This document shows positions 1 to 64,000 of a DNA stretch of 64,000 bases, one piece after another (the stretch's first letter is position 1; every line of letters begins with the position of its first letter). The position numbers and the translations under genes were made by a program. The stretch lies in NCBI GenBank assembly GCA_026004935.1, contig BPKC01000001.1, positions 744,001 to 808,000 of the forward strand, read 5' to 3'. This DNA is from Rhodothalassiaceae bacterium. Lineage in GTDB: Bacteria > Pseudomonadota > Alphaproteobacteria > Sphingomonadales > Rhodothalassiaceae. The notes beneath the pieces are model-generated. The model worked only from the letters and a program-made list of their open reading frames with translations. It had not been told where the DNA came from and made no database searches.

Positions 1-2390
1 GTCATGTCGAGGACGTCGGCGATCGATCTGCCGCGGTAGCGGATCTCCAGCGTCTCGCGGTTGTAGCGCGCGCCCTTGCACTGGTCGCAGGTCACATAGA
101 CGTCCGGCAGGAAATGCATCTCGATCTTGATGACGCCGTCGCCCTGGCAGGCCTCGCAGCGCCCGCCCCTGACGTTGAAGGAGAAGCGCCCCGGCCTGTA
201 GCCGCGCGCCTTCGCCTCCGGCAGACCGGCGAACCATTCCCGGATCGGCGTAAACGCCCCGGTGTAGGTGGCCGGATTCGAGCGCGGCGTGCGGCCGATG
301 GGGCTCTGGTCGATGTCGATGACCTTGTCGAGATGCTCCAGCCCCTCGATCGCGTCATGCTCCGCCGGCACCCGGCGCGCGCCCATGATCTGGCGGGCGA
401 GCGCCTTGTAGAGCGTCTCGTTGATGAGCGTCGACTTGCCCGATCCCGAGACGCCCGTCACGCAGACGAAGCAGCCCAGGGGTATCGCGACGTCGATGTT
501 CTTCAGATTGTGGGCCCGCGCCCCGCGCAGCACGAGCCGCGGCCCGTCCGCGGGGCGCCGCTCGGCCGGCACGGGAATCTCCCGCCGGCCCGCGAGATAG
601 GCGCCGGTGAGCGAGCGGGGAGCGGCCATGATGTCGGAAAGCGTGCCCTGGGCCACCACCTCGCCGCCATGCTCGCCGGCGCCGGGGCCCATGTCGACGA
701 TGTGGTCGGCGGCGCGGATGGCCTCCTCGTCATGCTCCACCACGATCACCGTGTTGCCGAGGTCCCGCAGCCGCTCGAGCGTCGCGATCAGCCGCGCGTT
801 GTCGCGCTGGTGGAGGCCGATGGAGGGCTCGTCCAGCACGTAGAGCACCCCGGTCAGCCCCGAGCCGATCTGGGAGGCGAGCCGGATGCGCTGCGCCTCG
901 CCGCCGGACAGCGTGCCGGCCGCGCGCGAAAGGGTCAGATACTCCAGCCCGACGTTCTGCAGGAACCCGAGCCGCTCGCCGATCTCGCGCAGCACCTTGT
1001 CGGCGATCGCCCGCTCCTTCTCGGACAGCCGGTCCGGCAGCGCCGCGAACCAGGCGAGCGCGTCCTTGACCGAGAGCGCCGTCACCTCGCCGATGTGCCG
1101 GCCCGCGATCTTCACCGCCAGCGCCTCGGGCTTCAGCCTGTGGCCGCCGCAGGCCGGGCAGACGTGCTCGACCTGGTAGCGGGAGATCTCGTCGCGGATC
1201 CAGGCGGACTCGGATTCGCGCCAGCGGCGCTCGAGATGCGCGATCACCCCCTCGAAGGGGCGGGTGACGCGGAAGCTGCGCCGGCCGTCGTTGAGGCGGA
1301 AGGTGACCGCCTCGTCGCCCGAACCCTCGAGGATCAGCCGCCGCTGCTCCTCGGGCAGCTCCCGCCAGGGGCGGTCGAGGTCGATGCCGAAGCCGGAGGC
1401 GAGGGATTCGAGGAGCTGGCGGTAGTAGGCGACGATGCCGCGGTTCCAGGGATCGATCGCGCCATCGCGCAGAGATCTGTCGGGATCGGGGACGATGAGC
1501 TCGGGATCGAAGACGAGCTTCACGCCCAGCCCGTCGCATTCCGGGCAGGCGCCGTAGGGGCTGTTGAAGGAGAACAGCCGCGGCTCGATCTCCTCGATCG
1601 TAAACCCGGATACCGGACAGGCGAATTTGGCGGAGAACAGGATCGGCTCGCGCGGCCGGCCGTCGGGCCCGGGATCGGCGAACTCGGCCACCGCCAGGCC
1701 GTCGGCCAGCTCCAGCGCCGTCTCCAGGCTGTCGGCCAGCCGCGTCTCGAGGCCTTCCCGGATGACGATCCGGTCCACGACGACGCTGATCTCGTGCTTG
1801 AATTTCTTGTCGAGGGCGGGCGCTTCCTCGATGTCGTAGAAGCCGCCGTCGATCTTCACCCGCTGGAAGCCGCGGCGCTGCAGCTCCTTCAGCTCCTTGC
1901 GGTACTCGCCCTTGCGCCCGCGCACGATGGGGGCGAGCAGGTAGAGCCGCGTGCCCTCGTCCAGCGCCATCAGCCGGTCCACCATCTGGCTTACCGTCTG
2001 GGCGGTGATGGGCTCGCCCGTGGCCGGCGAATAGGGGACGCCGATGCGCGCCCACAGCAGGCGCATGTAATCGTAGATCTCGGTCACCGTGCCGACGGTG
2101 GAGCGCGGGTTGCGCGAGGTCGTCTTCTGCTCGATGGAGATCGCCGGCGACAGCCCCTCGATGTGGTCGACATCGGGCTTTTGCATCATCTCGAGGAACT
2201 GGCGGGCATAGGCCGACAGCGACTCCACATAGCGCCGCTGGCCTTCGGCGTAGATGGTGTCGAAGGCGAGCGAGGACTTGCCCGAGCCGGACAGCCCCGT
2301 GATCACGATCAGCCGGTCGCGCGGCAGATCGAGATCGATGGATTTCAGATTGTGCTCCCGCGCGCCGCGGATGCTGATGAAGCGGGTCAT
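1..2390 (-). CDS. uvrA: Excinuclease ABC subunit UvrA (3' end beyond window)
   Basis: DNA-damage recognition ATPase of nucleotide excision repair, which loads UvrB on lesions. The first 796 codons are visible, starting at the ATG at 2390; the family is usually about 940-960 residues, so the C-terminal ATPase half is cut by the window edge. The N-terminus reads [16 protein letters not shown], followed by Walker [11 protein letters not shown], a [10 protein letters not shown] zinc-binding segment, the ABC signature LSGGEAQRI, a second Walker [11 protein letters not shown] and the [18 protein letters not shown] zinc finger. It stands alone, divergent from nothing obvious. No alphaproteobacterial LexA box (GTTC-N7-GTTC type) was seen in the 83 bp upstream. 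The long open frame on the opposite strand is a GC-frame shadow. Confidence 0.97.
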
Positions 2391-2473
2391 GGGGTCGCCG
2401 TCTCGTGCCGGGATTCGCCGGGCATGTGCGCGCCCGTTCCGGTCCCAGCAAGTGGGCGGTCCCGGCGCGCGAG

Positions 2474-3361
2474 TCAAGCCGGGCGCGGGGCGGCCGGGAC
2501 GCCGCCCGGCTCGGCCATCCGCAGCAGCGCGGATGCCACCGCGAGGCGGCTGCGGGGATCGAGCAGGCCGTGGTCGTCGCCGCCGAGCAGCAGCCTGCGG
2601 TCGCCGCGTCCGGGCGCAACGGTCCGCCAGCGGGGATGCCGCAGCCGCACCAGCGCATCGCGTCCCGTCGGATCGGTGCGGGCGATCACCCACAGGATCG
2701 GCGCCGGACATTGCGCCGCCGCCCGTCTCAGCCGCGCCTCGAGCCGGCCTTCCTCGCGCGCGCGCGCATGGCGCAGGCTCGCGAGCAGCCCCGGCAGCCC
2801 GCCCGGTCCACCCGGGGCGCCGGGCCGCAGCACGCCGTCCCCGCCGGCGGCGCGCCGGTTCCGCGCGAGGCGGCGGGCGAGCGCGAGCCCGAACCAGCCC
2901 CGCGGCGGGGCGAGATCGTCGTCGCGCATCCAGCAGTTGACGAGCACGAGGCCGGCGAGACCCGGTGCGGGATCCTCTTCACCGGCATGGATCAGCGCGG
3001 CGCTCGCGCCGTCGCAGATGCCGAGCAAGACATGGCGGGCGAGGCCGGTGGCCCGGGCAAGCGCCCGGCGGGCGCAGGCGATCTGGGGACCGCGGCGGTC
3101 GAAGGGCACGACCCCGCCTTCGCTGTCGCCCTGGCCCGCCCAGTCGAAAGCGAGCGCCGGCACCCCGCAGGCGGCGAGCGTGCGGGCGAGCGCGAGAAGG
3201 CCCCGGCCCGCGCCGCTGCGCGTCTGCGCGCCGCCGGGCAGCAGAAGGGCGGCCAGGGCCGGCGTCCGTCCATCCGCCGGCAGGTGCAGCATGCCGACGA
3301 TCCGCCGGCCCTCCCATTCCCACAGGAGAGGCCGTTGACGGGCGCAGGGCGCCACCGTCAT
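2474..3361 (-). CDS. Exosortase A system-associated hydrolase 1
   Basis: Alpha/beta-hydrolase-like protein of 295 residues that matches the first of two hydrolases typical of XrtA/EPS loci (TIGR03100-like). Visible features are an early beta segment [15 protein letters not shown] in the oxyanion-hole region, [11 protein letters not shown], the nucleophile-elbow region [12 protein letters not shown] (family type G-x-C-D-G-A, with Cys in place of the usual Ser), and a late GDDHGLLD loop that could carry the acid and His. Its ATG overlaps the stop of the upstream hydrolase 2 gene (ATGA), so the two are translationally coupled. The substrate is unknown; context implies a role in making or attaching a group on the exopolysaccharide or its carrier. 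Confidence 0.85.
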
Positions 3362-4032
3362 GACGCCGCCCTCCGGTCGAGCCGCGCGGCGATGCGCGCC
3401 GCCATGGCGGCGACCAGCTCCGCGTCCACCCGGCCCTCGCGCCCGGTCCAGATCCGGCCGGCCTTATCGGGCGAGCGCAGCGTCCGCACCGCGGCGCGGC
3501 GCGGCGACGCACCGGGCCCGCGCGCCCAGAACGGCGGGGCCAGCGGCTCGGCCGCCGCCGGCGCGCCGGCGGGGAGGGGATCCCACAGCAGAACCGGGTC
3601 GAAGGCATCGCGCGGCAGCAGCGCCAGCAGCCGCTCCCTCAGCATCCCCGCCATCCTGCGGCAGGCGAGCAGGGCGGGCGGGCCGGCCGCGCCTGTCAGC
3701 CGGCTCAGCGCCGCGCCCGCCTGCGCGAGCTCCGCCGCCCATTGCCGCGGATCGGAAGGCGGGATCGCCGGCCAGCTTTCGCCCGTGCCGGAAAGATTGA
3801 GGAGCGAGACCGCGATGCCGGCGCCCGCGAGCCTGCGGGCCAGGGCCGCGAGCAGGGCGCGGCTGCGGTTTTCCTCCTCGCCCCAGGGCGGCAGAACGAC
3901 GAGCGGTCCGCGGGGCCGGCCCCGGACCGGGGCGTGGATCACCGCAAGGAGGGCGGCACCGGCCGCATCCAGCATGCGCGCATCGAAGCGGGTGGCGAAA
4001 GGAGAAACGGACGCGGGCTCACGTCCCGGCAC
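3358..4032 (-). CDS. Exosortase A system-associated hydrolase 2
   Basis: Alpha/beta-hydrolase-like protein (TIGR03101-like), the usual partner of hydrolase 1 in XrtA loci. Key stretches are LLAVIHAPV, VVLPPWGEEENRSRALL, NLSGTGESWPAIP and VLLWDPLPAG. The open frame extends to 4176, but that would run far into the acyl-carrier-protein gene. I chose the GTG at 4032, which overlaps the ACP stop by 14 nt and gives 224 residues with the family-like start FDARMLDAAGAALLAVIHAP; an ATG at 3975 would remove the first strand. It is the middle gene of the leftward ACP-hydrolase 2-hydrolase 1 operon. The exact substrate cannot be read from sequence. Confidence 0.8.
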   Translation of the reverse strand: MPGREPASVSPFATRFDARMLDAAGAALLAVIHAPVRGRPRGPLVVLPPWGEEENRSRALLAALARRLAGAGIAVSLLNLSGTGESWPAIPPSDPRQWAAELAQAGAALSRLTGAAGPPALLACRRMAGMLRERLLALLPRDAFDPVLLWDPLPAGAPAAAEPLAPPFWARGPGASPRRAAVRTLRSPDKAGRIWTGREGRVDAELVAAMAARIAARLDRRAAS

Positions 4033-4306
4033 GGCCCGCCCCCGCGGCGGCGCATTTGTCCGCGACATAGGCGAGGAGAGTGCCGAATGTCGCGAAGGTG
4101 TCCGCGCTGATCTCGTCATCGGCGATGACGATACCAAAGCGCTCCTCGATTGTCGAAAGCAGCTCGATGACCGCAATCGAGTCCAGCTCCGGCAGCGCGC
4201 CGAGCAGCGGCGTCGATTCCTCGAGCGCGGCTGCGCGCGGGCCCAGCTCCAGGACCTCGCCCAGCACCGCGCGCAGGCGTTCGCGCAACATGCCGTCCGC
4301 CGTCAC
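4019..4306 (-). CDS. Acyl carrier protein of the XrtA/EPS locus
   Basis: A 95-residue phosphopantetheine carrier. The attachment Ser is S43 in the motif ELDSIAVIELL (canonical D-S-hydrophobic-x-x-hydrophobic-E-L), within a four-helix acidic ACP fold ending ADTFATFGTLLAYVADK. It is the first gene of a leftward operon with two hydrolases, and a dedicated acyl ligase and PLP decarboxylase begin about 130 bp away on the other strand. Such dedicated ACPs are characteristic of exosortase A loci, where they are thought to carry an acyl or aminoacyl group used in exopolysaccharide modification. The carried group is unknown. Confidence 0.9.
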   Translation of the reverse strand: MTADGMLRERLRAVLGEVLELGPRAAALEESTPLLGALPELDSIAVIELLSTIEERFGIVIADDEISADTFATFGTLLAYVADKCAAAGAGRAGT

Positions 4307-4387
4307 CCGCCTCTTCCCGCCAGTCCGCCGGCCATGCGGCCGCGCCGCCGTCCGATCCCGCCCGCTTGCCGCGGAGCGGGGTCAGGC

Positions 4388-4415
4388 TCTATGGATCCGG
4401 CCATGCCGCTGTCAA
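4388..4415 (-). promoter_or_regulatory. Sigma-70-like promoter of the ACP-hydrolase operon
   Basis: On the minus strand a perfect -35 TTGACA (4415-4410) is followed by 16 bp and CATAGA (4393-4388). Transcription would start near 4381, about 75 nt before the ACP ATG. A weaker plus-strand pair, TTGCCG (4366-4371)-N18-TATGGA (4390-4395), overlaps it and could drive the acyl ligase, so the two operons may share a divergent control region. Confidence 0.5.
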
Positions 4416-4435
4416 GAAGAGAGGGCTGAGCCCCC

Positions 4436-6031
4436 GTGCCCCGCCGATCCGCGAGCCCGCCCGATCCGTGGCTGCCGCCGCGGCTGCTCCATGAGCTGCC
4501 GCTCCTTGCGGCGCGGCGCGACGGCGCGGCCCCGGCGCTGGTCGCGGCCGGCCGGCGGCTCACCTATGCGGAGCTGGCCGAAGAGATCGCCGCCTGGACG
4601 GGCCGGCTCGCGGCCGCGGGCGTCGGGCCGGGCGCGCGCGTCGTGGTGTGGCTCGACAAGCGCGTGGAGACGGTGGCGGCGCTGTTCGCCGCCCCGGCGC
4701 TCGGCGCCATCGCGGTGCCCGCCAACCCGGCGCTGAAGGCCCCGCAGCTCGCCCACATTCTGGCGGATTGTGCGCCCCGCGTGCTCGTGACCGCGGCGCC
4801 GCGCCTTGCCGCGCTCACCACCGAGGGCTGGGCGCCGCCCGGCGGGCTCGCCGTCATCCTGGTGGACGAGGCCGCCGATCAGCCGGGTGTGCGGCCGGCG
4901 CTCCCGCACGGCGTGGAGACGGCGCCGGCGATGATCTTCTACACCTCGGGCTCGACGGGCCGCGCCAAGGGCGTGGTGGTGAGCCACCGCAACCTGCTGG
5001 CGGGAGCCGAATCGGTGGCCGCCTATCTCGGGAACCGGCAGGACGACCGCCTGCTCGGGGTGCTGCCGCTCAGCTTCGATTACGGCTTCTCGCAGCTCAC
5101 GACCGCCTTTCTCGTCGGGGCCTCCGTCGTGCTGATGGATTTTCTGCTGCCGCGCGACGTCCTGCGCACCATCGCCGGGGAGCGCATCACGGGGCTGGCC
5201 GGCGTGCCCGGCCTGTGGGCGCAGCTCGCCCGCCTCGACTGGCCGGCCGCGGCGCGCGGCCTGCGCTACATCACGAACTCCGGCGGCCGCATGCCGCGCG
5301 CGGTGCTGGAGCGGCTGCGCGCCCTGCTGCCCGGCACCCGCATCCATCTCATGTACGGGCTGACCGAGGCCTTCCGTTCGACGACGCTGCCGCCCGAGGA
5401 GGTCGACCGCCGCCCCGACTCCATCGGCCGCGCGATCCCCAATGCCGAGATCGCGGTGGTGGACGAGGCGGGCCGGCCCGTGCCGCCCGGCACGCCCGGC
5501 GAGCTGGTGCACCGCGGGCCGACGGTGGCGCTGGGCTACTGGAACGATCCCGTGCGCACGGCCGAGCGCTTCCGCCCCTGGCCGCTGGCCGGTCCCCATC
5601 CGCTCGACGGCGAGCGGGCGGTGTTCTCGGGCGATCTCGTGGTCGCGGATGCCGACGGCTTTCTCACCTTCCTCGGCCGGCGCGATGCGATGATCAAGTC
5701 GGGCGGCTACCGCATCAGCCCCGAGGAGGTGGAGGAGGCGGCGTACGGCGTCCCGGGCGTCGCCGCGGCCGCCGCCTTCGGCGTGCCGGACGAGCTGCTG
5801 GGCGAGGCCGTCGTGCTGCTCGTCGAGCCGGAGGGCTCGATGCCGGCCGGCGAGGCCGCCGCTCTCGTCGAGGCCGTGCGTCAGGCCGCGCACCATCACC
5901 TGCCGGCCTGGATGCAGCCGCGCGTGGTCGCCCTTGCGCCCTTTGCGCTGCCGCGCTCGCCGAACGGCAAGCTGGACCGGATCGCGGCCCGCCGGCTGTG
6001 GCTCGAGGCCGCAAGGGAGGAACCGGCGTGA
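4436..6031 (+). CDS. Acyl-CoA/acyl-ACP ligase, exosortase A system-associated
   Basis: AMP-dependent acyl ligase of the ANL superfamily (531 residues, TIGR03098-like). It should activate a carboxylate as acyl-adenylate and hand it to the phosphopantetheine of the nearby ACP or to CoA. Motifs are the P-loop-like YTSGSTGRAKGVVVSH, A5 MYGLTEAFRST, A7 FSGDLVV and A8 GRRDAMIKSGGYRISPEEVE, with catalytic Lys near PNGKLDRIA at the C-terminus. The start is GTG at 4436. Its stop overlaps the GTG of the PLP decarboxylase (GTGA), so ligase and decarboxylase are translationally coupled. Together with the ACP they form a small pathway found in XrtA loci; the acid activated is not known. Confidence 0.9.
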   Translation: MPRRSASPPDPWLPPRLLHELPLLAARRDGAAPALVAAGRRLTYAELAEEIAAWTGRLAAAGVGPGARVVVWLDKRVETVAALFAAPALGAIAVPANPALKAPQLAHILADCAPRVLVTAAPRLAALTTEGWAPPGGLAVILVDEAADQPGVRPALPHGVETAPAMIFYTSGSTGRAKGVVVSHRNLLAGAESVAAYLGNRQDDRLLGVLPLSFDYGFSQLTTAFLVGASVVLMDFLLPRDVLRTIAGERITGLAGVPGLWAQLARLDWPAAARGLRYITNSGGRMPRAVLERLRALLPGTRIHLMYGLTEAFRSTTLPPEEVDRRPDSIGRAIPNAEIAVVDEAGRPVPPGTPGELVHRGPTVALGYWNDPVRTAERFRPWPLAGPHPLDGERAVFSGDLVVADADGFLTFLGRRDAMIKSGGYRISPEEVEEAAYGVPGVAAAAAFGVPDELLGEAVVLLVEPEGSMPAGEAAALVEAVRQAAHHHLPAWMQPRVVALAPFALPRSPNGKLDRIAARRLWLEAAREEPA

Positions 6032-7305
6032 GCGGCGATCACCACGGCGCCACACATCCCGCCCGCCGCTTCGGCTGGCGCGACGGCGTGCTGCTGATCG
6101 GCGGCCGGCCGGTGACCGCGCTGTATCGGGCCGCCGGCAACCGGCCCTTCTATGCCTACGACGCCGGGATCATCCGCGCGCGGGTGGCGGAGCTGCGCCG
6201 CCATCTGCCGCAGGGCGTCGCTCTCCACTATGCCGTCAAGGCCAACGGGTTCGCCCCGGTGCTGGGGCTGATGGCGGGGCTCGTGGACGGCTTCGATGCG
6301 GCATCCGCCGGCGAGATCGCGGCGCTCGTGGCGGCGGGCGTCGCGGGCGCGCGCATCAGCTTCGCCGGGCCCGGCAAGGGGGCGGACGAGATCGCGGCCG
6401 CAATGGCCGCCGGCGTGCGGATCGTGATCGAGGACCCGGGCGAGCTCGACGACATCGCCGCCGCCCGCCGGCGCCTCGGCTGGGAGCGGCCCGTGCCGCT
6501 CGCCGTGCGCATCAACCCGCCGTTCGCCTTGAAGCGCGCCGGTCTGCGCATGGGCGGCGAGGCGACGGCATTCGGCATCGCGCCCGGGGATCTCGGGGCG
6601 CTGCTCGCGCGCGCGCGCGCGCTCGGGCTTCAGATCGACGGCATCCATGTCTTCGCCGGGTCGCAGATCCTGGACGGGGCCGCGCTCGCCGAAAGCCACC
6701 GCCGCGCGGCGCTCCTCGTCCGCGAGCTGGCGCAAGCCCACGGGCTCGACCCCGGCTGGGTCAACCTCGGCGGCGGCTACGGCATCCCCTATGTGGCGGG
6801 AGAGCGGCCGCTCGACCTTGCGGCCGCCGCAAAGGGGCTCGCGGACGCGCGCGCGATTCTGGGCGGCTCCGGCGGCGGGAGGCATGTCGCCATCGAGCTC
6901 GGCCGCTTTCTGGTCGGCGAGGCCGGGGTCTACGTCATGCGCGTGCTCAGGGTGAAGACGGTGCACGGCCGCCGCATCCTCGTGACCGACGGCGGGCTCC
7001 ATCACCACCTCGCCGCCACGGGCAATTTCGGCCAGGTGCTGCACCGTGCCTTTCCGCTGGCGCTGGCGACCCGCATGCCCGAGGGGATCGCGGCCGGGTC
7101 GGGTGACGGGGGCGGGCGCGAGAGCGTCACGATCACGGGGCGGCTGTGCAGCCCCCTCGACGTCTTCGCCCGCGATGTCTCGCTGCCGCCGGCGGGATCC
7201 GGCGATCTCATCGCCATCTTCCAGTCCGGCGCCTACGGATTCGAGGCGAGCCCCCAGGCCTTCCTCGCCCATCCGCCGCCGCGGCGCTTTCTGCTCGGCC
7301 GATGA
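6028..7305 (+). CDS. PLP-dependent decarboxylase, exosortase A system-associated
   Basis: Fold-type III PLP decarboxylase of 425 residues related to diaminopimelate/ornithine decarboxylases (TIGR03099-like). The PLP lysine lies in HYAVKANGFAPVL; other family motifs are GFDAASAGEI, the phosphate loop NLGGGYGIPY, ELGRFLVGEAG, and the C-terminal catalytic region CSPLDVFARD with FQSGAYGF. The GTG start overlaps the ligase stop. It probably decarboxylates an amino acid, possibly while tethered or for transfer to the ACP, to supply an amine-bearing group for the polysaccharide. A lysA role in lysine synthesis is less likely given the XrtA context. Confidence 0.88.
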   Translation: MSGDHHGATHPARRFGWRDGVLLIGGRPVTALYRAAGNRPFYAYDAGIIRARVAELRRHLPQGVALHYAVKANGFAPVLGLMAGLVDGFDAASAGEIAALVAAGVAGARISFAGPGKGADEIAAAMAAGVRIVIEDPGELDDIAAARRRLGWERPVPLAVRINPPFALKRAGLRMGGEATAFGIAPGDLGALLARARALGLQIDGIHVFAGSQILDGAALAESHRRAALLVRELAQAHGLDPGWVNLGGGYGIPYVAGERPLDLAAAAKGLADARAILGGSGGGRHVAIELGRFLVGEAGVYVMRVLRVKTVHGRRILVTDGGLHHHLAATGNFGQVLHRAFPLALATRMPEGIAAGSGDGGGRESVTITGRLCSPLDVFARDVSLPPAGSGDLIAIFQSGAYGFEASPQAFLAHPPPRRFLLGR

Positions 7306-7432
7306 GACCCGGGCTTGACCCGCGCCGCCCGGATCGCTAGAGGGCCGGGCATCAACGAACATTCCGCATGCATCGCGGGGGGCCAGAGGCGAAGACGATT
7401 TCCGGACGCGGGCACGGAACCGCAGGACCGTT

Positions 7433-7456
7433 CCGCACCACATGCCTGTGGTGCGG
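7433..7456. promoter_or_regulatory. Perfect 10-bp inverted repeat before the EPS export operon
   Basis: CCGCACCACA (7433-7442) and TGTGGTGCGG (7447-7456) are exact inverted arms around a 4-nt loop. It sits in the 285-bp gap between the decarboxylase stop (7305) and the export lipoprotein. There is no T-tract on the plus-strand side, so it is either a regulator-binding palindrome or an mRNA hairpin that insulates the upstream genes. A second smaller repeat, ATTGGG/CCCAAT spaced by 9, lies at 7512-7532. I could not identify a confident promoter in this gap. Confidence 0.55.
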
Positions 7457-7590
7457 TGCCGGGCGGGGCGGGCCCGCCGGCCGGACGCAGACACGGCATC
7501 TTGTGCCAGAGATTGGGGTTGTGTTACCCAATTGCGCAAGATGATGTCTGACTGCGGCCGACCGGATAGCGGACCCAGGGCACGAAGCGG

Positions 7591-8232
7591 ATGCGGGACG
7601 CCATGAAATTCTTTGCTTTGACCGGCAAGTTCGCCTGTCTGTTACTTGTATTCTTGTTGGCGGCATGCGGCGGGCGGCTGGAACGGCTGCCGTCGGCGAT
7701 GTTCGTGTCGCCCGATGAGGGACCCGGCCCGAACTACCGCATCGGGCCGCTCGATTCCATCACCGTCTTCGTCTGGCGCAATCCGGAGCTGACCACCACG
7801 GTGACGGTGCGGCCGGACGGGCGCGTGTCGGTGCCGCTCATCGAGGACATCCCGGCGACGGGCAAGACGCCCTCCGAGCTTGCGCGCGACATCGAGGAGG
7901 CGCTGTCCGTCTACATCCAGCAGCCGATCGTGACGGTGATCGTCGAGCAGTTCACCGGCCCCTTCGCGCAGCAGGTGCGCGTCGTCGGCGAGGCGACCAA
8001 TCCGCGGGCGATCCCCTACCGCGCGAACATGACGCTGCTCGACGTCATGATCGAGGTGGGCGGGCTGACCGAGTTCGCCGCGGGCAATTCCGCCCGCCTC
8101 GTGCGCGTGGTGGACGGCCGGCAGCGCGAATACCGCCTGCGCATCGCCTCGCTGATCAAGGACGGCGACATCAGCGCCAATGTCGAGATCCTTCCCGGGG
8201 ATGTCATTATCATTCCGGAAAGCATATTCTAG
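7591..8232 (+). CDS. XrtA-associated polysaccharide export lipoprotein (Wza/EpsL type)
   Basis: Outer-membrane polysaccharide export protein of 213 residues (TIGR03027-like). The N-terminus is a lipoprotein signal peptide with lipobox LLAAC and acylated Cys26. It is followed by the poly_export domain (GPLDSITVFVWRNPELTTTV, VRPDGRVSVPLI) and an SLBB segment (VRVVGEATNPRAIPYR...MTLLDVMIEVGGLTEFA). It should form the export channel with the chain-length protein and kinase encoded next. An alternative ATG at 7603 would still keep the lipobox. This gene opens the rightward EPS assembly run that ends with the exosortase. Confidence 0.92.
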   Translation: MRDAMKFFALTGKFACLLLVFLLAACGGRLERLPSAMFVSPDEGPGPNYRIGPLDSITVFVWRNPELTTTVTVRPDGRVSVPLIEDIPATGKTPSELARDIEEALSVYIQQPIVTVIVEQFTGPFAQQVRVVGEATNPRAIPYRANMTLLDVMIEVGGLTEFAAGNSARLVRVVDGRQREYRLRIASLIKDGDISANVEILPGDVIIIPESIF

Positions 8233-8315
8233 CATGGTGGGCGCGGGCCTCCGGTGGGCGGGGGCGGCAGGGGCCGGCGAGAGGCTGACGGGGACGAAGG
8301 TGCGGACGGCCGCGG

Positions 8316-9905
8316 ATGCATGAGCTCTATCAGAATGTCCTCCTCATGCTCTATGCGCTGTGGCGGCGGCGGTGGTACGGGCTCGCCGTCACCTATGTCG
8401 TCTGCGCCCTGGGCTGGACCTACATCGCCCTCATCCCGAACACCTACCGGTCCCAGGCGCGCATCTATGTGGACACCGAGTCCCTGCTGCGCCCGCTCAT
8501 GCGCGGGATGACGGTGGATGTCGACGTCTTCCGCCAGCTCGATCTGCTCCGTCAGACCATCGTCAACACCGAAAACCTGGAAAGGATCATCCGCCGCACG
8601 GACATGGACATCCTGCTCGGTGCCGGCGACGATCTCGCGCCGCTGATTGCGGATCTGCGCAGCAAGATCCAGATCTCCACGCCCGGCGAGAACATCTTCG
8701 TGCTGAGCTATGAGGCGTCCTTCCCGCAGCTCTCCGACGAGCAGAACGCGCGGCTCGCCCGCGACGTCGTGGCCCAGGTGCTCAACATCTTCAAGGAGGC
8801 CCATCTGGGGCTCAAGCGCGAGGACATCGAGGCCGCCAAGGCCTTCATCAACTCGAAGATCCAGGATCTCGAGCGCAAGCTGGAGGAGGCGGAGCGGCGC
8901 CGGGCGGAATTCCGGCGTCAGAACATGGGGCTCCTGTCCTCGCAGGGCAGCTATCTGGCGCGGGTGGAGAAGCTGCGCGACGAGCTCAAGGCCAAGGAGG
9001 ACGAGCTCGCGGATGCCCGGCTCAGCCGGGACGAGCTCGCGCGCCAGCTCAAGGACATCCCCGCCTATCTGCCGGCCTCCGCGTCGGGCGAGGCCAGCGG
9101 CGGCTTCAACCCGCGCCTGCAGGCGCGCATCGAGCAGCTCCAGCAGCGTCTCGACGAACTCAAGGTGCGCGGTTTCACCGACCAGCACCCGGATGTCGTC
9201 TTCGTCCAGCGCCAGCTCGACACCCTGAAGGAGCAGATGGAGGAGGAACGCCGCCGTGCCGAGGAGGCGCTGAAGGCCGACCCGGAGACGCCACCGGAGG
9301 GCAACTTCGCACCCAATCCGGTCTGGCAGGAGCTCAAGGTGAAGCTCGTCGATGCCGAGACCCAGGTCACCCGGCTCACGGCCCAGCGCGACAAGCTGAA
9401 GCGGGAGCTGGAGCAGCTCGAATCGGAGGCCGGGCGGATCCCGCTGCTCGAGGCGGAGCTCAAGCGGCTCGACCGCGACTACGACGTGTTGCGCGAAAAC
9501 TACGAGGATCTCGTCAAGCGGCGGGAGCAGGCGGCGCTGTCCCAGGATCTCGAGGCGAGCGCGAAGAACGTGGGCTTCGAGGTTATCGACCCGCCGAGTC
9601 TGCCGAGCCGGCCGTATCGCCCGGACCGGCCGCAGCTCCTGTCGCTGGTGCTCGCCGCAGGGCTTCTGTCCGGCGTCGGCATAGCCTTCGTGCTCTCGCA
9701 GCTCAGACCCGTTTTCCTGAGCAGCGAGCGGCTGGCGGAGACCTTCGGGCTTCCGGTCTTCGGTGTCGTGACCCTCGTGGTGCTGGAACGCGACCGGCGC
9801 CAGTACCGGCTCGAGGTGACGGGATTCCTCGCCTCTCTCGCGCTTCTGCTGATCGGCTATGTCAGCCTGCTCGGGCTGGCGCTCGCCAGCGGCGCGCTGC
9901 TGTAG
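8316..9905 (+). CDS. XrtA-associated polysaccharide chain-length determinant (Wzc-N type)
   Basis: Inner-membrane polysaccharide co-polymerase of 529 residues (TIGR03007-like). There is a transmembrane segment near residues 20-40 (YGLAVTYVVCALGWTYIALIP) and a Wzz domain. A long coiled-coil region runs over roughly residues 165-400 (rich in EAERRRAEFRRQ and KLKRELEQLE heptads), then a Pro-rich PPSLPSRPYRPDRP hinge and C-terminal hydrophobic segments. The kinase domain is a separate protein (next gene), as usual in XrtA loci. It probably sets exopolysaccharide length and gates export through the upstream lipoprotein channel. Confidence 0.92.
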   Translation: MHELYQNVLLMLYALWRRRWYGLAVTYVVCALGWTYIALIPNTYRSQARIYVDTESLLRPLMRGMTVDVDVFRQLDLLRQTIVNTENLERIIRRTDMDILLGAGDDLAPLIADLRSKIQISTPGENIFVLSYEASFPQLSDEQNARLARDVVAQVLNIFKEAHLGLKREDIEAAKAFINSKIQDLERKLEEAERRRAEFRRQNMGLLSSQGSYLARVEKLRDELKAKEDELADARLSRDELARQLKDIPAYLPASASGEASGGFNPRLQARIEQLQQRLDELKVRGFTDQHPDVVFVQRQLDTLKEQMEEERRRAEEALKADPETPPEGNFAPNPVWQELKVKLVDAETQVTRLTAQRDKLKRELEQLESEAGRIPLLEAELKRLDRDYDVLRENYEDLVKRREQAALSQDLEASAKNVGFEVIDPPSLPSRPYRPDRPQLLSLVLAAGLLSGVGIAFVLSQLRPVFLSSERLAETFGLPVFGVVTLVVLERDRRQYRLEVTGFLASLALLLIGYVSLLGLALASGALL

Positions 9906-9917
9906 GAGGACGCCGGC

Positions 9918-10952
9918 ATGGCTGATGACCGCAGGCCCGGCCGACCCTCGCTGCTCGAGCGCGCCGCCCGGCGCATGCGCGAACAGAAGCGGGAGACCCC
10001 CGGCGAAAGCGTGCCGCGCGAGGCCGACACGGCGGCCGCCGAGGAGGCGCGCCGTCGCCGGCAGCAGCGGTTGATCGAGCGGGCCGCCGAGCAGTTGCGC
10101 GAACACGCCCGTGCCGCATCCGCCGCGCCGCAGGCCGAGGCGGGCCCCGCGGTTGCCGCGGCGGTCGCGGCGAGCCAGGCCGCGCCGGCCGCACCCCCCC
10201 AGGTCAAGAAGCGCAGCCGCTACCAGGAGCTCGACGTGGACCGGCTGCGCCGGCTCGGCTTCATCACCCCGGATGCGGGGCCGTCCACCACGAGCGAGGA
10301 GTTCCGGATCATCAAGCGGCCGATCCTGCTCAAGGCCTTCGCCCAGGGCCAGCACCGCATCCCGAACGGCAATCTGGTGCTGGTCACCTCCTGCCGGCCC
10401 GGTGACGGCAAGACCTTCTGCGCCATCAATCTCGCGCTTTCCATCGCGCTCGAGCAGGACGTGCGGGTGCTGCTCGTCGACGCCGATTTCCCGAAGCCGG
10501 AAGCCCTGCGCACGCTCGGGATCACCGCCACGCGCGGGCTGATGGACGTGGTGCTGGATCCGGAGATCGATCTCTCCGACTGTCTGATCCGCACCAATGT
10601 GCGCAATCTCACCGTGCTGCCCGCCGGCCGCCAGCACAATCTGACGCCCGAGCTGCTGACCAGCGCGCGCATGGGCAACATCCTGAACGAGATCGCGCAG
10701 CGTTATCCCGACCGCATCGTGATCTTCGACTGCGCACCGGTGCTGGCCAGTTCGGTGGCGTCGGCGCTGGCGATGCACACCGGCCAGACCGCCTTCGTCG
10801 TCGAGGCCGAGCGCACCACCGAGCAGCAGATCCGCGAAGGCCTCAACATGCTGGCAAGCTGCAAACACGTCGGCTTCATTCTCAACAAGGTGCGCTTCCT
10901 CGGGCCGGACCGGCGGTTCGGCGCCTACTACGGCTACGCATACGGACGATAG
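9918..10952 (+). CDS. XrtA-associated tyrosine autokinase
   Basis: BY-kinase of 344 residues (TIGR03018-like), the cytoplasmic partner of the chain-length protein. The first ~100 residues are Arg/Ala-rich and probably flexible. The kinase core has Walker A SCRPGDGKT at residues 158-166, Walker A' VRVLLVDADFPKP, and Walker B RIVIFDCAPVL. It ends in the tyrosine cluster YYGYAYGR, the expected autophosphorylation tail. The gap from the preceding gene is only 12 bp. Cycles of tyrosine phosphorylation should control polysaccharide polymerisation and export. Confidence 0.92.
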   Translation: MADDRRPGRPSLLERAARRMREQKRETPGESVPREADTAAAEEARRRRQQRLIERAAEQLREHARAASAAPQAEAGPAVAAAVAASQAAPAAPPQVKKRSRYQELDVDRLRRLGFITPDAGPSTTSEEFRIIKRPILLKAFAQGQHRIPNGNLVLVTSCRPGDGKTFCAINLALSIALEQDVRVLLVDADFPKPEALRTLGITATRGLMDVVLDPEIDLSDCLIRTNVRNLTVLPAGRQHNLTPELLTSARMGNILNEIAQRYPDRIVIFDCAPVLASSVASALAMHTGQTAFVVEAERTTEQQIREGLNMLASCKHVGFILNKVRFLGPDRRFGAYYGYAYGR

Positions 10953-10975
10953 GCGGAAAGGGCGGGCGCGCAGCG

Positions 10976-12529
10976 GTGTCGGCGAAGACGAGCCATCGGC
11001 GGCCGGTCCGGGCCCGTCCGGCATGGCGCGCTCCGGCCGGGATGCTCGCCGGCGCGGCGCTGCTGGCGGCCGCCGCGGGCACGGGCGCTGCCGCCGAACT
11101 CAGGTTCACGCCGTTCGTCGGGCTGTCGGTGGCGGCAACCGACAACGTCTTTCTCGACGCGCAGGACCGCAAGGCGGATTTTTCCGGCCAGGTCGAGGGC
11201 GGCTTCTCGTTCGTCGCCAACGGCGCGCGGTTCAAGGCCAATGTGCAGTACGCCGCCGACTACCTCTATTTCGCGCGCACCGGCCGCGACGATCTCCAGC
11301 ACGACGGCTCCGGCATCATCCGCTACGAGGTGCTGCCGCGGTTCCTGAAGATCGAGGCGAGCGGCGTGGTGCGCGAGGCCTTCACGAGCCGGGCGGGCGC
11401 CTTCTCCGGCAGCCGCTTCAATCTCGCGCAGGGGCGCCAGACGGTCCAGGGCTACCAGATCGGCCCCGACGTCACCTTCCGGCTCGGCCCGCTTGCGGAG
11501 TTCCAGGGCCAGTACCGCTTCTCGCTGACCCTCAACGACAGCGGCCGCAAGAATGCCCCTCCCGGCCGACCGGTGGTGCCGTTTTCGGATTCCCGCGGCC
11601 ACCAGGTCTCGCTCGATCTGGGTGGCAGCCGGGACCGCCTGTGGCGGCTCGAATGGCGGCTGTTCGGCCGCTTCAACCGCACGGTGCGCTCGCGCCCGCC
11701 GCAGGGCATTCCGCTGGCGGAGCCGATCCTGCCCGTCTTCCAGAGCGCTCAGGGCGGGCTCGATCTCGGCTATGCGGTGACACGGGCTCTCAGGATCGAG
11801 GGCAGCATCGGGTATTTCACGACCAACACCCGCTTCGCAACGGGCCGGCTCAGGGGACTGCGCTGGGACGCGGGGCTGCGGCTCAAGGGGCCCCGGCTGG
11901 AGCTCGGGGTCCGGGGCGGCCGGCGCGCCGGGCAGACGACGGCCGAGGCGACCGCCGCCTGGCGCCTGAAGCACCTGACGTTGAGCGCCCGCTACACCGA
12001 TGTCGTCGGCTCGAGCCAGCAGCAGCTCCTGGATGACGCGCTGCGTCTGACGGCCCCGCGGCTCGATGCCGCGCAGCCCGGCCTGCCGCCGGGCTTCGTG
12101 CTGGAGCCGAATCTGCCGCTGCTCGCACCGCCCGGATTCGACTTTTCCGATCGCAACTTCCGCCAGCGCCGGGCGGGCATCGAGCTCGACTACCGCCGCC
12201 GGCGCGAGGCGCTGAAGCTGACGGGCTACTGGGAGCGGCGCCGGTTCGACGATGGCGCGGTTGCGCGCGGCTTCGGTGGCGATCTCGGCTTCCGCCACGA
12301 GCTCACGCGGCGCGGCGCCTGGATCGTCGAGGCGAGTTTCCGCCACGACCGGTTCGAGAGCGGCACGCGCAGCGACGATAACGTGATCGTCTCCACCGGG
12401 GCCAGCTGGACGCTTTCGCGCAACATCACGGCCGAACTGCGCTATACGTGGAGCCGAAGATTCAGTAATGTCGCGACCGTGACATTCGCCGAGCACGCGT
12501 TCTTCGGCGGTCTGCGCGTCGGACTCTAG
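10976..12529 (+). CDS. TIGR03016-type PEP-CTERM system outer-membrane beta-barrel protein
   Basis: Predicted secreted outer-membrane protein of 517 residues beginning at a GTG. A long signal region (AGAALLAAAAGTGAAA) precedes a barrel of alternating amphipathic strands, for example FTPFVGLSVAATDNVFLDA, FKANVQYAADYLYFAR and HLTLSARYTDVVGSSQQ. It ends NVATVTFAEHAFFGGLRVGL, with a polar-hydrophobic final strand typical of OMPs. It matches the conserved barrel family of XrtA loci, whose function is unproven and which might assist polysaccharide secretion. It is the fourth gene of the export run. Confidence 0.82.
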   Translation: MSAKTSHRRPVRARPAWRAPAGMLAGAALLAAAAGTGAAAELRFTPFVGLSVAATDNVFLDAQDRKADFSGQVEGGFSFVANGARFKANVQYAADYLYFARTGRDDLQHDGSGIIRYEVLPRFLKIEASGVVREAFTSRAGAFSGSRFNLAQGRQTVQGYQIGPDVTFRLGPLAEFQGQYRFSLTLNDSGRKNAPPGRPVVPFSDSRGHQVSLDLGGSRDRLWRLEWRLFGRFNRTVRSRPPQGIPLAEPILPVFQSAQGGLDLGYAVTRALRIEGSIGYFTTNTRFATGRLRGLRWDAGLRLKGPRLELGVRGGRRAGQTTAEATAAWRLKHLTLSARYTDVVGSSQQQLLDDALRLTAPRLDAAQPGLPPGFVLEPNLPLLAPPGFDFSDRNFRQRRAGIELDYRRRREALKLTGYWERRRFDDGAVARGFGGDLGFRHELTRRGAWIVEASFRHDRFESGTRSDDNVIVSTGASWTLSRNITAELRYTWSRRFSNVATVTFAEHAFFGGLRVGL

Positions 12530-12552
12530 GACGGAGCGGTGAAGGAGGAGGG

Positions 12553-13653
12553 GTGTTCGAGGAATTCTACAAGCTTTCGGGCCGGCCGTTTCAGCTGACC
12601 CCCGATCCGCGCTTCTACTTCGACGCGCGCACCCATCACAAGGCGATGGCCTACCTGACCTATGGCCTGAGCCAGGAGGAAGGCTTCATCATCATCACGG
12701 GGGAGATCGGGACGGGGAAGACGACGCTGCTCGGCCATCTCCTGGAGCAGCTCGACCCGGCCGAGTATCTCGTCTCCCAGGTGGTCTCGACCCAGCTCAA
12801 TGCCGACGACATGCTGCGGGCGATCGCACGCGGCTTCGGTCTTGATCTCAGGGCGAGCGACAAGGCGGGAATACTGCGCGAGCTGGAAGCCTTTCTGCGC
12901 GAAATGCGCGCCGGCGGAAAGCGCGCGCTTCTCGTGGTGGACGAGGCGCAGAACCTGCCGCTGGCCGCGCTCGAAGAGCTCCGGATGCTCTCGAACTTCC
13001 AGGATCGGGGTGCACCCCTCATCCAGTGCTTTCTCGTCGGCCAGCCGGAGTTCCGGGTCCGCCTGTTCCAGACGCCGGCGCTCGAACAGCTGCGCCAGCG
13101 GGTGATCGCCACCCATCACCTCGAGGCCATGGGTCGCGAGGAGGTGAAGGGCTACATCGAGCACCGCCTCACGCTCGTGGGCTGGCAGGGCGACCCGGCG
13201 TTCACCGACGACGCCCATGATGCGATCTACGAGTACACCCAGGGCGTGCCGCGCCGGGTCAATCTCTTGTGCTCGCGCATTCTCCTGTTCGGGGCGCTCG
13301 AGGAGCTGCACCGCATCGACGCGGATGTCGTGCGGGCCGTGATCGAGGATCTCGAGGCCGACAATGTCTACCAGGCGCGCGAGGGCGCGCGACGGCTGGA
13401 GCTCGCCGATGCGCCCGGAGCCACGCCCGAAGCCGGTGCCGTCGGCAGCCCCGCGCCGGAAGAGCTTGCGGAGCTCGAACGCCGGCTCACGGTCCTCGAG
13501 CATTACATCCGCCGGCACGAGGCGCTCATCGCGCATGTCGCGAAGGCGGCCGGGCTGCGCGAGCTGCCGAAGCTCGAGGATCCGCCGCCCGCGCCGGAAC
13601 CCGGCGACGACGTCGACGCGGAGCCGGCCCGGCCCGCCGGGACCGGGGACTGA
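12553..13653 (+). CDS. XrtA-associated ATPase (ExeA-like)
   Basis: AAA-type ATPase of 366 residues (TIGR03015-like, related to the ExeA/GspA ATPases). The N-terminal MFEEFYKLSGRPFQLTPDP motif is diagnostic. Walker A is GEIGTGKT at residues 50-57 and Walker B is LLVVDEAQNL, with a sensor-like region PRRVNLLCSRIL. The C-terminal ~100 residues are low-complexity and Pro/Glu-rich. The start is GTG at 12553 behind a strong purine-rich RBS (GAAGGAGGAG). It presumably energises or organises assembly of the polysaccharide machine at the inner membrane. Confidence 0.92.
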   Translation: MFEEFYKLSGRPFQLTPDPRFYFDARTHHKAMAYLTYGLSQEEGFIIITGEIGTGKTTLLGHLLEQLDPAEYLVSQVVSTQLNADDMLRAIARGFGLDLRASDKAGILRELEAFLREMRAGGKRALLVVDEAQNLPLAALEELRMLSNFQDRGAPLIQCFLVGQPEFRVRLFQTPALEQLRQRVIATHHLEAMGREEVKGYIEHRLTLVGWQGDPAFTDDAHDAIYEYTQGVPRRVNLLCSRILLFGALEELHRIDADVVRAVIEDLEADNVYQAREGARRLELADAPGATPEAGAVGSPAPEELAELERRLTVLEHYIRRHEALIAHVAKAAGLRELPKLEDPPPAPEPGDDVDAEPARPAGTGD

Positions 13654-13659
13654 CGCGCG

Positions 13660-14574
13660 GTGGGCGGTTCCGCCATGGCGGCGGCGGCAACCGGTGCGGA
13701 TCGCTCCGACCTTCCCTTCGCCTTCAGCGTGGACGTGGAGGAGTATTTCCAGGTCGCGGCCTTCGCCGGGACGATCGCGCGCGAGAACTGGGACCGCCGG
13801 CCGAGCCGGGTGGAGACGGGGCTCGCCGTCGTCACGGAGCTTCTCGCCGCGGCCGGCGTGCGGGCGACCTTCTTCGTGCTGGGCTGGATCGCCGAACGCC
13901 ACGGCCCCGCGATCCGGGCGCTGGCCGAGGCCGGCCATGAGATCGCGCTCCACGGCTTCGACCACCGCCCGGTCTTCCGCATGAGCGAGGCGGCCTTCCG
14001 TGAGGATCTGCGCCGGGCGCGGGCGGCGGTGGAGGATGCGGCAGGCGTCGCGGTCACCGGCTATCGCGCGCCGAGCTTTTCCATCGACGAGCGCACGCCC
14101 TTCGCCCATCGGGTGCTCGCCGAGGAGGGCTTCGGCTATTCCTCGAGCATCTTTCCCGGCCGCACCGACCTCTACGGGATGGCCGACGCACCGCGCCTGC
14201 CCTATCGGCCGCTTGCCGATGCGCCGGGATTCTGGGAGATCCCGGTGCCGACGCTGCGGATTGCGGGCCGCAACCTGCCCTGGGGCGGGGGAGGCTGGTT
14301 CCGCCTGATGCCGGATGCCCTGTACGAATGGGGAATCGGGCGCATCGCCGCGGCGGGGCGGCCGGTGTTCTTCTACTGCCACCCGTGGGAATTCGATCCG
14401 GACCAGCCCCGGGTGCCGGCGTCCTTCCGGTCGCGGTTCCGGCACTACCTCGGTCTCGGCCGCATGCGGGCGCGGATCGCGCGGCTCCTGGCCCGGCACC
14501 GCTGGGGCCGGATGGACGAGCTGCTCGCCGCCTGGCAGGCGCGTGCGTCCATCCGCGGGGAAGGCGAGGCATGA
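13660..14574 (+). CDS. XrtA-associated polysaccharide deacetylase
   Basis: NodB-fold carbohydrate esterase family 4 deacetylase, 304 residues (TIGR03006-like). The metal and catalytic motifs are FSVDVEEYFQ (Asp-Asp type motif 1), HGFDHRP (His metal ligands), TGYRAPSFS (Arg/Pro motif 3) and FYCHPWEFDPDQPR. No signal peptide is evident, so action near the inner membrane or in the cytoplasm is possible. The GTG at 13660 lies 7 nt after the ATPase stop; an ATG at 13675 is a plausible alternative. Its stop overlaps the FemAB-like gene (ATGA). Confidence 0.92.
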   Translation: MGGSAMAAAATGADRSDLPFAFSVDVEEYFQVAAFAGTIARENWDRRPSRVETGLAVVTELLAAAGVRATFFVLGWIAERHGPAIRALAEAGHEIALHGFDHRPVFRMSEAAFREDLRRARAAVEDAAGVAVTGYRAPSFSIDERTPFAHRVLAEEGFGYSSSIFPGRTDLYGMADAPRLPYRPLADAPGFWEIPVPTLRIAGRNLPWGGGGWFRLMPDALYEWGIGRIAAAGRPVFFYCHPWEFDPDQPRVPASFRSRFRHYLGLGRMRARIARLLARHRWGRMDELLAAWQARASIRGEGEA

Positions 14575-15668
14575 CGGACGCGGATACTTGTGGGAACCTG
14601 GACGCGGCGGCGGATCCGGCGATCCGGGTGCGGCCGATGGACCGCGGCGATGCCGGGCGCTGGAACGCCTTCGTCGCCGCACATCCTGCCGGCCGCTTCT
14701 TCCACCGTGCCGAATGGGCGCAGGCGTTCCGGGAGGGATTCGGCCTCGAGCCCGTCTATCTGATGGCCGAGCGCGCGGGCGGCGACGGCGGGCGGGCTGC
14801 GATCGCGGGCGTGCTGCCGCTCGTGATCGTCCGCAGCCGGCTGTTCGGATCGCGGCTCGTTTCGCTGCCCTTCCTGCCCGAGGCGGGGCCGCTCACCGCG
14901 GACGATGGGACGGCGGCCGCGCTCATCGCCGCCGCGCGCCGTCTGGCCGAGCAGGAGCGGCTCGCCTGGGTCGAATACCGTTGCGGCGAGCCGGGGGTTG
15001 AGGGGGCGGTCGCGGTCGGCGGCCGCCATGCGGACTTCACGGGCGAGATCGCGGAGGATCCCGAGGCGCGGCTCGCCGCCATTCCGCGCAAGCAGCGCGC
15101 CTGCGTGCGCAAGAGCCTGGCGGCCGGGCTGGACCACCATGTGACCCGCGCGCTCGAGCCCTTCGTTTCGCTCTACCTGCGCAATCTCCATCACCATGGC
15201 ACCCCGGCCTTCCCGCAGGCCTGGTTCAGGGCTCTGCTCGAGACCTTCGGGGAGCGGGAGCTCGACATCCTCGTCGTCACCCATGAGGGCGAGCCGGTGA
15301 GCGCGGTGATGAGCTTCTACGAGGCCGACACGGTGCTGCCCTATTACGCCGGCACGGCGCCCGCGGCGCGCCGGCTGTTCGCCCACGACTACATGTACTG
15401 GACCCTGATGGAGCATGCCCTGGCACGCGGCTGCCGGCGCTTCGACTTCGGCCGCTCGCGGGTCGGCACCGGCCCCTACCACTACAAGCGCCACTGGGGA
15501 TTTGCGCCGCGCGAGCTGGTTTATCAGTATGATCTGGTGACCGCCCGCGAGCCGCCGGACATGCGCCCCGAGAATGCGAGATACCGGCTGTTCGTGCGGC
15601 TGTGGCGGAAGCTGCCCCTTGCGCTCGCCAACCGCCTGGGGCCGCTTGTGGCCCGCGGCCTCGGCTGA
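14571..15668 (+). CDS. FemAB-like acyl/aminoacyltransferase, XrtA/PEP-CTERM-associated
   Basis: GNAT-fold FemAB-type protein of 365 residues (TIGR03019-like). Such proteins transfer an amino acid or acyl group, often from aminoacyl-tRNA or a carrier protein. Recognisable parts are the first GNAT half (RFFHRAEWAQAFREGFGLEPVYL), the FemAB block RKQRACVRKSLAAGLDH, and the second half ending FDFGRSRVGTGPYHYKRHWGFAP. The ATG overlaps the deacetylase stop. With an ACP, a ligase and a decarboxylase in the same locus, this enzyme is a good candidate for the final transfer step onto the polysaccharide, which is my inference. Confidence 0.9.
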   Translation: MTDADTCGNLDAAADPAIRVRPMDRGDAGRWNAFVAAHPAGRFFHRAEWAQAFREGFGLEPVYLMAERAGGDGGRAAIAGVLPLVIVRSRLFGSRLVSLPFLPEAGPLTADDGTAAALIAAARRLAEQERLAWVEYRCGEPGVEGAVAVGGRHADFTGEIAEDPEARLAAIPRKQRACVRKSLAAGLDHHVTRALEPFVSLYLRNLHHHGTPAFPQAWFRALLETFGERELDILVVTHEGEPVSAVMSFYEADTVLPYYAGTAPAARRLFAHDYMYWTLMEHALARGCRRFDFGRSRVGTGPYHYKRHWGFAPRELVYQYDLVTAREPPDMRPENARYRLFVRLWRKLPLALANRLGPLVARGLG

Positions 15669-15703
15669 GGGCGAAGAGGCAACCGGTCCGGACCGGGGAG
15701 ATC

Positions 15704-16930
15704 ATGCGCATCCTCTGTCTCTTCCATCGCGTTCCCTTTCCGCCGGACAAGGGCGAGAAGCTCAGGGCGCATCACCAGCTGCGCGCGCTCGCCCGGCATT
15801 TCACCCTCGAGGTCGCGGCCTTCCACGACGAGGGACCGCGCGAGGAGGCCGAGGCGTTCCTTGCCGCGCACGCCGAGCACTGGACGCTGGTGCCCCTCGG
15901 CCGGTTGCGGCCGCTCCTGCGCGGCGCGCTGGCGCTGGCGGCCGGCCGGCCCTTAAGCGCGGGGTATTTCCGGCATTCCGGGATCGCGGCGGCCGTGGAG
16001 GCCGCGATCGCGCGGGGTGCGGCGGCGGCCCACGTCTTCTCGGGGCCGATGGCCCGATACCTGCTCCCGCCCGACGGGCGGGCGCGCCTGCCCTTCCTGC
16101 TCGATCTGGTCGACGTCGATTCCGCGAAATGGGAGGCCTACGCCCGGCGCGGGCCCGGGGCACTCGGGCCGCTTTATGCCCTCGAGGCGCGGCGCCTTGC
16201 CGCCTTCGAGAGGCGCGCGGCGGCGGCGGCCGGGCGGGTGACGCTGGTGAGCGCGGCCGAGGCGGCGCTGTTGCGCGCGCGCGCGCCGGAACTGGCGGAT
16301 GAGCGGGTCGCCGTGCTCGAGAACGGGGTGGACACCGCCCATTTCGCGCCGCGCCCGCGCGAGGAAGATGCGCCGCCCGCGCTGATCTTCACCGGGCGCA
16401 TGGACTACCGCCCCAATGTCGAGGGAATCTGCTGGTTCGCGGAGCATGTCTGGCCGCAGCTCGCCGCGCGCCATGCCGGGCTGCGGCTGCTCGTCGTCGG
16501 GGCCGAGCCCGCGCCGGCCGTGCGTCGTCTGGCGCGCGATCCGCGCATCACCGTGACCGGGCGGGTCGCGGACGTGCGCCCCTTCTACGCCCGGGCGGAT
16601 GTCGCCATCGCGCCGCTTCTCATCGCCCGCGGCATCCAGAACAAGCTGCTCGAGGCGATGGCGATGGCCCGGCCCGTGGTCGCCTCGCCCGCGGCCTTCA
16701 CCGGTCTCGACGAGCGGGCGGCCGCCATCGTCAAGGTCGCGGATGCGCCCGGGGAATGGGTGGCGGCGATCGAGGCGCTGCTCGCGGATCCGGCGGCGCG
16801 CGCGCGGCTGGGCGAGGAGGGACGGCGATTCGTGACCGCCCGCTACGGCTGGGCGGCGCGCGGCGAGGAGCTGGTCGCCATGATCCGGGATCTGGCCGCC
16901 GGCGGCAACGGCGTGGGGACGGCGCCGTGA
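15704..16930 (+). CDS. XrtA-associated family 1/4-type glycosyltransferase
   Basis: GT-B glycosyltransferase of 408 residues (TIGR03087-like). The N-terminus MRILCLFHRVPFPPDKGEKLR is characteristic, and the C-terminal donor domain has VENGVDT-like (VLENGVDTAHFAP), FTGRMDYRPNVEG, and IAPLLIARGIQNKLLEAMAMARPVV, the E-x7-E type region. It adds a sugar to the lipid-linked exopolysaccharide repeat in the cytoplasm. The gene ends with a GTGA overlap into the exosortase, so the two are coupled. Confidence 0.92.
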   Translation: MRILCLFHRVPFPPDKGEKLRAHHQLRALARHFTLEVAAFHDEGPREEAEAFLAAHAEHWTLVPLGRLRPLLRGALALAAGRPLSAGYFRHSGIAAAVEAAIARGAAAAHVFSGPMARYLLPPDGRARLPFLLDLVDVDSAKWEAYARRGPGALGPLYALEARRLAAFERRAAAAAGRVTLVSAAEAALLRARAPELADERVAVLENGVDTAHFAPRPREEDAPPALIFTGRMDYRPNVEGICWFAEHVWPQLAARHAGLRLLVVGAEPAPAVRRLARDPRITVTGRVADVRPFYARADVAIAPLLIARGIQNKLLEAMAMARPVVASPAAFTGLDERAAAIVKVADAPGEWVAAIEALLADPAARARLGEEGRRFVTARYGWAARGEELVAMIRDLAAGGNGVGTAP

Positions 16931-17913
16931 GCGGGCCTGTCCAGCCGATCGGCCGCAAGCCGGCGCGGGCGCTGCCGCTGCCGGCCGCGCTGCCGCTTGT
17001 CTGGCTCGTCCTGGCTGCGCTGTTTCTGCCGACCCTTCGGCATCTAGGGTCCGTGTGGTTCGGCAATGTCGTCTTTCACCACCAGCCGCTGGTGGCGGCG
17101 ATCGCGCTGGCCCTGATCGCAGCGCGGCTGCCGGCTGCGGGCGGGCCGGCTGCCGGCGCGGCGCGGCCGGTCTGGCCGGTGGCCGCGGCGGCGGCGGTCT
17201 CCTGGGGCTGGTTCGTCGCCTGGCTTGCGGATCTTGCGATCGGGATGCACGCCGCGCTGCTGCTGCTTGTCGATCTGGCGGTGCTGGCGCTCGTGCCGCG
17301 CGAGGCCTGGCGGCGGCTCGCCTTCCCGCTCGGCTATCTGCTGCTCGCCATTCCGGCCGGACTGGCGCTCGTCCCGGCGCTCATGCACTGGACGGCCTGG
17401 CTGGCGCTCGCGATCCTGAACGTCCTCGACGTCCCCTTCTGGCGCGACGGCTTCGTCATCGAGCTTGCGACGCCCCGGGGGCTTGCGCGGTTTTCGATCG
17501 AGGCGGCGTGCTCGGGGGTGCGCTACCTGTTTGCGAGCCTGTCCATCGGCGTTCTCTTCGCCTGGATCGCGGCCCGCGGCTGGCGTCGGGGCGCCGTGGT
17601 GGCGCTGTTCGCGCTGGTGCCGCCCGTCGCCAACGCCCTGCGCGCGGCCGGGATCCTGTGGCTGGCGGCCGCCGCGGGCCCCGCCCGCGCCCAGGCGATC
17701 GACCACCGCCTCTACGGCCTCGCCTTCTTCCTGCTGACGCTGGCGCTCAGCTTCGCTCTCGCCTGGCCGCTGACCGAAAGGCGGCCCCCGCGGCCGCCGG
17801 CCCGGGCCGGAAGGCGCGCGGGGGCGGTGGTGCCCGCGGGGCGCCTGCTCGCCTTCATCGCCGCCGCGGCCCTGGGGCCCGCGCTAGCCCTGCTGTGGCG
17901 CCTGCTCGTCTGA
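16927..17913 (+). CDS. xrtA: Exosortase A
   Basis: Polytopic inner-membrane cysteine transpeptidase-like enzyme of 328 residues that processes PEP-CTERM proteins. About eight hydrophobic segments are visible. The catalytic set is complete: Cys195 in ACSGVRYLF, Arg239 in VANALRAAGI and His260 in DHRLYGLAFF. The protein lacks the C-terminal EpsI/DUF3485 domain fused to many exosortases, and no separate epsI follows. The GTG start overlaps the glycosyltransferase stop. The last 30 nt overlap the 3' end of phoB on the other strand. No PEP-CTERM substrate was found in the window. Confidence 0.95.
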   Translation: MSGPVQPIGRKPARALPLPAALPLVWLVLAALFLPTLRHLGSVWFGNVVFHHQPLVAAIALALIAARLPAAGGPAAGAARPVWPVAAAAAVSWGWFVAWLADLAIGMHAALLLLVDLAVLALVPREAWRRLAFPLGYLLLAIPAGLALVPALMHWTAWLALAILNVLDVPFWRDGFVIELATPRGLARFSIEAACSGVRYLFASLSIGVLFAWIAARGWRRGAVVALFALVPPVANALRAAGILWLAAAAGPARAQAIDHRLYGLAFFLLTLALSFALAWPLTERRPPRPPARAGRRAGAVVPAGRLLAFIAAAALGPALALLWRLLV

Positions 17914-18609
17914 GGCGGGAGGCGGCTCGAAGGCGTAGCCGGCCGCGCGGACCGTGCGCACCGGGTCCGGCTCGCCGGGGGCGTTCAGCGCCTTGCGCAG
18001 GCGGCGGATGTGGACGTCGACGGTGCGGATCTCGATGTCGCTGTCGTGCCCCCAGACCGCGTCGAGCAGCTGCTCGCGGCTGAAGACGCGGCCGGGATGC
18101 TCCATCAGATGCCTGAGCAGCCGGAATTCGGTGGGGCTGAGATGCACGCTCCGGCCCGCGCGCGTGACCCGGTGCGCCACCGGATCGAGCCGTATGCCGC
18201 CGGCCTGAAGCACCTCGCCGTGCAGCGCGGGCCGCAGCCGCCGCAGCACCGCCTGGATGCGGGCGATCAGCTCGCGCGGCGAGAAGGGCTTGGTTACGTA
18301 GTCGTCCGCGCCGGTTTCCAGCCCCCGCACCCGGTCCGCCTCGTCGCCGCGGGCGGTGAGCATGATGATGGGCAGGTTGCGCGTCTGCTCGCGCCGGCGC
18401 AGGCGCCGGCAGAGCTCGAGCCCCGAAAGCTCCGGCAGCATCCAGTCGATGATCGCGAGATCCGGCGGCTGCTCGATGATCCGCAGCCAGCCCTCCTCGC
18501 CGTCGTGGACCGCCTCGGCCGCGAATCCCGCGGCCTTCAGGTTGTAGGCGAGCAGCTCGACGAGATGCGGATCGTCCTCGACGACGATGATGCGGCCCCG
18601 CTCGCCCAT
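17884..18609 (-). CDS. phoB: Phosphate regulon response regulator PhoB
   Basis: OmpR-family response regulator of 241 residues. The receiver has acidic pocket E11-D12-D13, phosphoacceptor Asp55 in IIDWMLPE, Thr in MLTARG and Lys in VTKPFSPREL. The C-terminal winged helix carries SPTEFRLLRHLMEHPGRVFSREQLLDAVWG and RTVDVHIRRLRKAL, matching PhoB. I chose the ATG at 18609 rather than the upstream extension, because the receiver begins right after MGERGR. It follows phoU by 7 bp in a leftward phoU-phoB operon. It should bind the Pho box upstream of pstS. Confidence 0.95.
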   Translation of the reverse strand: MGERGRIIVVEDDPHLVELLAYNLKAAGFAAEAVHDGEEGWLRIIEQPPDLAIIDWMLPELSGLELCRRLRRREQTRNLPIIMLTARGDEADRVRGLETGADDYVTKPFSPRELIARIQAVLRRLRPALHGEVLQAGGIRLDPVAHRVTRAGRSVHLSPTEFRLLRHLMEHPGRVFSREQLLDAVWGHDSDIEIRTVDVHIRRLRKALNAPGEPDPVRTVRAAGYAFEPPPASDEQAPQQG

Positions 18610-18616
18610 CGCCGCG

Positions 18617-19348
18617 TCAGCGCCGCTCGTTCTCGCCGCGGTCCGCGGCATCAGAGATCACGGCGCTCTCATCGCTCTTGGGGCGCTCGTCGGGCAGTTG
18701 TTCGCCCTTGACCATGAAGTAGACGACCTCGGCGATGTTGGTGGCCTGGTCGCCGACGCGCTCCAGATTCTTGGCGATGAAGAGCAGATGGGTCGCGGCC
18801 GTGATCCGGCGCGGCTTCTCAACCATGTAGGTGAGCAGCTCGCGGAACAGGCTGGTGTAGAGGGCGTCGACCTTCGCATCCGCCTGCCAGACCGCCACCG
18901 CCCCCTCGGCATCGCGGGCGATGAAGGCGTCGATCACCCGGCTCAGCATGCCCCGCACCTCGTCGGTGAGCACGGGGATGAGCTGGGACGGCGCATCCGG
19001 CAGCGAGCCGATCAGCACCGTCGTGCGCTTGGCGATGTTCTTCGCGTAGTCGCCGACGCGCTCCAGCGCATTGATGATCTTCACGATCGCCATGATCTCG
19101 CGCAGGTCGTCGGCTACCGGGGCGCGCAACGCGATGATCTGCAGCGCCCTGCGCTCGCCCTCGGCCTCCATGGCGTCGAGCGCCCTGTCGCGCGCGATCA
19201 CGTCCTCCGCGAGCGCCGAGTCGCGCTCGACCAGCGCACGCACGGCATCCGCCAGCGCCTCGTCCGCGCGCGCCGCCATCTCGCCGACATGGGCGCGCAG
19301 CCGTTCCAGATCCTCGTCATAGGCGCGCAGGGTGTGCTGGACCGTCAT
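18617..19348 (-). CDS. phoU: Phosphate signalling complex protein PhoU
   Basis: Cytoplasmic regulator of 243 residues with two three-helix PhoU repeats. The repeat signatures are VKIINALERVGDYAKNIAK and LLFIAKNLERVGDQATNIAEVVYF, the E/D-xxx-D metal-binding motifs. It links the PstSCAB transporter to PhoR, keeping the regulon off when phosphate is plentiful. It is transcribed leftward with phoB and diverges from pstS across a 278-bp control region. The last ~20 residues are charged (PDERPKSDE...). Confidence 0.96.
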   Translation of the reverse strand: MTVQHTLRAYDEDLERLRAHVGEMAARADEALADAVRALVERDSALAEDVIARDRALDAMEAEGERRALQIIALRAPVADDLREIMAIVKIINALERVGDYAKNIAKRTTVLIGSLPDAPSQLIPVLTDEVRGMLSRVIDAFIARDAEGAVAVWQADAKVDALYTSLFRELLTYMVEKPRRITAATHLLFIAKNLERVGDQATNIAEVVYFMVKGEQLPDERPKSDESAVISDAADRGENERR

Positions 19349-19466
19349 GGCAGATTACGGCTCCTTCGCTCGCATCGGGTACGGGGCCCGTCCGATCCCC
19401 ACTATGGCCCGAAGGCGCGGCACAAGTCGAGACCGGGCCCGCGCCGTCACCCGCACGCGCATAGGC

Positions 19467-19491
19467 GCGCAATGTGACGGTTTCATTGCGC
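19467..19491. promoter_or_regulatory. Perfect 8-bp inverted repeat in the phoU-pstS divergent region
   Basis: GCGCAATG (19467-19474) and CATTGCGC (19484-19491) are exact inverted arms around 9 bp. The element lies about 40 bp upstream of the Pho box, midway between phoU and pstS. It could be a second operator or, less likely, a transcript hairpin. No known regulator is assigned. Confidence 0.45.
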
Positions 19492-19526
19492 CGCCACCGG
19501 CCCTTGCCCGGTACCGGCCGCGACGG

Positions 19527-19545
19527 CTGTAACCAAACTGTCGCA
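19527..19545 (+). promoter_or_regulatory. Pho box upstream of pstS
   Basis: Two CTGT half-sites (19527-19530 and 19538-19541) are spaced by exactly 11 bp and separated by an A/C-rich AACCAAA, the arrangement of PhoB half-sites (CTGTCAT-N4-CTGTCAT). It lies 82-100 bp before the pstS ATG. PhoB-phosphate should bind here in place of a -35 element under phosphate starvation. Confidence 0.75.
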
Positions 19546-19626
19546 TGAGCCGGGCATGAAGATCCCGCCCGGGGGCCGAATCGATCGCTCCCGGGGCGGA
19601 AACAGCGGATGCAAGCGAGGTGGAAG

Positions 19627-20643
19627 ATGAAGAAGACACTGGGCGCCCTGGCGGGCATCGCGTTCGCCCTGTCGATCGCGGGCGAGGGCGGCAGCACGGC
19701 GCAGGCGGCGCCGGAGCTGATCAAGATCGACGGCTCGTCGACCGTCTACCCGATCACCGAGGCGATGGCCGAGGAATTCCAGGCGGCGACGCGCGGCAAG
19801 TATCGCGTTACCGTGGGCATCTCCGGCACCGGCGGCGGTTTCAAGAAGTTCTGCCGCGGCGACACCCACATCTCCGACGCCTCGCGGCCCATAAAGGCTT
19901 CCGAAATGGAGCTGTGCAAGGCCAACGGCATCACCTTCATCGAGCTGCCGGTCGCGCTCGATGCGCTGGCGGTGGTGGTCAACCCGAAGAACGACTGGGT
20001 CGACTATCTGACCGTCGCGGAGCTCAAGAAGATCTGGGAGCCGGCGGCCCAGGGCAAAATCACGCGCTGGAACCAGGTGCGGCCGAGCTTCCCGGACCGG
20101 CCGCTCGTGCTCTTCGGCGCGGGCACCGACTCGGGCACCTATGACTACTTCACCGATGCGGTGGTCGGCGAGGAGGGCGCAAGCCGCGGCGACTACACCG
20201 CCAGCGAGGACGACAACGTTCTGGTCCAGGGTGTGGAGAGCGACGTCAACGCCCTCGGCTTCTTCGGCTTCGCCTATTACTGGGAGAACCGCACCCAGCT
20301 GAAGGCGGTGCCGATCTCCTGGAAGGGCAATCCCCCGGTCGAGCCTTCGATCGAGAATGCGCGTGCCGGCAAGTATCAGCCGCTTTCGCGGCCCATCTTC
20401 ATCTACGTCAACAGCAAGGCCGCCGACGAGCACGAGGGCGTGCGCCGGTTCGTCGAATTCTATCTCGATCCGGCGAATGCCCTGCCGCTCGTGGAGGAGG
20501 TGGGCTATGTGCCGCTGCCCGAGGAGGCCTACCGGCTCGCCCTCGAGAACTTCCGCGAGCGGCGCACCGGCACGGCGTTTGCCGGCGGTTCGCAGGTCGG
20601 CGTGTCCATCGAGGACATCCTGAAGGCCGAGCGCAGCCACTAG
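19627..20643 (+). CDS. pstS: Periplasmic phosphate-binding protein PstS
   Basis: High-affinity phosphate-binding component of the Pst ABC transporter, 338 residues. It begins with a Sec signal peptide ([22 protein letters not shown], cleavage near AQA-AP). Phosphate-binding loops are visible in [32 protein letters not shown] and SGTYDYF. The ATG at 19627 has a GAGGTGGAAG RBS and starts the signal peptide cleanly, so it is preferred over an in-frame ATG at 19609. It is first in pstSCAB and sits behind a Pho box. Confidence 0.96.
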
Positions 20644-20660
20644 GAATCCCGGGTGCCGGC

Positions 20661-20698
20661 GGCCCGGGCGGGCGGCCTGTGAGGCCCCCGCCCGGGCC
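20661..20698 (+). terminator. Strong pstS-pstC intergenic hairpin
   Basis: A GC-rich stem of about 16 bp pairs 20661-20677 with 20683-20698, with one bulged C and a TGTGA loop. No U-tract follows. Placed just after the pstS stop, it probably works as an attenuator and 3' stabiliser, so that much more PstS than PstC/A/B is made, as in other pst operons. Confidence 0.6.
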
Positions 20699-20808
20699 CG
20701 GCCGCGGGCCGCGTGGCGTCACCCCGTGGCGCAAGGGGTTTTCCTCGCCCCGGCCTTTCGTCTAGATGCGGGTGCGCACGGCGCGGGCGCGAGATGCGGG
20801 TGAACGCG

Positions 20809-21759
20809 ATGGCCGAATCGCAGACCGCCAGTCCGGCAGTCCTGGTGAGCGGGGCGATCACCGCCTCGCCCGGCTTTCTGCTGCGCCGGCGCATCATCGG
20901 CGAGGTGATGCGCGCTCTCCTGTTCCTTGCGGGCTCGGTGTCGGTGCTGACGACGATCGGGATCCTCTACGTCCTGATCAGCGAGAGCGCCGTCTTCTTC
21001 GCGCATGTCCCGCTCAAGGAATTCCTGACGGACACGATGTGGACGCCGCTGTTCGCGGATCCGCATTTCGGCATCCTGCCGCTGGTGACCGCCACCCTTC
21101 TCGTCTCCGGCGTGGCGCTCATGGTCGCGATCCCGCTGGGGACCGTTCTCGCCCTGTATCTGAGCGAGTTTGCGCCGCCGCGCCTGCGCGAGATGGCCAA
21201 ACCCGTGCTCGAGCTGCTGGCCGGCGTGCCGACCGTCGTCTACGGCTATTTTGCGCTGCTGTTCGTCACCCCGCTGCTGCAGAAGATCATCCCCGGGCTG
21301 TCCGGCTTCAACATGCTCTCCGCCGGTCTCGTCATGGGGGTGATGATCATCCCCTATGTCGTCTCCTTGAGCGAGGATGCGATGCGTGCCGTGCCCGACA
21401 GCCTGCGCGAGGGCGCCTTCGCGCTCGGCTTCTCGCGCCTGCGCACGGCGCTCAGGGTGGTGCTGCCGGCGGCGCTGTCCGGGATCACGGCGGCCTACAT
21501 CCTGAGCATGTCGCGGGCGGTGGGCGAGACGATGGTGGTGGCGATCGCCGCCGGGCAGAATCCCAACTTCACCTTCGACCTGCGCGAGGGGGCGGCGACG
21601 ATGACGGCCTACATCGTCCAGGTGTCGTTGGGCGACGTGCCCCACGGCTCGCTCGCCTATCAGACGATCTTCGCCGTCGGCATGGCGCTTTTCGTGATCA
21701 CGCTGGTGTTCAACATGCTGGGTTTTGCGCTCCGCCGGCGCTTCCGGGAGGTCTACTGA
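20809..21759 (+). CDS. pstC: Phosphate ABC transporter permease PstC
   Basis: Inner-membrane permease of 316 residues with six predicted membrane segments. The ABC-permease EAA loop region is EGAFALGFSRLRTALRVVLPAALSGI, and the conserved VPTVVYGYFALLFVTP and SRAVGETMVVAIAAGQ segments mark PstC. The start is uncertain: ATG 20809 has a GGTGA sequence upstream, while ATG 20794 would add five residues. The gene is separated from pstS by a strong hairpin and from pstA by 3 bp. Confidence 0.94.
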   Translation: MAESQTASPAVLVSGAITASPGFLLRRRIIGEVMRALLFLAGSVSVLTTIGILYVLISESAVFFAHVPLKEFLTDTMWTPLFADPHFGILPLVTATLLVSGVALMVAIPLGTVLALYLSEFAPPRLREMAKPVLELLAGVPTVVYGYFALLFVTPLLQKIIPGLSGFNMLSAGLVMGVMIIPYVVSLSEDAMRAVPDSLREGAFALGFSRLRTALRVVLPAALSGITAAYILSMSRAVGETMVVAIAAGQNPNFTFDLREGAATMTAYIVQVSLGDVPHGSLAYQTIFAVGMALFVITLVFNMLGFALRRRFREVY

Positions 21760-21762
21760 GCC

Positions 21763-22689
21763 ATGAACGGCGCATCGCGGCCGGCCAGTGAGGGGACCAT
21801 CGCGCGGGTCGTGCACCGGGCCCGGCGCAGCGACCTGCTGTTCGCGGGCCTCGGCGTCGTCGTGCTCGTCATCGCGCTCGCGATCCTGTTCGCGCTGATC
21901 GGAGACCTCTTCATCCGCGGCGCCGAACGGCTGAGCTGGGACTTCTTCATGAACTTCCCCTCCCGTCGGCCCGAGCGGGCGGGCATTCTCTCGGCCTGGG
22001 TCGGCACGGTCTACGTGATGATCGCGACCGCGGCCGTCGCGATCCCGATCGGGGTCGCCGCCGGCGTCTACCTCGAGGAATACGCCGGCAAGAACTGGCT
22101 CTCCGACGTCATCGAGATCAACATCACCAATCTGGCCGGCGTGCCCTCGATCATCTACGGCCTGTTGGCACTCGGCCTGTTCGTCTACGGCTTCGGCATG
22201 GGCGAGACGATCAAGGTGGCCGGGCTGGTGCTGGGCCTGCTGATCCTGCCCATCATCATCGTGTCCACGCGCGAAGGTTTGCGCAGCGTCCCGCAGCAGC
22301 AGCGCGAGGCGGCGGTGGCGCTGGGCGCGGACAAGTGGCAGGTAACCTGGGGCTACGTCCTGCCGGCGGCCCGGCCGACGATTCTCACGGGCATCATCGT
22401 CGGCCTGTCGCGCGCGATCGGAGAGACGGCGCCGATCATCACCATCGGTGCGCTCACCTTCATCGCCTTTCTGCCCGATCCGCCGATCACCGGCCATTTC
22501 CCCTTCATCAGCTTCGCCTGGCTCGACAGTCCGTTCACGGTGCTGCCGATCCAGATGTTCAACTGGGTCTCGCGTCCGCAGGCGGCCTTCCATGTGAACG
22601 CGGCCGCCGCCGGCATCGTGCTGCTCGGGCTGACCCTTGCGATGAACGGACTGGCGATCTGGATCCGGGCGCGGCTGAGGCGGCGCTAG
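21763..22689 (+). CDS. pstA: Phosphate ABC transporter permease PstA
   Basis: Second membrane subunit of the Pst transporter, 308 residues. Recognisable segments are [29 protein letters not shown] (shown here only as its start VGTVYVMIA), [19 protein letters not shown], the EAA loop [20 protein letters not shown] and [15 protein letters not shown]. It pairs with PstC and is driven by PstB. It lies 3 bp after pstC and 35 bp before pstB. Confidence 0.95.
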
Positions 22690-22724
22690 CCGGCCGGTAC
22701 CCGGGGCTTGAGGAGCGCAGGAGC

Positions 22725-23552
22725 ATGAAGAACGCGGAATACGGGGCGATCATCGAGCGCCGTGCCAGCGAGGGCAAGCTCGCCGGCGCCAACGCCCTGC
22801 GTGCGGACGTGCGCGGGCTGAACTTCTGGTACGGCGACTTTCACGCCTTGAAGGACGTCTCCTTTCCGGTTCACGACCGGCGGGTGACGGCGCTGATCGG
22901 TCCGTCCGGCTGCGGCAAGTCCACGCTGCTGCGCTGCTTCAACCGCATGCACGATCTCTACCCGGGCAACCGCTACGAGGGCGAGATCCGGCTCTATCCC
23001 GAAGACGAGAACATCGTCGATCCGAGAACGGATGCCATGCTCGTGCGCATGCGTGTCGGCATGGTGTTCCAGAAGCCCAATCCGTTTCCCAAATCGATCT
23101 TCGAGAACGTCGCCGCGGGGCTACGTGTGCGCGGCATCCGCAATCGCCGCTTTCTCGAGGAGCGGGTCGAGGCGGCGCTCAAGGGGGCTGCGCTGTGGGA
23201 CGAGGTGAAGGACAGGCTGGACGCGAACGCCTATTCGCTCTCGGGCGGCCAGCAGCAGCGCCTGTGCATCGCCCGCGCGCTCGCGACCGAGCCGGAGCTG
23301 CTTCTGCTGGATGAGCCGACCTCGGCACTCGATCCCATCGCCACCGCGAAGATCGAGGATCTCATCGAGCAGATCAGCGAGCACATCACGATCCTCATCG
23401 TCACACACAACATGCAGCAGGCCGCGCGCATCTCGCATTACGTCGGCTACATGCATCTCGGCGAGATGGTGGAATTCGGCGAGACCACGCAGATCTTCGT
23501 CTCGCCGCGCGAGGAGCGCACCAAGGACTACATCACCGGCCGCTTCGGCTGA
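22725..23552 (+). CDS. pstB: Phosphate ABC transporter ATP-binding protein PstB
   Basis: ATPase of the Pst transporter, 275 residues. Walker A is GPSGCGKST, the Q-loop is [16 protein letters not shown] (a PstB hallmark), the signature is LSGGQQQRL, Walker B is [13 protein letters not shown] and the switch His is in VTHNMQQA. The start ATG is preceded by AGGAGCGCAGGAGC. Its last 25 nt overlap the 3' end of phoR on the opposite strand. Confidence 0.97.
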
Positions 23553-24742
23553 CCGCCGTCGGCACCGTCGGCACCGTCGGCTCCGGCCGCGGCCGCGGGC
23601 AGGCGGACGCTCACCGTCGTGCCCGCGCCCGGGCGGCTCGCGATCTCCAGCCGGCCGCCGTGGCGGCGGACGATGTGCTTGACGAGCGCAAGCCCCAGTC
23701 CCGTGCCGCCGAGGCTGCGCGAGCGCGCGGCGTCCACGCGGTAGAAGCGTTCGGTCAGCCGCGGCAGATGTTCGGGCGGAATCCCGGGCCCGCGGTCGGC
23801 GACGGTGAGCAGCCAGGCGCCGTTCTCGGCCGCAAGCGAGATGGTGACGGGTCCGGGCCGGCCGTACTTGATCGCGTTGTCGACGAGATTGGTGAGCATC
23901 TGCACCAGCCGGTCCTCCTCGCCGGCGACCGGTGCCGCATCCACGGCGATCTGCGCGGCGAGCGTCACGCCGGAGTCTTCGGCAAGACCGCCCATGACCG
24001 CAACGACGCGGCGCACCACGGCCACGAGGTCGGCCCGGGCATCGGCGGCGAGCGGCGGCTCGGCCTCGAGTCTGGACAGCGACAGCAGGTCGTCCACCAG
24101 CCGGTTCATGCGCCGCGCTTCCGCCTCCATCAGCGCGAGAAACCGCGCGCGGGCCGCGGGGTCGTCGCGCGCCGGGCCGGAGAGCGTCTCGATGAAGCCG
24201 AGGAGGGCGGCAAGGGGCGTCTTGAGCTCATGGCTCACATTCGCGACGAAGTCGGCGCGCATGCGCGCGGCCCGCTCCTCGGCGGTGACATCCTTGAGGA
24301 CGATGAGGATGCGGCCGCCCGCGTCCTCCCGCCCGTCGACGGCGACGCGGCGGGCATAGGCCGCAAAGCCGCGCTCGCCATGCCGCAGGGTGATGGGCCC
24401 GCTGCGCGCGGCGCCGGCCGCGATTTCCGAGAGGGCCTCCGCCATGGCCGATGCGCGCAGGAAAACCCGCACGTCCCGCCCGGGCTCCGCCAGCGGAAAA
24501 AGCCGCCGCGCCGCCGCATTGCACCACTGCAGCCGCAGCCTGCCGTCGGCGACGAGAACCGGATCCTCGAGCACCTCGAGGACGGCGGGCGTGAGCGCGG
24601 CGGGCGGGCCGTCGCGCGCGCCCGCGAGCTCTGCGGGCGCGGGCCGCGGCGATGGGCGAGCCGGCTGCCGCGCCCCGGTGCGCCGCACCCCGAAGAACCT
24701 GTCGCGAAGCCGTGCCAGAAGCCCGGATGGCGAGGTGGTCAT
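23528..24742 (-). CDS. phoR: Phosphate regulon sensor histidine kinase PhoR (soluble form)
   Basis: Sensor kinase of 404 residues with a PAS-like domain (roughly residues 50-155), then the dimerisation/phosphotransfer H-box with His171 in [15 protein letters not shown]. The ATPase motifs are N ([10 protein letters not shown]), G1 (DRGPGIP), F (ERFYRVD) and G2 ([13 protein letters not shown]). The assignment to PhoR rests on the motif set and on its place beside pstB. Unusually, no N-terminal transmembrane segment is visible: the first 40 residues are Arg/Pro-rich. The C-terminus has a short GAD repeat. The gene is leftward and convergent with pstB. Confidence 0.9.
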
Positions 24743-24759
24743 CACCGCGATCTTTACGC

Positions 24760-24789
24760 TTCCCTAACCGGTCCGTCCTAAGTTACAAT
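24760..24789 (+). promoter_or_regulatory. Candidate promoter of the PqqD/HprK-like cassette
   Basis: A near-consensus -10 TACAAT (24784-24789) lies 18 bp after a weak TTCCCT -35 (24760-24765). Transcription would start near 24796, about 30 nt before the GTG of the Asp/His-rich protein gene. The whole phoR-cassette divergent gap is only 84 bp. Confidence 0.4.
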
Positions 24790-24826
24790 TCGACGGAAAT
24801 CCAGAAGATCTGCGGAGTTTCGACCA

Positions 24827-25546
24827 GTGAGTGCGGACGACGACCGCATCGGAACCGACGAGAAGACGGACACGGAGGACGAGGCGCTCGCCTCGCTGCG
24901 CGCGGGGCTGGAGGCGACGCCGGAAGCCACCCGGCGCTTCGTGCTCGGCACCTTGCTGGCCGCCGGGCCCATCGTGCTGACCGCGCGCCCGGCCTGGGCT
25001 CACCAGGCGATTTCGGTCCCGGATTGCGAGATCGTCATCTGCCTGGACAGGAAGCGCTGCGAGCGCGACGACGACGATGACGACGATGACGACGATCGTC
25101 ACCGCAACCAGACCGGCCGCGGCCATGACGAGCATGGGCAGGGGTACGGCTACGGCCATCACAAGGACCGTGACGACGACGATGATGACTGCGACGACGA
25201 TGACGACGATGACGATCGTCACCGCAACCAGACCGGCCGCGGCCATGACGAGCATGGGCGGGGCCACGGCTACGGCCATCACAAGGGCGGCGGCGGGGAT
25301 GACGACGACTGCGACGAGACCGTCGTCGTGAATGCCCGCAACTACATCGATTTCGCCGCCGACGGCCGCTTCGACGAGCCGATCTATCCGACGAGCCAGA
25401 CGGGTCCCCATGTCTCGCCGCAGGAGGCGGCGCGCATCCGCAAGGCCATCCGCCGGCTGGCCCGCGGCAGGGCGCGGGTGATCGCCTCGACGAGCTGCTG
25501 GACGTCGGCGATGGATTTCCTGACCCAGAACCGCCGGCGCCACTGA
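24827..25546 (+). CDS. Tat-signal-like protein with Asp/His-rich tandem repeat (unrecognised family)
   Basis: Unrecognised 239-residue protein that heads a four-gene operon. The first 33 residues are acidic. A twin-arginine-like signal follows (TRRFVLGTLLAAG at 35-47, cleavage near AWA-H at 58/59), predicting export. Residues 81-120 and 121-160 are two copies of a 40-residue unit made of an Asp run, RHRNQTGRGHDEHG and a Gly/Tyr/His stretch ending HHK. The tail (163-239) is normal-complexity with VVVNARNYIDF and STSCWTSAMDF. There are six Cys (67, 72, 78, 122, 162, 224). It could bind metals or be the substrate of the modifying enzymes encoded next. The GTG start is inferred from the operon and frame. 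Confidence 0.7.
   Translation: MSADDDRIGTDEKTDTEDEALASLRAGLEATPEATRRFVLGTLLAAGPIVLTARPAWAHQAISVPDCEIVICLDRKRCERDDDDDDDDDDRHRNQTGRGHDEHGQGYGYGHHKDRDDDDDDCDDDDDDDDRHRNQTGRGHDEHGRGHGYGHHKGGGGDDDDCDETVVVNARNYIDFAADGRFDEPIYPTSQTGPHVSPQEAARIRKAIRRLARGRARVIASTSCWTSAMDFLTQNRRRH
25067..25306 (+). repeat. 120-bp tandem duplication inside the Asp/His-rich gene
   Basis: Two 120-bp units (25067-25186 and 25187-25306) encode the 40-residue repeat. The core 25091-25139 is identical base for base to 25211-25259, including third positions, and identity resumes over most of the next 27 bases. This implies a recent duplication or ongoing homogenisation. GAC/GAT runs in the units also make the locus prone to slippage. 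Confidence 0.9.
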
Positions 25547-25550
25547 CGCC

Positions 25551-25835
25551 ATGGCGGGAGATGGCGCCGGCAGCCGCTTCGTCCTTCACAGCCTCGGGGC
25601 GCTGGTGGCCGTCCACGACCGCCGCTACGCCCAGAACCATCTGCTCGATGTCGTGAGCGCGGCGCATCTCCTCCTCGATCCCGAGGCGGCGCTTGCGCCG
25701 GCCGCATTGTGCCGGCGGCTGGAGAAGCGGCTGGGGCTCGCGCCGGGATCGCTCGCCGAGAAGCATGTGGAGGCGGCGCGCGCGCGGCTCAGGGCGCTGG
25801 GGCTCGTGGCGACGGCGACGGTGGTTCCGGGCTGA
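25551..25835 (+). CDS. PqqD-family protein, HPr-rel-A system type
   Basis: Small 94-residue protein resembling the PqqD-like peptide chaperone (RiPP recognition element) of the so-called HPr-rel-A system. It shows the short strand-helix pattern: FVLHSLGALVAVHDRRY, then NHLLDVVSAAHLLLD and the terminal helices CRRLEKRLGL and VEAARARLRALGLV. It lies 4 bp after the Asp/His-rich gene and 20 bp before the kinase gene. PqqD-like domains bind leader peptides and present them to modifying enzymes. It is not part of PQQ synthesis here, since no pqqA/C/E genes are near. Confidence 0.75.
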   Translation: MAGDGAGSRFVLHSLGALVAVHDRRYAQNHLLDVVSAAHLLLDPEAALAPAALCRRLEKRLGLAPGSLAEKHVEAARARLRALGLVATATVVPG

Positions 25836-25855
25836 CGCGGCAACGACGGGGCGCC

Positions 25856-26740
25856 ATGCAGACCACGCTTCAGATCGGCGCCGTCGCCTATGCGCTTCAG
25901 GTGGAGGGGCCGCGGGCCGCGCGCGCTGCGGTCGCCCGGCATCTGGCCTTCTGCTATGGCGACTACCCGCCGGCCCGGGACTTCATCGACCATGTGATCC
26001 GCCTCGCGCCTCCGAATCCCTGGCGCCGGCATGTCAGGCCCAGTCTCGTCTCCGACGTGCCCGCGCCCGTGCCGCTGGTGCCGCTTCCGGCGCGGCTGGC
26101 GCCGGTGGCGCTGGAGAGCGCCATGAATCTCGCGACCGCGGGCGAGAACGAGCGCTTCATCCTCTTCCATGCCGCGACCATCGCCCGCGGGCGGGACGCT
26201 CTCGTGCTGCCGGGCGACAGCGGTGCCGGCAAGTCGACGCTCGCGGCGGCCACCATGCTGGCGGGCTGGACGCTGCTGTCCGACGAATACGCCGCCTTTG
26301 ATCCCATGGCCGCGCGCGAGCTCGCGCCCGTGCCGCGGGCCGTCTCGCTCAAGAACGAGTCGATCGCCTATCTCGCCGACCGCTTCGGCGCCCGGGCGCG
26401 CCTCGGCGAGCCCTGGCCCGGCACGCCCAAGGGCACCATCGCCTTCCTGCGCGCCGCGCCGGTCCCACAGGAGAGGCGCTTTCGCCCGGTGGGCGTCGTC
26501 TTCCCCGACCGCCGGCCGGGAGCGGGCGCGGGGCTCTCCCGCCTCGATCCCGTCGAGGCGGCAACCCGGCTCATCGAGACGGCGATGAATTTCGCCGTCC
26601 AGGGCGAGCCTGCGGTCGCGGTGCTCGGCGATCTCGTGACCCGCGTTCCGGCCTGGGCGCTCACCTATGATGACGCCGCCGATGCCCTGCCCGTGCTCGA
26701 GGACGTGCTCGCGGGGCGGGCGAAGGGGGCGCGGCCATGA
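25856..26740 (+). CDS. HprK-related kinase A
   Basis: 294-residue protein homologous to the C-terminal half of HPr kinase/phosphorylase (HprK-related kinase A type). The P-loop GDSGAGKS lies at residues 120-127 in LVLPGDSGAGKSTLAAA and is followed by WTLLSDEYAAFDP, which resembles the HprK post-P-loop acidic motif. HPr itself is not encoded nearby. Related HprK-like enzymes phosphorylate precursor peptides in lasso-peptide clusters, which makes peptide or protein phosphorylation a reasonable guess. It is coupled by an ATGA overlap to the nucleotidyltransferase gene. The true substrate is unknown. Confidence 0.82.
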   Translation: MQTTLQIGAVAYALQVEGPRAARAAVARHLAFCYGDYPPARDFIDHVIRLAPPNPWRRHVRPSLVSDVPAPVPLVPLPARLAPVALESAMNLATAGENERFILFHAATIARGRDALVLPGDSGAGKSTLAAATMLAGWTLLSDEYAAFDPMAARELAPVPRAVSLKNESIAYLADRFGARARLGEPWPGTPKGTIAFLRAAPVPQERRFRPVGVVFPDRRPGAGAGLSRLDPVEAATRLIETAMNFAVQGEPAVAVLGDLVTRVPAWALTYDDAADALPVLEDVLAGRAKGARP

Positions 26741-27795
26741 GCGGGTTCGACCGCAGCCCGTTGCTCGCGGTGCTTTGCGATCCGCGGCGCTTCCTCGCCC
26801 TCGACCCGCTCGCGCAGGGGCTCGCCTTCCAGCGTGCGCGGCGGCTTGTGCTGGCCGGGCGGCTGGCGGCGGGGCTTGCCGCCGTCGTCGATGAGGGGGA
26901 CCCGGCACCGCCACTGCGTGCCGCGGTTGCGGGAGCCCTGCGCAGCCAGCGGTACCGCGAGGGGCTGATCCGGCGCGAACTGGACATCCTCGCCCGCGAC
27001 TTTCTGCCGCGGTTCGGCGCGCCCGTGGTGGCGCTCAAGGGCGCGGCCTATCTCATCAGGGGCCTTGATGCGGCGCTCGGGCGGATCGCCGCGGATGTCG
27101 ATCTGCTCGTGCGCGAGAGGGACGTAGACCAGGCGGCCGCCCTGCTGGGTTCGCTCGGCTACACGGTCGCCGAAGAGAAGGACAACCCTTACGACCGCCG
27201 CTACTACCGCGTCTTCATGCACGAGGTCGCGCCGATGCGCCATGACGAGCGGGGCGTCGAGCTCGACCTTCATTTCCGGCTGCTGCCGCGCACCCATCGG
27301 CTGGCCTTTCCCATGGATGCGGTGTGGGAGCGGATCCGGCCGGCCGGGACCGGGGGCTATTTCGTGCTCGATGACGCGGATCTGTTCATCCACGCCGCCA
27401 TCCATTTCCTGATCGACGGGGAGGGACGCGAGGCGACGCGGCGGATGCTGGAGCTCCACGATCTGCTGCGCCTGTGGCCCGATCCCGCCGCCGCGCGCGC
27501 GGCGGTGCTGCCGCGGGCATCCGAACTGGGACTCCTGCGTCCGCTCGAGGCCGCCTTCCTGCTGCTGGACGAGCTCGACGACGCTCTGGCGGGCCGCCGC
27601 CCGGGGACGCGGCCGGGGCCGCTGCGGCTTGCGCGCAGGGCGCTGTGGCGCGTGCAGGAGGAGGAAGAGGGCGGCCGGCCGGCGGCGCTCGCGCGTTTCG
27701 CACTGTGGCTGAGGGGCCATCTGCTGCGCATGCCCCTGCCGCTTCTTGCGCGCCATCTCGTCACCAAATGGTGGCGGCGCCGGCGCGGGGAGTGA
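26737..27795 (+). CDS. Nucleotidyltransferase family protein (PF14907-like) of the HprK-related cassette
   Basis: 352-residue minimal-nucleotidyltransferase-type protein. The core is VVALKGAAYLIRGLD (G-rich segment) followed by ADVDLLVRERDVDQA, whose D-x-D provides metal ligands, and VELDLHFRLLPRTHRLAF with the third acidic residue. The helical C-terminal half (LFIHAAIHFLIDGEG and onward) fits PF14907 proteins, which also occur in RiPP and lasso-peptide clusters. It is the last gene of the cassette. It may attach a nucleotide to a protein, peptide or small molecule; no acceptor can be read from sequence. Confidence 0.8.
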   Translation: MSGFDRSPLLAVLCDPRRFLALDPLAQGLAFQRARRLVLAGRLAAGLAAVVDEGDPAPPLRAAVAGALRSQRYREGLIRRELDILARDFLPRFGAPVVALKGAAYLIRGLDAALGRIAADVDLLVRERDVDQAAALLGSLGYTVAEEKDNPYDRRYYRVFMHEVAPMRHDERGVELDLHFRLLPRTHRLAFPMDAVWERIRPAGTGGYFVLDDADLFIHAAIHFLIDGEGREATRRMLELHDLLRLWPDPAAARAAVLPRASELGLLRPLEAAFLLLDELDDALAGRRPGTRPGPLRLARRALWRVQEEEEGGRPAALARFALWLRGHLLRMPLPLLARHLVTKWWRRRRGE

Positions 27796-27809
27796 GGGCG
27801 GATTCCGCC

Positions 27810-28475
27810 TCACGCGGGCAGCAGCCGCTCCAGCAGGGACGGGAAATCGGCCAGCACCGCGTCGGCGCCGAGCGCCCCGGCCGGCTCGGCCGCATAGCCG
27901 TAGGGCACGACCAGCACCGGCATCCCGGCCGCGCGTGCGGCGGCGACGTCGGTCGCGCTGTCGCCCACCATCACCGCGGGCCCGCCGTTGCCGCTCAGGG
28001 CCAGCGCATGGTCGAGATGGGCGCGGTCGGGCTTGGGGCGCGGGGCGGCGTCGCGGCCGACGATCGCGGCGAACAGGGGCGCGAGCGAGAGCTCCGCGAG
28101 CAGCTTCTCGGTCAGATGCTGGGGCTTGTTGGTCGCGACCGCGAGCACATGCCCGCGCGCGGAAAGCGCCTCCAGCGTCTCCACCACGCCCGGATAGGGG
28201 CGGCTCAGCGCCGCAATGCGCGCCTCGTATGCGGCGAGGAAGGCGGGCAGGATCCGCTCCTCGAGCAGCGCGTCCTCCACAGGCGCGCCGGTGGCGGCGA
28301 AGGCGCGCTGAAGAAGCAGGCGCGCCCCGCCGCCGACGAAGCGGCGCAATGCCTCCATCGCAAGCGGCGGTCGGCCGTAGAGCGCGAGAATGCGGTTGGC
28401 GGCGGCAGCCAGATCGGGCGCGGTGTCCACCAGCGTGCCGTCAAGATCGAAGATCACCGTGCGCGCACGAAACAT
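27810..28475 (-). CDS. gph: Phosphoglycolate phosphatase, HAD family
   Basis: 221-residue HAD hydrolase. Motif I is VIFDLDGTLVDT with nucleophile Asp10 and Asp12, motif II is the Thr in AVATNKPQ, and motifs III/IV are KPDRAHLD and MVGDSATDV. The cap between motifs I and II is the helical C1 type of Gph. It dephosphorylates 2-phosphoglycolate from DNA repair or photorespiration-like side reactions. Length and motif order fit Gph, though other HAD substrates cannot be excluded. It stands alone, convergent with the nucleotidyltransferase gene 14 bp away. Confidence 0.88.
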   Translation of the reverse strand: MFRARTVIFDLDGTLVDTAPDLAAAANRILALYGRPPLAMEALRRFVGGGARLLLQRAFAATGAPVEDALLEERILPAFLAAYEARIAALSRPYPGVVETLEALSARGHVLAVATNKPQHLTEKLLAELSLAPLFAAIVGRDAAPRPKPDRAHLDHALALSGNGGPAVMVGDSATDVAAARAAGMPVLVVPYGYAAEPAGALGADAVLADFPSLLERLLPA

Positions 28476-28539
28476 CCGCCCGATCCGTCGTCTCGCTTTC
28501 CGGGTTGCGGCTTCATAGGGCCGTCGCGGCGATCAGAAA

Positions 28540-28566
28540 AGCCCGCGATGCCGGGCACCGCGGGCT
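28540..28566 (-). terminator. Rho-independent terminator of the phasin gene
   Basis: Read on the minus strand, AGCCCGCG (28566-28559) and CGCGGGCT (28547-28540) form a perfect 8-bp stem with an 11-nt loop, followed immediately by TTTTC (the stem's last T included). It is about 60 bp beyond the phasin stop and before the gph start. The remaining bases of this 152-bp gap show nothing else clear. Confidence 0.7.
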
Positions 28567-28627
28567 CTTCCGATGTCGCCGGGCATCGGCGCTGCCGACG
28601 CCCTTAGAGGGGAGGGAGGAAAACCTG

Positions 28628-29071
28628 TCAGGCCGCCTTCTGAAGCCGGCGCGCCTCTTCCAGACCCTCCTCGAAGCGCTTCGCGATCACCGCGAAGGCC
28701 TCGCGCTGGGTCTTGACGGAGATCTCCGCGAGCTCGCGCCAGTTCTCGACCTGCTTCTTCACATGGTTCTGCGCGATTTCGATCTGCGCGGAGGCGTTGA
28801 GCTCCGGCGTCTTGCCGGAGAACAGGGAGCGCGTCGCGGTCTCGGCCTCCGCGATCAGCTCGCGCGCCAGCTCCGCCTGCCGCTCGAGGAGCTCATGGTA
28901 GCCGTTGAAGGCCGCCCGGCCCGCCTCGAACAGCGCCTCGGCGTTCTTGCGGCCCGCCTCGAGGAACAGCTCCATGTCGAAGAAGGGCAGCGCAAAGGGC
29001 TGGAACGCCTTCTGCTCCTTCTTCGCCGCGCCGTTGGTCTTCGTCTCGGTCTTCTTCACATTCTCGGTCAT
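28628..29071 (-). CDS. Phasin family protein
   Basis: 147-residue PHA-granule surface protein (phasin_2 type). It is dominated by amphipathic helices, with the phasin signature FFDMELFLEAGRKNAEALFEAG, AELARELIAEAETATRSLF and AEISVKTQREAFAVIAKR. It should coat polyhydroxyalkanoate granules and limit their size. The ATG at 29071 is preceded by AAGGAGACGGGCG. A strong promoter with embedded palindromes sits 90-145 bp upstream and an intrinsic terminator follows, so it is a monocistronic regulated unit. PHA synthase genes are not in the window. Confidence 0.92.
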   Translation of the reverse strand: MTENVKKTETKTNGAAKKEQKAFQPFALPFFDMELFLEAGRKNAEALFEAGRAAFNGYHELLERQAELARELIAEAETATRSLFSGKTPELNASAQIEIAQNHVKKQVENWRELAEISVKTQREAFAVIAKRFEEGLEEARRLQKAA

Positions 29072-29159
29072 CGCCCGTCTCCTTGCACCTTCTTCCGACC
29101 CGCTTCGGCCGGCCGGTCCGGCCGTCATCCGGTGATCCACCGGCCGGCCTCCGGCTCCC

Positions 29160-29215
29160 CATATAGTGCACTGCACAAAATCCGTCAAGGGGAATTGCTG
29201 CACTGCAACAATTCC
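29160..29215 (-). promoter_or_regulatory. Phasin promoter with two operator palindromes (PhaR-like)
   Basis: On the minus strand -35 TTGACG (29188-29183), a 17-bp spacer and -10 TATATG (29165-29160) form an excellent promoter. One palindrome, GTGCA-C-TGCAC (29166-29176), fills the spacer. A second, centred on 29203 and spanning 29191-29215, has outer arms GGAATTG/CAATTCC and the same TGCACTGCA core; 11 of 12 pairs match. The two cores are 32 bp apart, about three helical turns. TGC-rich palindromes are the known target type of the phasin repressor PhaR, so a PhaR repression site is inferred. Confidence 0.72.
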
Positions 29216-29252
29216 GTCACGAACGCCCTCTCGGGCGTCGTTCACCGCCCGG

Positions 29253-30209
29253 TCAGGCCTGCGCCCCGGCTTTCAGCGGGCGGATCAGGATATCGATCTG
29301 GCGTTTGCCGTCAGGCCAGGAATCCAGGGGTTTCGGAGGCTTCGGAGGCCGGCGTTCGAGAAGGTCGATGAAGTCGTAGCGGTTCTCGAGCAGAAGGATT
29401 TCGAGCCCCAGCGCCTCCAGCCCCGCGCGCAGGCCGGCAAGATCGAGGCCGGCGGCCGCAAGCCCGTCCAGGGACAGCTCCGCGGCGGTCGTAATGCGGC
29501 GCAGCAGATCCGGATCGTCCTGCATCAGGCGGGCGAGGACGGGGATGTCGGCGCCCTCGATGTCGAGCTTGAGGAAGGCGAGCCGCGCGCGTTCGTCCGG
29601 GCTCAGAATCCGGGAGAGCGGCAGGGCCGGCACGGTCGCGGTTTCGGCATAGCCGCCCTCGCGGGCCCTCGCGGCCGAGGTCGTGGTCGCGCCCCTGTTG
29701 GAGTCGGGTGCAAGATAGAGTTCGAGCTCGCCCGGCTCCGGCGCGAGCGCCGCCTCCACCACCCGGATGCGGCGGGCGAGCTGCGGATTGCGGGCGAGGT
29801 TGGCGCGCAGACGCGCGGCGATCGGGGGCGCCGCCTCGATGGCGACGACCTCGGCCCCCAGATGCGCGGCCAGCAGGCTGAAGTAGCCGGCGTTCGCCCC
29901 CGCATCCACGAAGACGTCGCCGGGGCGCAGGCTCCCCGTGATGACCGCGGTCAGATTGGGCTCCCAGCATCCGAAATAGTAGATCGCGTGTTCGACGAGA
30001 TCGTCGAGCCGGCTCCGCATCCGGGCGCCGAAGCGGGTGCGCGCCGGGCATTCCGCGCCGCGCCAGTTCACATGGCGCTCCGCCCACCGCCACAGGCGCC
30101 GGCGCGGGCCCGCCCCCGGCAGCGTCTTCAGCGCCAGCCGGATGAGCGGCGCGGCCATGCGTGCGAGGCCGCGCAGCACCCGTTCCCTTGGCGCCATTCG
30201 CCGTCCCAT
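29253..30209 (-). CDS. FkbM family methyltransferase
   Basis: 318-residue class I SAM-dependent methyltransferase. Motif I is VFVDAGANAGYFSLLAA, followed by the acidic loop VVAIEAAPPIAARLRANL. The FkbM block is AFLKLDIEGADIPVLARL, and the C-terminal segment is LEALGLEILLLENRYDFIDLL. FkbM enzymes usually O-methylate sugars or polyketides, so a surface-polysaccharide role is possible. It appears monocistronic and leftward. ATG 30209 was taken; ATG 30197 is an alternative. Confidence 0.88.
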   Translation of the reverse strand: MGRRMAPRERVLRGLARMAAPLIRLALKTLPGAGPRRRLWRWAERHVNWRGAECPARTRFGARMRSRLDDLVEHAIYYFGCWEPNLTAVITGSLRPGDVFVDAGANAGYFSLLAAHLGAEVVAIEAAPPIAARLRANLARNPQLARRIRVVEAALAPEPGELELYLAPDSNRGATTTSAARAREGGYAETATVPALPLSRILSPDERARLAFLKLDIEGADIPVLARLMQDDPDLLRRITTAAELSLDGLAAAGLDLAGLRAGLEALGLEILLLENRYDFIDLLERRPPKPPKPLDSWPDGKRQIDILIRPLKAGAQA

Positions 30210-30250
30210 CCGCTCGTCTTCCCGCGCCCGTCCTTCGCCCGCCCTTGCAA

Positions 30251-30279
30251 TCGACAGCGCCCCGCCGTCCTGCTATGGC
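30251..30279 (+). promoter_or_regulatory. Candidate promoter of the ridA operon
   Basis: TCGACA (30251-30256) is followed by 17 bp and TATGGC (30274-30279), placing a start near 30286 and a ~50-nt leader before the ridA ATG. The same -10 variant, TATGGC, appears in the purM candidate promoter. Confidence 0.42.
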
Positions 30280-30338
30280 CGGGTCCGTGGACGCCGTTCT
30301 ATCACGGCCGCGGGCAATAGGAAGCAAGGGGTTCGACG

Positions 30339-30800
30339 ATGGATATCGACGCACGCCTGAAGGAGCTCGGCATCGTGCTGCCCGAGCCGGCGAAATCGGT
30401 CGCAAATTACGTGCCCTATGTGCTGGCCGGCGAGCTGCTTCTCATCTCCGGCCAGCTGCCGTTCGCGGACGGGCGCGTGATCACGGGCCGCCTCGGCGAG
30501 GACATGTCGCTCGCCGAGGGTGTCGCCGCCGCGCGCGCCTGCGGCATCGGCATCCTCGCCCAGATCCGCGCGGCGGTGGACGGCGACTGGTCGCGGGTGC
30601 GGCGGATCCTGCGTCTCGGCGGCTTCGTCAACAGCGCCGATTCCTTCACCGACCAGCCGAAGGTGGTGAACGGCGCCTCCGATCTCATGGTCGAGGTCTT
30701 CGGCGAGGCGGGCCGGCACGCGCGCGCGGCCGTCGGCGTCAACACCCTGCCGCTCGGTGCCGCGGTGGAGGTGGAGGCGACGGTGCTCATCCGGCCGTGA
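30339..30800 (+). CDS. ridA: RidA family enamine/imine deaminase
   Basis: 153-residue RidA-fold protein that hydrolyses reactive 2-aminoacrylate-type enamines. Family features are LLISGQLPFADGRVITGRLG, the catalytic-Arg segment GRHARAAVGVNTLPLG (Arg129) and the terminal VEVEATVLI. It belongs to the longer RidA subgroup of about 150 residues (YjgH-like or atuF-like), so a specialised substrate is possible. The ATG follows AAGGGG. It is coupled by GTGA to the next gene. Confidence 0.92.
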   Translation: MDIDARLKELGIVLPEPAKSVANYVPYVLAGELLLISGQLPFADGRVITGRLGEDMSLAEGVAAARACGIGILAQIRAAVDGDWSRVRRILRLGGFVNSADSFTDQPKVVNGASDLMVEVFGEAGRHARAAVGVNTLPLGAAVEVEATVLIRP

Positions 30801-31993
30801 CCGTCGTGGCGGACGGCCCGGTCATGCGCGTGGTGGTGCATGACAGTCTCCACGCCATCCCGGAGCAGGCCTGGGCCGCTCTCGACACGCATGGCAATCC
30901 CTTCCTCGAGCGGGCCTTCCTGCTCGCGCTGGAGGACAGCGGCGCGGTCGGCCCCGGCACGGGCTGGACCCCGCGCATTCTCGCGCTCGAGGAGGAAGGA
31001 ACGGGCGCGGCGCCCGGGCGGCTTCTCGCCGTGCTGCCCGCCTGGCTGAAGACCCACTCCTGGGGCGAATACGTCTTCGACCACCACTGGGCCGAGGCCT
31101 ATGCCCGCGCCGGGGGGCGCTACTATCCGAAGCTTCTCGTCGCGGTTCCCTTCACGCCGGTGACGGGGCCGCGCATCCTCCTGCGCGCCGATCTCGATCC
31201 GGCCCGGCGCGCGGCCGTGCGGCGGCGGGCGCTTGCGGCGCTGTGGGAGGAGACCGTGCGGCTCGGCCTGTCCGGCGCGCACATCGACTTCCTGACCCGC
31301 GAGGAGGCCGAGGTCGGAGCCGAAGAGGGCTGGCTCTTGCGCGTGGACCAGCAGTTTCACTGGACGAACCGCGGCTGGGACGGCTTCGACGCCTTCCTCG
31401 CCTCTTTGAAAAGCGCGCGGCGCAAGCAGATCCGGCGCGAACGGGCGGCGGCCCTTCACGGCCTGGATATCGTCTGGCGGCGGGGTGACGAGCTCAAGGC
31501 GGACGAGATCGCCTTCGTCCACCACTGCTACCGGGCCACCGCCCTCAAACGCGGCGGCTGGCCCTATCTCCATCTCGACAGCTTCCGCCGCCTGTTCGCG
31601 ACGATGGGCGAGCGCTTTGTCGTCACCTTCGCGCTGGCCGGGCGCCGACCGGTCGCGATGGCGCTGCACGGCCTGGGGGCCGGGACGCTCTACGGCCGCT
31701 ACTGGGGCACGGTGGAGGACCGGCCGTTCCTGCATTTCGCGCTGTGCTACTACGAGGCCATCGCCTATGCGATCCGGCACGGCATCCGGCGCGTGGAGGC
31801 CGGCGCCCAGGGTCCGCACAAGCTTCAGCGCGGCTATGCGCCGCACCCCACCTTCTCGCTCCACCGTTTCACCGATCCCCGCATGCAGGAGGCGGTCGCC
31901 GCCTATCTCGAGGCCGAGCGCCGCGAGGTCGCGCTCGCCCGCGCGCTGCTCGCGCGCCACCTGCCGTTTCGCCGGAACGACGGGGCTACTTGA
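30797..31993 (+). CDS. GNAT-fold protein of the FemAB-like PF04339 family
   Basis: 398-residue protein of the family once called DUF482 (PF04339), with a duplicated acyl-CoA N-acyltransferase fold. Typical segments are HDSLHAIPEQAWAAL, NPFLERAFLLALEDSG, VFDHHWAEAYARAGGRYYPKL, QFHWTNRGWDGFDAFLASL, KSARRKQIRRERAAA and RRVEAGAQGPHKLQRGY. Acceptor and donor are unknown; the family is common next to small metabolic genes in alphaproteobacteria. The GTG start overlaps the ridA stop, and its last 8 nt overlap the 3' end of galU. Confidence 0.9.
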   Translation: MTVVADGPVMRVVVHDSLHAIPEQAWAALDTHGNPFLERAFLLALEDSGAVGPGTGWTPRILALEEEGTGAAPGRLLAVLPAWLKTHSWGEYVFDHHWAEAYARAGGRYYPKLLVAVPFTPVTGPRILLRADLDPARRAAVRRRALAALWEETVRLGLSGAHIDFLTREEAEVGAEEGWLLRVDQQFHWTNRGWDGFDAFLASLKSARRKQIRRERAAALHGLDIVWRRGDELKADEIAFVHHCYRATALKRGGWPYLHLDSFRRLFATMGERFVVTFALAGRRPVAMALHGLGAGTLYGRYWGTVEDRPFLHFALCYYEAIAYAIRHGIRRVEAGAQGPHKLQRGYAPHPTFSLHRFTDPRMQEAVAAYLEAERREVALARALLARHLPFRRNDGAT

Positions 31994-32879
31994 CGAAGGC
32001 CGTCTCGCTCCGGTCCATGCGCGCGCGCAGCCGCGGCGCGACCTCGGGATCCTGAAGCCCGAGGGCGAGCTGGGCCTCGAGATAGCCCGCCTTGTGGCCG
32101 CAGTCGAAGCGCTCGCCTTCGAAGAGGAGGGCGTGGAAGGGCGCGCGGCCGATGCGGGTCGCCATGGCGTCGGTGAGCTGGATCTCGCCGCCCTTGCCGC
32201 GCCGGCCGGTGGACAGCGCCGCAATCACCTCGCCGTCCAGGATGTAGCGGCCGATGACGGCACAGGTCGAGGGCGCCTCGCCCGGATCCGGCTTTTCGAC
32301 GACGCCGGTCACCGTGATCAGCCGGCCGCGGCGGGCGCCCGGTGCGATGATGCCGTAGCGGCGGGTCTCCTCCGGCGCGACCTCGATGGTCGCGACGAGA
32401 TTGCCGCCCGTCTCCCGCCATGCGTCCATCATCTGCTTCAGGCAGCCGGGCTCGGCGAGGATGAAGTCGTCCGGCAGCAGCACCGCGAAGGGGCGCTCAT
32501 GGATGAGATGCCGGGCGCACCAGACCGCATGGCCGAGCCCGAGCGGCTGCGGCTGACGCACCGAGACGATGCTGCCCGTCTCCGGCGGAATGGTGCTCGC
32601 GAGGCGGTCGAGGGCATCCTCCTTGCCGATCCTCTCCAGATACTGCTCGAGCAGATGGGCGCGGTCGAAATGGTCGACGATGAGAGACTTGCCCATGGAG
32701 GTGACCAGCACGACGCGCTCGATCCCCGCCTCCCAGCACTCCTCCACCGCATACTGGATGAGCGGCTTGTCGCCGACGGGCAGCAGCTCCTTCGGCACGA
32801 CCTTGGTGGCCGGCAGCATCCGCGTGCCGAGGCCCGCCACCGGGATGACCGCCGTGATGATCCTGTCCGTCGTGGGCAT
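31986..32879 (-). CDS. galU: UTP-glucose-1-phosphate uridylyltransferase
   Basis: 297-residue enzyme making UDP-glucose from UTP and glucose-1-phosphate, a precursor for exopolysaccharide and LPS sugars. The signature GLGTRMLPATKVVPKELLPV sits near the N-terminus, followed by IQYAVEECWEAGIERVVLVTS, FAVLLPDDFIL and GVVEKPDPGEAPS. Full length. It stands alone leftward behind a candidate sigma-70 promoter and may feed the XrtA-linked polysaccharide. Confidence 0.97.
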   Translation of the reverse strand: MPTTDRIITAVIPVAGLGTRMLPATKVVPKELLPVGDKPLIQYAVEECWEAGIERVVLVTSMGKSLIVDHFDRAHLLEQYLERIGKEDALDRLASTIPPETGSIVSVRQPQPLGLGHAVWCARHLIHERPFAVLLPDDFILAEPGCLKQMMDAWRETGGNLVATIEVAPEETRRYGIIAPGARRGRLITVTGVVEKPDPGEAPSTCAVIGRYILDGEVIAALSTGRRGKGGEIQLTDAMATRIGRAPFHALLFEGERFDCGHKAGYLEAQLALGLQDPEVAPRLRARMDRSETAFVK

Positions 32880-32914
32880 GGTTCCGTATCCCCGCCGTGT
32901 CGCCTCTTTCGTTT

Positions 32915-32942
32915 ATTATGTTCGCGCCCGAGCTTGCACCAA
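32915..32942 (-). promoter_or_regulatory. Candidate galU promoter
   Basis: On the minus strand TTGGTG (32942-32937), a 16-bp spacer and CATAAT (32920-32915) give a start near 32908, about 30 nt before the galU ATG. The AT-rich -10 stands out in this GC-rich sequence. Confidence 0.55.
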
Positions 32943-32997
32943 GTGATACACGCCGCGCCAGCGAAAATTGTGCCAGCCGCGCCGCGGCCCGTCCCGC

Positions 32998-33675
32998 TCA
33001 GCCGCCCGTTTCGGGGTTCGTCATGCCGCCTGCGGGCACCGCCGCCCTGTCGATGACCACCCGCTCGCCCACCACCCGCACGCGTCCCTCGGCGATCAGC
33101 CGGATCGCCTCGACATAGATCCGGTGTTCGAAGGCGAGCACGCGAGCGGCGAGGCTGTCGGGCGTATCGTCCGGGGCCACCGGCACCGCCGCCTGGATGA
33201 TGATGGGCCCCGCATCCATCTCCGGGCGCACGAAATGCACCGTCGCCCCCGTGAAGCGGACGCCGTCCATGAGCACGCGCTCATGGGTGCGCAGCCCGCG
33301 ATAGGCGGGCAGCAGCGAGGGGTGGATGTTCACGATCTTGTCGCGCCAGCGGTTGACGAAGTCGGCATCGAGCAGGCGCATGAAGCCGGCGAGGCACACG
33401 AGCTCGACCCCGGCATCCACCAGCGCCGCATGGAGCGCGTCCTCGAAGGCGGCCCGGCTGTCGAAGTCGCGGTGGTCGATCACCAGGGCCTCGACGCCCG
33501 CCTCGGCCGCAAAGCGCAGCCCCCCCGCATCCGCATTGTTGCTGATGACGATCACCACCTCCGCCGGATAGGCGGGATCGGCCGCCGCATCGAGAATCGC
33601 CTTGAGATTCGACCCGCGTCCCGAAATCAGGACGCCGAGGCGAAGCCGACGGGCTGACGTGGCGGGCGCGACCAT
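32998..33675 (-). CDS. purN: Phosphoribosylglycinamide formyltransferase PurN
   Basis: 225-residue enzyme that formylates GAR with 10-formyl-THF in purine synthesis. The phosphate loop is LISGRGSNLKAIL. The catalytic Asn-His-Asp set lies in VISNNADAG, DKIVNIHPSLLPAYRGL and FVRPEMDAGPII, with TGATVHFV between. It is 36 bp downstream of purM and presumably cotranscribed. Confidence 0.97.
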   Translation of the reverse strand: MVAPATSARRLRLGVLISGRGSNLKAILDAAADPAYPAEVVIVISNNADAGGLRFAAEAGVEALVIDHRDFDSRAAFEDALHAALVDAGVELVCLAGFMRLLDADFVNRWRDKIVNIHPSLLPAYRGLRTHERVLMDGVRFTGATVHFVRPEMDAGPIIIQAAVPVAPDDTPDSLAARVLAFEHRIYVEAIRLIAEGRVRVVGERVVIDRAAVPAGGMTNPETGG

Positions 33676-33711
33676 CAGAGCGGTGGACCTTTCTCTTTCA
33701 GCCGTCTCGCC

Positions 33712-34818
33712 TCAGGACGGCTCGCCGGTGCGGGCCGTAAAACCCTCCGCGATCCCCCACACGCCCGGCGCGGCCTCCACCACGCAGCGCGGCTCGCCCG
33801 CGCCGGCGCGGATCTCGCCGATGATCCAGGAAGCGAGCCCCCAGTCCTGCGCGAGCTGCCGGCGGATCGCGTCGCCCGCCGCGGCTTGCGCGACGATCGC
33901 AAGTCCGATGCCGCAGTTGAAGGTGCGCACGAGCTCGGGCCCCGGGATGCCACCCTGATCCCGCAGCCACGCGAACACCGGCGGCAGCGGCCAGGCGGCC
34001 GCGTCGAGCACCGCCTCGACATCCCGCGGCAGGCAGCGCGGCAGGTTCTCGGTCAACCCGCCGCCGGTGATGTGCGCAAGACCCTTGACGAGCCCCGCCC
34101 GGTGCAGCGCGAGCGCCGGCCGCACGTAGATGACCGTCGGCTCCAGCAGGCAGTCGGCAAGATTGCGGTCCGGTGCGAACGGCGCGGGTGCGTCGAGCGC
34201 CGCCCCGCCTTCGGCCAGGATCCGGCGGATGAGGGAGAAACCGTTCGCATGCGGCCCGCTCGATTCGACACCGATGACGAGATCGCCCGGCACGATGTCG
34301 GCGCGCGGCAGCAGCGTCCCGCGCTCGGCCGCGCCGACGGCGAATCCGGCGAGATCGTACTCGCCCGGCCCATACATGCCGGGCATCTCCGCGGTCTCGC
34401 CGCCGATCAGCGCGCAGCCGGCCTCGCGGCAGCCGTCGGCGACCCCCGCGATTACCTCGCGCGCGACCGCCCGGTCGAGGCGCGCCGTCGCATAGTAGTC
34501 GAGAAAGAAGAGCGGCTCGGCGCCCTGGACGACGATGTCGTTGACGCACATGGCGACGAGATCGATGCCGATCCCGCGGTGGCGGCCGGCCGCGATCGCC
34601 AGCTTGATCTTGGTGCCGACGCCGTCGGTGGAGGCGACGAGAACGGGGTCGCGGAAGCCGGCCGCCTTGAGATCGAAGAGCCCGCCGAAACCTCCGAGCT
34701 CGGCGTCCGCGCCCGGCCGGCTCGTGGCCCTGGCGAGAGGCGCGATGTCGTCGACCAGCGCCTCGCCCGCGGCGATGTCGACCCCCGCATCCCGATAGCG
34801 CAAGCCCTTGCCGGCCAT
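33712..34818 (-). CDS. purM: Phosphoribosylformylglycinamidine cyclo-ligase PurM
   Basis: 368-residue AIR synthetase of purine synthesis. It shows [65 protein letters not shown] and [13 protein letters not shown]. The ATG at 34818 gives a family-length product; the frame stays open far upstream, but that part is a GC shadow over the DUF2066 gene. It is the first gene of a purM-purN unit. Confidence 0.97.
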
Positions 34819-34914
34819 CCCCGTTTCCGTCCCGATGCTCCGCGGCCGCCGCAGGCAAACCGACCGGTCCCGGCCGCCTGCGCCGCCGCCGCTTTGAATC
34901 CGCAATTCCGCCAT

Positions 34915-34943
34915 GCCATAGAGACACGGTGTCGAGCTTGCAA
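34915..34943 (-). promoter_or_regulatory. Candidate purM-purN promoter
   Basis: On the minus strand TTGCAA (34943-34938), a 17-bp spacer and TATGGC (34920-34915) predict a start near 34908 and a ~90-nt leader before purM. It lies in the 156-bp divergent gap with the DUF2066 gene. Confidence 0.4.
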
Positions 34944-34974
34944 GCATCGGCGCGGCGCGGGCCGCGCGCGGCGG

Positions 34975-36213
34975 ATGAACGGGAACATGCTCCGGCGCGT
35001 CATCGCCATCCTGGTTCTGGCAATGGTTCTGGCGGGCGGTGCGGCTTCCGCCCGGCAGGCCGGCACCGATTCGCCGGGCCCGCCCGGCGATGCCGGCGAT
35101 CCCGCGGTCTCGGCCTACACGATCCGCGGCATCGAGGTGGACATCTCGGCATCCGACGCCGCGGGTGCGCGGGCCGAGGCGCTGGCCGAGGCCCGCCGGC
35201 TCGCCTTCGCGCGGATCATCGCCCGCCTCGTGCTGGCCGCGGACCGCCCGCGCGTGCCGGCGCCCGACGACGGCCTGATCTCGTCTCTCATCTCGGGGAT
35301 CGACATCGTCTCCGAGCAGTTCAGCAGCCGCCGCTACATCGCCCGGCTCGACGTCCACTTCCGGCCCGAGGCCATGCGCGCCTTCTTCGCCGCCCACGCG
35401 CTGCGCTACAGCGAGACCGAGGCGGTGCCGCGGCCCTTCCTGCTCTTCTGGCGCGACGGGCCGGCCGGGGCCATCTCGCTGCCGGGCGAGGAGAGGCGCC
35501 GGCTTCTCTTCAGCCGCGCGGATCTGGCGAACCGCCTCGTGCGGCTCGAGCCGGGGCCGTCCGGGCTTGACGCAAGAGAGATTCGCCAGCGGCTCGAGGC
35601 GGCGCTGCGCGGCGCGGAGCCGGGTGGTGCCGCGGGCGATGACGACACCGGCCGCGCGATGCTGGCGGCAGCGGCCGCGGCATCGGACGTCCCTCTCGTC
35701 GTCGCGCTGGTGACCGCCGAGGCCCCCATCGGCCCGCTGCCGGGGCGGGTGCGGCTCGACCTCGTCTCCACGCGCGATCCCGCCCTCGTCTTCGCGCGCC
35801 GCGACGCGCTCGCACCGGGCCTTCCCTTCGCCCAGGCCGCGGGCGAGGCGGCCGCCGCCCTGCTCGCGAAAGCGCTCGACGTGCTCGATGCCGCCTGGCG
35901 GCAGGCCACCGTGATGCGCCCAGGCGTGGCCGATTCGATCCTGCTCAGGATCCCGAGCAGGACTCTCGCCGAACTGCTGGACGGCGAGCGGGCGCTTGCC
36001 GCCGTGCCCGCGGTGCGCGGCGTCTCCCCGGTGCGCATCGCGATACCCGAAAGCACGCTTTCGGTCACCTTCGAGGGCGGACTTGAGCTGCTGGCCATCG
36101 CGCTGGCCGAGCGCGGCTATGTTCTGCATGAGACCGCGGACGGCTTCGTGCTGCGCCGGACCGCGCCCGCGGCCGGGAAACCGCAGCCGGCAGGGGGCGG
36201 GAGCGGACCATGA
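34975..36213 (+). CDS. DUF2066 domain-containing exported protein
   Basis: 412-residue protein of unknown function, first in a five-gene operon. It has a Sec-type signal ([21 protein letters not shown]) and the DUF2066 pattern: [54 protein letters not shown] second half is built from repeated alpha/beta segments such as [17 protein letters not shown]. Its position before a PerM-type permease, hdaA and ppk is common in alphaproteobacteria, but no role is established. It should be periplasmic or membrane-anchored. ATG 34987 is an alternative start. Confidence 0.85.
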
Positions 36214-37352
36214 GCGCGCCGGGCGATCGCCATCCGGAAAGGATCCTGCCGCCGTGGGGCTGGATCGCGGCCGTGCTCGCCGCGGCCGTCTTCATTCATG
36301 CGGTGCGGGGCGTGCTGCTGCCCTTCGTGCTGGGGATCGCCATCGCCTATCTGCTCGATCCCGTGGCCGACCGCCTGGAGCGGCTGGGATGGCCGCGCGC
36401 CGTGGCGGCGCTGGTGACGCTCGCCGGCTTCTTCCTTGCCGGTCTGCTGCTGCTCGGCGCCTTCTGGCCGCTTCTCAAGGCCCAGGTCGCCGGACTGGTC
36501 GCCGCGCTGCCGGGGCTGATCCAGCGCCTCGAGGCGCTCTACCGCACGCTGCTGGAAAGCTGGGCGAGCCGGCTGCACGACTGGGGCATGGACGAGGCCG
36601 GACGCGACCTTTCCGGCCCGCTCGTCAGCGGGCTCGGCGGTCGCCTGAGCGCGATCGCGCGCGAGCTGCTGCTGTCGGGCGTGGCGGTGCTCAACTTCGC
36701 CGGGCTGCTGCTGATCACGCCCGTCGTCGCCTATTATCTGCTCAAGGACTGGGACCGGATGACCGCCGGCCTGCTGGCGCTGGTCCCGCCGGCCCGGCGC
36801 GCGCGCGTCCGCGAGATCGCCGCCGACATCGACCGGGCGCTCGCCGGCTTCGTGCGCGGCCAGCTTCTGGTGATGGCCGCCGATGCCGTGCTCTATGCGG
36901 CCGGCTGGCTTGCGATCGGGCTGCCCTATGCGCTCGTGCTGGGGCTGCTGGCGGGGCTGCTTGCGATCGTGCCCTTCCTCGGCCCCTTCTTCGCCCTGCT
37001 CACGGCGCTGGCCGTGGGCTTCGGTCACTGGGGCTTCGATCCGCTGATGCTGGGCGGCGTCGTCGCGGTCTTCCTCGTCGTGCAGGGGATCGAGGGCAGC
37101 GTGCTGAGCCCGCGCCTCGTCGGCAGCCGGGTCGGGCTGCATCCGGTGCTCGTGCTGTTCGCGGTGTTCGCCGGCGGCGAGCTCGCCGGGCTGGTGGGCG
37201 TCTTCCTCGCCGTGCCCGTCGCGGCGGTGGCGCTGGTGCTGGTGCGCCATGCCTTCCGCCGCCATGTCGAAAGCCTGCGCCGCGAGGAGGAAGGCGCGGG
37301 CGGGCCGCCACCCGCCTCTCCGGCCGGAAGGGAGCCGGCAGCGCCGTCATGA
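36210..37352 (+). CDS. PerM/AI-2E family transporter-type permease
   Basis: 380-residue polytopic membrane protein with about eight segments. Family features are an N-terminal pair ([20 protein letters not shown] and [17 protein letters not shown]), a central amphipathic region, and the conserved C-terminal membrane block [20 protein letters not shown] followed by [18 protein letters not shown]. Family members export small molecules or Na+, so the substrate is not predictable. It overlaps both neighbours by ATGA junctions. Confidence 0.9.
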
Positions 37353-38029
37353 CCGCCGCCCAGCTCGTCCTCGATCTGCCCCATCGTCCTGCGCTCGGGC
37401 GCGAGGCCTTCTTCGTGGCGCCCGCGAACGAGGCGGCGCTCGCCTTCATCGAGCGCTGGCCCCGCTGGCCCCATGGCGCCGCCGTCCTCGTCGGGCCGCC
37501 GGGAGCGGGCAAGACGCATCTTCTCGCCGTCTTCCGGCGGATCTCCGGCGCCGGCTTCCGGGAGATCGAGGCCGGCGGTGCGCCGGAGGCGGACGCGGCA
37601 CCGATGGTGATCGACGATGCGGACGCCGCGCTCGCCGCCGGCGGTCCCGCCGCCGAGGAGGCGCTCTTCCACCTCCTCAACCGCGTCTGGAACCGTCCCG
37701 GCGGCCTGCTGATGGCGGCCCGCCGTCCGCCCGTGCACTGGCCCGTCCGCCTGCCGGATCTCGCCTCGCGGCTCAAGGCGCTGCCGGTCATCGAAATTTT
37801 ACCGCCCGATGATAGCCTGCTTGCGGCCGTCATGGTAAAACAGCTGGCGGACCGGCAGCTCGCCATCACGCCGGCGGTCGCGGGCTATGTGCTGGACCGC
37901 ATCCCGCGCAGCTTCGCGGCGGTGGCCGCCGTGGTGGCGGCGCTCGACCGGCGGGCGCTGGCGGAACGGCGCCGGATAACCATTCCGCTGGCCCGGCGCG
38001 TGCTCGCCGAGCTCGAGATGGAGGGATGA
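37349..38029 (+). CDS. hdaA: DnaA-related regulator HdaA
   Basis: 226-residue AAA+ protein homologous to DnaA but lacking its DNA-binding domain. Visible motifs are [20 protein letters not shown], Walker [12 protein letters not shown], Walker [10 protein letters not shown], and [16 protein letters not shown] with the Arg-finger-type region. With the beta clamp it should stimulate ATP hydrolysis by DnaA after initiation, preventing re-firing. It lies within the polyphosphate operon and overlaps ppk by ATGA, an arrangement that recurs in alphaproteobacteria. Confidence 0.92.
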
Positions 38030-40308
38030 GGAAGGTGACGGGCCCCAGCCCGGCAGGCCGCGAGCCCGCCGCACCCGCCGCCCGCGAGGACGGGCCGCGG
38101 CCGGCCGCCGGCGATCATGAAGGCGGGCAGGACGGGAAGGCGCGGCGCTATCTCGCCTCGCTGCCGCCGCAGTACAAGTATTTCAATCGCGAGCTGTCCT
38201 GGCTCAAGTTCACGGGCCGCATCCTCGAGGAGGCGCAGAACCGCCGCCATCCGCTCCTCGAGCGCCTCAGGTTCCTCGCGATCTCGGGCGAGAATCTCGA
38301 CGAGTTCACGATGGTGCGCCTCGCCGGCCTGCGCAATCTCGCCGACTCGGGCGTCAAGGTCACGAGCGAGGACGGGCTGACCCCGGCCGAGCAGCTGGAG
38401 CGGGTCACGGCCGCCATGGCCGAGGTGATCGCCGAGCAGCAGCGGGTGTGGGCCGGACTCGTCGAGGAGATGGCCAACAACGGCATCCGGGTGCTGGAGG
38501 AGGGCGAGGTCACGGCCGAGGAGGCGCTCTGGTGCCGGCGCTACTTCCTCGACAACGTCTTTCCGGTGCTGACCCCGCTCGCCATCGATCCGGCGCATCC
38601 CTTCCCCTTCCTGCCGAACCGCAGCTTCGCGCTGGTGCTCTCGCTCAGGCGCGCGAGCGACGGACGCGAGATCCATGCCCTGATCCCGGTGCCCGAGCAG
38701 ATCCCGCGCTTCGTGCGCCTTCCGGACCAGGGCCGGGAGATCCGCTTCCTGCCGCTCGAGACCATGATCCAGATGCATCTCGGCGAGATCTTTCCGGCAT
38801 CCGAGCTCGTCGGATGCGGGATGTTCCGGATCCTGCGCGACAGCGACATCGAGATCGAGGAGGAGGCGGAAGACCTGATCCGCGTCTTCGAGATCGCCTT
38901 GAAGCGCCGCCGGCGCGGGCGGGTGATCCGGCTCAAGTTCGCGCGAAGCACGCCGCCGGTGCTGGCGCGGCTGGTGAGCGAGCAGCTCGGGGTGCCGGAG
39001 GATTCGGTGATCCTCGTCGACGGCATCCTCGGGGTCGGCGAGACCCGCCAGCTCATCGTCGACGACCGCCCGGACCTGCTGTATCCCGCCTACCAGCCCC
39101 GGTATCCCGAGCGCGTGCGGGACTATGGCGGCGACGTGCTGAAGGCCATCCGCGCCAAGGACTTCGTGGTGCACCACCCCTATGAGTCCTTCGAGGTGGT
39201 GCACCATTTCGTGCGCCAGGCCGCCCGCGACCCGCAGGTGGTGGCGATCAAGCAGACGCTGTACCGCGCGGGTTCCCAGTCGCAGATCATCCAGGCCCTC
39301 AAGGAGGCCGCCGAGGCGGGCAAGTCGGTCACCGCGGTGGTCGAGCTCAAGGCCCGCTTCGACGAGGCCCAGAACATCGAGCTCGCGCGCGAGCTCGAGC
39401 GCGCCGGAGTCCAGGTCGTCTTCGGCTTCCTCGACATGAAGGTGCACGCCAAGGTCGCGATGGTCGTGCGCCGCGAGGGCGGCCGGCTGCAGACCTATGT
39501 GCATTTCGGCACCGGCAACTACCATCCGGTGACCGCCCGGACCTATGCGGATCTCTCCTTCTTTACCGCCGATCCCGCGCTCGGGCGCGATACCGCCAAG
39601 CTGTTCAACTTCCTGACCGGCTATGCGCGCCCGAAGGCCCTGGAGAAGCTCGCGATCTCGCCCTTCGACCTCAAGCAGCGGGTGATCGCGCTGATCGACG
39701 AGGAGATCGCCCATGCGCGCGCGGGCCGGCCGGCCGCGATCTGGGCCAAGCTCAACGCGCTCATCGATCCCGAGATCGTCGACAAGCTCTACGAGGCCTC
39801 GATGGCCGGCGTGCAGATCGATCTCATCGTCCGGGGCCTGTGCTGCCTGAGACCCGGGCTGCCGGACATCTCGCGCAACATCCGCGTGAAAAGCATCGTC
39901 GGGCGGTTCCTGGAACATGCCCGCGTCGTCTGCTTCGGCGCCGGCTACGGCCTGCCGCACGAGAAGGCGAAGGTGTTCATCTCGTCCGCGGACTGGATGC
40001 AGCGCAACTTCCACCGCCGCGTCGAGCATTTCGTGCCGATCGAGAACCCCACCGTCCACGAGCAGATCCTGCGCCAGGTGATGGTCGCCAATCTGAAGGA
40101 CAATCTGCAGTCCTGGCGCCTCGAGGCCGACGGAAGCTACCGGCGGCTGGAGCCGGGTGATGCGCCCTTCAGCGCCCATGAGTACTTCATGCACAATCCC
40201 TCGCTGTCGGGCCGCGGCAGCGGGCTCAAGACCCACCGGCCGGCGCCGCTGGACGTGCCCGCGATGGCGCCCCCGCCCGCCGGCCCGCAGGACCGGGACC
40301 GGCGCTGA
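38026..40308 (+). CDS. ppk: Polyphosphate kinase 1
   Basis: 760-residue polyphosphate kinase. The N domain begins [19 protein letters not shown]. The catalytic core includes [14 protein letters not shown], the autophosphorylated His474 in [29 protein letters not shown], and the second conserved His region [15 protein letters not shown]. The first ~40 residues are a Pro/Ala-rich extension. It makes polyP from ATP. Both ends overlap neighbours (ATGA with hdaA, TGATG with ppx), ensuring linked synthesis and breakdown. Confidence 0.97.
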
Positions 40309-41870
40309 TGGCGGACCGCCGCGAGCCGGCTCTCGATGCGCCCGCAGCCGGCCCGCAGCCGGAAGGCCCGATCGAGGCCGGGCCCGCCCGCGAGCCGATC
40401 GCCGTCATCGATGTGGGATCCAATTCCGTGCGCCTCGTCGTCTTCGAGGGGCTCGAACGCCACCCCCGGGTGCTGTTCAACGAGAAGGTGCTGTGCGGGC
40501 TGGGGCGCGGCGTCGGTGCGGCGGGCCGGCTGGAGGACGAGGCGATCGCGCGGGCGCTCGCGACGCTCAGGCGCTTCGCCCTGCTGTGCCGGGAGATGGG
40601 CGTGCACGCCATCGAGGCGGTGGCGACGGCGGCCGTGCGGGAAGCGGAAAATGGCGAGGCCTTCCTTGAGCTCGTCGCGCGCGAGACGGGCATCGCGCTG
40701 TCCGTCCTGTCCGGCGCGCGCGAGGCGGAGCTTTCGGCCCTGGGAGTCATCTCGGCCTTCCCGCACGGGCGCGGGGTGATGGGCGATCTCGGCGGCGGCA
40801 GCCTCGAGCTGGCGGCGATCGCGTCCGGCGCGGTGGCGGCGCAGGTCTCGCTGCCCATCGGCTCGCTCAGGCTGCGCGGCGCCTTCGGAGGCGAGATCGC
40901 GCCTGTGCGCGAGGCGACGCGGGCGGCGCTCGCCCCCCACCGCGACTGGGCGGGCCGGGCCGCCGGCGGCGCCTTCTATGTCGTCGGCGGCGCATGGCGG
41001 GCGCTGGCGCGGGTGATGATGGTTCAGGAACGGGCGGTGCTGCCGATTCTCCACGGGTTTTGCGTGGAGGCGGAGCGCGCGTGCGAGCTGGCCGATCTCG
41101 TCGCGCGTCAGGAACCGGAAAGCCTCGCCCAGATCCCCGGGATCGCCGCCTCGCGCGCGCTGGTGCTGCCCCAGGCGGCCGCGGTTCTGAGCGAGCTTTT
41201 GACATTCCTGCGCCCCGACCGCCTCGTGGTCTCGGCCTACGGCCTGCGCGAGGGGCTGATCTACGCGCAGCTGCCGCGGCGGCTGCGCGCGAAGGATCCG
41301 CTGATCGCGGCCTGCGAGGTGCTGGCCCGCGCCAACCGCCGCTTCGGCACGCCGGCGGCCCTGCTGCGGCGCTGGATCGATCCGCTGTTCGCACCCTCGG
41401 GTCCCGTGGTGCTCGAGGCGGCGGAATCCCGCCTCGTCGGCGCTGCGGCGGTGCTCGCCGACGTCGCCTGGCATGCGCATCCCGACTTCCGGGCCGAGCG
41501 GGCGATGCTGGAGGTGCTCGCGGGCCATTTCGTCGGCGTGGATCACGGTGAGCGCGCCTGGCTCGCGCTCGTGATGAACGCACTCTATGGCGGCGACGAG
41601 GACGAGCTCTTCCCCCGCCGCGCACGGCGGCTCGTGCCGGAGGACGCCGCCCGTCGGGCGCGGATCGCGGGGCTGGCCCTGCGACTCGCCCAGCGGCTTG
41701 CCGCCGGCACGCCGGGTCCGCTCGAGGCGAGCGCGCTGCGCTGCACGGACGCGCATCTCGTGCTCGAGGTCGAGCCCGCCGCCGCCGCCCTGGTCAACGA
41801 GGTCGTCGAGCGGCGGCTCGGCGCGCTCGCCCGCCTCGTCGCGCGCGTCCCCCTCGTGCGGCTGCGCTGA
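40308..41870 (+). CDS. ppx: Exopolyphosphatase / Ppx-GppA phosphatase
   Basis: 520-residue actin-fold phosphatase. It carries the phosphate motifs IAVIDVGSNSVRLVVFE and GVMGDLGGGSLELAAI, and VVGGAWRALARVMM in the second half. A C-terminal HD-like helical region (AWHAHPDFRAERAMLEVLA, FVGVDHGERAWLAL) resembles the Ppx extension. It degrades polyP and may also act on pppGpp. The ATG overlaps the ppk stop by 1 nt. It is the last gene of the operon. Confidence 0.94.
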   Translation: MADRREPALDAPAAGPQPEGPIEAGPAREPIAVIDVGSNSVRLVVFEGLERHPRVLFNEKVLCGLGRGVGAAGRLEDEAIARALATLRRFALLCREMGVHAIEAVATAAVREAENGEAFLELVARETGIALSVLSGAREAELSALGVISAFPHGRGVMGDLGGGSLELAAIASGAVAAQVSLPIGSLRLRGAFGGEIAPVREATRAALAPHRDWAGRAAGGAFYVVGGAWRALARVMMVQERAVLPILHGFCVEAERACELADLVARQEPESLAQIPGIAASRALVLPQAAAVLSELLTFLRPDRLVVSAYGLREGLIYAQLPRRLRAKDPLIAACEVLARANRRFGTPAALLRRWIDPLFAPSGPVVLEAAESRLVGAAAVLADVAWHAHPDFRAERAMLEVLAGHFVGVDHGERAWLALVMNALYGGDEDELFPRRARRLVPEDAARRARIAGLALRLAQRLAAGTPGPLEASALRCTDAHLVLEVEPAAAALVNEVVERRLGALARLVARVPLVRLR

Positions 41871-41976
41871 GCCCCGGGGCGCTTGCCAGCGCCCGGCGGC
41901 TGTTGGCAGTATGGCGGCAAGATAGGAGCGCGCGGCGGAAGGCATGCGCGCGATCGACGGGTGAGGGAGACGGATC

Positions 41977-43920
41977 ATGGCGTCAGCGCATGGCACGCGG
42001 GTGGCGGCGGTCATCGGGCCCGGCGGTGTCGGCAAGACGACGCTGGCCGAGGCGCTGGCCCGGCTCGAGGATCCCCATGTGAAGCGGGAGGAGAGCGGGC
42101 CGCTCGGGATCTACGCCTTCTCGCATCTCGGCGATCCCTGGGTGCTGCTGGATGCGCCCGGGCTCGTGGATCTCGCCCAGCATGCGCTGGATGCCCTCCA
42201 GTTCGCCGACGTGGCGCTCATCGTCGCACCGCCGGATCCGAACGCGGCGGTGCTCGTCGCGCCGGCGATCCGGATGGTGGAGGACGCGCACATCCCGGCG
42301 GTCCTCTTCATCAACCGCATCACGGAAGCCGAGGACCGGCTGTCGGATCTCGTCGCCGCGCTGCAGCACTTCTCGAAGCGGCCGCTGCTGCTGCGTCAGA
42401 TCCCCGTGCGCGAGGGTGACAGGGTGGTCGGCGCGGTGGACCTCATTTCCGAGCGCGCCTGGCGCTACCGCCCGGGCCAGCCGGCCCAGCTGGTGGAGGT
42501 GCCGGAGGACCTCAAGCCCGCGGAAGAGCAGGCCCGCGAGGAGCTGCTGGAGACGCTGGCGGATTTCGACGACTTCCTGCTCGAGCAGCTCATCGAGGAC
42601 CAGGCGCCGCCTTCGGATGCGCTCTATGCCTTGTGCGCGCGGGTGCTGAAGGAGGACCGGGCGCTGCCCGTGCTCTTCGGTGCCGCGGGCGAGGGCGTCG
42701 GGCTCAGACGCCTCATGAAGGCGCTCCGGCACGAGACGCCCGAGGCGGCCGAAAGCCGGGCGCAGCGCTGGCACGAGGAGGCGGTTCTCGGCGTCGTTCA
42801 CGCGCATCAGGAGCGGCATCTCGGCAAGGTGCTTGTCGTGCGCGCGCTCAAGGGATCGATCGCGACCGGCAAGGAGATCGCCGGCGCCAAGATCGGGCAG
42901 ATCACCGCGATCGACGGCGCCGGCGTGGTGCCGGCGCTGGAGGAGGGCCAGGTCGGCCGGCTGGTCAAGACCGACGCCTTTCTCGCCGGCGCGGCCTACG
43001 GGCCGGGCGGGCCGGTCGAGCTTCGGCGGCCGGTGCCGGTGCTGCCGCCGCTCGCCCGCGTGACGATCGCCGCGCGCCACGCCAAGGACGAGGTGCGTCT
43101 CGGCGAGGCGCTGGCCCGGCTGGCGGGCGACGACCGCTCGCTCAAGGTCGTCCATGACGAGGAAAGCGGGGCGCTGATCCTCGAGGGCCAGGGCGATCTG
43201 CACTTCCGCAGGGTCGCCGAGATCCTGGAGAAGGACTTCGGGATCGAGGTGGATCTGGGCGTCGCACAGCCGAGTTACCGCGAGACGATCGCCCGCGAGG
43301 TCGACAAGCATTACCGCCACAAGAAGCAGACGGGCGGGGCCGGGCAGTTCGCGGACATCAAGTTCCGCCTGAAACCCGCCCCGCGCGGCTCGGGCTTCCA
43401 GTTCGAGGAGACCATCCACGGCGGCGCCATCCCGCGGCAGTTCATTCCCGCGGTGGAAGCCGGCATGCAGGAGGGCCTCAAGCAGGGGCCGCTCGGCTTT
43501 CCGGTCGTGGATGTCGCCGTCACCCTCTACGACGGCCAGCACCATTCCGTGGACAGCTCCGACATGGCCTTCAAGATCGCCGGCATGATGGGTGTGCGCG
43601 AGGCGGTCAAGGAGGCGGGTTCGGTGCTGCTCGAGCCCATCTACGCGGTGGCATTCGAGATCCCCGACGCCTTCTCCGGTGCGCTCAATCCGCGGATCTC
43701 GCAGCTGCACGGCCAGATCCAGGGCTTCGCCCGCGATCCCGATCATGAGGGCTGGGAGATCCTGAAGGCGGAGCTGCCGGGCCGGGCGCTGCCGGCGCTG
43801 GTGGGCGAGGTGCGCAGCGCCACCCAGGGCACCGGGCGCTTCACCACGCGCTTCCTGCGCTACCAGGAGGTCTATGGTCGGGACGCCGAGACGATCCTGG
43901 CCGAGACCGCCCATGCCTGA
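41977..43920 (+). CDS. Elongation factor G-like protein with degenerate GTPase domain
   Basis: 647-residue EF-G paralogue. Domains III-V are well kept (RVTIAARHAKDEVRLGEAL; HYRHKKQTGGAGQFADIKF; DVAVTLYDGQHHSVDSSDMA; RSATQGTGRFTTRFLRYQEVYG). The G domain is odd: P-loop GPGGVGKTT at residues 14-22 is intact, but only 39 residues separate Lys20 from the G3 motif (about 60 in EF-G), removing switch I. G3 is DAPGL instead of DTPGH, and G4 reads NRIT instead of NKxD. The true fusA must lie elsewhere. It may be a ribosome-binding factor with altered nucleotide use. The ATG has an RBS GAGGGAGA. Confidence 0.88.
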   Translation: MASAHGTRVAAVIGPGGVGKTTLAEALARLEDPHVKREESGPLGIYAFSHLGDPWVLLDAPGLVDLAQHALDALQFADVALIVAPPDPNAAVLVAPAIRMVEDAHIPAVLFINRITEAEDRLSDLVAALQHFSKRPLLLRQIPVREGDRVVGAVDLISERAWRYRPGQPAQLVEVPEDLKPAEEQAREELLETLADFDDFLLEQLIEDQAPPSDALYALCARVLKEDRALPVLFGAAGEGVGLRRLMKALRHETPEAAESRAQRWHEEAVLGVVHAHQERHLGKVLVVRALKGSIATGKEIAGAKIGQITAIDGAGVVPALEEGQVGRLVKTDAFLAGAAYGPGGPVELRRPVPVLPPLARVTIAARHAKDEVRLGEALARLAGDDRSLKVVHDEESGALILEGQGDLHFRRVAEILEKDFGIEVDLGVAQPSYRETIAREVDKHYRHKKQTGGAGQFADIKFRLKPAPRGSGFQFEETIHGGAIPRQFIPAVEAGMQEGLKQGPLGFPVVDVAVTLYDGQHHSVDSSDMAFKIAGMMGVREAVKEAGSVLLEPIYAVAFEIPDAFSGALNPRISQLHGQIQGFARDPDHEGWEILKAELPGRALPALVGEVRSATQGTGRFTTRFLRYQEVYGRDAETILAETAHA

Positions 43921-43950
43921 GCGGGCGGACGGGCCGCCGCCGGCCGCGTG

Positions 43951-45120
43951 ATGGCGGGACCGGCCGGGGATTCCCGCGCCGCGGCGGCGCGCCGCATACG
44001 GCCGGCGGGTGCGGCCTTCGCGCTGCTTTTCCTCTACGCGGCGGTGGTGGCGGCGGGCGCGGCGGGGGTGAGGGCAGGCCTCGTCGCGCCGCCCGCGCTT
44101 GCTCTCTGGCACGGCCACGAGCTGCTGCTCGGTTTCGCGCCGGGGCTGATGGGCGCCTATCTCGTCGGCGTCAGGAAGCCGGCCGATCTCGCACCGCTCG
44201 GGCTCGCCTGGCTTGCGGGGCGCGCGGCGGTGCTGGCCGCCTGTTTCGGTGCGCCCGCGCTCTGGCTGGCGTTGACGCTCGCCTATCCGGTGGCGCTGGC
44301 GGCGGATGCCGCGCCGCCCTTCCTGCGCCGGGACACCCGCTGGCGCAACCGGCTCATCGCGGCGCCGCTGCTGCTGCTCGGGATCGCCGAGACGGTCTTC
44401 GTGCTGGGTGCCGTCGTGGCGCCCGCCCTGGAGCCCGCCGGGCTTCTGCTGGCCGCCGGCGCGGTGATCGCGATGATGCTGACGATGGGCGGCCGGCTGG
44501 CGGCGGCGGCCGTCAACGGCGCGCGGCAGAAGCGGGGGCTGCCCCGCGCCATGGGGGCGCTGGACGGCCGTCTCGAGACGGCGATGCTGGCCGCGCTCGC
44601 CCTGTGGCTGGCGGGCGAGCTTGCGGGCGTCGCCCCGCTCGCCCGATCCGCGGCCATGGCCGCCGCGGCCGCGGTGGTCCTGCGCATGCTCGCGTGGCGG
44701 CCGGGTCCGGCGCTCGGCCTGCGCCGTGTGCGGCTGTTCGGCCTGGGGCTGGGCTGGGTCGCGACGGGGCTGATGTGGCGGGCGGGCGATGCGGGCGCGG
44801 GGCATGCGGCGCTGGTGATGCTGCATCCCGCCTTCGTGGGCGGGCTGGGCGTGCTGGCGGCGACCGCAAGCCTGCAGCTCAGGCTCCAGCGCATCGCCCC
44901 GATCGCGGAGCTCGGAGCCCCGGCCGAGGTCGTGGCGGCACTGGTTTCGCTGGCGGCGGGTGCACGGATGGCGGCGCTCGCGGGCGAAGGCGACGGCTGG
45001 CTTGCGCTGTCCGCGGCGGCCTGGGTGCTCGCCGCCGGCATCGTCGCGGCGCATCACCTGCTGCTGGGCCGCCGGCCGAGGGGGCGGGCCGGCCGCTCAG
45101 CCGGCGCGCCGGCTTCTTAG
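43951..45120 (+). CDS. NnrS family membrane protein
   Basis: 389-residue polytopic inner-membrane protein with about twelve hydrophobic segments. NnrS hallmarks are ALWHGHELLLGFAPGLMGAYLV (haem/metal-ligating His pair) and the late HPAFVGGLG and IAMMLTMGGRLAAAAVNG motifs. NnrS proteins protect against nitric oxide and related nitrosative stress. No denitrification gene is nearby. ATG 43951 is preferred over the adjacent GTG. The last 24 nt overlap the 3' end of the diguanylate cyclase gene on the other strand. Confidence 0.88.
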   Translation: MAGPAGDSRAAAARRIRPAGAAFALLFLYAAVVAAGAAGVRAGLVAPPALALWHGHELLLGFAPGLMGAYLVGVRKPADLAPLGLAWLAGRAAVLAACFGAPALWLALTLAYPVALAADAAPPFLRRDTRWRNRLIAAPLLLLGIAETVFVLGAVVAPALEPAGLLLAAGAVIAMMLTMGGRLAAAAVNGARQKRGLPRAMGALDGRLETAMLAALALWLAGELAGVAPLARSAAMAAAAAVVLRMLAWRPGPALGLRRVRLFGLGLGWVATGLMWRAGDAGAGHAALVMLHPAFVGGLGVLAATASLQLRLQRIAPIAELGAPAEVVAALVSLAAGARMAALAGEGDGWLALSAAAWVLAAGIVAAHHLLLGRRPRGRAGRSAGAPAS

Positions 45121-45783
45121 CTTCTTGTCGGCATACATGGCGGCGTCGGCCTCGCGCAGGAGCTCTTCGAGTTCGCTGTCGCCGTCGAAGGGCACGATGC
45201 CGATGCTGGCGCAGACCCGGATGCGGCGCTCGCCGAGCCGCAGCGGCTGATGGGCGAGGGTCGATCTCAGGCGCTGGAGGCGGCGGGCGCCGGCGCGCGG
45301 GCTGCAGCGGGCGAGCACCACCACGAACTCGTCGCCGCCGACGCGCGCGGCCGCATCTTCCAGCCGCGTCTGCATCCGCACGAGCCGCCCCACATGGCGC
45401 AGCACGCGGTCGCCGGTCGCATGCCCGTGGGTGTCGTTGATGGCCTTGAAGCCGTCGAGATCGAGATAGCCCAGCACGCCGGATTCGCGGTGGCGGCGGG
45501 CCGAGGCGAGGGCGCGCTGCAGGAACTGCAGGAGGCCGCGGCGGTTGAGCAGGCCCGTCAGCTCGTCCGTCATGGCCAGCGACTCGAGGCGGCGGATCCG
45601 CGCCTCGCGCTCGGCAAGCGCCTGCTCGGCCGCTTTCGCGTAGGCGAGAAACCGCGCGATGAGATCGGGCGGGACGGCGAGCCGCCCGCCGCCCGCCTCG
45701 GCCCGCAGCGCGGCCGCCGCGGCAGGGTCCGCAAGCGGCAGCGCCCGCGCCGCCATGGTCGGAATCCGGGAGAGCATGTTCAT
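45097..45783 (-). CDS. GGDEF diguanylate cyclase
   Basis: 228-residue c-di-GMP synthase. A short N-terminal region with a coiled coil (AEQALAEREARIRRLES) precedes a complete GGDEF domain: DELTGLLNRRGLLQFL, the substrate loop GYLDLDGFKAINDTHGHATGD, and active-site RVGGDEFVVVLA. An I-site R-x-x-D (RLED) lies five residues before GGDEF, so product inhibition is expected. No sensor domain or membrane segment is visible. The ATG at 45783 has GGTGAGG upstream. It diverges from divK-pleD across 338 bp. Confidence 0.92.
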   Translation of the reverse strand: MNMLSRIPTMAARALPLADPAAAAALRAEAGGGRLAVPPDLIARFLAYAKAAEQALAEREARIRRLESLAMTDELTGLLNRRGLLQFLQRALASARRHRESGVLGYLDLDGFKAINDTHGHATGDRVLRHVGRLVRMQTRLEDAAARVGGDEFVVVLARCSPRAGARRLQRLRSTLAHQPLRLGERRIRVCASIGIVPFDGDSELEELLREADAAMYADKKLRSRRAG

Positions 45784-45954
45784 CGCAACGGTCCTCACCT
45801 TCCTCTTGTCCGCGCGCCTCGGCGACCCGCTTCAGCACGGGACAAGCAATAACCGTGCCGGCATCGCCGGCGGCCGGCGGCACAAACCGCACGGGCCGCA
45901 TGGCGCGCAAGACGGCGATTCCGGCACTCGCGGCCGCGATTTTCCGCGACGAGC

Positions 45955-45984
45955 GGGAAATTCCTGACCGTGCAGGAATTTCCC
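45955..45984. promoter_or_regulatory. Perfect 12-bp inverted repeat between the GGDEF gene and divK
   Basis: GGGAAATTCCTG (45955-45966) and CAGGAATTTCCC (45973-45984) are exact inverted arms around ACCGTG. Being AT-rich in its core and located in the 338-bp divergent gap (45784-46121), it looks like an operator or a strong transcript hairpin shared by both directions. No U-tract follows on either strand. The rest of the gap holds a promoter candidate at 46011-46039 and otherwise nothing recognisable. Confidence 0.6.
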
Positions 45985-46010
45985 AAGGTGACAACCACGC
46001 GGATCGTTTC

Positions 46011-46039
46011 TTGCATTCGACGAAGGAAACGGGGATAAC
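46011..46039 (+). promoter_or_regulatory. Candidate divK-pleD promoter
   Basis: TTGCAT (46011-46016), a 17-bp spacer and GATAAC (46034-46039) resemble a sigma-70 promoter in an AT-rich patch. The start would be near 46046, with a ~75-nt leader before divK. It lies 27 bp downstream of the 12-bp inverted repeat. Confidence 0.42.
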
Positions 46040-46121
46040 TATTCATTAGGAGACGACGAATACGCTGCCGCCGAGGCGGGATGTGCGGCGGCGGCAAGGC
46101 GGAACCGACCGGGGCGGTCCG

Positions 46122-46496
46122 ATGGCGAAGAAGATCCTGATCGTCGAGGACAACGAGCTCAACATGAAGCTCTTCAGCGACCTCCTCGAGGCGCATTCCT
46201 ACGAGACGATCCAGACCAGCGACGGCCTGGAGGCGCTGGATCTCGCCCGCGAGCACAAGCCGGACCTGATCCTCATGGACATCCAGCTGCCGGAGGTCTC
46301 CGGGCTGGAGGTGACCAAGTGGATCAAGGAGGATGACGAGCTGCGCCACATCCCGGTCGTCGCGGTGACCGCCTTCGCCATGAAGGGCGACGAGGAGAAG
46401 ATCCGCGAGGGCGGCTGCGAGGCCTACATCGCCAAGCCCATCTCCGTGACCGACTTTCTGGCCACCGTGCGCCGCTTCCTTGGCGAAGAGGACTGA
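46122..46496 (+). CDS. divK: Cell-cycle response regulator DivK
   Basis: 124-residue single-domain receiver. It has the acidic pocket E9-D10, phosphoacceptor Asp53 in [19 protein letters not shown], Thr in [10 protein letters not shown] and Lys in [12 protein letters not shown]. The sequence closely follows the DivK type, which works with PleC/DivJ-type kinases to control CtrA through CckA/DivL. It is coupled to pleD by a TGATG overlap, the usual alphaproteobacterial arrangement. Confidence 0.96.
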
Positions 46497-47872
46497 TGAC
46501 AGCACGCGTTCTCGTCGTCGATGACGTTCTGCCGAACGTCAAGCTGCTGGAGGCGAAGCTTTCCAGCGAGTACTTCGACGTGCTGACCGCGACCAGCGGT
46601 CCGGCGGCGCTCGAGATCGTCCAGCGCGAGCATCCGGACATCGTGCTGCTCGACGTGATGATGCCCGGCATGAACGGCTACGAGGTCTGTCGCCGGATCA
46701 AGGCCGACGCGGCCACCGCCCACATCCCGGTGGTGATGGTGACGGCGCTCGATCAGCGTTCCGACCGGATCGCGGGGCTCGAGGCCGGCGCCGACGACTT
46801 CCTCACCAAGCCGGTCGACGACACGGCACTGTTTGCGCGCGTGCGCTCTCTCGTGCGCCTCAAAGTCATGGTGGACGAGCTCAGGAACCGCGAACGCACG
46901 AGCCAGGCCTTCGGGATGAAGACGGAGGAGCAGAAGGAGGAGGTTTTCGATCCCTCCAACACGCAGATCCTCGTGGTCGACGACCAGCCGAAGTCGGCCG
47001 CGCGCATCGCCCGGGCGCTGCAGGAGATCGCCACCGTGCACCTGTCCTCGGGGGGCGAAGACGTCGCCGAGCGCGCGCGGGAGAAGAACTTCGACCTCAT
47101 CATCGTCTCGCTGGCGATGGAGGAGACCGACGGGCTGTGGATCTGCTCGCGTCTGAGATCCTACGACGAGACGAGGCGCGTGCCCATCCTCGTCATCGTC
47201 GACGAGAGCGAGCAGGGGCGGCGCCAGCTCGTGCGCGCCTTCGAAATGGGCGTGAACGACTATCTGATCCGGCCCGTCGACCAGCTCGAGCTCATGGCCC
47301 GCGTGCGCACCAATCTGAAGCGCAAGCGCTATGCCGACCGGCTGTGGGAGAATTTCCATCTGTCGATGCAGCTTGCGACGACGGATGCGGTCACGGGGCT
47401 CTACAACCGCCACTACATGACGAGCCATCTGGACAATCAGCTGCGCATCGCCCGCGCCCGCAACAAGCCGCTGTCGCTCATCATGATGGATCTCGACCAC
47501 TTCAAGCAGATCAACGACCGCTACGGCCATGCCGCGGGCGACGAGGTGCTGCACGAATTCGCCCAGCGCATCAGCCGCAACATCCGCGGCGTCGATCTGG
47601 CGGCGCGCTATGGCGGCGAGGAATTCGTCATCATCCTGCCCGACACCCGCCTCGAGGAGGCGGCCCGCATCGCCGAGCGGCTGCGCGAGGTCGTGGCGGA
47701 GAAGCCCTTCGAGCTGAGCTCGGGCGAGCGGATACCGGTGACGGCGAGCCTCGGGCTCGCGACGCTCGGTCCCGACATCCAGACGGGTGCGGCCCTCATC
47801 GACCAGGCGGACATGGCGCTCTACGAGGCCAAGGCCCAGGGCCGCAACCGGGTGGTGACGGCCGCGGCCTGA
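46496..47872 (+). CDS. pleD: Response regulator diguanylate cyclase PleD
   Basis: 458-residue protein with two receivers and a GGDEF domain. Receiver 1 has Asp53 in IVLLDVMMPGMNGYEVC. Receiver 2 (about residues 155-275) is an adaptor whose acceptor position reads LIIVSLAMEE, lacking the Asp. The GGDEF motif is GGEEF at residues 373-377, and I-site RGVD lies five residues before it. Phosphorylation-driven dimerisation should turn on c-di-GMP synthesis to steer polar development. Full family length. Confidence 0.97.
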   Translation: MTARVLVVDDVLPNVKLLEAKLSSEYFDVLTATSGPAALEIVQREHPDIVLLDVMMPGMNGYEVCRRIKADAATAHIPVVMVTALDQRSDRIAGLEAGADDFLTKPVDDTALFARVRSLVRLKVMVDELRNRERTSQAFGMKTEEQKEEVFDPSNTQILVVDDQPKSAARIARALQEIATVHLSSGGEDVAERAREKNFDLIIVSLAMEETDGLWICSRLRSYDETRRVPILVIVDESEQGRRQLVRAFEMGVNDYLIRPVDQLELMARVRTNLKRKRYADRLWENFHLSMQLATTDAVTGLYNRHYMTSHLDNQLRIARARNKPLSLIMMDLDHFKQINDRYGHAAGDEVLHEFAQRISRNIRGVDLAARYGGEEFVIILPDTRLEEAARIAERLREVVAEKPFELSSGERIPVTASLGLATLGPDIQTGAALIDQADMALYEAKAQGRNRVVTAAA

Positions 47873-47918
47873 GGCCCGCGGCTTCCCGCACAGCCAGACC
47901 CGACCGACCGGGCGGCGG

Positions 47919-48353
47919 CTAGAGCCGTTCGTCGAGGGCGAGCGAGCCCGCGGCCGGCCGGCGTGCCGCGGCCGGGCCGTATCCTCTGAACGGGGTGCGG
48001 CGGCGCTCGACCTCCTCGGCCACCGCGCGCACGACGCCTTCGGTGAGCAGGCGATAGCGCTGGATCGTGCGGGCGTGGCGGTCGATGTCGGCTGCAAGCC
48101 GGTCGAGCTCCTCCCTCAGGCGGCGGCGGGCGTCCGCGCGCGCCGGATCCTTCAGCCAGGCCTCGTCCTGCTGCAGGGCTTTCGCCGCGGCGCGATACTC
48201 CTCGGCAAGCCGGGTCTTCTCGGCGATGAGGGTGTCGGCCTCGCGCGGCCGCCCGGCCCGGTGGATCGCGGTCTCCTCGGCCATCACGCGCCTCAGCTCG
48301 CCCGCGAGCCGCAGCAGCACATCGGCCGGATGTTCGGGTCGTGCGTCCGTCAT
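47919..48353 (-). CDS. FlgN-like flagellar hypothetical protein
   Basis: 144-residue helical protein downstream of the rod-binding gene, overlapping it by ATGA. It is highly charged and coiled-coil prone (LLRLAGELRRVMAEETA, ARRRLREELDRLAADIDRHAR), which fits the FlgN-like/chaperone-type small flagellar proteins that follow flgI-flgJ in alphaproteobacteria. It may hold flagellar hook-associated proteins before export. The assignment relies mainly on position and helical make-up. Confidence 0.6.
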   Translation of the reverse strand: MTDARPEHPADVLLRLAGELRRVMAEETAIHRAGRPREADTLIAEKTRLAEEYRAAAKALQQDEAWLKDPARADARRRLREELDRLAADIDRHARTIQRYRLLTEGVVRAVAEEVERRRTPFRGYGPAAARRPAAGSLALDERL

Positions 48354-48733
48354 GATCCATTCTCCCTTGCCGTGATGCCGCCGAGCGCCGCCGCCCGGCG
48401 ATAGGCCGCAAGCCCCGCATCCGCCGGTGCGCCCGCCTCATCCCCGCCGCGGAGCCGGGCGATCTCGCCCTCGACGGCCTTCGCGACCCCGATGCCGCCG
48501 GCCTCGGCCAGCGCTCTGGCCAGCGCATCCACCAGAAAGTCGCGGTACATCTCGGCCTCGCCGCCGCCGCCGAAGAGCGGATCCTGGCCGATGCCGGCGA
48601 ACATGGGTTTGAGCATCTCCTGCAGGAACACGGCCTCGAAGGCCCGGGCGGCCTCGCGGGCGCTGCGGGGCTGGCCGTGCGGCGCGGGTGCCGGCGGGAT
48701 CGGGCCGGGCAGGGCGGCGAGGGCTTCCGTCAT
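48350..48733 (-). CDS. FlgJ-type rod-binding protein (CheL-like)
   Basis: 127-residue protein with the rod-binding domain (PF10135 type): AREAARAFEAVFLQEMLKPMFAG followed by GGGEAEMYRDFLVDALARALAEAGGIGVAKAV. The muramidase domain of enterobacterial FlgJ is absent, as is normal for alphaproteobacteria. It helps assemble the flagellar rod in the periplasm. It is 15 bp downstream of flgI and overlaps the FlgN-like gene. Confidence 0.88.
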   Translation of the reverse strand: MTEALAALPGPIPPAPAPHGQPRSAREAARAFEAVFLQEMLKPMFAGIGQDPLFGGGGEAEMYRDFLVDALARALAEAGGIGVAKAVEGEIARLRGGDEAGAPADAGLAAYRRAAALGGITARENGS

Positions 48734-48748
48734 GTCCGCGCGTCTCCC

Positions 48749-49879
48749 CTAGATGATCTCGATCTCGGCCTGGAGCGCGCCGGCCGCCTTGATCGCCTGC
48801 AGGATCGAGATGATGTCCCGCGGGCCGACGCCCAGCGCGTTGAGGCCGTCGACGAGATCCTGAAGCGTCACCCCCGTCTGCAGCACCGCCATGCGCCGGC
48901 CTTCGCCGGTGTCCACCGAGATGTTCGTGCGGGGCACGGTCGTGGTCTGGCCGCCCGAGAGCGCGCCGGGCTGGGAGACCTGCGGCGTCTCCATCACGCG
49001 GATGGTGAGATTGCCCTGGGCGATGGCGACCTCGGAGATGCGCACGTCCGCGCCGATCACGATCACGCCGGAGCGGTCGTCGATGACCACCTTGGCCGGA
49101 AAGTCGGGCTCGACGGTGAGCTGCTCGATGCGGGTGATGAGCTCGGCCGCCGACCCCATGAAGCTCGGCGGGCGCATGAGCTCGATGGTCGCCGCATCCA
49201 GCATCCGCGCGGCCGGCGCGCCGAGCGCGGCGTTGATGGTGCGCGTGATGCGGTCGGCGGTCGTAAAGTCGGGATTGCGCAGGGCGAGCCGCACCCGCTG
49301 CATGGACGAGAAGTCGAAGGGGATCTCGCGCTCGACGATCGCGCCGTTCGCGATGCGCCCGGAGGTGGGCACGCCCTGGGTGATGCCGCCGGCCTGGCCC
49401 TGGGCGGAGAATCCCGCGACCGTGATCGGGCCCTGGGCGACCGCATAGACCTCGCCGTCCGCGCCCATGAGCGGGGTCACCAGCAACACGCCGCCGCGCA
49501 GATCGCTGGCATCGCCCATGGCCGCGACATTGACGTCGATGCGCTGGCCCTGACGGGCGAATGGCGGCAGATCGGCGGTGACCATGACGGCCGCGACATT
49601 GTCCGTCTTGATGTTCTGGGCGTCGCGGGTGTTGACGCCGAGGCGCACCAGCATCGCCTCCAGACTCTGCTCGGTGAACGGCGCGTTGCGCAGGGTGTCG
49701 CCCGTGCCGTTGAGGCCCACCACGAGGCCGTAGCCGACGAGCTGGTTCTCGCGCACGCCCTCGACCTGGACGAGATCCTTGAGCCGGGAGGGCGCCGCCG
49801 AAGCCGCCGCGACCCAGCCCGCCGCGAGCCCGGCCAGGATGACGCATGCGAGAAGCTGCAACCTCGATCCCGTCTTCAT
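48749..49879 (-). CDS. flgI: Flagellar P-ring protein FlgI
   Basis: 376-residue periplasmic P-ring protein. A signal peptide (LQLLACVILAGLAAGWVAAASA) precedes RLKDLVQVEGVRENQLVGYG and VVGLNGTGDTLRNAPFTEQSL, with GGVLLVTPLMGADGEVYAVAQG and the conserved C-terminal VTLQDLVDGLNALGVGPRD. The ATG at 49879 is chosen because it begins the signal peptide. First gene of a three-gene flagellar unit reading left; other flagellar genes are elsewhere. Confidence 0.97.
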   Translation of the reverse strand: MKTGSRLQLLACVILAGLAAGWVAAASAAPSRLKDLVQVEGVRENQLVGYGLVVGLNGTGDTLRNAPFTEQSLEAMLVRLGVNTRDAQNIKTDNVAAVMVTADLPPFARQGQRIDVNVAAMGDASDLRGGVLLVTPLMGADGEVYAVAQGPITVAGFSAQGQAGGITQGVPTSGRIANGAIVEREIPFDFSSMQRVRLALRNPDFTTADRITRTINAALGAPAARMLDAATIELMRPPSFMGSAAELITRIEQLTVEPDFPAKVVIDDRSGVIVIGADVRISEVAIAQGNLTIRVMETPQVSQPGALSGGQTTTVPRTNISVDTGEGRRMAVLQTGVTLQDLVDGLNALGVGPRDIISILQAIKAAGALQAEIEII

Positions 49880-50063
49880 CCTCTTGTCCCTTTCCCGCGG
49901 TCCGGATGGCAACGGCACACATCGCCGCGCATGGCCCGGTTCCGGCAAAGCAAATCACATGCCAGCACCACGGGCTCCGGGCGGCCTGATGCCTCGGGCG
50001 CCGGCGATGCTTGGCGCGCGGGCCCGTCCCGTGTTAGCGACCGGCGGAATTGGCGGAGGAAAG

Positions 50064-51140
50064 ATGCCGATGCGGCTGTCTTCGATGCGGATGGCGGACG
50101 CGGGCCGGGCGGCCGCGATCGCGGCGGCGCTGCTGGTGCTTGCGCTCGTCCGGGGCGCCGGCCCCGCCGCGGCGGCCAGTCCACCCGCGGTACGCGGGCT
50201 GGTCATGGGCGAGGTCGTGCCGCACCGGCTCGCGCGCGAGGACACCTTCATCCAGCTCGCCGCCCGCTATGACGTGGGCTACATGGCGCTGCGCGCCGCC
50301 AATCCGGACGTCGACCCCTGGGTGCCACCGGAAGGACGGGTGATCCGCATTCCCACCCGCCATGTCGTGCCCCTCGCGCATGGTGCGCGGATCGTGATCA
50401 ACCGCGCCTTCCTGCTGCTCTTCCATTACGACGACAGCGGCGGATTGCGGCATGTCTTTCCCGTCTCGCTCGGCCGCGAAGGGCTCGCGACCCCCTTGGG
50501 CGAGATCCGGATTTCGGCGCGTGTGGCGAGCCCGGCCTGGTATCCGACGCCGGAGCACCGGCGCGAGAATCCGGAGCTTCCCGCCCTCGTGCCGCCCGGC
50601 CCCGACAATCCGCTTGGCGCCTTCGCGCTGCGGCTGGGGGAGACCTCCTACCTCATCCACGGCACGAACAGGCCGCTGTCGATCGGCAGGCAGGTCAGCC
50701 GCGGTTGCATCCGGCTTGCACCGGCGGACATCGAGATGCTGTTCCGCGAGGCGCGGCGCGGCGATCTCGTGCGGATCATCGATGCGCCGATGATGGTGGG
50801 GGTGGATCCGAACGACGGGCGGATATACGTCGAGATCGCGCCCTCGCCGCTCCAGCAGCGGATGCTGGATGCCGGCAGGCCGATGCCGGACGATCCCCTG
50901 CTCGATGCGGCGGCTCTCCTCAAGGCCGCGCTTCCGGCGGCGCTTCTGGCGAAGATCGACTGGGCGGCGGTCGAGACGGCGGCGGCGGCGCGCGCCGGGA
51001 TCCCCGAGCCGGTGAGCCCGCCGCTTGCGCCCCGCGAGATCGCGGCCTTCTGGGGCGGGGATGCGGCCGCCGCGACCGCGCTCAGTGGCGGCCCCGGCGC
51101 CGGACCCGGCTCCCAAGGCGAAAGGGCGCCCGGACGGTGA
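50064..51140 (+). CDS. L,D-transpeptidase (YkuD/ErfK type) with LysM-like N-terminus
   Basis: 358-residue exported enzyme. The signal region (RAAAIAAALLVLALVRGAG) is followed by a LysM-like segment (HRLAREDTFIQLAARYDVGYMAL...ANPDVDPWVPPEGRVIRIP) and the YkuD domain with YLIHGTNRP and SRGCIRL, catalytic Cys215. The C-terminal ~100 residues are extra and Ala-rich. It makes 3-3 peptidoglycan crosslinks or anchors proteins to peptidoglycan. The ATG follows GGAGGA. It faces a small lipoprotein gene across a hairpin; see findings. Confidence 0.92.
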   Translation: MPMRLSSMRMADAGRAAAIAAALLVLALVRGAGPAAAASPPAVRGLVMGEVVPHRLAREDTFIQLAARYDVGYMALRAANPDVDPWVPPEGRVIRIPTRHVVPLAHGARIVINRAFLLLFHYDDSGGLRHVFPVSLGREGLATPLGEIRISARVASPAWYPTPEHRRENPELPALVPPGPDNPLGAFALRLGETSYLIHGTNRPLSIGRQVSRGCIRLAPADIEMLFREARRGDLVRIIDAPMMVGVDPNDGRIYVEIAPSPLQQRMLDAGRPMPDDPLLDAAALLKAALPAALLAKIDWAAVETAAAARAGIPEPVSPPLAPREIAAFWGGDAAAATALSGGPGAGPGSQGERAPGR

Positions 51141-51155
51141 CCCGCCCGGGCGCCC
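51124..51155. terminator. Hairpin between convergent transpeptidase and lipoprotein genes
   Basis: GGGCGCCCGG (51124-51133) and CCGGGCGCCC (51146-51155) are exact inverted arms that straddle the transpeptidase stop codon. On the minus strand the stem is followed by TTT, so it may end transcription of the lipoprotein gene. On the plus strand only GGTTCG follows, so termination there is weak at best. Confidence 0.5.
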
Positions 51156-51203
51156 GGTTCGTCCGCCGCCGCGGCGTCCGCCCGCGGCGTCCTCCGCTGC
51201 CCG

Positions 51204-51515
51204 CTACTTGCGCAGACGGCGGTTGAAATTCTGCTCGATCTGCTCGGCGATGCGCGAGGCGCGCTCGGCCGCGGCGTTCGCCGTGTTGGCCGCGGCTTCC
51301 GCCTGGGACGCCGCCGCCTGGGCGCTGCGGGCCGCGTTCTCGGCCGCGCGCTGCGCCGCCTTGGCCGCATCGGCGGCCTGCTGGGCCGCGTTGCGCGCAT
51401 CGGTCAGCAGCTGGCGATCCTGATCCGACAGCTCGGCCGTGCAGGCACCGAGCAGCAGGCCCAGCACCATCACCGTGCCGGCGGTTCTCGCAGTGCCGAA
51501 AATCCTCTTCATCAT
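51204..51515 (-). CDS. Small Ala-rich lipoprotein, Lpp-like
   Basis: 103-residue lipoprotein. The signal peptide ends in lipobox LLGAC (acylated Cys25). The mature part is one long heptad-patterned, Ala-rich helix (DARNAAQQAADAAKAAQRA..., ASRIAEQIEQNF), as in alanine-zipper lipoproteins, and ends NRRLRK with a C-terminal lysine like Braun's Lpp. The ATG at 51515 has GAAGGAGAGGGC upstream. An extended -10-like TGCTATTGT lies at 51630-51622. It is convergent with an L,D-transpeptidase, the enzyme class that joins Lpp lysine to peptidoglycan. Homology to Lpp is not shown; similarity may be convergent. Confidence 0.75.
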   Translation of the reverse strand: MMKRIFGTARTAGTVMVLGLLLGACTAELSDQDRQLLTDARNAAQQAADAAKAAQRAAENAARSAQAAASQAEAAANTANAAAERASRIAEQIEQNFNRRLRK

Positions 51516-51657
51516 GCCCTCTCCTTCGTCCCTTGGCGAACCTCTCGTGCCGTCCGTCTCCGGCTCCCGCGCCTCGACCCGGCATCGGCGACGCGGGCGG
51601 CCGCTCGCCCCGGCCATCGCGACAATAGCAGCACGCCCGACACTTGGCCAGTCCCCC

Positions 51658-52059
51658 TCAGCGCTCATGCACGATCGTCTTGCCGATGGGGGCGAGCGTG
51701 ATGGGAATGAGCTTGAGATGGATCCAGGCGAACGGCAGCCCGATGATCGTGATCGCATAACCGAGCGCGAACAGGATGTGGCCGAGCGCGAGCCACCAGC
51801 CGGCGAGCAGGAACCAGACGACATTGCCGATCACGCCCAGGGGCCCGGTGCCGATGTCCTCGCGGCCGGTCACGAGCTCGCGGTCCACCGCCTCGCTTCC
51901 GAACGGCCACAGCGTGAACAGGCCGATGGTGAAGGCCGCCCGCGCCCAGGGCAGGCCGATGATCGAGATCGCGAATACGAGGCCGGCGAGCCACCAGCCC
52001 ACCGCCATCTGGAAGCCGCCAAAGATCACCCAGAGGATGTTGAGGATGAAGCGCAGCAT
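51658..52059 (-). CDS. YccF domain-containing inner-membrane protein
   Basis: 133-residue membrane protein with two repeats of the YccF pattern: ILWVIFGGFQMAVGWWLAGL...ITGLPWARAAF-type (here ISIIGLPWARAAFTIG) and WFLLAGWWLALGHILFALG...ITIIGLPFAWIHLKL. About four membrane segments. Function unknown; members are widespread small inner-membrane proteins. It appears monocistronic and lies between the lipoprotein gene and greA. Confidence 0.9.
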   Translation of the reverse strand: MLRFILNILWVIFGGFQMAVGWWLAGLVFAISIIGLPWARAAFTIGLFTLWPFGSEAVDRELVTGREDIGTGPLGVIGNVVWFLLAGWWLALGHILFALGYAITIIGLPFAWIHLKLIPITLAPIGKTIVHER

Positions 52060-52157
52060 CGCCCGTTCCCTTCGCCCGTGTTCGCTCGCGCCGCGACCGG
52101 CCGCAGCAGCCTAGGCGAGCACGGGGCCGGTGCCAAGGGCCGGACGGTGCCGGGGCC

Positions 52158-52631
52158 TCAGCGGTATTCGATCTTCGTGATCTCGTAGTATTTTTCGCCG
52201 GACGGCGTGTGCACCTCGACCTCGTCGCCGAGCCTGCGGCCGATGAGCGCGCGTGCCAGCGGCGAGGTATAGGAGATGCGCCCGGCCTTCACGTCCGCCT
52301 CCTCCGTGCCGACGATCTGGTAGACGACCTCGCGGTCGTCCTCGTCGACGAGGGTCACGGTGGCGCCGAACATCACCTTGTCGCCCGAGAACTCCGACGG
52401 ATCGATCACGGTCGCCCGCGCAAGGCGGTCCTCGAGCTCCATGAGCCGCGCCTCGATCAGGCCCTGACGCTCCTTGGCGGCGTGGTATTCCGCGTTCTCG
52501 GAGAGGTCGCCATGTGCACGGGCCTCCTCGATCGCCTTCGCCACCGCGGGCCGCTCCACGTTCTTCAGGCGATGCACCTCGGCCTTGAGGGCCTCGTAGC
52601 CGGAAGGCAGCATCGGAATCCGTTCCGTCAT
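52158..52631 (-). CDS. greA: Transcription elongation factor GreA
   Basis: 157-residue factor that rescues backtracked RNA polymerase by stimulating transcript cleavage. The N-terminal coiled coil carries [20 protein letters not shown] with the acidic tip, and the C-terminal domain has [27 protein letters not shown] and [21 protein letters not shown] 52631 gives the usual length ([15 protein letters not shown]); an ATG at 52643 adds four residues and has a closer purine-rich RBS. It is downstream of carB. Confidence 0.97.
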
Positions 52632-52836
52632 CGCGTCCGTCATCCTTCCCTCGGCCGCGTGCCCCGAAGGGGATCGCGGCATCGCTCGCGCCCGCAACCG
52701 TCAGACGATCACCACCGCTGCGGCGCACCGCCCCTTCGCGGGACGACCGGCGCCGCGGCGATCGGGCCGCGGTGATCGGAAGCGCCGCGCCCTTAGCCGA
52801 GGCGCGGCCCCAAATCAAGCTTCACGAGCGCCATCA

Positions 52837-52860
52837 AGTATAGGGGCGCCGCCCGCGCGA

Positions 52861-52864
<4 letters not shown>
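52837..52864 (-). promoter_or_regulatory. Candidate greA promoter overlapping the carB stop
   Basis: On the minus strand TTGATC (52864-52859), a 16-bp spacer and TATACT (52842-52837) form a good promoter whose -35 covers the carB stop codon. A second weaker pair, TTGATT (52818-52813)-N16-CTAAGG, lies just downstream. greA would then have a leader of about 200 nt and could be expressed apart from carAB. Confidence 0.5.
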
Positions 52865-56160
<3,296 letters not shown>

Positions 56161-56161
56161 C

Positions 56162-57424
56162 TCAGGTGATTCCGCTCCTGCGACTGCTCCGGGGCGGCGC
56201 GTAGGGCTTGTCGCGCCAGCGGGCCGCGCGCGCGAGGAATTCGGCGAACAGGCCGAAGCTGTCCTGCGGTCCGGGCGAGGCCTCGGGATGCTGCTGCACG
56301 CCGAGGATCGGCGGCTCGTCCGCCTCCAGCGCGCACAGCGTCCCGTCGAAGAGCGACACCTGCTTCAGCCGCACGCCCCCGTCTTTCAGCGAATCGGCGT
56401 CCACCGCAAAGCCGTGGTTCATGGAGACGATCGAGACCCGATGCGTGCCCGCCTCGAGCACCGGGTGGTTCGCGCCGTGGTGGCCCTGGTGCATCTTCAC
56501 CGTGCGTCCGCCGAGCGCGAGTCCCAGAAGCTGGTGGCCGAGACAGATCCCGAGCAGCGGCATGCCCGCATCCACGAGCGCGCGGATCATGGGCGCGGCG
56601 TATTCCGCGGTCGCCGCCGGATCGCCCGGGCCGTTCGAGAGCACCACCGCATCGGGCTTGCGCGCGAGAATCTCCTCCGCGCCCGTCGTCGCGGGCACCA
56701 CCTCCACCGCCGCGCCCGCCGAGACCAGGTTGCGCAGGATGTTCCGCTTGACGCCGAAGTCGACGACGACGACCCGAAGCGCGGGTTCGCCCGCCGGCGC
56801 GAAGCCGCTGCCGAGCCTCCACAGCCCCTCGGTGAAGGCGTAGGGGGCGGCCGTCGTGACGCTGCGGGCGAGCTCCATGCCGGCCAGCCCCGGGAACGCC
56901 CGCGCCCGCGCCAGCAGGGCCTCCAGATCGAAGCGGCCGTCGCGCCGGTGCGCAATGACGCCGTTGAGAAAGCCGCGCGCGCGCAGATGCCGGGTGAGCC
57001 GGCGCGTGTCGATGCCGGCGATCCCGACGAGCCCCGCATCATCCGCCCAGTCCCGCAGATCCCGCTCGGCCCGCCAGTTCGACGGCGGGAACACCGGCTC
57101 GCGCACCACGAAGCCGCGGGCGGCGACGCGCTCGCTCTCCCGGTCCTCGGCATTCGTGCCGACATTGCCGATGTGGGGGAAGGTGAAGACGATGATCTGC
57201 CCGGCGTAGGACGGATCCGTCAGGATCTCCTGATAGCCGGTCATCGCCGTGTTGAAGATGAGCTCGCCTTCCGCCTCGCCCTCGCGCCCGATCCCCTCGC
57301 CCGGCCAGACGGTGCCGTCCTCCAGCACGAGGACGGCGGTGCGGCGGGGGGAAGAGGGGGAGGAATCGGGGGCGTGCGGCTGTGGTGCGGCGCTGGCTGG
57401 TTTGAGCGCGTCCGGCATCGACAT
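56162..57424 (-). CDS. carA: Carbamoyl-phosphate synthase small subunit
   Basis: 420-residue glutamine-hydrolysing subunit. The N-terminal domain shows [17 protein letters not shown] and [20 protein letters not shown], and the class I amidotransferase has nucleophile Cys in [16 protein letters not shown] with His/Glu in [12 protein letters not shown]. The ATG at 57424 (MSMPDALK) has GAGG upstream and fits the family; the frame stays open further, but without family sequence. A consensus-like promoter precedes it. It supplies ammonia to CarB. Confidence 0.97.
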
Positions 57425-57510
57425 CCGACCCTCAGCGGTTGCGGCAGGGCGAGGCATCCGGCGTGCGGGAAGCGGGCACGCATGTCCTGCCGCCTCGACA
57501 AATTGGCGGG

Positions 57511-57539
57511 AACCTAGTGAAGGCACCCCCGTGCGTCAA
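57511..57539 (-). promoter_or_regulatory. carA-carB promoter
   Basis: On the minus strand TTGACG (57539-57534), a 17-bp spacer and TAGGTT (57516-57511) predict a start near 57504 and an ~80-nt leader to carA. It lies in the 239-bp divergent gap with the YqeY gene. Confidence 0.6.
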
Positions 57540-57565
57540 GCCGGCTTCGGCCGCCCGCGGCTTCA

Positions 57566-57594
57566 TTGAAATGGCGTGCCCGCACGGCTATGAT
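57566..57594 (+). promoter_or_regulatory. Promoter of the YqeY-dnaG-rpoD run
   Basis: TTGAAA (57566-57571), a 17-bp spacer and TATGAT (57589-57594) are both close to sigma-70 consensus. Transcription should start near 57601, about 63 nt before the YqeY ATG. It is back to back with the carA promoter, 27 bp away. Confidence 0.65.
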
Positions 57595-57663
57595 CCCGCG
57601 CCCGCAGCGGCGGGGTGCGGCGGCGGACGCCGGCGCCGCCCGCGTTGAGCACAGGGAGGTCAC

Positions 57664-58134
57664 ATGGGCTTGCGGCAGGAGTTGCAGGACGCGCTCAAGG
57701 CGGCGATGCGCGAGAAGGATCGCCGGCGCATCTCGACCTTGCGCCTCATTCTCGCCGCCATCAAGGATCGCGACATCGCCCGCCGCACGGAAGGCGACGA
57801 GCGCGACGACGACACCGTGATCCGCGAGATCCTGACCAAGATGATTCGCCAGCGCGAGGAATCGATCCGCGCCTATGAGGAGGGCGGGCGCGTGGAGCTG
57901 GCGGATCAGGAGCGCGAGGAGGTGGAGATCATCCGCTCCTTCCTGCCGCCGCAGATGTCGGAAGAGGAGGTGCGCGCGGCCGTCGATGCGGTGATCGCGG
58001 AGCTCGGGGCCGCGGGGCTCAAGGACATCGGCCGCTGCATGGCCGCGCTCAAGGAGCGCTACACGGGCCGGATGGACTTCGCGCTCGCAAGCCGCCTCGT
58101 CAAGGAGCGGCTTTCCGCCGCGGCCGGGTCCTGA
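57664..58134 (+). CDS. GatB/YqeY domain-containing protein
   Basis: 156-residue helical protein with a YqeY domain related to the tail of GatB. It reads LRQELQDALKAAMREKDRRR, TLRLILAAIKDRDIA, EEVEIIRSFLPPQMSEEEV and KDIGRCMAALKERYTGRMDF. YqeY proteins may bind tRNA or act in translation quality, but the function is unproven. The ATG has RBS GGGAGG. It begins the conserved macromolecular-synthesis-type run before dnaG and rpoD. Confidence 0.92.
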   Translation: MGLRQELQDALKAAMREKDRRRISTLRLILAAIKDRDIARRTEGDERDDDTVIREILTKMIRQREESIRAYEEGGRVELADQEREEVEIIRSFLPPQMSEEEVRAAVDAVIAELGAAGLKDIGRCMAALKERYTGRMDFALASRLVKERLSAAAGS

Positions 58135-58214
58135 AGGCGGGCCGGCGCCGGCCCGGTGCGGCGTGGCGGCGGCGGATCGGGATCGGGCGCCGCGGGTGAG
58201 CGGGATCACACGGG

Positions 58215-60065
58215 ATGCGGTTTTCCCCCTCCTTTCTTGACGAGCTGAGAAGCCGCATCTCGCTCGTCGACCTGATCGGCCGCAGGGTCGCGCTCAAGCG
58301 CGCGGGGCGCGAATGGAAGGGCCTGTGTCCCTTCCACCGGGAGAAGACCCCCTCCTTCCACGTCGTCGAGGACAAGGGCTTCTACCACTGCTTCGGCTGC
58401 GGCGCGCACGGCGATGCCATCCGCTGGCTTGAGGAGACGGAGGGGCTGTCCTTCACCGAGGCGGTAGGCGAGCTCGCCGCGCGCGCCGGGATGCCTCTGC
58501 CCCGGCCTTCCGCCTCCGCGGACGAGGAGGCGCGCGCATCCGCGCGCGCCCGGCTCTTCGAGCTGCTCGAGCGTGCGACCCGGCAGTTCGCCCGCATGCT
58601 GGCCGCGCGCGAAGGCGCCCGGGCGCGGGCTTACCTGGAGCGCCGCGGCGTCGCGCGCGCCACGGTGGCGGACTTCCGCCTCGGCTACGCGCCCGACGGC
58701 GAGGCGGCGGCGCGGCTGCTCGCGGAGCTCGCCCAGGCCGGCTACCGGGAGGACGAGCTCGTCGCGGCGGGACTCGTCGTCAGGCCCGAGGAAGGATCGG
58801 GGCGCATCCTGCCGCGGTTCCGCGACCGCCTGATGTTCCCCATCACCGATCCGCGCGGACGGGTGGTGGGCTTCGGCGGGCGCACGCTCGGCGACCATCC
58901 GGCCAAATACCTGAACTCCCCCGACGGGCCGCTGTTTCACAAGGGCCGCCTGCTCTACAACTATGCCGGCGCCCGGCGCGCCGCCCGCGACGGCAATCTG
59001 ATCGTCGTCGAAGGCTACATGGACGTGCTGGCGCTGGTGGAGGCGGGGTTCGCGGCCGCGGTCGCGCCGCTGGGGACCGCGGTGAGCGAGGAGCAGCTTG
59101 CGCTCGCGTGGAAGCTCGCGCCGGAGCCCGTCTTCTGCTTCGACGGCGATGCGGCCGGGCGCGCGGCGGCCGACCGGGTGATCGAACGCGCGCTGCCGCT
59201 GCTTGCGGGCGGCCGGTCGCTGCGCTTCGTGCTGCTGCCCGAGGGTGAGGACCCGGATTCCCTCCTGCGCCGGGAGGGGGCCGCCGCCTTCCGCCGGCTT
59301 CTGGAGGGAGCGGTTCCCCTCGTGGACATGCTGTGGGAGATCGAGATCGGATCGGCCGACCTGTCGACGCCGGAGCGCCGCCGGCGGGCGGAGGAATCGC
59401 TCATGCGCCGCATCGAGGCCATCGCCGACCGCAGGCTTGCGGCGCTCTACCGCGACACCTACTGGCGCCGGCTGCGTCCGCCCGCGGCACCGCGCGGGCA
59501 CCGCCGCGAGCGGCGCATGCCGCAGCAGCCGGCGACGAGCGCGCTCAAGCGCACGGCGATCGCCCGCGGCGGAATCGTGGAGCGGGTCCGGCTCGGGGCG
59601 CGGCTGCTGGCGCTTGCGCTGGACCGGCCGGCGCTGATGGAGGCCGAGGCCGAGGAGATCGCAGCCCTCGAGCTCGGCGACGAGCGGCTTGACAGGCTGC
59701 GCGACGCCATGCTTGAGGCGCTCCATCTCGAGCCGGGGCTTGACCCCGTCCGGCTCGATGCCCATCTGAGGCAGCGCGGCTTCGGATCCGACCTCGACCG
59801 CCTGCGCCTTGACGCAACGGGCGGACTCGTCCGGGATCCGGAGACGCCGCAGGACGAGGAACGTGCGCGCCGCAGCTGGCAGGAGATCAAGCTGCGGGTG
59901 CGCGATTTCGTGCTCGAGGCGGAGGAAGCCGAGCTGACGGCCGCCATGAACGCAGACGAGTCCCACCGGCTCTGGGAGCGCCTCAAGGCGGTGCGCGCCG
60001 AGCGGCGGGAGATCGCGCGTGCGCTGAAGACGGCGGCCGATCGCGCCTGGCTGGCGGACGGCTGA
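58215..60065 (+). CDS. dnaG: DNA primase
   Basis: 616-residue primase. The CHC2 zinc domain has ligands Cys38, His41, Cys59 and Cys62 ([22 protein letters not shown]). The TOPRIM catalytic core has [12 protein letters not shown] and [15 protein letters not shown], with [13 protein letters not shown] before it. The C-terminal helicase-binding domain is less conserved. It makes RNA primers at the fork. It lies between the YqeY gene and rpoD, a common proteobacterial order. Confidence 0.97.
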
Positions 60066-60114
60066 TTCGGCTGCGGCCGGGGCCTGCGGTCGCGGGGCTG
60101 ACGGGAAGACGGAC

Positions 60115-62124
<2,010 letters not shown>

Positions 62125-62158
62125 GGTCTCCGGGACACCGGGGTTCGCACCCGGGACC
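62125..62158 (+). terminator. Possible rpoD terminator hairpin
   Basis: GGTCtCCGGG (62125-62134) can pair with CCCGGGACC (62150-62158), with one bulged T and a 15-nt loop, directly after the rpoD stop codon. No U-tract follows at once; the T-run at about 62268-62275 is too far to belong to this stem. The sequence from 62159 to 62249 shows no other feature. Confidence 0.35.
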
Positions 62159-62249
62159 GGATGGATCAGCCGCATCTGAGCGAGCGGCCGCGCGCGCGCG
62201 CCTTCATCCGCCGGCACTCTCCTTTCGTCATCCGCCAGCTGCCTCTCTG

Positions 62250-62758
62250 CGTCACCCGCCGGCACTCTTTTTTTTCGTCACCCGCCGGCTTGACCGGCGG
62301 GTCCAGCCGGCCGCGGGGCCAACGACGGGCGCCGGGGCTGTCATCACCGCCTCCTGGGTTCGCCGGTCAAGCCGGCGAACGACGCGATTGGGGGGAGTCA
62401 CCGCCGGTGCGCGCTCCCTATCGTCCGTCGCCGCGCACTGTTCATCGTCACCCGCCGGCACTCTTTTTTTCGTCACCCGCCGGCTTGACCGGCGGGTCCA
62501 GCCGGCCGCGGGGCCAACGACGGGCGCCGGGGCTGTCATCACCGCCTCCTGGGTTCGCCGGTCAAGCCGGCGAACGACGCGATTGGGGGGAGTCACCGCC
62601 GGTGCGCGCTCCCTACCGTCCGCCGCCGCGCACTGTTCATCGTCACCCGCCGGCACTCTTTTTTTCGTCACCCGCCGGCTTGACCGGCGGGTCCAGCCGG
62701 CCGCGGGGCCAACGACGGGCGCCGGGGCTGTCATCACCGCCTCCTGGGTTCGCCGGTC
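62250..62758. repeat. Tandem ~196-bp REP-type repeat, 2.6 copies
   Basis: Units run 62250-62445 (196 bp), 62446-62640 (195 bp) and 62641-62758 (partial). The 1-bp difference is an 8- versus 7-T run. Each unit has a CGTCACCCGCCGGCACTC head and T-run, then two opposed stem-loops: ACCCGCCGG/CCGGCGGGT around CTTGA, and TTCGCCGG/CCGGCGAA around TCAAG. Units differ at only a few positions in the last ~30 bp. The third is cut at GGGTTCGCCGGTC. Open frames across it on both strands merely repeat the unit and are not genes. The bases 62759-62812 hold nothing recognisable. Confidence 0.92.
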
Positions 62759-62812
62759 GGGCGGGTCCGGACTGCGGCCCGTAGCCGGCGGGGGCGGTGC
62801 CGGGGCGCGGGC

Positions 62813-63880
62813 TCACCAGTCCGAGAGCATGGTCGGCTTTTCGGCCTTCTTGCTGGCGAGGATGCGGCGGACCTGGATCTTGCCCTCCTTCAGCAGTTTC
62901 ACGCGCCGCGACCAGAATTCCGCCTCGCGCAGAAGCGTCTTGACCAGTTCCTCGCCGTCCTCCTCGCGGGCGACCTCGGCGGCGACCTTGTCCGCGCCCT
63001 TCCAGCTCTCGTTGATGAGCTCGATGTAGTGCGGGCTCACATCCTCGTTGACGCGGATGTTGAAGCGCACCTTCTTGAGCAGCGCGATCATGTCCTCCGT
63101 CGTCGCAAGATAGGGGCGGCGGCGTTCCGCCTCGGCGTCGCGCCAGGCCCGGTATTCGTCGGTCGCCACCCAGGATTCGTCGGCGAGCACATAGTCCGTG
63201 ATGAGAAACAGGCCGCCCGGCTTCATGTGCTGCTCGACGACGGTGAGCAGATGCGCCTTGTTCTCGACCTGGTAGAGGGTCTCCTTGGCCAGCGCCCGGT
63301 CGAAGCGGCGGTCGAACTTGTCCACGGTGTTGGGGTCGTAGTGGAAGATCTCGGCCTTCTTCAGCAGTCCCTTCATGTAGGACATCTGGTTGCCCATCTC
63401 GACGAGCGTCGGCGAGGACTCGTAGCCGGACACCCAGACCCCGAACTTCTGCGCCAGCGTGCGCGCCGGGCCGCCGAGATTGGAGCCGATCTCGAGCAGG
63501 CTCTGTTTCGGCGAGAGCGCAAGCAGCTTGGACATCGAGATGACATGCTCCGGCCCGCCCGGGCCGCAGTAGCCCTCGCCCCAGATGTACTGGACGATCC
63601 TGGCGCGCCGCTTGTCCCAGGGATCGACGGGCAGCAGCGGATCCTTCGGTCCCTCGGGCTCGGGTTCGGGCTCGGGTTCGGGCTCGGGTTCGGGTTCGGG
63701 CTCGGGTTCCGGGGCCGGCGCGGATGCCGCGCGCGCGGCCGCCTTGCGCTCCAGCCACTCGGCGTACTGGACGGGGTCATACCCCTCCCACCACGCCTTG
63801 AAGCGCAGCGAGAAGGGCAGCTTGCCGGCTGACGGAGATGATCTCGTCGCGTCCGCCATCTCGGTGGCTGCCTGCGTCAT
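62813..63880 (-). CDS. Class I SAM-dependent methyltransferase with Pro-Glu repeat
   Basis: 355-residue protein. After an N-terminal region (FSLRFKAWWEGYDPVQYAEWLERKAA) comes an alternating Pro-Glu stretch of about 20 residues. The methyltransferase domain opens with WGEGYCGPGGPEHVISMSKLL and motif I LLEIGSNLGGPARTLAQ, then VSGYESSP and the late VEQHMKPGGLFLITDYVL. This resembles small-molecule or lipid methyltransferases (cyclopropane or phosphoethanolamine type), but the substrate is unknown. The ATG at 63880 has GAAGG upstream; an ATG at 63859 is also possible. The frame beyond 63880 lacks family-like sequence. Confidence 0.8.
   Translation of the reverse strand: MTQAATEMADATRSSPSAGKLPFSLRFKAWWEGYDPVQYAEWLERKAAARAASAPAPEPEPEPEPEPEPEPEPEPEGPKDPLLPVDPWDKRRARIVQYIWGEGYCGPGGPEHVISMSKLLALSPKQSLLEIGSNLGGPARTLAQKFGVWVSGYESSPTLVEMGNQMSYMKGLLKKAEIFHYDPNTVDKFDRRFDRALAKETLYQVENKAHLLTVVEQHMKPGGLFLITDYVLADESWVATDEYRAWRDAEAERRRPYLATTEDMIALLKKVRFNIRVNEDVSPHYIELINESWKGADKVAAEVAREEDGEELVKTLLREAEFWSRRVKLLKEGKIQVRRILASKKAEKPTMLSDW
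63653..63708. repeat. 12-bp tandem repeat coding Pro-Glu in the methyltransferase gene
   Basis: On the plus strand GGGCTCGGGTTC (12 bp) recurs about four and a half times with slight variation, giving alternating Pro and Glu codons on the minus strand. Such arrays can change length by slippage in steps of 12 bp without breaking the frame. Confidence 0.8.
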
Positions 63881-64000
63881 CGTTCCGGCCTTCGAGGGCC
63901 CGGCGGCCGCCGGCGGCGGCCGCATGCCTTCGTCCGCTCCCTTCGCGATCCCGTTCGCGCGATGCGCCAGTATCGCGGGGGATGGTTACCGGTCTCTTAG

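Follow-up and report, generated by a model that had tools for sequence, protein, structure and literature searches.

A leader-bearing partner protein with an invariant serine as the candidate substrate of the HPr-rel-A cassette

The four-gene cassette at positions 24827–27795 of the window (the whole 64,000-nucleotide stretch of DNA analyzed here) consists of the three HPr-rel-A enzymes preceded by a gene for a protein with a twin-arginine leader (gene 1). The pairing of the trio with gene 1 is near-obligate across genomes. The cassette is probably a leader-guided protein-modification system that is carried with its own substrate, in which the PqqD-family protein, the kinase and the PF14907 protein would act on a serine of the gene-1 protein and the product would leave by the Tat route. 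NCBI names HPr-rel-A enzymes in many proteobacterial genomes without stating their target, and a near-obligate partner with one invariant serine makes this orphan kinase system testable. The trio was treated as an unknown system in an earlier sequence-only reading of this DNA; it has in fact already been named the HPr-rel-A system by NCBI curators (NCBIfam TIGR04352 and TIGR04353, with PF14907), as far as visible by name only. The window trio matches the same families in the same order, and its HprK and PqqD proteins appear to be divergent members that score just under the curated cut-offs. A search limited to open-licence literature found no paper describing the HPr-rel-A system or a Tat-leader RiPP. 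Relative to the NCBIfam models and the papers found, the first-gene partner, the invariant serine, the gene-1 classes and the exosortase-A linkage are new.

Operon layout and enzymes

All four open reading frames lie on the + strand with intergenic gaps of 4, 20 and −4 bp (Table 1). These coordinates bear out the operon proposed in the sequence-only reading, and its identification of a PqqD-like protein, an HprK relative and a PF14907-type protein agrees with the matches to TIGR04353, TIGR04352 and PF14907. Gene 4 is located directly 3' of the kinase gene, as in the relatives examined, and overlaps it by 4 bp. Of 100 relatives, 65 have an HprK_rel_A match that exceeds the cut-off, as do hundreds of genome contigs, and the neighboring gene set around it recurs in the relatives; the recurrence of the cassette is far beyond chance. 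No sigma-70-like sequence was found in a search for the cassette promoter.

Table 1 Features of the cassette (positions in the window).
Feature	Position	Strand	Description	Basis
Gene 1	24827–25546	+	Predicted substrate, 239 aa, GTG start, without Pfam/NCBIfam family	ORF, class I alignment
120-bp tandem repeat in gene 1, 2.0 copies	25069–25317	+	Encodes Asp/His/Gly-rich segment, 40-aa unit	
Codons of S-C-W-T-S, residues 223–227	25493–25507	+	Ser227 codon (25505–25507), predicted modification site	
Gene 2	25551–25835	+	PqqD-family adaptor (PqqD_rel_X-like), 94 aa	TIGR04353 match
Gene 3	25856–26740	+	HprK_rel_A kinase, 294 aa	TIGR04352 match, alignment, model
Gene 4	26737–27795	+	PF14907 nucleotidyltransferase-fold protein, 352 aa	PF14907 match, alignment, model

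The gene 2 product matches PqqD_rel_X over its full length with an E-value of 4.4e-6 and 27.6 bits, which is below the cut-off of 35. It does not have the usual SG-x-TH motif, and its position in the operon is that expected for a PqqD_rel_X adaptor. The full-length match of the gene 3 product to HprK_rel_A (E = 1.8e-55, 188 bits) is just under the cut-off of 200, and close relatives pass this value (e.g. 214.7 bits in the same-genus genome G001). The P-loop, noted earlier as intact, is present as GDSGAGKST, and the alignment indicated conservation of H105, GxGKS, D143-E144, K166 and K192. The kinase model (pLDDT 96.2) and a Foldseek search indicated the PEPCK/HprK fold. The P-loop, the catalytic His and the acidic pair are shared with HPr kinase/phosphorylase (HprK/P) and the PEP carboxykinase fold. 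The gene 4 product matches PF14907 with an E-value of 1.3e-35 and 123.6 bits (cut-off 31.2). Its residues D120, D122 and D177 are invariant in the alignment, and the pLDDT of its model is 92.6. No solved relative of the PF14907 protein was found by sequence, and the closest solved folds to the model, MenT1 and ANT(2'')-Ia, are weak matches. Judged from the alignments, the catalytic residues of both the kinase and the nucleotidyltransferase are intact.

In contrast to HprK/P, nothing points to HPr as the substrate of the gene 3 kinase. A canonical HPr gene, ptsH, occurs elsewhere in the genome, at ~157.6 kb of C1 in an ordinary rapZ/EIIA/ptsH neighborhood. This locus is about 610 kb from the cassette, in agreement with the earlier remark that no HPr gene is near, and HPr was rejected as the substrate on this basis.

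The gene-1 protein and its invariant serine

An RR-leader protein of the gene-1 type adjoins HprK_rel_A at 151 of the 159 non-redundant loci with enough flanking sequence to be informative, and no gene 1 was visible at the remaining eight. The sequence-only reading had asked whether the first gene would be absent or replaced at random in other genomes carrying the trio; at these loci it is not. A profile of the leader matched 132 ORFs just upstream of HprK, while elsewhere in the loci it matched only 3 of 10,568 ORFs, all three of which are gene-1 proteins. When whole genomes were searched with this profile, each of the 12 that bear the cassette yielded gene 1, and the 14 cassette-free genomes gave only marginal matches (E > 1e-3), none of them convincing. 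A generic Tat signal was rejected as the cause of the leader match because of this lack of convincing matches in the cassette-free genomes. Gene 1 is duplicated at three loci (L005, L048 and L051), and genome G031 has an orphan copy distant from the cassette that retains the C-terminal motif described below. Such extra copies are expected if several substrates share one enzyme set.

In the window protein, the RR pair at residues 36–37 is followed by a hydrophobic stretch ending in AWA. The twin-arginine leader makes gene 1 a predicted Tat substrate, and TatC is encoded in the same genome. The Pfam TAT_signal model did not match the window protein and gave one sub-threshold match among ten gene-1 relatives. 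The protein contains six Cys, 44 Asp and 14 His. The Asp/His-rich repeat was rejected as the functional core; it is an optional decoration that most relatives lack. The proposal that gene 1 is the substrate of the enzymes is supported by the pairing, by the absence of gene 1 from cassette-free relatives and by the invariant serine. The Cys/Asp/His-rich repeats are not the conserved part according to the sequence comparison.

In the alignment of 45 class I gene-1 proteins, whose mean identity is 15%, only four positions are invariant, namely two cysteines, a serine and one of the two arginines of the RR pair. The serine is located in a C-terminal [S/T]-C-x-x-S motif (SCWTS in the window protein, with Ser227 at +3), and all 81 class I proteins with the motif carry Ser, never Thr, at the +3 position. 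The motif was found in 82 of 152 gene-1 proteins (shuffled rate in those, 3.6%). Class II proteins (beta/gamma, nearly half of the cassettes) do not have the C-terminal motif, and their invariant serines are near the mature N-terminus; for this reason a single common acceptor site is not proven. The kinase clades track the gene-1 classes, with 6 changes counted on the kinase tree against 54 in shuffles. Plain vertical descent could also account for this co-segregation. The gene-1 protein is likely the target of the kinase because it is a near-constant partner, predicted to be exported and fast-evolving, with a single invariant serine.

It is also conceivable, though unlikely, that gene 1 is the substrate for another chemistry or at another residue, for example with the PF14907 protein nucleotidylating or glycosylating a serine directly, or an invariant cysteine being modified, and HprK_rel_A having another role such as that of a phosphatase or an ATP-driven chaperone. 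Both cysteines are as invariant as the serine in class I. Annotations describe the PF14907 family as nucleotidyltransferases, but the lasso-cluster member PsmN attaches hexoses to phospho-Ser (PMC9266682), and no activity was observed for LppN (PMC13381572). On the other hand, the HprK relatives of similar clusters phosphorylate Ser. A few class III proteins (L064, L092, L098, L116 and L123) appear to have a serine at a similar C-terminal place with the cysteine replaced. The apparent retention of this serine (AYTSLT, ASSLTG) favors Ser over Cys as the modified residue.

Related systems and proposed mechanism

The lasso kinases PadeK, ThcoK, SyanK and PsmK modify a C-terminal Ser of their precursors (PMC9266682), and tailoring of the paeninodin/pseudomycoidin type shares with the cassette an HprK-like kinase and an annotated nucleotidyltransferase. 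Unlike lasso clusters, the cassette has no lasso cyclase and B2 protease, and its predicted substrate is an exported protein of 120–270 aa instead of a short peptide. As stated in the sequence-only reading, no lasso macrolactam synthetase (C) or B2 protease was seen among the called genes within ~7 kb on each side, which were read by eye. The lasso analogy drawn there holds for the HprK-like tailoring; lasso clusters share the place of best analogue with linear polyphosphorylated peptides (LPP; Popov et al., 2026, PMC13381572), which are also made without a cyclase. LPP clusters, first found in capsule loci, share with the cassette a discrete recognition element, an HprK-like kinase and an uncharacterized NTP transferase. 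In LPP, one Ser of a leader-bearing substrate is phosphorylated; LppK modifies Ser, not Thr (PMC13381572). The Bacillota host, the SpI leader peptidase, the MsbA-like exporter and the YxxP leaders that mark LPP (PMC13381572) are missing here. Gene 1 has an RR leader at its N-terminus in place of the LPP precursor motif YxxPxVLxHQxIxFETxxS (PMC13381572), and the protein is larger with a predicted C-terminal site. No SpI-type leader peptidase or MsbA-like transporter was seen, by eye, among the called genes adjoining the cassette. Membership in either group was rejected because the called genes around the cassette include no cyclase, B2 protease, SpI peptidase or ABC exporter. The invariant serine and the intact kinase residues would fit a lasso-like or LPP-like phosphorylation of a leader-bearing substrate bound by a discrete recognition element.

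We infer the following order of steps. In the cytoplasm, the PqqD-family adaptor would bind the gene-1 protein by its twin-arginine leader and present the protein's tail to the HprK_rel_A kinase. The kinase would use ATP or GTP to place at least one phosphate on the invariant Ser of [S/T]-C-x-x-S (Ser227 here). The PF14907 protein may then add a nucleotidyl or sugar-phosphate group that caps or extends this phosphate. The modified gene-1 protein would be exported by the Tat route with removal of the leader, and its two invariant cysteines would allow a Cys–Cys bridge. It would act at the cell surface, perhaps within the exosortase-A polysaccharide matrix. More tentatively, HPr-rel-A might be a further HprK-type Ser-phosphorylating system, in addition to those of HPr, lasso peptides and LPPs, whose target is a whole PF14907-capped, Tat-exported surface protein coupled to exosortase-A polysaccharide; it is equally tentative that this target evolves almost freely except for the RR pair, the two Cys and the one Ser. 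If the proposal is true, adaptor-guided Ser (poly)phosphorylation extends from short peptides to exported proteins, PF14907 enzymes gain a native candidate substrate, and protein modification is newly linked to exosortase-A biofilm polysaccharide.

Pho and exosortase-A neighborhoods

Among the called genes within ~7 kb of the cassette are PhoB, PhoU, Pst, PhoR and Gph, as read by eye. PhoR adjoins the cassette in the window as well as in 17 of 93 relatives with wide flanks, often together with Pst genes. This would suit a phosphate-regulation module in which the kinase monitors phosphate status alongside PhoR and Pst, gene 1 being a phosphate or metal scavenger. We consider this highly improbable. 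The neighbors of the cassette differ outside the window's order, the Asp/His-rich segment is not the conserved part of gene 1, and no Pho-box-like site was found upstream of or near gene 1; control by the Pho regulon was rejected on the last ground, together with the lack of a sigma-70-like promoter in the search above.

An exosortase-A (XrtA) polysaccharide locus is located at 4.4–17.9 kb of the window, and cassettes are often adjacent to such loci. Genomes with XrtA are enriched for the cassette (p = 1e-7 for the order and p = 7e-10 for the class), and in Oxalobacteraceae it directly adjoins XrtA polysaccharide export genes. Both observations would also be consistent with enzymes that modify a molecule other than the gene-1 protein, for example an exopolysaccharide or lipid precursor made by the exosortase-A locus. 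Gene 1 would then be an exported partner, such as an anchor or acceptor, that the kinase does not itself target. This explanation seems rather unlikely; it leaves the invariance of the serine needing another explanation, and PqqD-family proteins bind peptides in known pathways. According to hand-counted tables of co-occurrence at the phylum level, about half of the cassette-bearing genomes are without XrtA, and XrtA was rejected as an obligate partner. Gene 1 pairs with the cassette more tightly than XrtA does.

The operon and its named families

The window corresponds to C1:744001-808000 (C1, a contig) of a complete 2.9-Mb genome; judging by those that carry names, the relatives sampled belong to Alphaproteobacteria. 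The four genes of the cassette all lie on the + strand with intergenic gaps of 4, 20 and -4 bp in order and form a single operon, as the sequence-only reading had claimed. Its identification of the last three products as a PqqD-like protein, an HprK relative and a PF14907 protein was borne out by the NCBIfam and Pfam models, with both NCBIfam scores falling below their cut-offs. Owing to these matches, the trio already carries a curators' name, and our literature search found no paper describing it. The window cassette is a divergent member of this named but unexplained system. For gene 1 and ten relatives, none of the curated Pfam or NCBIfam families scored at or above its cut-off. What the present analysis adds is a likely substrate family, gene 1, and a single candidate Ser.

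Coordinates of the cassette, its neighbors and an orphan paralogue (window numbering unless a locus is named).
Feature	Coordinates	Strand	Remarks
Gene 1	24827-25546	+	first gene of operon
Gene 2	25551-25835	+	TIGR04353 'HPr-rel-A system PqqD family peptide chaperone', 27.6 bits (cut-off 35)
Gene 3	25856-26740	+	TIGR04352 'HprK-related kinase A' (HprK_rel_A), 188 bits (cut-off 200)
Gene 4	26737-27795	+	PF14907, 123.6 bits (cut-off 31.2)
Exosortase A (XrtA) exopolysaccharide locus	4436-17913		TIGR03098, 03099, 03027, 03018, 03016, 03015, 03006, 03087 and XrtA itself
PhoB-PhoU, PstSCAB, PhoR	17884-24742	-, +, -	named from sequence
Orphan gene-1 paralogue	L199 (G031:C2) 1419-2040, counted on reverse complement	-	leader and SCxxS motif

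Pairing and conservation of gene 1

Loci around HprK_rel_A came from two sources: genomes sampled at the levels of the window's order, class and phylum, and a scan of named genomes. Removal of duplicate kinases left 164 loci, and 159 remained after five truncated by contig ends were set aside. With a profile built from 64 twin-arginine (RR) leaders, and a few clear misses added by eye, a gene 1 with an RR leader was located next to the kinase in 151 of the 159 (149 on the same strand; L107 and L179 on the opposite one). The earlier reading had named absence or random replacement of gene 1 beside the trio as evidence against itself, and the loci as a whole do not show this pattern. The eight loci lacking gene 1 (L004, L042, L049, L081, L133, L181, L182, and L188) include orphan or rearranged kinases.

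At a threshold of at least 15 bits, the 64-leader profile matched 132 of 935 ORFs upstream of the kinase versus 3 of 10,568 elsewhere, and all three of the latter are gene-1 proteins. A separate profile of 24 leaders, used for whole-genome searches, recovered gene 1 in 12/12 cassette-bearing genomes (E no higher than 1.3e-4), while 14 cassette-free relatives gave only marginal matches (E > 1e-3) to unrelated proteins. The leader profile therefore picks out more than just any Tat signal, and a generic Tat signal as the source of the match was rejected on the strength of those 14 genomes.

Gene-1 proteins are extremely variable. Class I, to which the window belongs, occurs in Alphaproteobacteria, another proteobacterial group and one Methylococcaceae MAG. 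In a 45-sequence alignment (mean identity 15%), only four columns do not vary: one Arg of the RR, a Cys just past the leader, a C-terminal Cys and the motif Ser. The motif [ST]C..[ST] lies within the last 60 residues of 82 of 152 unique gene-1 proteins (shuffled rate in the same proteins, 3.6%). The search admitted Ser or Thr at +3, yet this residue is Ser in 81/81 class I motifs that could be aligned. The flanking consensus is G-x-[ST]-C-[W/L/V/I/F/Y]-x-S-[I/F/L/V/Y], and the window protein has S223-C-W-T-S227. Its 40-residue Asp/His-rich repeat is an optional decoration. Low-complexity inserts (Ser/His/Asp-rich, Asn/Gly-rich or Asp-rich) were seen in mid-gene 1 of differing genera, e.g. L012 474-1062.

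The class II protein is of another kind and occurs in beta- and gammaproteobacteria, Massilia and Thiobacillus among them. Its invariant residues are the RR, two Cys, and two Ser near the first of these Cys; it also has a G-x-SPGYWK region. The small class III (Chromatium, Accumulibacter; L064, L092, L098, L116, L123) seems, by eye, to lack the C-terminal Cys while retaining the final Ser (SSAAYTSLTKI, SSMSASSLTG).

Two gene-1 copies are present at L005, L048 and L051, and genome G031 has an extra orphan paralogue on a contig other than that of the cassette (PGISCIISIVNYLGSN), as expected if one enzyme set serves several substrates. L063 (Thiobacillus sp. RI_561, 7971-13093) carries two tandem kinase/NTase sets around one class II RR protein. 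On a kinase tree of 146 proteins, gene-1 class changes 6 times versus 54 in shuffles, an agreement partly owed to common descent. A few cassettes look to have been transferred as a unit; the alphaproteobacterium G100 has a kinase within the class II clade and a class II gene 1.

Catalytic residues and a proposed route

The highly confident gene 3 model (pLDDT 96.2) resembles HprK/P and PEP carboxykinase in sequence and fold comparison, and H105, the GxGKS loop, D143-E144, K166, K192 and N245 are invariant across 52 kinases. HPr is encoded within a rapZ-EIIA-ptsH neighbourhood at a distance of ~610 kb, which agrees with the reported absence of an HPr gene nearby. In the gene 4 model (pLDDT 92.6), the invariant D120, D122 and D177 make up a predicted nucleotidyltransferase-like active site; the nearest solved folds, MenT1 and ANT(2'')-Ia, match weakly. 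TatC is encoded in the genome.

In lasso clusters, HprK-like kinases phosphorylate a C-terminal Ser of the precursor, at times repeatedly, and PsmN, annotated as a nucleotidyltransferase, puts hexoses onto the phospho-Ser (review PMC9266682). In the linear polyphosphorylated peptides (LPP) described in 2026, the HprK-like LppK modifies a peptide that bears a leader and is gripped by a discrete recognition element; it acts on one Ser and not on Thr, there is no cyclase, and activity of the NTP transferase was unseen (PMC13381572). The window cassette shares this logic but lacks the LPP leader motif and the peptidase and exporter of the LPP type. On this common logic we propose, by analogy, that a lasso/LPP-type leader-guided Ser kinase may have been moved onto an exported protein. 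The PqqD-family protein would hold the RR leader, the kinase would phosphorylate the motif Ser, the PF14907 enzyme would cap the phospho-Ser, and the Tat route would export the product. What the data show is gene order, families, intact catalytic residues, gene-1 pairing and conservation; the steps themselves are inferred. The sequence-only reading is confirmed in its observations and supported in part in its interpretation: pairing and conservation favor gene 1 as the substrate, and its modification is the inferred part.

Exopolysaccharide and phosphate-gene neighbors

Co-occurrence of XrtA and HprK_rel_A was counted by hand, and the tests ignore shared ancestry. Under this proviso, XrtA was present in 63/67 HprK_rel_A genomes versus 15/33 without among 100 relatives (Fisher p 1e-7), and in 10/11 versus 31/374 in the class sample (p 7e-10). 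The phylum sample gave ~31/61 versus ~35-37/337, so XrtA is enriched with the cassette but not required. In Oxalobacteraceae the cassette directly adjoins XrtA export genes. In the order of the window it adjoins PhoR, often Pst too, and the PhoR side is kept in many relatives; no Pho-box-like site was found upstream of gene 1 in the window. A surface or matrix role for the product is plausible. Elsewhere in the window, a tandem repeat with a 195-bp unit (2.6 copies, 99% matches) occupies 62250-62758, in a region where a single weak ORF was called.
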